Below are positions 1 through 18,247 of a stretch of DNA of 18,247 nucleotides, in pieces (positions within the stretch are counted from its first letter, which is position 1; the number at the start of each line of letters is the position of its first letter). The notes under the pieces were generated by a model. It saw only the letters and a program-made list of their open reading frames with translations, was not told the origin of the DNA and ran no database searches. Made by a program: the position numbers and the translations under genes. This stretch comes from Actinomycetes bacterium (GTDB lineage Bacteria > Actinomycetota > Acidimicrobiia > Acidimicrobiales > RAAP-2): positions 1 through 18,247 of the forward strand of contig JAJYWG010000434.1 of assembly GCA_021791615.1 (NCBI GenBank), given 5' to 3'.

Positions 1-317
1 CCCCGACCCTCGGCCATCGCCTCCGCGAAGTTCGCGAAGATCACGGTGAGGAAGAGCCAGATCGTGATCGACCAGGTGAAGATCCCCGGGTGGGCCACGG
101 CTTCGATGAAGGTGATGACCATGCCGACGAAGACGACGAACATGACCGGGTTCTTCACCTGCACCCGCGGAGCAAGCTTCTTGAAGGAGTCGGCGAATGC
201 CTGGGCGAGGATCCCCCGGTCGAACAAGCCGACGCGTCGACTCACGCCACGGGTGTGCTCGGGGCCCGGCGACGGGTCAGCGGGCAGGGCCAGTCCGAGC
301 TTGTCAACGCCAGCCAT
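1..317 (-). CDS. kdpB: KdpB, K+-transporting P-type ATPase subunit B, N-terminal part (cut by window edge)
   Basis: The 105 residues present match the N-terminus of KdpB, the catalytic subunit that hydrolyses ATP to drive KdpA-mediated K+ uptake across the inner membrane. After a variable leader come a helix resembling DSFKKLAPRVQVKNPVMF, a first membrane segment (FVVFVGMVITFIEAV) and a second one ending in the family motif ANFAEAMAEGRG. The ATG at 315-317 is preceded by a strong ribosome binding site (AGGAGGTG, about 7 nt away), which fixes the start. The phosphorylation and ATP-binding domains lie beyond position 1. It is the last Kdp gene visible; kdpC is expected further left. The 117-nt gap between the stress-protein gene and kdpB is unusual for kdpA-kdpB, which normally adjoin. 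Identification is firm. Confidence 0.95.
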   Translation of the reverse strand, partial: MAGVDKLGLALPADPSPGPEHTRGVSRRVGLFDRGILAQAFADSFKKLAPRVQVKNPVMFVVFVGMVITFIEAVAHPGIFTWSITIWLFLTVIFANFAEAMAEGR

Positions 318-377
318 GCAACAGCACCTCCTGGAGAGCAAAGGAACACGTCGGCCCGGGACCCCGAACACGACTCG

Positions 378-392
378 GTCGCGCCACGCGAC
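378..392. other. Short perfect hairpin in the usp-kdpB gap
   Basis: GTCGCG and CGCGAC form a 6-bp stem around a 3-nt loop in the 117-nt gap between the stress-protein stop and the kdpB ribosome binding site. There is no T tract on either strand, so a classical terminator is unlikely. It could be an RNA stability or processing element that adjusts kdpB expression relative to kdpA, or chance in GC-rich DNA. Confidence 0.22.
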
Positions 393-434
393 GGTGGCCG
401 CATGGGGATCCGGGCATCGGAGCGCATGGGTCGG

Positions 435-938
435 TCATGGCCGGCCCGGGTGCACGACGAGCACGGGGCACGCTGCCGTCTGCATGACTTGGCGGGTTGC
501 CTTGTCCCACACTCCAAGGGTGATGAAACGTCGAGGGCGGGCGGTGAGCACGATCACGTCAGCGGCCCACCGAGATGCTTCGGCGAGAATCGCGGCGCCG
601 ACCGAGGGTCGTGGTGCTTCCACGACGATCCCGCTTGCGTCGACGCCGAAGTTCCATACGTAGCTCATAGCCTTGTCGAGGAGAGCCGTGGCCTCTTCGC
701 TCGTCTCGGGGTAGAACAGTCCCCCGCCCCTCGGCGCGGGGGGGTCCCACACGCGCACATGGACGAGGCGCAGCCGTCCACCGGCCGCCCGACCGGTGCG
801 GGCAGCCAGCCGCAGGGCGTTGACCGACATCTCGAATGTGTCGACAGGGACCAGGACTCGGCGGAACGTGCCGTAGCGCTCGTCGTCGCGCATGTCGCTG
901 TCGGGGGTGGAGGGTGTCGCGGGGCGAAAGAGGTGCAT
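435..938 (-). CDS. Universal stress protein (UspA-like) encoded between kdpA and kdpB
   Basis: This 167-residue protein has the single-domain UspA fold pattern. A beta strand RRVLVPVD is followed by a helix (NALRLAARTGRAAGG), strand RLRLVHVRVW, a variable middle, then strand DVIVLTARP and a C-terminal strand CPVLVV. The Gly-rich ATP loop of ATP-binding Usp proteins (G-2x-G-9x-G-S/T) is not recognisable in the ARPRRFITLGVWDKAT stretch, so nucleotide binding may be lost. The ATG overlaps the kdpA stop (TGATG at 936-940) with GGGAAG upstream, indicating translational coupling. An internal Met at residue 16 is a possible later start. KdpD sensor kinases often carry a Usp domain, so a free Usp made with KdpFAB might act in K+ sensing or transporter control. 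That role is inference; the family call is solid. Confidence 0.88.
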   Translation of the reverse strand: MHLFRPATPSTPDSDMRDDERYGTFRRVLVPVDTFEMSVNALRLAARTGRAAGGRLRLVHVRVWDPPAPRGGGLFYPETSEEATALLDKAMSYVWNFGVDASGIVVEAPRPSVGAAILAEASRWAADVIVLTARPRRFITLGVWDKATRQVMQTAACPVLVVHPGRP

Positions 939-2629
939 CAGAAGAACTTCCCATGAGAGAGCTGCTCGACGATCGGGCCAAGGGACATGGCGGGGAAGAA
1001 GGTGAGCCCGCCGACGATCACGATCACACCCACGACCAGCCCGACGAACATCGTGTTGTCCGTGCGGAACGTGCCGAGCCCCGCGGGAACGACGTTCTTG
1101 GCGGCAAGGGCACCACCGAGCGCGAGAACGGGGATCATCACCCCGAAGCGGCCAACCAGCATGTCGATCGCGCCGGCGATGTTGTAGAAGGCCGTGTTCG
1201 CACTGATGCCGCCGAACGCCGATCCGTTGTTGTTGCCCTGTGAGACGAACGCGTACAGGATCTCGGAGAACCCGTGCGGTCCGGCGTTGAGCGGGCCGGC
1301 CCGTCCGGCATGGATCGATACCGCGATGCCCGTCAAGGTGAGCACAATCATCGGCATCGCGAGGACCCCGAGGCCGGCGAGCTTGATCTCCTTGGCCTGG
1401 ATCCTCTTGCCAAGGTACTCGGGCGTTCGCCCGATCATCAGACCGCCGATGAAGACCGCGATGATGGCCATGAGCAAGATCGTGTAGAGGCCGCTCCCCG
1501 TCCCACCGGGAGAGACCTCGCCCATCATCATCCCGCCGAGCAGCGCGAAGCCGCCCATCGGGTTGAACGAGTCATACGAGGCGTCCGCGGATCCGGTCGA
1601 GGTCTGGGTCGAGGCCACTCCGAACAGGGCGGTTGACGTGTCGCCGAAGCGCACTTCCTTGCCCTCCATGTTCCCCGTCGGCTGGTGCACTACGCCCGCG
1701 GCGGCCACCGCCGGGTTCGGCTGGTGCTCGGCGTAGGTCCCGATGGTGAGGAACGAACCGAAGATGACGAGCATCGCCACCAGCAGGGTCGCTCCGTGGC
1801 GGATGCTGCCGACCATCTTCCCGAAGGTGTAGGTGAGCGAGAAGGGGATCGACAAGAGGAGGTAGATCGACAGCCAGTTCGTGAGCGCGGTCGGGTTCTC
1901 GAAGGGCGTCGCGCTGTTCTGGTCCAAGAAGCCGCCGCCGTTCGTGCCGAGCTGCTTGATTGCCTCCATGAACCCGATCGGCCCGCGGGCGATCGTCTGG
2001 CTGACGCCGTTGAGGACGTCGTGGATGGTTGCCGTCCCCGCCAGGGTCTCCACCGCGCCCTGGCCGACGAAGATGATCCCGGCGATGAAGGCGATCGGCA
2101 AGAGGATGTAGAAGAGGCACCGGGTGAGGTCGACCCAGAAGTTCCCGACGGTGGAGGAGCTCCGCCGGGAGAAGCCGCGCACCAAGACGACCGCGGCGAC
2201 GATGCCTACTGCCGGCGAGACGAACTGCTGGACGGTGAGCGCCCCCATCTGGGAGAAGTACGACATCGTCGTCTCACCCCCATACGCCTGCCAGTTCGTG
2301 TTCGTGAGGAACGAGACGCCGGTGTTGAAGCTGAGCGCGGGGCTCACCGCGCCCAGGTGCTGGGGGTTGAGCGGCAGCGATCCCTGGATGCGCAAGATGA
2401 GGTAGGTGAGGCCGAGCGACACGCCCGAGAAGATGATCAGCGAGACCGCGTAGCGCTTCCAGGTCTGCTCGTGCTCGGGGCTGGTGCCAAGGGCTCGGTA
2501 GAGCGGGCGCTCGAGCCAACCGAGGAAGTGGACGCGGCCGTCGAAGACCGCGGCCATGTATGAGCCTAGGTAGCGCCAGGTGATAGCGAGCGCCACGAAG
2601 AGCGTGGCGATGGTCCAGAAGAAGCCCAT
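938..2629 (-). CDS. kdpA: KdpA, potassium-binding channel-like subunit of the KdpFABC pump
   Basis: This full-length 563-residue membrane protein translocates K+ through a four-fold pseudo-repeated, channel-like pore. The four selectivity-filter regions are visible: FNTGVSFLTNTNWQAYGGE (about 101-119), GTNGGGFLDQNSATPFENP (about 228-246), the FNPMGGFALLGGMMMGEVSP region (about 355-374) and VSQGNNNGSAFGG (about 462-474). The conserved GRTPEYLGKRI loop follows the third pore region (about 400-410). About ten hydrophobic segments span the length. The length equals the family norm. The stop overlaps the start of the universal-stress-protein gene, and the kdpF stop immediately precedes the kdpA ATG (TAG at 2630-2632, ATG at 2627-2629). 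No frameshift is seen. Confidence 0.97.
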   Translation of the reverse strand: MGFFWTIATLFVALAITWRYLGSYMAAVFDGRVHFLGWLERPLYRALGTSPEHEQTWKRYAVSLIIFSGVSLGLTYLILRIQGSLPLNPQHLGAVSPALSFNTGVSFLTNTNWQAYGGETTMSYFSQMGALTVQQFVSPAVGIVAAVVLVRGFSRRSSSTVGNFWVDLTRCLFYILLPIAFIAGIIFVGQGAVETLAGTATIHDVLNGVSQTIARGPIGFMEAIKQLGTNGGGFLDQNSATPFENPTALTNWLSIYLLLSIPFSLTYTFGKMVGSIRHGATLLVAMLVIFGSFLTIGTYAEHQPNPAVAAAGVVHQPTGNMEGKEVRFGDTSTALFGVASTQTSTGSADASYDSFNPMGGFALLGGMMMGEVSPGGTGSGLYTILLMAIIAVFIGGLMIGRTPEYLGKRIQAKEIKLAGLGVLAMPMIVLTLTGIAVSIHAGRAGPLNAGPHGFSEILYAFVSQGNNNGSAFGGISANTAFYNIAGAIDMLVGRFGVMIPVLALGGALAAKNVVPAGLGTFRTDNTMFVGLVVGVIVIVGGLTFFPAMSLGPIVEQLSHGKFF

Positions 2630-2719
2630 CTAGAACCACTCCGGCTTGAACAACGCGACGCCGAGGTAGACGAACATCACGACGGCTACGGCGAGGAGGA
2701 CCGCTTGGACCGCGCTCAT
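2630..2719 (-). CDS. kdpF: KdpF, small stabilising subunit of the Kdp pump
   Basis: A 29-residue single-span membrane peptide starts MSAVQAVLLAVAVV and ends GVALFKPEWF. Its length, one hydrophobic helix and C-terminal (L/F)xKPE-F motif are typical of KdpF, which packs against KdpA and stabilises the complex. It is too short for routine gene callers. Its stop abuts the kdpA start with no spacer. Its ATG overlaps the stop of the preceding microprotein (ATGA, 2716-2719). Position and sequence together make this a confident call. Confidence 0.93.
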   Translation of the reverse strand: MSAVQAVLLAVAVVMFVYLGVALFKPEWF

Positions 2720-2799
2720 ACTCGGTCCAGTGCCCAGACGAACCCGAGCATCAGGGCGACGAAGACCACGATGCCCACAACGGCAAGGAAATCAGCCAT
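2716..2799 (-). CDS. 27-residue membrane microprotein at the head of the kdp operon
   Basis: The frame encodes 27 residues: MADFLAVVGIVVF, a continuing hydrophobic helix, and the tail GFVWALDRV, a single membrane span with a charged C-terminus. The stop overlaps the kdpF ATG (ATGA), arguing for co-translation. From memory, similar tiny ORFs precede kdpF in other actinobacterial kdp operons, but their role is not established to my knowledge. An in-frame ATG six codons upstream (2815-2817, adding MAHSWP) is an alternative start. Neither start has a clear Shine-Dalgarno, so leaderless translation is possible. It may be an additional small Kdp subunit or a leader peptide coupling translation to kdpF. 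Confidence 0.72.
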   Translation of the reverse strand: MADFLAVVGIVVFVALMLGFVWALDRV

Positions 2800-2817
2800 G
2801 GGCCAAGAATGAGCCAT

Positions 2818-2947
2818 CCAGCGGTAACGGCGCGGTGGACATCGACCCGTCTGCGGTAAAAAAACGGTGAACGGGCCAGATCGACCGCTCCTCGATCAGG
2901 TGGTCCACGCCGCCGCGGCTCGCAGCCCGCCCACGGTTTCAGTACCG
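2818..2947 (-). promoter_or_regulatory. Probable kdp promoter region with a repeated GCGGTAA element
   Basis: This is the only non-coding stretch ahead of the kdp genes. On the plus strand GCGGTAA occurs at 2821-2827 and again at 2853-2859, 32 bp apart (three helical turns). The second copy runs into a seven-A tract followed by CGGTGAACGG. On the transcribed strand this reads as a T tract followed by TTACCGC. Paired half-sites next to the start fit a response-regulator site such as KdpE would use, but I cannot match a known actinobacterial consensus and no convincing -10/-35 pair stands out. Confidence 0.3.
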
Positions 2948-2962
2948 CGGCGTGAAACGCCG
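2948..2962 (-). terminator. Hairpin just after the XRE regulator gene, possible weak terminator
   Basis: CGGCG-TGAAA-CGCCG is a perfect 5-bp stem with a 5-nt loop, 11 nt past the regulator stop codon. No T run follows on the minus strand, so it would be at best a Rho-aided or partial terminator separating the regulator from the kdp operon. A dyad operator is the alternative. Confidence 0.3.
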
Positions 2963-2973
2963 TGCCGGGAAGC

Positions 2974-3819
2974 TCAGGCCTGCCCGAGGAGGTCGCGCAC
3001 CTTCTCCTGGTCCACTGCGCGGTGCGGCACCTGGACACAGAGGGTGAGCGAGGGGTGGGCGGCCACTTTCAGCTCGGTGACATCGAGCCGGATGACACCG
3101 ACATGCGGTCGGCGAAGAGCGATCTGGGTGGTGAGGGCTTGCTCGACGCGGCGCTTCGGCCACCAGGTGCGGAACAGCTCGCTGTGCTCGGTGAGCTCGT
3201 CGATGATCTCGCCGAAGCGAGGGTCGCCGGGGTGCTCGGCTGCGACCTCGTGGAACTGGGCGAGGAGGTGGCGGCCGCGCTCTTCTCGCCCGACGACGGT
3301 GGCCGTCGTGGTGCCGTCTGCGAAGTAGAGCCACATGAGGTTGCAGCGCCGGGCGGCCAGGTCGCCCGGGTGCCAGAGCCGGTCGAACGGCTGGTTCCAG
3401 GCGACGAAGTCGAAGTGGATGTCGAGCAGGCACGCTGGTGCCGGCTCCATGGCCAGAAGCAGGCGGGTGAGCTGTGGGTCGACGTCACCTGTCATCTGGT
3501 CATCTTCGGGAACGGGGAGCCCGGCGAGGCGTCGCAGGTGCCGGTGGGACTCGTCGTCGAGTCGCAGCGTCCGGGCGATGGCGTCGATCACCTGGATGCT
3601 CGGCATGCCGGGTTGGCCTTGTTCGAGGCGGGTGTACCAGGTGAGGCTGACGCCGGCTGCTGCGGCGACCTCTTCTCGGCGAAGCCCAGGGGTGTTGCGC
3701 CGTACGGGGTAGGAGTCGAGGCCGAGGTCTTCTGGGTGCAGGTCCGCCCGCCGGGCGCGCAGGAACTCGGCCAGCTCAGCCCGCCGTTCGGCGGCGGGGT
3801 CGGACGCTGCGGTCCGCAT
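2974..3819 (-). CDS. XRE-family transcriptional regulator with MmyB-like ligand-binding domain
   Basis: This 281-residue protein has two parts. Residues about 14-103 form a Cro/C1-type HTH with the signature NTPGLRREEVAAAAGVSLTW followed by YTRLEQGQ. Residues about 113-280 match the MmyB-like PAS-type domain (LLDIHFDFVAWNQPFDRLW, NLMWLYF, HPGDPRF, FRTWWPKRRV). Such regulators are abundant in actinobacteria and are thought to bind hydrophobic small molecules while controlling adjacent oxidoreductase genes. No such partner gene is visible here. The ATG at 3817-3819 lacks an obvious ribosome binding site; GATAGGCT lies just upstream, so the transcript may be leaderless. Five tandem 15-bp repeats lie 26-100 bp upstream and suggest autoregulation. 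A link to the kdp operon is not demonstrated. Confidence 0.9.
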   Translation of the reverse strand: MRTAASDPAAERRAELAEFLRARRADLHPEDLGLDSYPVRRNTPGLRREEVAAAAGVSLTWYTRLEQGQPGMPSIQVIDAIARTLRLDDESHRHLRRLAGLPVPEDDQMTGDVDPQLTRLLLAMEPAPACLLDIHFDFVAWNQPFDRLWHPGDLAARRCNLMWLYFADGTTTATVVGREERGRHLLAQFHEVAAEHPGDPRFGEIIDELTEHSELFRTWWPKRRVEQALTTQIALRRPHVGVIRLDVTELKVAAHPSLTLCVQVPHRAVDQEKVRDLLGQA

Positions 3820-3844
3820 GCGAGAAAGCCTATCGCTCGCCTGG

Positions 3845-3919
3845 CACTGCCAAGACTAGGACTCCCACACCTATCACTGCGAGGACTAGCACTGCCAGGA
3901 CTATCAGTGACAGGACCAG
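3845..3919. repeat. Five tandem 15-bp repeats upstream of the XRE regulator (candidate operator array)
   Basis: Units start at 3845, 3860, 3875, 3890 and 3905. Unit 4 is CACTGCCAGGACTAT, unit 3 CACTGCGAGGACTAG, unit 1 CACTGCCAAGACTAG and unit 5 CAGTGACAGGACCAG. Unit 2 (3860-3874) is degenerate, with about 10 of 15 positions kept. The array occupies the promoter-side region of the minus-strand regulator and precedes the plus-strand Tad operon by about 150 bp. It could therefore serve either gene. The regular 15-bp period favours binding of several protein dimers. It is too short and spacer-free to be CRISPR. Confidence 0.7.
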
Positions 3920-4055
3920 GCGAAGCGACCCGCCGCGGATTTACGGTCAGATTGGGCCGGTGTCACCGTGCGCCGCAGAGTCCTCCTTGGCGAGCGTGCC
4001 TCGGGTTGCTTCCGCCAGCGGCGGTGCACCAGCTCTGCGTCGAGGACGGTGCCGG

Positions 4056-4083
4056 TCACGTGAAGGCGATCACATGAAGGAGA
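4056..4083 (+). repeat. 14-bp tandem duplication of a start site, creating mini-ORF MKAIT
   Basis: TCACGTGAAGGCGA (4056-4069) is followed directly by TCACATGAAGGAGA (4070-4083), 12 of 14 identical. The first copy offers GTG AAG GCG ATC ACA TGA, a 5-codon frame whose stop overlaps the ATG of the lipoprotein gene (ATGA at 4074-4077). GAAGG in the first copy serves as the ribosome binding site for the second. Confidence 0.6.
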
Positions 4084-4766
4084 ACTCCAGAAGAAAGGGT
4101 AGGCCGCAAGGCAGCACCAAGGCGCGCGTCCGAGACACCGAGAGGCAGCTCCGAGCCCGGCGCAATCGATCGGGCGCACCTCGGAGCCGCTGGCAGCGCA
4201 CCGCCGGAGTCGTTGCTTGCTTCGTCGTCGCCGGATCGGCGCTGACCGCCTGTGGCGGCGGGAGCGGATCGGCGTCGCCCTCCACCACGGAACGACCTGT
4301 CCGGTCGTCCACGGCGACCTCGTCGACGCCTCCCTCGACATCCACGAGCACGACCACAACGGCGACCGCTGCCGCCGTGCTCGCCGCCTACCGCGCGAGC
4401 TGGGCGGCCTTCGAGCAGGCCCTCGCAACGGCGAACCCCGAAGACCCGGCTCTGGCTGCCACCATGGTCAATCCGCAGCTGCAGTCCGTGAAGGCGAACC
4501 TGCTGGCCGACCAGCGGGACGGGATCGTGGGACGCGGCCCGACGACGTTGCACCCCACGGTCAGCGCGCTCTCGTCGACCTCAGCCACGGTCGTCGACTG
4601 CGCCTACAGCGAGAACGAGCTCGTCTACGCGTCGAGCGGCAAGCCGGTCCCACCGGTCACCCCGCCCGAGAACGACGGGGTGACCGCGACCCTGGTGCTG
4701 TCGGGCGGGACGTGGAAGGTTGCCAAGCAGATCGTGACGGACGGGAAATGCGCGCCCGGGTCCTGA
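4074..4766 (+). CDS. Putative lipoprotein / membrane-anchored protein, first gene of the tad operon
   Basis: The 230-residue product begins with an unusually long basic N-terminus (about 42 residues, many Arg/Lys). A hydrophobic segment GVVACFVVAGSALTAC follows, whose LTAC (57-60) resembles a lipobox followed by Gly/Ser. A Ser/Thr-rich linker (about 66-95) then leads to a roughly 130-residue domain starting AAVLAAYRASWAAFEQAL. This domain ends in strands (TATLVLSGGTWKVAKQIV), like an NTF2/SnoaL-type fold seen in many actinobacterial lipoproteins. The long n-region is odd for a lipoprotein, so a simple membrane anchor is possible. The ATG at 4074 has GAAGG 8 nt upstream and is preferred over a GTG at 3960. 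Its 3' end overlaps the next gene by 19 nt. A specific function is not recognisable. Confidence 0.75.
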   Translation: MKENSRRKGRPQGSTKARVRDTERQLRARRNRSGAPRSRWQRTAGVVACFVVAGSALTACGGGSGSASPSTTERPVRSSTATSSTPPSTSTSTTTTATAAAVLAAYRASWAAFEQALATANPEDPALAATMVNPQLQSVKANLLADQRDGIVGRGPTTLHPTVSALSSTSATVVDCAYSENELVYASSGKPVPPVTPPENDGVTATLVLSGGTWKVAKQIVTDGKCAPGS

Positions 4767-5644
4767 TCGCCCTTGCGCTCTTGGCAGGCTGCGCGCTGGT
4801 GCTCGTCGCAGTTGCTGCGCCGGCATGGGCGGCCGATGGCGACGGGCAGAACAACGTTTCGAGCGTGCAGGCCTCCGGCGGCACCCTCACGGTCCAAGCC
4901 GGCCATACCTACTGGACCCCGCCGCAGAACAGCTCGTGGGCGACAGACGGGCAGAGCACGCCGCCAGCGGGGAAGCCCAACCCGAACCAGCCCTATGGCT
5001 GCACTTACGGCGCCGGTGGCCCGTCGGCGACCGCGGCACTCGGGGTCGGGGGACCCGAGCCTGGCCAGTGGGTGTTCCCCGACTGCCGGGGCCCAGGCGT
5101 GATCGACCCGATGCCGCCGTTCTGGGTGACCGGGGCGGTCCCTGCTGCCGGGACAGTGCAGGTCGCCCCGGTGGTCGTGGCCGAGCAGGCCGCCAAGCAG
5201 CTCGGCCTCGCCTCACCCACGATCGAGATGGCCCCGCCTGACGGCTCGCCCCAGCTGGTCGGCGTGGCGTCGTGGCTGTGGATCAACCCGGATCAGTGGC
5301 GGGCGGTCTCGGCGTCGGCGACGGCGGGCCCGGTGACGACCACGGCGACCGCGGTCCCGACCGAGGTGGTCTTCGACATGGGTGACGGCACCTCGGTCAC
5401 CTGCGACGGACCCGGCACGCCGTATAGCGCTGCTGCCCCGAACGCGACGACCGACTGCTCGTATGTCTGGCCCGATCCGGGCTCTTTCACGGTCACCGCC
5501 ACGATCTTCTGGTCGGTCACCTGGACGGCGAGCGGCGCGCCGGGTGGCGGGACCCTCGGCGTCCAGGCCGGACCGGCCGCACAAGTCCCGGTGACGGTGA
5601 CCGAGTCCCAGGCGATCAACACCCCCGGGTCGGGGAGCAACTGA
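4748..5644 (+). CDS. Secreted PKD-like domain protein of the tad locus
   Basis: The 298-residue product has a signal sequence (MRARVLIALALLAG... ending APAWA, cleavage near residue 28-30). An LAGC at 12-15 looks like a lipobox but lies inside the hydrophobic core, so ordinary secretion is more likely. After a Pro/Gly-rich region (60-130) comes WLWINPDQW. A PKD-like beta sandwich follows at about 187-287, with the marks VVFDMGDGTSVTC, CSYVWPDPG and FTVTATIFWSV. Cys85/113 and Cys219/237 could form disulfides. Proteins of this kind sit at the start of actinobacterial Tad operons and may be surface or assembly-associated; this is inference from context. The start overlaps the upstream gene by 19 nt in another frame. 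Confidence 0.8.
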   Translation: MRARVLIALALLAGCALVLVAVAAPAWAADGDGQNNVSSVQASGGTLTVQAGHTYWTPPQNSSWATDGQSTPPAGKPNPNQPYGCTYGAGGPSATAALGVGGPEPGQWVFPDCRGPGVIDPMPPFWVTGAVPAAGTVQVAPVVVAEQAAKQLGLASPTIEMAPPDGSPQLVGVASWLWINPDQWRAVSASATAGPVTTTATAVPTEVVFDMGDGTSVTCDGPGTPYSAAAPNATTDCSYVWPDPGSFTVTATIFWSVTWTASGAPGGGTLGVQAGPAAQVPVTVTESQAINTPGSGSN

Positions 5645-5658
5645 GAGAAAGGCGCGTC

Positions 5659-6345
5659 ATGGCACAGGTGGCGACGGCAACCCGGCGCAACGGACAGCAA
5701 CCACCAGACGCTCGCCGCACGCTGCCGTCCCCGACCCTCGGCCGGCGCCGCCAGCTCCCCCTCGTCGTAGTGGGGGTGCTGCTCGTGGTGGGCTGCGCGC
5801 TCGCCTTCACCGACGCGTCGCTGCACCTCGGGACCCGAGAGGACGTGCTCGTCGTCGCCCAGCCGGTCGCCGCTGGCCAGGTGCTCACCGCAGCCGACCT
5901 GCGAGTGGCGAAGGTGTCGACCGGCAGCGGCCTGGAGGTCGTGGCCACGGGTGCCGAGGGGAGCGTGGTCGGCCGTCGGGCAGCGGTGTCGCTGCTCGCC
6001 GGGTCGCTCCTCACCGCCGCAGAGGTCGGCTCGGCGCCCGCGGTGGGGTCTGGGTCCGACGTGGTGGCGGTCGGGTTGAAGGCCGGTGCCTACCCGCCCG
6101 CACTTGCTCCCGGTGATCGTGTCGAGGTCGTCCCGGTCCCCGGTGCCTCGTCGGGGAGCGCCACAGGGTCGGTCACGGCCGGAAGCCCGGTCCAAGCGAC
6201 GGTGCTCGCGGTCGACGCCGCCCCGGTCGACTCAGGCGCGCCGACCGTGCTGTCACTGGCGGTCGGGTCCCGGGACGCCGGCGAGGTGGCCGCCCTCGCC
6301 GCAGCCGGCCAGGCGTCGGTGGTCGAGATCGGCGCAGGTAGCTGA
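5659..6345 (+). CDS. cpaB: CpaB/RcpC-like SAF-domain pilus assembly protein
   Basis: This 228-residue protein has a basic N-terminus, one membrane helix (about 33-51, LPLVVVGVLLVVGCALAF) and a SAF domain (about 62-125: VLVVAQPVAAGQVLTAADL, then GRRAAVSLLAGSLLTAAEV). A second beta-rich region contains PALAPGDRVEVVPVP. This is the arrangement of CpaB/RcpC, which supports Flp pilus assembly on the outside of the membrane; the short form without an outer-membrane secretin partner is normal in actinobacteria. AGAAAGG precedes the ATG by about 8 nt. It lies 14 nt after the PKD-like gene and is clearly in the same operon. Confidence 0.87.
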   Translation: MAQVATATRRNGQQPPDARRTLPSPTLGRRRQLPLVVVGVLLVVGCALAFTDASLHLGTREDVLVVAQPVAAGQVLTAADLRVAKVSTGSGLEVVATGAEGSVVGRRAAVSLLAGSLLTAAEVGSAPAVGSGSDVVAVGLKAGAYPPALAPGDRVEVVPVPGASSGSATGSVTAGSPVQATVLAVDAAPVDSGAPTVLSLAVGSRDAGEVAALAAAGQASVVEIGAGS

Positions 6346-6372
6346 CATGGGCACAGGCAGCTGAGATGGGAA
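6335..6372 (+). repeat. 19-bp tandem duplication of the cpaB stop / cpaE start junction, mini-ORF MGTGS
   Basis: CAGGTAGCTGACATGGGCA (6335-6353) is followed by CAGGCAGCTGAGATGGGAA (6354-6372), 16 of 19 identical. Each copy contains a TGA stop and an ATG. The first ATG opens a 5-codon frame, ATG GGC ACA GGC AGC TGA (6347-6364), ending one base before the cpaE-like ATG at 6366. Confidence 0.75.
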
Positions 6373-7277
6373 CGGTCACGGCGTTCGGTTCGGTCCGCTC
6401 TTCTGGCGTGACGACGCTCGTCCTCGGCCTCGCGGCGACGTGGCCGAGGCGGACCGAGCCACAGGGGCGCCCGGTGCTGGTGGTCGAGGCGGACCCTGCC
6501 GGCGGGACGCTGGCCGCATCGGCGGGGTGGCCGCCAGAGCCGGGGCTCGTGTCGCTTGCGGCGGCGGCACGCCGGGGCGCCGAGCCGTCCCTCGTCTTCG
6601 AGCACTGCCGCACGCTCCCAGGCGGCGCCTCCGTCCTTGCCGGCCCGGCCCGGGGCGACCAGGCCAAGAGCGCGCTTCGGATGCTGGCCACGCTGCTCGG
6701 GCAGCTCGGCGACCTCGACGCGGACGTGCTAGTGGACTGCGGCCGGCTGGACGACACTGCGGTGGTCCTCGGCATCTTCGAGCGGACCGCCCGGGCAGAC
6801 CGAGCGACCTGTGCGAACCGAGCGACCCGTGGGGACAGGGCGGTGCTGGTCAGCCGGAGGCGCCTGGCGGACCTGCAGGCGCTGTCTTCCTGGATCGACG
6901 CCCACCCTGCAGGACCGGGCACCGGGCTCGTGGTCGTCGGCGACGGCCCCTACCCCGACGCCGAGATCGCCGAGGCATTGGGTCTCGCGGTCCTGGGGCA
7001 CCTGCCGTGGGATCCGGGGACCCCCGACGCGCTTGTTGCGTATCGGGCGTCGGACCGGCGGCTACGAATGGCCCCGCTCGTGCGCGCCGCGCGCACCCTC
7101 GCCGAGCACCTCGCACGGGACGCGTCCTCGGGCGAGCCGGACGACGAGGACGTGGTGCTCACCGAGCAGCCACACGCCGGCCGGCGGGTGGCGATAGGCA
7201 GCCGGGTGCTGTCGGCCCGGCGGGTCGACACCCGCCCGCATACCAACGGCAGCGTCCCCGAGGAGGCGACCCAATGA
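6366..7277 (+). CDS. cpaE: CpaE-like MinD/ParA-family protein with degenerate Walker A
   Basis: This 303-residue protein has the MinD/ParA fold order. The N-terminal strand and P-loop region is GSVRSSGVTTL (8-18), then VLVVEADPAGGTLA (37-50, the switch aspartate strand), then DVLVDCGRL (120-128, Walker B-like). The deviant Walker A of this family is KGGxGKTT; here both lysines are gone (GVTT instead of GKTT). Such a change is, as I recall, common in actinobacterial Tad-locus homologues, and it suggests poor or no ATP hydrolysis. CpaE homologues help position Tad secretion machines. Residues 144-155 are an in-frame 6-codon tandem duplication. The C-terminus (about 255-303) is acidic then basic and unstructured. 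The gene sits between cpaB and tadA with duplicated junctions on both sides. Confidence 0.83.
   Translation: MGTVTAFGSVRSSGVTTLVLGLAATWPRRTEPQGRPVLVVEADPAGGTLAASAGWPPEPGLVSLAAAARRGAEPSLVFEHCRTLPGGASVLAGPARGDQAKSALRMLATLLGQLGDLDADVLVDCGRLDDTAVVLGIFERTARADRATCANRATRGDRAVLVSRRRLADLQALSSWIDAHPAGPGTGLVVVGDGPYPDAEIAEALGLAVLGHLPWDPGTPDALVAYRASDRRLRMAPLVRAARTLAEHLARDASSGEPDDEDVVLTEQPHAGRRVAIGSRVLSARRVDTRPHTNGSVPEEATQ
6795..6830 (+). repeat. In-frame 18-bp tandem duplication within cpaE-like gene
   Basis: Two 18-bp units (6795-6812 and 6813-6830) share ACCGAGCGACC plus flanking bases and encode ADRATC then ANRATR. A weaker third unit follows (GDRAVL). The reading frame is kept, so this is likely a tolerated surface-loop expansion. 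Confidence 0.6.
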
Positions 7278-7305
7278 GGGTGGACCAGTGAGCGTGGACC
7301 AGTGA
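7275..7305 (+). repeat. Two 14-bp tandem units between cpaE and tadA with chained mini-ORFs MRVDQ and MSVDQ
   Basis: TGAGGGTGGACCAG (7275-7288) and TGAGCGTGGACCAG (7289-7302) are tandem, 13 of 14 identical, then TGACC begins a third partial copy. ATG 7274 opens MRVDQ-stop. Its TGA overlaps GTG 7288, which opens MSVDQ-stop, and that TGA overlaps the GTG 7302 start of tadA. Each step is an NTGA overlap. Confidence 0.75.
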
Positions 7306-8615
7306 CCCCCGACGCGGGGGTGGTGGCCGGACTGCGGGCCGAGGTCCTCGCCGCGCTGTCCCAGCGTGAGCGGGAGCTGTCGGCTGGGGGACGCTCCCCG
7401 CTCGGACCAGCTGACGAGCAGGCGCTCGGCCGCCAGCTGATCGCAGACGCCCTGGAGCGCCGGGCCACCAAGGCGCTACGGGACCAAGACGTGCTGCTCG
7501 CCCCAGACGAAGAGGACGCCCTCGCCCGGGCAGTCTTCGACGCGCTGTTCCGCCTGGACCGCCTGCAGCGCCTCTTGGACGACCCGGGCATCGAGAACAT
7601 CAACGCGAATGGAGCCGACCAGGTCTTCGTCCGCTACGCCGATGGCCGTCGGGAGCAGGTGGCCCCGATCGCCGTCAGCGACGCCGAGCTCGAAGAGATG
7701 CTGCGCAGCGCGGCGGCACGGGTGGGGATCGGCGAACGGCGCTTCGACCGAGGCTCGCCGCGCCTGTCGTTACAGCTGCCCGACGGGTCCCGGCTGTTCG
7801 CGCTGATGGCCGTCGCGGCCCGGCCGTGCGTCTCGATCCGCCGGCACCGCTACCTGCGGGTCACCCCCGACGACCTGGTCCGCCTCGGCACTCTCGACCT
7901 GGCTCTTCGAGCGTTCCTTCGCGCCGCGATGCTGGCAAGGAAGTCGGTGATCATCTGCGGGGGCACCGGAGCGGGAAAGACCACGCTGCTTCGGGCGATG
8001 GCGGCCGACATCCCACCGTCAGAGCGTCTGGTCACCATCGAGGACTCCCTCGAGCTCGGCCTGGACCGCTTCGGCGACCTGCACCCCGACGTCGTCGCCC
8101 TGGAGGCCCGAGAGCCGAACCTCGAGGGCGAGGGTGGCGTCAGCCTGGCCGAGCTGGTCCGCTGGGCGCTTCGCATGTCGCCCGACCGGGTGATCGTCGG
8201 CGAGGCCCGCGGAGAAGAAGTCCTGGCGCTCTTGAACGCGATGAGCCAGGGCACCGACGGCTCGATGGCCACCCTGCACGCGTCCTCGTCGCGTGGTGCG
8301 TTCTCCAAGCTCGCCACCTACGCGGTGCAGGCCCCCGAGCGCTTGCCCTTGGAGGCGACGAACCTGCTGGTGGCGAACGCGGTGCACTTCGTCGTCCACA
8401 TCGCCCAGCACCAGGGGCAGCGCTTCGTGTCCTCGGTGCGCGAGGTGATCGACGCGGAGGGCCCGATGGTGGTCTCCAACGAGATCTTCCGGCCTGGACC
8501 CGACGGCCGGGCCGTTCCCGGCGCGCCGGTCCGAAACGACACCTTGGACCAGCTGGTCTCGGTCGGCTTCGACCCGGGCCTGTTGGACCGGCCCGAGGGG
8601 TGGTGGGAGACATGA
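7302..8615 (+). CDS. tadA: TadA/CpaF-type secretion motor ATPase
   Basis: This 437-residue hexameric ATPase powers Flp pilus assembly from the cytoplasmic face. An N-terminal domain (about 1-195) contains DDPGIENINANGADQVFV and SIRRHRYLRVT. The ATPase core follows: Walker A GGTGAGKTT (220-228, Lys226), Asp box RLVTIEDSLEL (242-252), Walker B RVIVGEARG with Glu301, and His box MATLHASS (322-329). All key residues are intact. The start is the GTG at 7302, reached through the duplicated junction; no in-frame alternative with a better ribosome site is seen. The stop overlaps the tadB ATG (ATGA, 8612-8615). Confidence 0.95.
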   Translation: MTPDAGVVAGLRAEVLAALSQRERELSAGGRSPLGPADEQALGRQLIADALERRATKALRDQDVLLAPDEEDALARAVFDALFRLDRLQRLLDDPGIENINANGADQVFVRYADGRREQVAPIAVSDAELEEMLRSAAARVGIGERRFDRGSPRLSLQLPDGSRLFALMAVAARPCVSIRRHRYLRVTPDDLVRLGTLDLALRAFLRAAMLARKSVIICGGTGAGKTTLLRAMAADIPPSERLVTIEDSLELGLDRFGDLHPDVVALEAREPNLEGEGGVSLAELVRWALRMSPDRVIVGEARGEEVLALLNAMSQGTDGSMATLHASSSRGAFSKLATYAVQAPERLPLEATNLLVANAVHFVVHIAQHQGQRFVSSVREVIDAEGPMVVSNEIFRPGPDGRAVPGAPVRNDTLDQLVSVGFDPGLLDRPEGWWET

Positions 8616-9526
8616 GCGCGCTGGCGGGCCTCCTCGGCGCAGGGGTGGGTCTCGGGGTGGTGCTGGTCGTTGCCGGCTGGCGCGGCGTGGAACTACCCCG
8701 GCCCACCCGGCGCCTCCAGCGGGCCGGCGTGGGGCGGGCCCAGGTGGGACGGCCCCAGCTGGAGCGGGCCAACCTGCGCCTCGCCCTTGCGGTCGGCGCG
8801 GCGGTGGTGGTTGGCGCGGCGACGGGGTGGCCTGTTGGGGCGGTGCTGGCCGGCCTGGCGGGATGGGGCGCACCGGGGTTGTTGGGCGGCGCAGGGCGCC
8901 ACCAGGCGGCCGTGGGGCGGATCGAGGCGGTGGCGGGCTGGGCGGAGATGCTGCGCGACACGATGGCCGGCGCCGCGGGCTTGGAGCAGGCCATCGTCGC
9001 CACGGCCCCTTTGGCCCCGCTCCCGATCCGGGCCGAGGTCGCCACCTTGGCGGTGCGCCTCGACTCCGAACGGCTCGCCCCGGCACTTCGGGCGTTCGCG
9101 GACGAGGTGGGGGATCCGACCTGCGACCTCGTCGTCGCAGCCCTGGTGCTTGCAGCCGACCACCAGGCCCAACGCCTCGGCGAGCTGCTCGGCACTCTCG
9201 CCCAGGCGGCGCGGGACCAGGCCACCATGCGCCTTCGAGTCGAAACCGGAAGGGCGCGGTCCCGGACGTCGGTCAAGGTCATCGTCGGGGCCACCGGCGC
9301 GCTCGTCGCCGGCCTGGCGCTCGTCGACCGCGGCTACCTCGCCCCCTACGACACGCTCACCGGACAGCTCGTCCTGGTCCTCGTCGGTGCGATGTTCGCG
9401 CTGTCGTTCGTGTGGCTCTCTCGCATGACCCGCCCGGCGAACTTGGAACGGATCCTCACCGGCCGGTCGACCGGGGCTGCCGTCGGTGACCCGGCGCCCC
9501 TGTCTCGATCGGGGTCCCGGTCGTGA
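8612..9526 (+). CDS. tadB: TadB-like inner-membrane platform protein (T2SS F family)
   Basis: This 304-residue integral membrane protein has an N-terminal hydrophobic helix (about 4-22) and a further hydrophobic region at 54-92. A cytoplasmic T2SSF domain (about 100-222) contains WAEMLRDTMAGAAGLEQAI and DEVGDPTCDLVVAAL. Two C-terminal helices follow (about 222-238 and 251-270). It forms the membrane platform with TadC, coupling TadA ATPase action to pilin extrusion. The ATG overlaps the tadA stop and has GGGAG upstream. The stop overlaps the tadC GTG (GTGA, 9523-9526). The tail after residue 272 is a short polar extension. Confidence 0.92.
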   Translation: MSALAGLLGAGVGLGVVLVVAGWRGVELPRPTRRLQRAGVGRAQVGRPQLERANLRLALAVGAAVVVGAATGWPVGAVLAGLAGWGAPGLLGGAGRHQAAVGRIEAVAGWAEMLRDTMAGAAGLEQAIVATAPLAPLPIRAEVATLAVRLDSERLAPALRAFADEVGDPTCDLVVAALVLAADHQAQRLGELLGTLAQAARDQATMRLRVETGRARSRTSVKVIVGATGALVAGLALVDRGYLAPYDTLTGQLVLVLVGAMFALSFVWLSRMTRPANLERILTGRSTGAAVGDPAPLSRSGSRS

Positions 9527-10437
9527 GCCCCGGTCTGCTGACCGCGCTCATTTGCGGGGCGGGGGTGGGTGCGGGGCTGTGGCTGGTGGTCCGGGGCCTG
9601 TTCCCACCCCGCCCGAGCCTCGCCCAGGCCCTCGCCCAGCTGCGCCGGGTCCCCGAACCCGCACCTCTCGCTGCCGAGGTTGACGGCGGGATAGCCGCAC
9701 GCCTCGGCCGGCCCATCGCCACCCTGCTCGAGCGCAGCGACGCTCGGTGGCTCGTGGCGGGAAAGGTCCGCCAGGACTTGGCCGTCCTCGGGCGGAGTGC
9801 CGAGCGGCACCTGGCCGAGAAGGTCACCCTCGCCCTGGTCGGCCTCCTCGTCGCCCCGGCGGTCACCGTGCTGCTCGCGGCAGGCGGGGTGCACCTCGGG
9901 CTCGTCGTGCCGGTGTGGGGATCGCTCGTGTGCATGGCCGGCGGGTTCTTCCTCCCCGACCTCGGCATCCGAGGAGATGCCGCCCGGCGGCGCACCGACT
10001 TCCGCCACGCGCTCTCGAGCTTCTTGGACCTCGTGGTCGTCGCCCTGGCCGGCGGCGGCGGGGTCGAGACCGCGCTTGCCGACGCGGCGTCGGTCGGCAA
10101 CGGCTGGGCGTTTACCACCCTGCGCCGGACCCTCGACCAGGCCCGCCTCGCCAGGGAGACCCCCTGGGCCGCGCTCGGACGTCTCGGCCAGCGGCTCGGC
10201 GTTGACGAGCTGGGCGAGCTCGCCGCGTCCCTCTCCCTGGCCGGCACCGAAGGCGCGAAGGTCCGCGCCAGCCTCGCCGCCAAGGCCACGTCGCTTCGCA
10301 CCCACCAGCTGGCCGAGGCCGAGACCGCGGACCAGGCCGCCACCGAGCGCATGGCGCTGCCGGTCGTGGTGCTCTTCGCCGGGTTCTTGTTCTTCCTCGG
10401 CTACCCCGCCGTCGTCAAGGTCCTCGGCGCGCTGTGA
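9523..10437 (+). CDS. tadC: TadC-like inner-membrane platform protein (T2SS F family)
   Basis: This 304-residue partner of TadB has an N-terminal helix (5-23), a long cytoplasmic stretch, two hydrophobic segments (about 101-120 and 124-146), the T2SSF domain (about 155-275: RHALSSFLDLVVVALAGGGG, then VETALADAA) and a final helix ending FLFFLGYPAVVKVLGAL. This GYP ending is typical of TadC. The GTG start overlaps the tadB stop. It is the last gene before the pilin, with 84 nt between them. Confidence 0.92.
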   Translation: MSPGLLTALICGAGVGAGLWLVVRGLFPPRPSLAQALAQLRRVPEPAPLAAEVDGGIAARLGRPIATLLERSDARWLVAGKVRQDLAVLGRSAERHLAEKVTLALVGLLVAPAVTVLLAAGGVHLGLVVPVWGSLVCMAGGFFLPDLGIRGDAARRRTDFRHALSSFLDLVVVALAGGGGVETALADAASVGNGWAFTTLRRTLDQARLARETPWAALGRLGQRLGVDELGELAASLSLAGTEGAKVRASLAAKATSLRTHQLAEAETADQAATERMALPVVVLFAGFLFFLGYPAVVKVLGAL

Positions 10438-10489
10438 GTAGTGCGTCGGTTCCGCGAACGCCCACGCACTCCAGTCAGTCAGACACAGA

Positions 10490-10523
10490 GAAAGGAACCA
10501 ACTGATGAAAGGACACCCACGAT
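10490..10523 (+). other. Duplicated ribosome binding site before the flp gene with a 10-codon mini-ORF
   Basis: GAAAGGA occurs at 10490-10496 and 10507-10513, 17 bp apart, each followed 8-10 nt later by GATG. The first site would serve ATG 10505, which opens MKGHPRCSQS-stop (stop TGA 10535-10537) out of frame with flp. The second serves the flp ATG at 10522. The similarity outside the GAAAGGA and GATG blocks is weak. Confidence 0.45.
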
Positions 10524-10731
10524 GTTCACAGAGCTGATCGTCCTCCGCCACCTCTTCACCGTCCTCCATAGTCGGTGGGAGGCGCTGCGTGCTGACCCGG
10601 AGGCCGGCTACACCACCGAGACGGTGATCGTCACTGCGCTGCTCGCCGCGCTGGCGCTCACCGCGGTCGGGATCATCGTGGCCAAGGTCGTCTCGGCCGC
10701 CAACAACATCTCGACCGGCAGCGGCGGCTGA
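10522..10731 (+). CDS. flp: Flp-type small pilin
   Basis: This 69-residue protein has a basic/polar leader of about 29 residues, a type IV prepilin-like junction EAGYTTETV and one hydrophobic helix (about 36-56: IVTALLAALALTAVGIIVAK), then a short polar tail NNISTGSGG. This is the organisation of actinobacterial Flp/DUF4244-like major pilins. Conserved Glu33 is at +4 if cleavage follows Gly29, or +5 if after Ala28, so the exact processing site is unclear. The ATG at 10522 has AAAGGA 8 nt upstream; an in-frame longer version from 10441 would add 27 polar residues and is less likely. The Tn7-like element begins 15 nt after the stop. No prepilin peptidase gene is in the window. Confidence 0.85.
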   Translation: MFTELIVLRHLFTVLHSRWEALRADPEAGYTTETVIVTALLAALALTAVGIIVAKVVSAANNISTGSGG

Positions 10732-10741
10732 GCAGCGCGCG

Positions 10742-10746
10742 CCGCC
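10742..10746 (+). repeat. 5-bp target-site duplication, left copy (CCGCC)
   Basis: CCGCC immediately precedes the TG tip of the left inverted repeat and matches the five bases after the right tip. Five-base duplications are characteristic of Tn7-like and Tn5053-type transposition. Confidence 0.88.
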
Positions 10747-10776
10747 TGTAGGGATGCCGTGAAGATGGCGAATGGG
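10747..10776 (+). repeat. Left terminal inverted repeat
   Basis: It begins TGTAGGGATGCCGTG and ends ATGGCGAATGGG. Compared with the reverse complement of 16703-16732, 26 of 30 bases match (mismatches at positions 3, 9, 16 and 18). Weaker similarity continues to about 46 bp. Confidence 0.92.
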
Positions 10777-10826
10777 TCGTCTACTTGGCGAACGCGTGGC
10801 GAGCGGGCCGCGAAGATGGCGAACGG
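10757..10826 (+). promoter_or_regulatory. Left-end array of candidate TnsB-binding sites
   Basis: The core TGGCGAAYG (R in one copy) recurs at 10766, 10786, 10797 (TGGCGAGCG) and 10817, with spacings of 20, 11 and 20 bp. The first and last copies extend to a 19-bp match (CCGTGAAGATGGCGAATGG at 10757 and CCGCGAAGATGGCGAACGG at 10808, 17 of 19). Tn7-family ends carry several such TnsB sites; assignment to TnsB is by analogy. Confidence 0.72.
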
Positions 10827-10906
10827 CCGGTGGAAATCCCCGGAGTTCTCGTTGTTCGGCACTACCGTTGGGCCGTGGCCGCGGAGCGCAGTTCCTCGTA
10901 GCACCC

Positions 10907-11623
10907 ATGAACGCCACCGCTGCTCGGGTGAGGTTCCGGGACAGCAGTGGGAAGGTCACTCACTCGGACCTGGCGTCGGTGTCGCCTGCGGCGGTGGCGA
11001 CGAGCCGGCCGTGGCGGACGTTCCGGTGGCATCACGGCCAGACGCACTTCTCGGGCTGGTACTGGTCGGCCACGACGAGTCGCCACGTCGTCTACGAGAG
11101 CCGCCTCGAGCTGGCTCGGTTGCTGCTCGCGGACTTCGACCCCTCGGTGGCCTCGATCGCCGCGCAGCCCTTCTACCTGACCGCGTCGGTGAACGGGAAG
11201 GAGCGCAACCATGTCCCTGACTTCCTGCTGCTCGATCGTGAGGGGGCGGTGAGCGTGGTGAACGTCAAACCGCAGGACCGCCTCGCCGATCCGAAGGTGG
11301 CCGAGGCGTTGGGGTGGGCCGGCACGGTGTTCGCCGAGCGGGGCTGGCGTCACGAGATCTGGAGCGGTGCGCCGGCGGTGCAACTGGCGAACGTGCGGTT
11401 CCTGGCCGCCTACCGTGATCCCGCCCGGATCGACCCGACGTTGGTGGCGGCGCTGTCCGACACCCTCGTCGGGCCAGTCAGGCTGGGCGAGCTCGAGCGG
11501 GCATGGCCGCAACGAGGTGACGACGCGCGTGCCGCGGCGTTGCACCTGTTGTGGCGAGGCGTGGTGCGCACGGATCTGTCGGCTCCGCTATCCGCCGACA
11601 CGATGCTGGAGCGCGCCGCATGA
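10907..11623 (+). CDS. tnsA: TnsA-like heteromeric transposase endonuclease
   Basis: This 238-residue protein has the TnsA endonuclease core at about 60-125: VVYESRLELARLL (Glu64/Glu68), IAAQPFYL (84-91), HVPDFLLLD (Asp105) and VVNVKPQ (Lys121). This is the E-D-x-K pattern of restriction-like nucleases, and the spacing fits the TnsA family. TnsA cleaves the 5' ends of the element, allowing cut-and-paste movement with TnsB. The C-terminal 100 residues form a helical, wHTH-like region that may contact TnsC. The ATG at 10907 has no clear Shine-Dalgarno. A longer frame starting at 10772 would translate the transposon end and is rejected. The stop overlaps the tnsB ATG. Confidence 0.87.
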   Translation: MNATAARVRFRDSSGKVTHSDLASVSPAAVATSRPWRTFRWHHGQTHFSGWYWSATTSRHVVYESRLELARLLLADFDPSVASIAAQPFYLTASVNGKERNHVPDFLLLDREGAVSVVNVKPQDRLADPKVAEALGWAGTVFAERGWRHEIWSGAPAVQLANVRFLAAYRDPARIDPTLVAALSDTLVGPVRLGELERAWPQRGDDARAAALHLLWRGVVRTDLSAPLSADTMLERAA

Positions 11624-13728
11624 GCGCCTGGACGGTCACGGTCGAGGTGGGGACGCGCCTCGCCCATGACGGCGAGCTGTGGACCGTCACCTCGATTGAA
11701 GCGGGCTGCGTCGTGCTCGCCGGGCCCCGAGGGGCGTGCAAGCGAGTGGTCACGGCGACGTTGTTCGCCGATCAGTCCACGAAGGTGATCGGCGCGAGCG
11801 ATAGCGCGCCCGCGCCGATGGGTTCGGTGCTCGACGACCTGGCCGATGCAGAGCGAATGCAGCTGACCGAGCGTCTCGGTCATGTTCGTGAGGTGCTGAC
11901 CGGCTATCGCTCGGGCAGCGCCGATCTGGCCGAGCCGGGCGAACCCCGACCTGGCTACGACCCGTCGCTTCCGCTCATGGACCGCTACCGGACGAAGGCA
12001 GCCGAGCTCGGGATCGGTTCACGGAGTGTCGAGCGGTGGGCAGCGGCGGTCCGGGAGGTGGGACCGGTCGGCCTTCTTGACGGAAGGGCCGCACACCCGT
12101 CCGACCCGTTCTCTGGGGTGGACGCCCGCTGGGTGGACATGTGCCGCACGGTGCTGGCCGAGCACGTCGAGGCGTCGCGCCCGACCAAGCAGCTGTTGAT
12201 TGACCGGGTGGCGGCCCGGTTGGAGGTGGAGCACGGCGTCGGCGTCGTGCCGGCCCCCGGACCGAAGAAGGCACGCGCCGTGCTCGCCGAGCTGACCCGG
12301 GGCACGAACGCCTTCGTCGGGGCGACGAAGCAGAAGCGCTCGATCGCCAACCGCCCGTCGAGCGCCTACGGCCGGCTGCGGGCGACCCGGCCGGGTGAGT
12401 ATCTGTTGTTGGACACGACGCCCCTCGACGTGTTCGCGATGGAGCCGCTCACGCTGCGTTGGGTGGGCGTCGAGCTCACGATCGCGATGGACCTGTTCTC
12501 CCGGTCCATCTGCGGGCTGCGCCTGTCGGCGGTCTCGACCAAGGCGGTGGACGCGGCGGTGGTGCTGTTCGAGACGTTGACGCCGGACTCTGTGCGCACG
12601 ACCGGTTCGGGCCTTCTGCCCTACGGCGGAGTGCCCGAGGTGGTGGTGGTCGACGCCGAGAGGGCCTGCTTCGCCAACGCTCCGGGAGCAAACGCAAGCG
12701 GAGGGTTGCCGGGGGTGGCGGCGGAGACGTTGGTGGTCGACCACGGCAAGATCTACCTCTCCGAGCACCTGCTCTCGGTGTGCGAGCGCCTGGGCATCTC
12801 GATCCAGCCGGCCCGCCCCCTCACCCCGACCGACAAGGCCGCCTGCGAACGGTTCTTCCGGACCCTCGGAGAAGGACTGCTCGTGGCGCTGCCCGGCTAC
12901 AAGGGCCCCGACGTCTACAGCCGGGGGGCGGATCCCGAGGGCTGCGCCTACTTCTTCGTCGACGAGCTGGAGCGGATCATCCGGGAGTGGACGGCGACGA
13001 TCTACCACCGCCGCCCCCACGAGGGGCTGACCGAGCCGGCCGCGCCGGGTGTGGAGCTCTCACCGGCCGAGATGTTCGAGGCGGGGTTGGCCCGCACCGG
13101 ACGGCTGCGGGTTGCCTCCCATCCGGGCCTCGTGTTCGACCTCTTGCCCACCGCGTGGCGGACGGTCCAGCACTACGGCGTCGAGGTCCACGGGCTGCGC
13201 TACAACGGCCCGTCCCTCACCCCTTATCGCAACCGCACGAGCCCGCACACCGGGCTTCATGCCGGCAAGTGGCCGGTCCGCTTCGACCCCGACGACATCT
13301 CCAAGGTGTACTTCTGCGACCCAGCCGACAACGCCTGGCACACCCTCACCTGGGAGCACGCCGCGGATGTGGGTGTGCCGTTCTCGGCCGAGACGCTCGC
13401 GTACGCCAAGCGCCTGGCGCTTGTCTCGGGCCGCCACGTCGACGAGCGCCGGGCCTTGGCCGAGCTGCTGGAGCGCTTCGACGCAGGCCTCGTGCGCAAC
13501 CCGGTCGAGCGGCGTCTGGCCCTGCGGGCCTCCGAGCAACGCCAAGCTCGCCTCGCGGCCGCGACCGGGTCGCAGGAGTTGGCCGAGGTGGTGGCCCTGC
13601 CGAGCGTCGCCGCCGTCACCGAACAGATGGTCCTCGTGGGCGACGACGACCGGCCAGAGGACCTCGACGACGACACGGCGTTGAGCGACGAGCAGTTCTA
13701 CGCCGACGCGTTCAGGGTGATCCGGTGA
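11620..13728 (+). CDS. tnsB: TnsB-like DDE transposase (rve / Mu-transposase family)
   Basis: This 702-residue protein carries out DNA strand transfer. N-terminal helical DNA-binding regions (about 118-155: DRYRTKAAELGIGSRSVERW, and about 165-215) precede the RNase H-like core. The catalytic triad is readable: Asp265 in YLLLDTTPLDVF, Asp374 in LVVDHGKIY and Glu410 in DKAACERFFRTLGE, with 35 residues between the last two (D35E). IYHRRPHEGL (about 465-474) and a C-terminal Mu-type beta barrel region (HAGKWPVRFDPDDISKVYF) follow, then a helical tail likely to bind TnsC. The length and domain order fit TnsB/TniA. The ATG overlaps the tnsA stop (ATGA), and the stop overlaps the tnsC GTG. Confidence 0.94.
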   Translation: MSAWTVTVEVGTRLAHDGELWTVTSIEAGCVVLAGPRGACKRVVTATLFADQSTKVIGASDSAPAPMGSVLDDLADAERMQLTERLGHVREVLTGYRSGSADLAEPGEPRPGYDPSLPLMDRYRTKAAELGIGSRSVERWAAAVREVGPVGLLDGRAAHPSDPFSGVDARWVDMCRTVLAEHVEASRPTKQLLIDRVAARLEVEHGVGVVPAPGPKKARAVLAELTRGTNAFVGATKQKRSIANRPSSAYGRLRATRPGEYLLLDTTPLDVFAMEPLTLRWVGVELTIAMDLFSRSICGLRLSAVSTKAVDAAVVLFETLTPDSVRTTGSGLLPYGGVPEVVVVDAERACFANAPGANASGGLPGVAAETLVVDHGKIYLSEHLLSVCERLGISIQPARPLTPTDKAACERFFRTLGEGLLVALPGYKGPDVYSRGADPEGCAYFFVDELERIIREWTATIYHRRPHEGLTEPAAPGVELSPAEMFEAGLARTGRLRVASHPGLVFDLLPTAWRTVQHYGVEVHGLRYNGPSLTPYRNRTSPHTGLHAGKWPVRFDPDDISKVYFCDPADNAWHTLTWEHAADVGVPFSAETLAYAKRLALVSGRHVDERRALAELLERFDAGLVRNPVERRLALRASEQRQARLAAATGSQELAEVVALPSVAAVTEQMVLVGDDDRPEDLDDDTALSDEQFYADAFRVIR

Positions 13729-14867
13729 GTGCCGAGGGTGCCGTGACGCTGGTCGAAGACGACCGCGACTGGAACCCCTCCACCAAGGCGGGATGGTTCG
13801 CCATGGCCGACGCGCCGCCTCGGAGCCGCCCCAAGTCGGTCAGGTCCGAAGCGTTGGCGGCGATGGCATCCCGGGACCGCCTCGTCTACGACCACGCCCG
13901 TGCCACCTGGCACGCCAACATCGGCCCGATCCGCACCCCGGGGGTCGACGCATTGTTCGAGACGCTCGAAGAGCTCGCCGGCGCGAACCGCCAAGACGGG
14001 GAGAAGGTGAAGCCCGCCGTCGTGCTCGACGCGCTACCAGGCCTCGGCAAGACGACCGCGGCGCTCGCCTTCGGCCAGGCCTTCCACCGCGCCCAGATCG
14101 AGCTCTACGGACCGAAGGTCCCGGCCACAGGCGACCACTGGCAGCGCATCCCGGTCGTCTATCTGGGGCTCACCTCCAACACGACGATGCGGAGCCTCAA
14201 CGCCATGCTCTGTCGCTTCTACGGACTGCCCGGCGCGGACCGGGGCACCGCCGACTGGCTGGCCAGCAGGGCAGCGGAGTGCGTGGCGAACTGCAAGACC
14301 CGTCTCGTCATCGTCGACGACGTCCACTTCCTCGACGTCAACCGGCGCGACGGCCGAGAAGTCGCCAACCACTTCAAGTGGCTGGCCAACACCTTCCCCG
14401 TCACCTTCTTCTTCGTGGGCGTCGGACTTCGCGCCCGTGGGCTGCTCGACGAAGGGCTGAGCGGGGCGGACGCAGCGTTCTCCCAGACCGCCCGGCGCTG
14501 GAGCGTCGCCAGCCTCGATCCCTTCGAGATCGCCACCAAGTCCGGCCGGGCGACCTGGCGGCAGCTGCTGCTCGGCATCGTACGCGAGGTCGTGCTCGCA
14601 AACGCCTATCGGGGCATGATCGTCCGGGACCTCTCCGACTACCTCTTCGCGCGATCCAGCGGGCACTTCGCCTCGCTCATGTCGCTCGTCGCCCGCGGCT
14701 GCTACCGGGCGGTGAAGACCGGGGCGGAGGTGCTGAGTGTCGAGCTGCTCGACGCGGTGCGCATCGACCAGGCCGCCGAGTCGGCCCGAGTGCATCTCCA
14801 CGCCGCGCTCTCAGCCGGCCTGCTGCCCGCAGATACCGACCGGCCACGACAGGAGGGTGCCGCATGA
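13725..14867 (+). CDS. tnsC: TnsC-like AAA+ ATPase, transposition regulator
   Basis: This 380-residue AAA+ protein has Walker A PGLGKTT (105-111, Lys109), Walker B LVIVDD (194-199) followed by VHFLD, and a sensor-like strand FFFVGVGLRARGL (228-240). TnsC polymerises on DNA, links the target selector to TnsA/TnsB and enforces target choice. The N-terminal HANIGPIRTPGVDALF resembles the pre-P-loop helix of TniB/TnsC. The GTG start overlaps the tnsB stop (GTGA); an ATG 26 codons later is the alternative. The stop overlaps the tniQ ATG. IstB of IS21 is a relative, but the TnsA and TniQ neighbours favour TnsC. Confidence 0.92.
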   Translation: MSAEGAVTLVEDDRDWNPSTKAGWFAMADAPPRSRPKSVRSEALAAMASRDRLVYDHARATWHANIGPIRTPGVDALFETLEELAGANRQDGEKVKPAVVLDALPGLGKTTAALAFGQAFHRAQIELYGPKVPATGDHWQRIPVVYLGLTSNTTMRSLNAMLCRFYGLPGADRGTADWLASRAAECVANCKTRLVIVDDVHFLDVNRRDGREVANHFKWLANTFPVTFFFVGVGLRARGLLDEGLSGADAAFSQTARRWSVASLDPFEIATKSGRATWRQLLLGIVREVVLANAYRGMIVRDLSDYLFARSSGHFASLMSLVARGCYRAVKTGAEVLSVELLDAVRIDQAAESARVHLHAALSAGLLPADTDRPRQEGAA

Positions 14868-16591
14868 CGACCCGCCTGCCCTTCACCCTCATCCCCCATG
14901 AAGGTCAAGACCTTGGTTCCTGGCTGTCGGCCTACGCCGCCCGCCTCGACGTCACCGCCTCCGAGCTTTCCGACGCGCTCGGCCTGCCCGACCACCTTCC
15001 CCGGGCTCGTCGCCTTGACGTCCTGCTCGACGACCACCACATCGAGACCATCGCCGTGGCCACCGGGCTTTCGTCGACCGCCATCGAGGCCTTGTGCGCA
15101 GCGGTCCCGCCCAGTGGGCCAGCAGTCCCCGGTGGCCTGAGCGTCGTCGAACGGCTCCGCAGGGCGACGACGTTGGCACCACAGGCGCGTCTTCAGCACG
15201 CGACCACCTTGCATCGAAGCCGCCGGGGCGTCGACGTCGACCCGGCGATCGAGCGCGCCGGGCGGCTCCCGGATCAGCTGTGGTCGGCCTGGGCCATCCG
15301 ATTGGTCGACCACGACGCCTTCGGGGCGGCCACCTTCGGCCCCTCGATGCTGGCCGCGCTGCTCGTCCCCCACAGCGGGCGCACCATGAAGGAGATCGCC
15401 GCCCTTGTGAGCGACCGGGTGCAGCCCGCCACCGTCGCCTTCCACCTCCGAAAGCTCCTCTCGGTCACCAAGTCAGTCGCCCCGCTGCAGATCCTCACCG
15501 AGCTGGCCTTCGCCATCGACACCCACGACCTGCCCATCGACTACGCCCGCCGCCGCCACGTCGCCTCTGGCACCGAGCTCATCGACGCCAGCACCTGGCG
15601 CAGGTTCGCGAGAGACACCGACGCTCGGACCGGCGGATCCCGCCGCGCCCGCTTTGCCCGCAGCTACCTCTACGAGCTGCTCACCGGCAACAGCCTCCAC
15701 CTCGCGCCCGCTCCCTACCGGATCGGCAGTGGCTTCGATCGGATGGAGTACCACGACTTCGTCGCCGGACTGCCCCTACCTCTCGTTGACGCGCTCCACG
15801 CCCACGCTCGACAGATTCTCGATGACGCCGGCATCACCTCCGAGCCGCTGCAGTGGAACCCGCCGACCAGCTGGATCACCGTTACCGAATGGCCCGGGGC
15901 CGACCCCGACCTCACCGACCCCCAGCCCATACACGACGCCCTGTGCTCATGGCGGGCACGGCAGGGTCAAGTCGCCGGGTCCTTCGGCATCTCGACTGAG
16001 CACCTCCGCCACGTCGTCCGCCACCATCCACGCACCGCGCCCCGTTACCCGACCCAACGAATGCTGGTCCCCGTCGCTTCCGCCGACAACCCCCGGCCAC
16101 CCGCCAACCCAAGGGCGCGCAATCTCGACCCGGCGTGGCTGCGCCGCGAGTACCTGGACTGGCGACGGCCCTTGCCCGACATCGCGGCCCAACTCGGCTG
16201 CCGGGTTGCCACGCTCAAGGCCTTCGCCCACGAGCACCACGTTCCGCTCCGACGTCATTCTGGTCCCGACGGCTTCGCTCGGCTCGAGCTGCCCGGCGTC
16301 CACCCCGCCGACATTCCCGATCTGCTGCGATCGGTTCTCGTCGGACGAGACGCACTGAAGCGTCTCTCCCGCTTCGTCGCCCTCGGCGAGCACGCCAGTC
16401 TCAACCAGGCCGCCCGCGCCCTCGGCGTCCACCAGTGCACGCTCACCAGCCAGCTCCAACAACTCGAACGCGCGAGCGGTGGCCTACTGGTCCACCGTCA
16501 CCCGCGCCCCCAACCCGTCGGCCCGCTCACCCCGCTCGGCGAGCAACTTCGTCAACAAGCACTCGATCACCTGCCCCGCCTCGCCGCGTGA
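14864..16591 (+). CDS. tniQ: TniQ/TnsD-like target selector with C-terminal LysR-type winged helix
   Basis: This 575-residue protein begins with a TniQ-like N-terminus (LPFTLIPHEGQDLGSWLSAY, then ALGLPDHLP and VATGLSSTAIEAL). The Cys zinc finger normally following in TniQ is absent: only four scattered Cys (78, 361, 446, 525), no CxxC. Several HTH-like segments follow, e.g. MKEIAALVSDRVQPATVAFH (175-194), AGSFGISTEHLRHVVRHH (371-388) and LPDIAAQLGCRVATLKAFA (437-455). Residues about 500-575 read as a LysR-family winged helix: SLNQAARALGVHQCTLTSQL, LQQLERASGG, LLVHRH, then GPLTPLGEQL. TnsD proteins read a specific attachment site and recruit TnsC, so this is probably the sequence-specific selector. 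The ATG has GGAGG upstream and overlaps the tnsC stop. Confidence 0.85.
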   Translation: MTTRLPFTLIPHEGQDLGSWLSAYAARLDVTASELSDALGLPDHLPRARRLDVLLDDHHIETIAVATGLSSTAIEALCAAVPPSGPAVPGGLSVVERLRRATTLAPQARLQHATTLHRSRRGVDVDPAIERAGRLPDQLWSAWAIRLVDHDAFGAATFGPSMLAALLVPHSGRTMKEIAALVSDRVQPATVAFHLRKLLSVTKSVAPLQILTELAFAIDTHDLPIDYARRRHVASGTELIDASTWRRFARDTDARTGGSRRARFARSYLYELLTGNSLHLAPAPYRIGSGFDRMEYHDFVAGLPLPLVDALHAHARQILDDAGITSEPLQWNPPTSWITVTEWPGADPDLTDPQPIHDALCSWRARQGQVAGSFGISTEHLRHVVRHHPRTAPRYPTQRMLVPVASADNPRPPANPRARNLDPAWLRREYLDWRRPLPDIAAQLGCRVATLKAFAHEHHVPLRRHSGPDGFARLELPGVHPADIPDLLRSVLVGRDALKRLSRFVALGEHASLNQAARALGVHQCTLTSQLQQLERASGGLLVHRHPRPQPVGPLTPLGEQLRQQALDHLPRLAA

Positions 16592-16607
16592 CTGACGATG
16601 ACCGAAG

Positions 16608-16714
16608 GATCCGCCAACTTCCATGCCCTCAATGCACCGAACAGACCACCCGTCCACACCGCGCCACAGCGTTCTCCCAGGACGGCTCCGCCAACAAGGC
16701 GGCCCATTCGCCAT
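16608..16714 (-). promoter_or_regulatory. Right-end candidate TnsB-binding sites
   Basis: Read on the minus strand, cores start at 16713 (TGGCGAATG), 16693 (TGGCGGAGC), weakly 16666 (TGGCGCGGT) and 16616 (TGGCGGATC, preceded by GGAAGT). The outermost core is 19 bp from the element tip, exactly as on the left, and the first spacing is 20 bp as on the left. The inner spacings differ, giving the asymmetric ends expected of Tn7-like elements. Confidence 0.62.
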
Positions 16715-16732
16715 GTCCACGGCCTCCCTGCA
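16703..16732 (-). repeat. Right terminal inverted repeat
   Basis: Read on the minus strand it starts TGCAGGGAGGCCGTG and ends ATGGCGAATGGG, 26 of 30 identical to the left repeat. It carries an ATG at 16713 in frame with the downstream tadE-like gene. Confidence 0.92.
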
Positions 16733-16737
16733 CCGCC
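16733..16737 (+). repeat. 5-bp target-site duplication, right copy (CCGCC)
   Basis: CCGCC directly follows the CA tip of the right repeat. Removing the element and one copy would leave flp and tadE separated by only about 35 nt. Confidence 0.88.
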
Positions 16738-16757
16738 AGAAGAGAGCGGGCTGCGCC

Positions 16758-17222
16758 ATGTCGGAGCAGTCAGGGCTGGCCCTGCGCCGGCCTGCGAGCC
16801 ACGCGCCATCCGGGCGTCCGGGGTTCCGGCGCGTGCTGTGGCGTAGCGAGCGGGGCGCGGTCGCCGCCGAGCTGGTGATCGCCACGCCGCTGCTCTTGTT
16901 GTTGATCATGGGGGTGATCCAGTTCGCCCTCTGGGAGCACGCCGTGCACGTCGCGGACGCGGTCGCCCAGCAGGGGGTGTCGGTCGGCCGCCTCCAAGGA
17001 GAGCCTGCCGAGGCCGGAGAGACCGAAGCCCGAAGCGTCCTCGACCAGCTCGGCCCCTCGGTGCTCACCGGCACGACGATCACCGCCACCAAGACCACCG
17101 AGATGACGACGGTGACGGTGACCGGTCACGCCGAGAGCATCCTCGGGGTGTTCTCGTTGCCGGTCTCGGCGACGGCATCGGGTGCGTCGGAGAGCTACAC
17201 GTACCCGGGCGGGGCGCCGTGA
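16758..17222 (+). CDS. tadE: TadE-like pseudopilin 1
   Basis: This 154-residue protein has a basic leader and a prepilin-like site ERGAVAAELV, where cleavage after Gly33 puts Glu38 at +5. A strongly hydrophobic helix (IATPLLLLLIMGVIQFALW, 41-59) follows. The extracytoplasmic part is beta-rich and ends in TYPGGAP. This matches the TadE minor pseudopilin family needed for Flp pilus assembly. The ATG at 16758 begins 25 bp after the transposon's right tip. A frame open further upstream runs through the transposon end, including an ATG at 16713, so a 15-residue longer product is possible. The stop overlaps the next GTG (GTGA). Confidence 0.87.
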   Translation: MSEQSGLALRRPASHAPSGRPGFRRVLWRSERGAVAAELVIATPLLLLLIMGVIQFALWEHAVHVADAVAQQGVSVGRLQGEPAEAGETEARSVLDQLGPSVLTGTTITATKTTEMTTVTVTGHAESILGVFSLPVSATASGASESYTYPGGAP

Positions 17223-17656
17223 GCACCCGACCGCTCGTGCGCGTGCTTCGCCGTGACGAGTCCGGCAGCGTCGCCTTGGAGATGGTGCTGCTCACCCCGC
17301 TGCTGGTCTTGATGCTGCTGTTCGTGGTGACGCTCGGACGTGTCGTGTCGGCGCGCATCGAGGTCGACGGCGCGGCGGCCCAGGCGACCCGGGCCGCGTC
17401 GATCGCCCGTGACCCCGCCACCGCCACCGCCATGGCCACCCAGGCCGCCGCCACCGCCCTCGGCTCGGACCACGTCACCTGCGCCGACGTTGCCGTCTCG
17501 ACCGACACCGCCGACTTCGTCCCCGGTGGTGAGGTGCAGGTGACCGTCACCTGCCACGTGAACGTCGCCGCACTCGTCGGCTTGGACCTCCCGGTCTCCG
17601 AGGCGCTGAGCTCGACGGCTGCGTCGGTGATCGACACCTACCGGGCATCCACATGA
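17219..17656 (+). CDS. TadE-like pseudopilin 2
   Basis: This 145-residue protein has a short leader ending RRDESG, the pseudopilin site G16|SVALE21 (Glu at +5) and a hydrophobic helix VLLTPLLVLMLLFVVTLG. An Ala-rich helix (AAAQATRAASIARDPATATA) and a C-terminal beta region with two Cys (VTCADVAV, VTVTCHVNV) follow, the usual form of TadE-like proteins. The GTG overlaps the first tadE stop, and its own stop overlaps the next ATG (ATGA, 17653-17656). Confidence 0.87.
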   Translation: MSTRPLVRVLRRDESGSVALEMVLLTPLLVLMLLFVVTLGRVVSARIEVDGAAAQATRAASIARDPATATAMATQAAATALGSDHVTCADVAVSTDTADFVPGGEVQVTVTCHVNVAALVGLDLPVSEALSSTAASVIDTYRAST

Positions 17657-18247
17657 CCGCCACCTTTCGACGGCTCAGCCTCCACCGGGTGCGTTCCCGG
17701 CTCGGTGATCCCGAGTCCGGGACGGTGACCGCGTTCGTGGTCGTGTTCATGCTGGCGCTGTTGGTGATGGCCGGCCTCGTCCTCGACGGCGGCCTGGCGC
17801 TGTCGGCCAAGATTCAGGCCATCGACGACGCCCAGGCCGCGGCCCGGGCGGGCGCCCAGGCGATCGACGTCCCCCTTTACCGCTCGACCGGGGAGGTCAC
17901 CCTCGACCCCGCCCAGGCGACCTCCGACGCCGAGGCGTTCTTGACCCGCGCAGGGCGCACCGGGACCGTCAGTGTCACAGGCGACCAGGTGACCGTCACG
18001 GTCACCATCACCCAGCCCACCCAGATCCTCTCGCTGGTCGGGATCGCCTCGCTCACCGAGACCGGTGTTAGCGGCAGCGCTGTTTGGACATCGGTCGGCG
18101 GCGCTACACGATCACCGAGCGGCAACTTGTCGATGCTCACCGCGAACGACCGAACGACGGAACGACGAAAGATCAGGTGGCCGGAAGAGCCACCATGCAC
18201 GGCGAAGGTGCTTTGGACCGCCCTGGAATCAGTGGAGGCTCCCGCGC
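17653..18247 (+). CDS. TadG-like pilus protein, 3' end not in window
   Basis: The frame encodes 198 residues without a stop before the edge. It has a basic leader, PESGTVTAF (pseudopilin-like, but Phe replaces the +5 Glu), a hydrophobic helix (FVVVFMLALLVMAGLVLDGG) and then LALSAKIQAIDDAQAAARAGAQAI, typical of the TadG/TadE-like third protein of actinobacterial loci. A beta region ends LSLVGIASLTETGVSGSA. Homologues usually stop soon after this point. From about 18080 onward the codons turn poorer in G/C at third positions, and three 8-bp repeats appear. The last roughly 55 residues may therefore be a divergent tail or the result of a frameshift. It is co-translated with the upstream gene (ATGA). 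Confidence 0.8.
   Translation, partial: MTATFRRLSLHRVRSRLGDPESGTVTAFVVVFMLALLVMAGLVLDGGLALSAKIQAIDDAQAAARAGAQAIDVPLYRSTGEVTLDPAQATSDAEAFLTRAGRTGTVSVTGDQVTVTVTITQPTQILSLVGIASLTETGVSGSAVWTSVGGATRSPSGNLSMLTANDRTTERRKIRWPEEPPCTAKVLWTALESVEAPA
18144..18167. repeat. Three tandem 8-bp repeats (GAACGACC/G)
   Basis: GAACGACC, GAACGACG and GAACGACG follow each other at 18144, 18152 and 18160. A period of 8 is not a multiple of three, so this is unlikely to have grown inside a constrained coding region. That fits loss of coding constraint at the end of the TadG-like frame. Confidence 0.5.
18195..18247 (+). CDS. Possible start of a further gene (17 codons visible)
   Basis: ATG at 18195 is preceded by GGAAGAG with 5 nt spacing, a good ribosome binding site, and the frame stays open to the edge (MHGEGALDRPGISGGSR). 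It is in a different frame from the TadG-like gene. Too little is visible to name it, and it may be chance. Confidence 0.28.
   Translation, partial: MHGEGALDRPGISGGSR

Follow-up and report, generated by a model that had tools for sequence, protein, structure and literature searches.

How does a transposon that carries nothing except its own transposition genes come to lie between two genes of a pilus cluster, and is that position chosen? The question arises from a window of 18,247 nt (the whole stretch of DNA analysed), in which a Tad pilus gene cluster (positions 5659 to 18246, forward strand) is interrupted by a 5,986-bp Tn7-like element at 10747 to 16732 whose only genes are tnsA, tnsB, tnsC, and tniQ.

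A four-gene element within a Tad pilus cluster

The ends of the element can be read to the base. Its tips (TGTAGGG... at 10747 and ...CCCTGCA at 16732) open two ends that, read directly, are identical at 26 of their first 30 nt. The inverted repeat reaches 51 nt at 78% identity, spanning 10747 to 10797 (forward strand) on the tnsA side, the "right end" of the Tn7 convention as given in the available part of a review (PMC11406308), and 16682 to 16732 (reverse strand) on the tniQ side. Outside these ends lies a CCGCC target site duplication, at 10742 to 10746 on the pilin side and 16733 to 16737 on the tadE side. The best 28-nt terminal match between the flanks was 24/28 and came with this perfect 5-bp duplication; when the flanks were permuted 100 times in blocks of two bases, the maximum was 22/28, and no shuffle (0/100) reached 22/28 or more together with a perfect duplication. 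Three WTGGCGAA repeats on the tnsA side (at 10765, 10785, and 10816; 10765 to 10823, forward strand) and three of the same type on the tniQ side (at 16610, 16687, and 16707; 16610 to 16714, reverse strand) are candidate TnsB-binding sites. Genome G001, in which 100% of the window's sampled words are present, contains the same element once.

The four genes, all on the forward strand, leave only 160 nt and 141 nt of the element outside them. The product of tnsA (10907 to 11623; 238 aa) scored 236 bits against NF033179 (cutoff, 110) and 31.9 bits against PF08722, and that of tnsB (11620 to 13728; 702 aa) is a DDE transposase with matches to Mu-transpos_C (35.8 bits) and to solved TnsB proteins. 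For tnsC (13725 to 14867), we chose a GTG start overlapping the tnsB stop; it encodes an AAA ATPase (AAA_22, 44.3 bits; TniB, 33.8 bits). The residues that we take to be catalytic were unchanged in all aligned relatives, namely, E64/D105/K121 of TnsA (14/14), D265/D374/E410 of TnsB (13/13), and K108 and D197 of TnsC (14/14; P0002 numbering). A TnsA endonuclease with these residues, a TnsB DDE transposase, a TnsC AAA+ ATPase, TG...CA ends with repeats, and a 5-bp target duplication are all Tn7-like traits, and in every feature tested, apart from the zinc finger of the selector, the element is, on its sequence, a Tn7-like transposon. The 5-bp duplication is described as characteristic of Tn7-like elements in the available text of the review (PMC11406308). 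An RNA-guided element was rejected because the four genes leave no space for Cas genes; an Rfam search of the window at the gathering score gave no match, and no tRNA was found in it. The base-exact ends, the repeats, the duplication, the four genes with intact motifs, and the completeness of the element without cargo had all been claimed in a preliminary description of this DNA and were confirmed here, and its suggestion of little decay is supported.

That description had also placed the element inside a Tad cluster, in agreement with the TadA (T2SSE), TadC (T2SSF), TadE (two genes), and Tad genes that Pfam names around it, together with a SAF/CpaB-like gene. The cluster extends beyond the window edge, and its genes at 6366 to 7277 and 8615 to 9526 had no Pfam match. 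The insertion lies between a short pilin-like gene (10522 to 10731, forward strand), its target, which is named by size, place, and conservation without a Pfam match, and tadE (16758 to 17222, forward strand; PF07811, 39.4 bits).

Repeated insertions past the pilin gene

When the 32 genomes of the G001 family were searched for TadC, 12 of them yielded 22 matches in total. The empty site predicted in the preliminary description was found in two relatives, L035 (G022; 89.7% nucleotide identity) and L036 (G021; 82%), which align over the junction, lack the element, and have a single CCGCC; beside the junction, L035 has 4 extra nt and L036 has about 40. Among the 14 loci of this family whose stop was readable and whose pilin match reached at least 70%, 6 were occupied, including the window's own, and 8 were empty (L052, whose contig ends inside the pilin gene, was excluded).

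An end-pattern search, blind to place and biased toward end types already seen, matched 6/32 genomes of the family, 8/397 of the order, and 1/17 of the family of G206, in overlapping sets that include many draft or incomplete genomes; the reversed pattern had no match in the genomes of these three sets. The union of the matches comprised 11 places, of which 8 lie directly past a tad pilin gene (G001, G003 twice, G019, G021, G022, G206, and G265) and 2 lie a few bases past dnaB (G072 and G327), while the eleventh (G014) is a decayed insertion with a 4/5 duplication in a cluster with a DUF6112-like gene. The 8 pilin loci hold 10 insertions, three with tns genes and seven without, the latter including two nested pairs. 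Besides the window element, those with tns genes are L048/L077 (G022:C277), with a TnsA 82% identical and a contig that stops within tnsB, and the element of G265, with a TnsA 75% and a TnsB 82% identical over the portion present. The contigs of G022 and G265 both stop before tadE, and their duplications are unreadable.

The seven gene-less copies, found at five pilin loci, measure 360, 360, 360, 367, 370, 371, and 372 bp. Their end type is like that of the window element, and at L039, L040, L047, and L055 they occupy the gap between pilin gene and tadE and are too short for tns genes. In being short and gene-less, with matching ends and target duplications of their own (4/5 at L039, perfect in the other six), they qualify as miniature inverted-repeat elements (MITEs). 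Two further elements, L010 and L011 (G412 and G413), with TniQ 65 to 67% identical, are truncated by their contig ends toward the pilin gene and are known from the tadE side only: the right flank of L011 leads directly to tadE and shares 90% identity with the tad loci L039 and L040, and the 75-nt flank of L010 is 93% identical to that of L011. TnsA was searched for in G412 and G413 and not found, and the pilin side of these two elements is therefore unseen. Judging from the sequences at hand, the pilin position is not random but a recurrent insertion site for related elements and gene-less derivatives.

The preliminary description had proposed looking for the same ends in relatives, and both tns-bearing and gene-less forms were found. 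It had regarded such ends at this place without the genes as evidence against its delimitation; they do occur (G003, G019, G021, and G206) but leave the delimitation standing because the short elements mostly have perfect duplications of their own (6/7) and truly empty loci exist too. The reuse of the pilin position by related elements and their gene-less derivatives had been overlooked there.

Both the spacing and the orientation of the insertions are regular. Seven insertions at five loci lie 13 to 20 nt from the stop codon versus 52 to 54 bp from a conserved pilin coding motif (10672 to 10692, forward strand), which is a candidate recognition sequence. The spread is correspondingly smaller from the motif (standard deviation, 0.73) than from the stop (2.67), where L039, L040, and L089 (pilin gene partly N) are left out and, in each nested pair, the earlier element is placed as before the second insertion (one base less). 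The distance is tighter from the motif because two loci with a 6-nt-longer pilin tail insert correspondingly nearer the stop. At G019 and G003:C18, the insertions lie 60 and 64 bp from the motif, with trinucleotide repeats at the junction, and including them raises the spreads to 5.6 (stop) and 4.08 (motif). Considering INDEPENDENCE and distance, there are seven perfect duplications, all differing (CCGCC, ATGAC, AGCTC, ACCAC, CCACT, ATGGC, and TGGCT). The tnsA-side end faces the pilin gene in 10/10 insertions, as read from gene order in three and from alignment in seven; on this comparative evidence, insertion is site specific, past a conserved gene, and in a fixed orientation, as in Tn7-like transposons. 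Two short elements are stacked in each of G021 and G206, and the duplications place the second insertion 1 bp inside the pilin-side end of the first. The TGTCGGTT type came first in G021, followed by the ATGGCGAA type; the order in G206 is opposite, ATGGCGAA type first and then TGTCGGTT type, and the G206 junction, when rebuilt without its insertions, closely resembles the empty locus L037 (G020).

We consider it probable (roughly 0.8) that the element in the window is a Tn7-like transposon that is sufficient for its own movement, carries no cargo, and has the 3' end of the Tad pilin gene as the single attachment site to which it homes. Loose targeting, with selection retaining only those insertions that fall in a harmless gap, is quite improbable. 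The gap between pilin gene and tadE is indeed non-coding, and further actinobacterial relatives also lie directly past genes, but selection would not keep seven insertions at 52 to 54 bp from a motif, nor would it account for the fixed orientation or for elements stacked within 1 bp of each other. We likewise doubt that the short copies, and possibly also the full element, are retained as regulatory spacers between pilin gene and tadE; the seven copies at pilin sites are almost uniform in length (360 to 372 bp), which would suit such a role, but uniform size is explicable by spread from one progenitor, and 8 of the 14 close loci have no insertion. Less credible still is a single ancient insertion that was inherited, the remaining copies being its decayed descendants. 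The seven perfect duplications differ, as do the offsets, there are two end families, nested pairs at two loci stand in opposite order, and 8/14 close, readable loci in the family are empty, even though the pilin-site hosts of told kinship all belong to one order and the flanks of the G003 and G019 loci are related. Simple vertical inheritance of one insertion is rejected by the differing duplications and the nested pairs.

The putative target selector and relatives of the element

TniQ (575 aa; 14864 to 16591, forward strand) is the likely target selector. Its N-terminal TniQ helical domain includes a Hel1 part (residues 1 to 80; 14864 to 15103, forward strand) that matches residues 9 to 86 of ShCAST TniQ in structure, and its C-terminal LysR-type helix-turn-helix (HTH; residues 498 to 559; 16355 to 16540, forward strand), indicated by Pfam and by a structure match, is the likely DNA-binding part. 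In Pfam, the LysR-type HTH scored 40.3 bits and TniQ a weak 19.2 bits (cutoff, 27). The canonical TniQ/TnsD core consists of Hel1, a zinc finger, a linker, and Hel2, as set out in the available part of PMC10293859. Hel1 is present in the window TniQ, and the zinc finger is missing, with no CxxC in this protein or in any of P0005 to P0038. CxxC is present in 60/63 TniQ relatives of at least 600 aa, and C94/C97/C116/H119 were unchanged in 38 aligned long TniQ proteins, whose model matches ShTniQ residues 87 to 166. Foldseek searches of both TniQ models against the PDB returned nothing at an E value of 0.001 or better, and the VIA lists for the models held mostly LysR proteins and CAST TniQ.

TniQ searches gave no further full-length relatives in the family of G001 (32 genomes) and its order (397) or in the families of G413 (172), G412 (35), and G414 (150); the second match of one such search coincides with L012 by coordinates. 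No relative was found in the viral contigs searched, and the plasmid search gave 49 records, each below 60% identity. The delimited relatives L013 to L016 and L026 are 6.6 to 6.7 kb long and have the same four genes as the window element. Target duplications are perfect in L014, L015, and L026 and 4/5 in L013; L016 had no clear duplication at its ends, and the tnsA-side end of L012 was searched for and not found. L014 and L015, both from one genome, are identical over their 6,651 bp and have the duplications CGTCC and GCCAG. The lack of cargo, which the preliminary description had treated as distinguishing, does not set the window element apart from these relatives or from Tn5469, a cargo-free element in the available text of PMC11406308. 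An origin by internal deletion of a larger cargo-bearing transposon is the least credible reading, for although cargo was present in 96% of 6,549 Tn7-like transposons (median lengths, 14 to 29 kb) in the available part of a survey (PMC8649781), L014, L015, and L026 have the same four genes in 6,651 bp, L013 is similar with its 4/5 duplication, and cargo loss is rejected by relatives of equal size.

Other relatives also lie close behind genes. The long-class elements L013, L014, and L015 lie 13 to 14 nt past small genes; the gene at L014 is a DUF6112 member (PF19607), and its counterparts at L013 and L015 match it. A "conjugation-like" cluster beside these three was unsupported by Pfam, the targets being DUF6112 and the large neighbor having no match. 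Among the 11 distant loci having tnsA (L018 to L033), dnaB adjoins it in 7, and two of the other four have less than 1 kb before tnsA. L026 consists of two copies in tandem, of which the first lies 12 nt beyond dnaB. L010 and L011 are 91 to 99% identical per 100-nt block over tnsC and tniQ, with a dip to 81 to 89% in four blocks (L011 positions 1901 to 2400), versus 55% upstream of tnsC (a region that in L011 did not read as the end of tnsB) and 65 to 78% in the terminal stretch, where each shows a different one of the two repeat types. The ends thus appear to have been exchanged, with TnsC-TniQ retained.

If the element homes to the pilin gene as we propose, the LysR-type HTH of TniQ and the helical region preceding it would bind the conserved pilin coding sequence, the N-terminal domain would recruit TnsC, and TnsA and TnsB would excise the element and join it about 52 to 54 bp downstream, past the stop, so that the pilin gene would be left whole. 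The 360- to 372-bp copies may be non-autonomous derivatives that such elements mobilise in trans; they would form two families, distinguished by their repeats (ATGGCGAA or TGTCGGTT), that do not exclude each other. We give even chances to a broader picture, that of a selfish, pilin-dwelling Tn7-like lineage that dropped the zinc finger for a LysR-tipped TniQ, in which two end/TnsB systems would share one site and a largely common TnsC-TniQ cassette, stack without mutual immunity, and carry Tn7-derived MITEs. If this is true, the ecology of a whole Tn7 family would be legible at a single 50-bp address.

Comparison with known systems

The pilin attachment site, the LysR-tipped TniQ without a zinc finger, and the stacked Tn7-derived short copies appear to be new, as titles and abstract openings of the open-access papers retrieved mentioned no Tn7-like element at a tad pilin gene or dnaB, no TniQ with a LysR-type end, and no Tn7-derived short copies stacked at one site. 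The locus would add the pilin gene to the attachment sites of Tn7-like elements and provides a complete TnsABC-TniQ system of very small size (6 kb and four genes, with known ends and a predicted target). The short TniQ class, which works, if it does, without a zinc finger, is a natural test of the role of that domain in TniQ, and the nested insertions make rules of distance and target immunity testable with defined sequences. The source group was reported in 2021 as uncharacterised, the available part of the survey giving no experimentally characterised member of an Actinobacteria-dominated Tn7-like clade (PMC8649781). The window element resembles this "second clade" and the NF033179 TnsA family in TnsA score and in the host group of its relatives.

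Like Tn7 (TnsABCD, with attTn7 at glmS), the window element combines TnsA, TnsB, and TnsC with a TniQ-family protein, TG...CA repeat ends, and a 5-bp duplication, and it inserts at a fixed distance past the end of a conserved gene in a controlled orientation. The available text of the review has TnsD of Tn7 reading the 3' coding end of glmS and Tn7-like elements controlling orientation (PMC11406308). Unlike Tn7, it has a pilin target, a selector without a zinc finger and with a LysR-type HTH end, no tnsE, and no cargo. It shares the lack of cargo and a single TniQ with the cyanobacterial Tn5469, for which the same review, in the part available, suggests no target specificity (PMC11406308), whereas the site of the window element is used repeatedly. 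The predicted N-terminal Hel1 fold of its TniQ is like that of ShCAST (type V-K); however, V-K TniQ consists of Hel1 and a zinc finger, according to the available part of PMC10293859, and the window TniQ of Hel1 and a long C-terminal part without one. The gene-less copies resemble MITEs in size, ends, and duplications but differ in deriving, as it seems, from a Tn7-like element and in their placement, since, of the eight copies whose two ends are both delimited, seven share a single kind of attachment site.

dnaB beside element ends

In the more distant relatives that carry tnsA, the tnsA-side end, which is the right end by Tn7 convention, adjoins dnaB at 7 of 11 loci, from actinobacterial relatives (L018, L025, L026, L028, L029, L030, and L033). 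End sequences were also found 6 to 10 nt past dnaB in two genomes (L090 and L091), and there the surrounding DNA gave no hit to the tns proteins of the window. Because dnaB recurs beside element ends in both sets, it looks like a further attachment site in addition to the pilin gene. The match to dnaB was split, or preceded by long insertions, at L025, L026, L028, L029, L033, and L090. At L026, Pfam placed homing-endonuclease domains next to DnaB_C, a domain pattern such as an intein would give.

Repeated copies within one genome

Just past dnaB in Nonomuraea antri (L026, 1208 to 14516), two nearly identical elements lie in tandem with a TCTTT duplication between them, an arrangement suggesting that target immunity is weak. 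Microlunatus parietis has two identical copies of a four-gene element (L014 and L015; 5889 to 12539, 6,651 bp), each starting 14 nt past a DUF6112-type gene and with different duplications.

Short elements and Tad surroundings

A decayed short element (L075, 4813 to 5205; G014:C102) has no pilin gene near it; the cluster that holds it includes a DUF6112-like gene and another resembling the large one beside L014. At two of the tad pilin loci with short gene-less elements (L039 and L040), trinucleotide repeats (CTG and ATG) occupy the insertion junction just ahead of the element, and the spacing is longer than at other loci. Upstream of the window's Tad cluster, the minus-strand genes for a universal stress protein, KdpA, and an MmyB-like regulator (435 to 3819) are ordinary neighbors.

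Ends of L010 and L011

Two elements seen from the tadE side, L010 and L011, encode nearly identical TnsC-TniQ but differ ahead of tnsC and in the terminal stretch, each with its own repeat type. This contrast in sequence points to a possible swap of ends.
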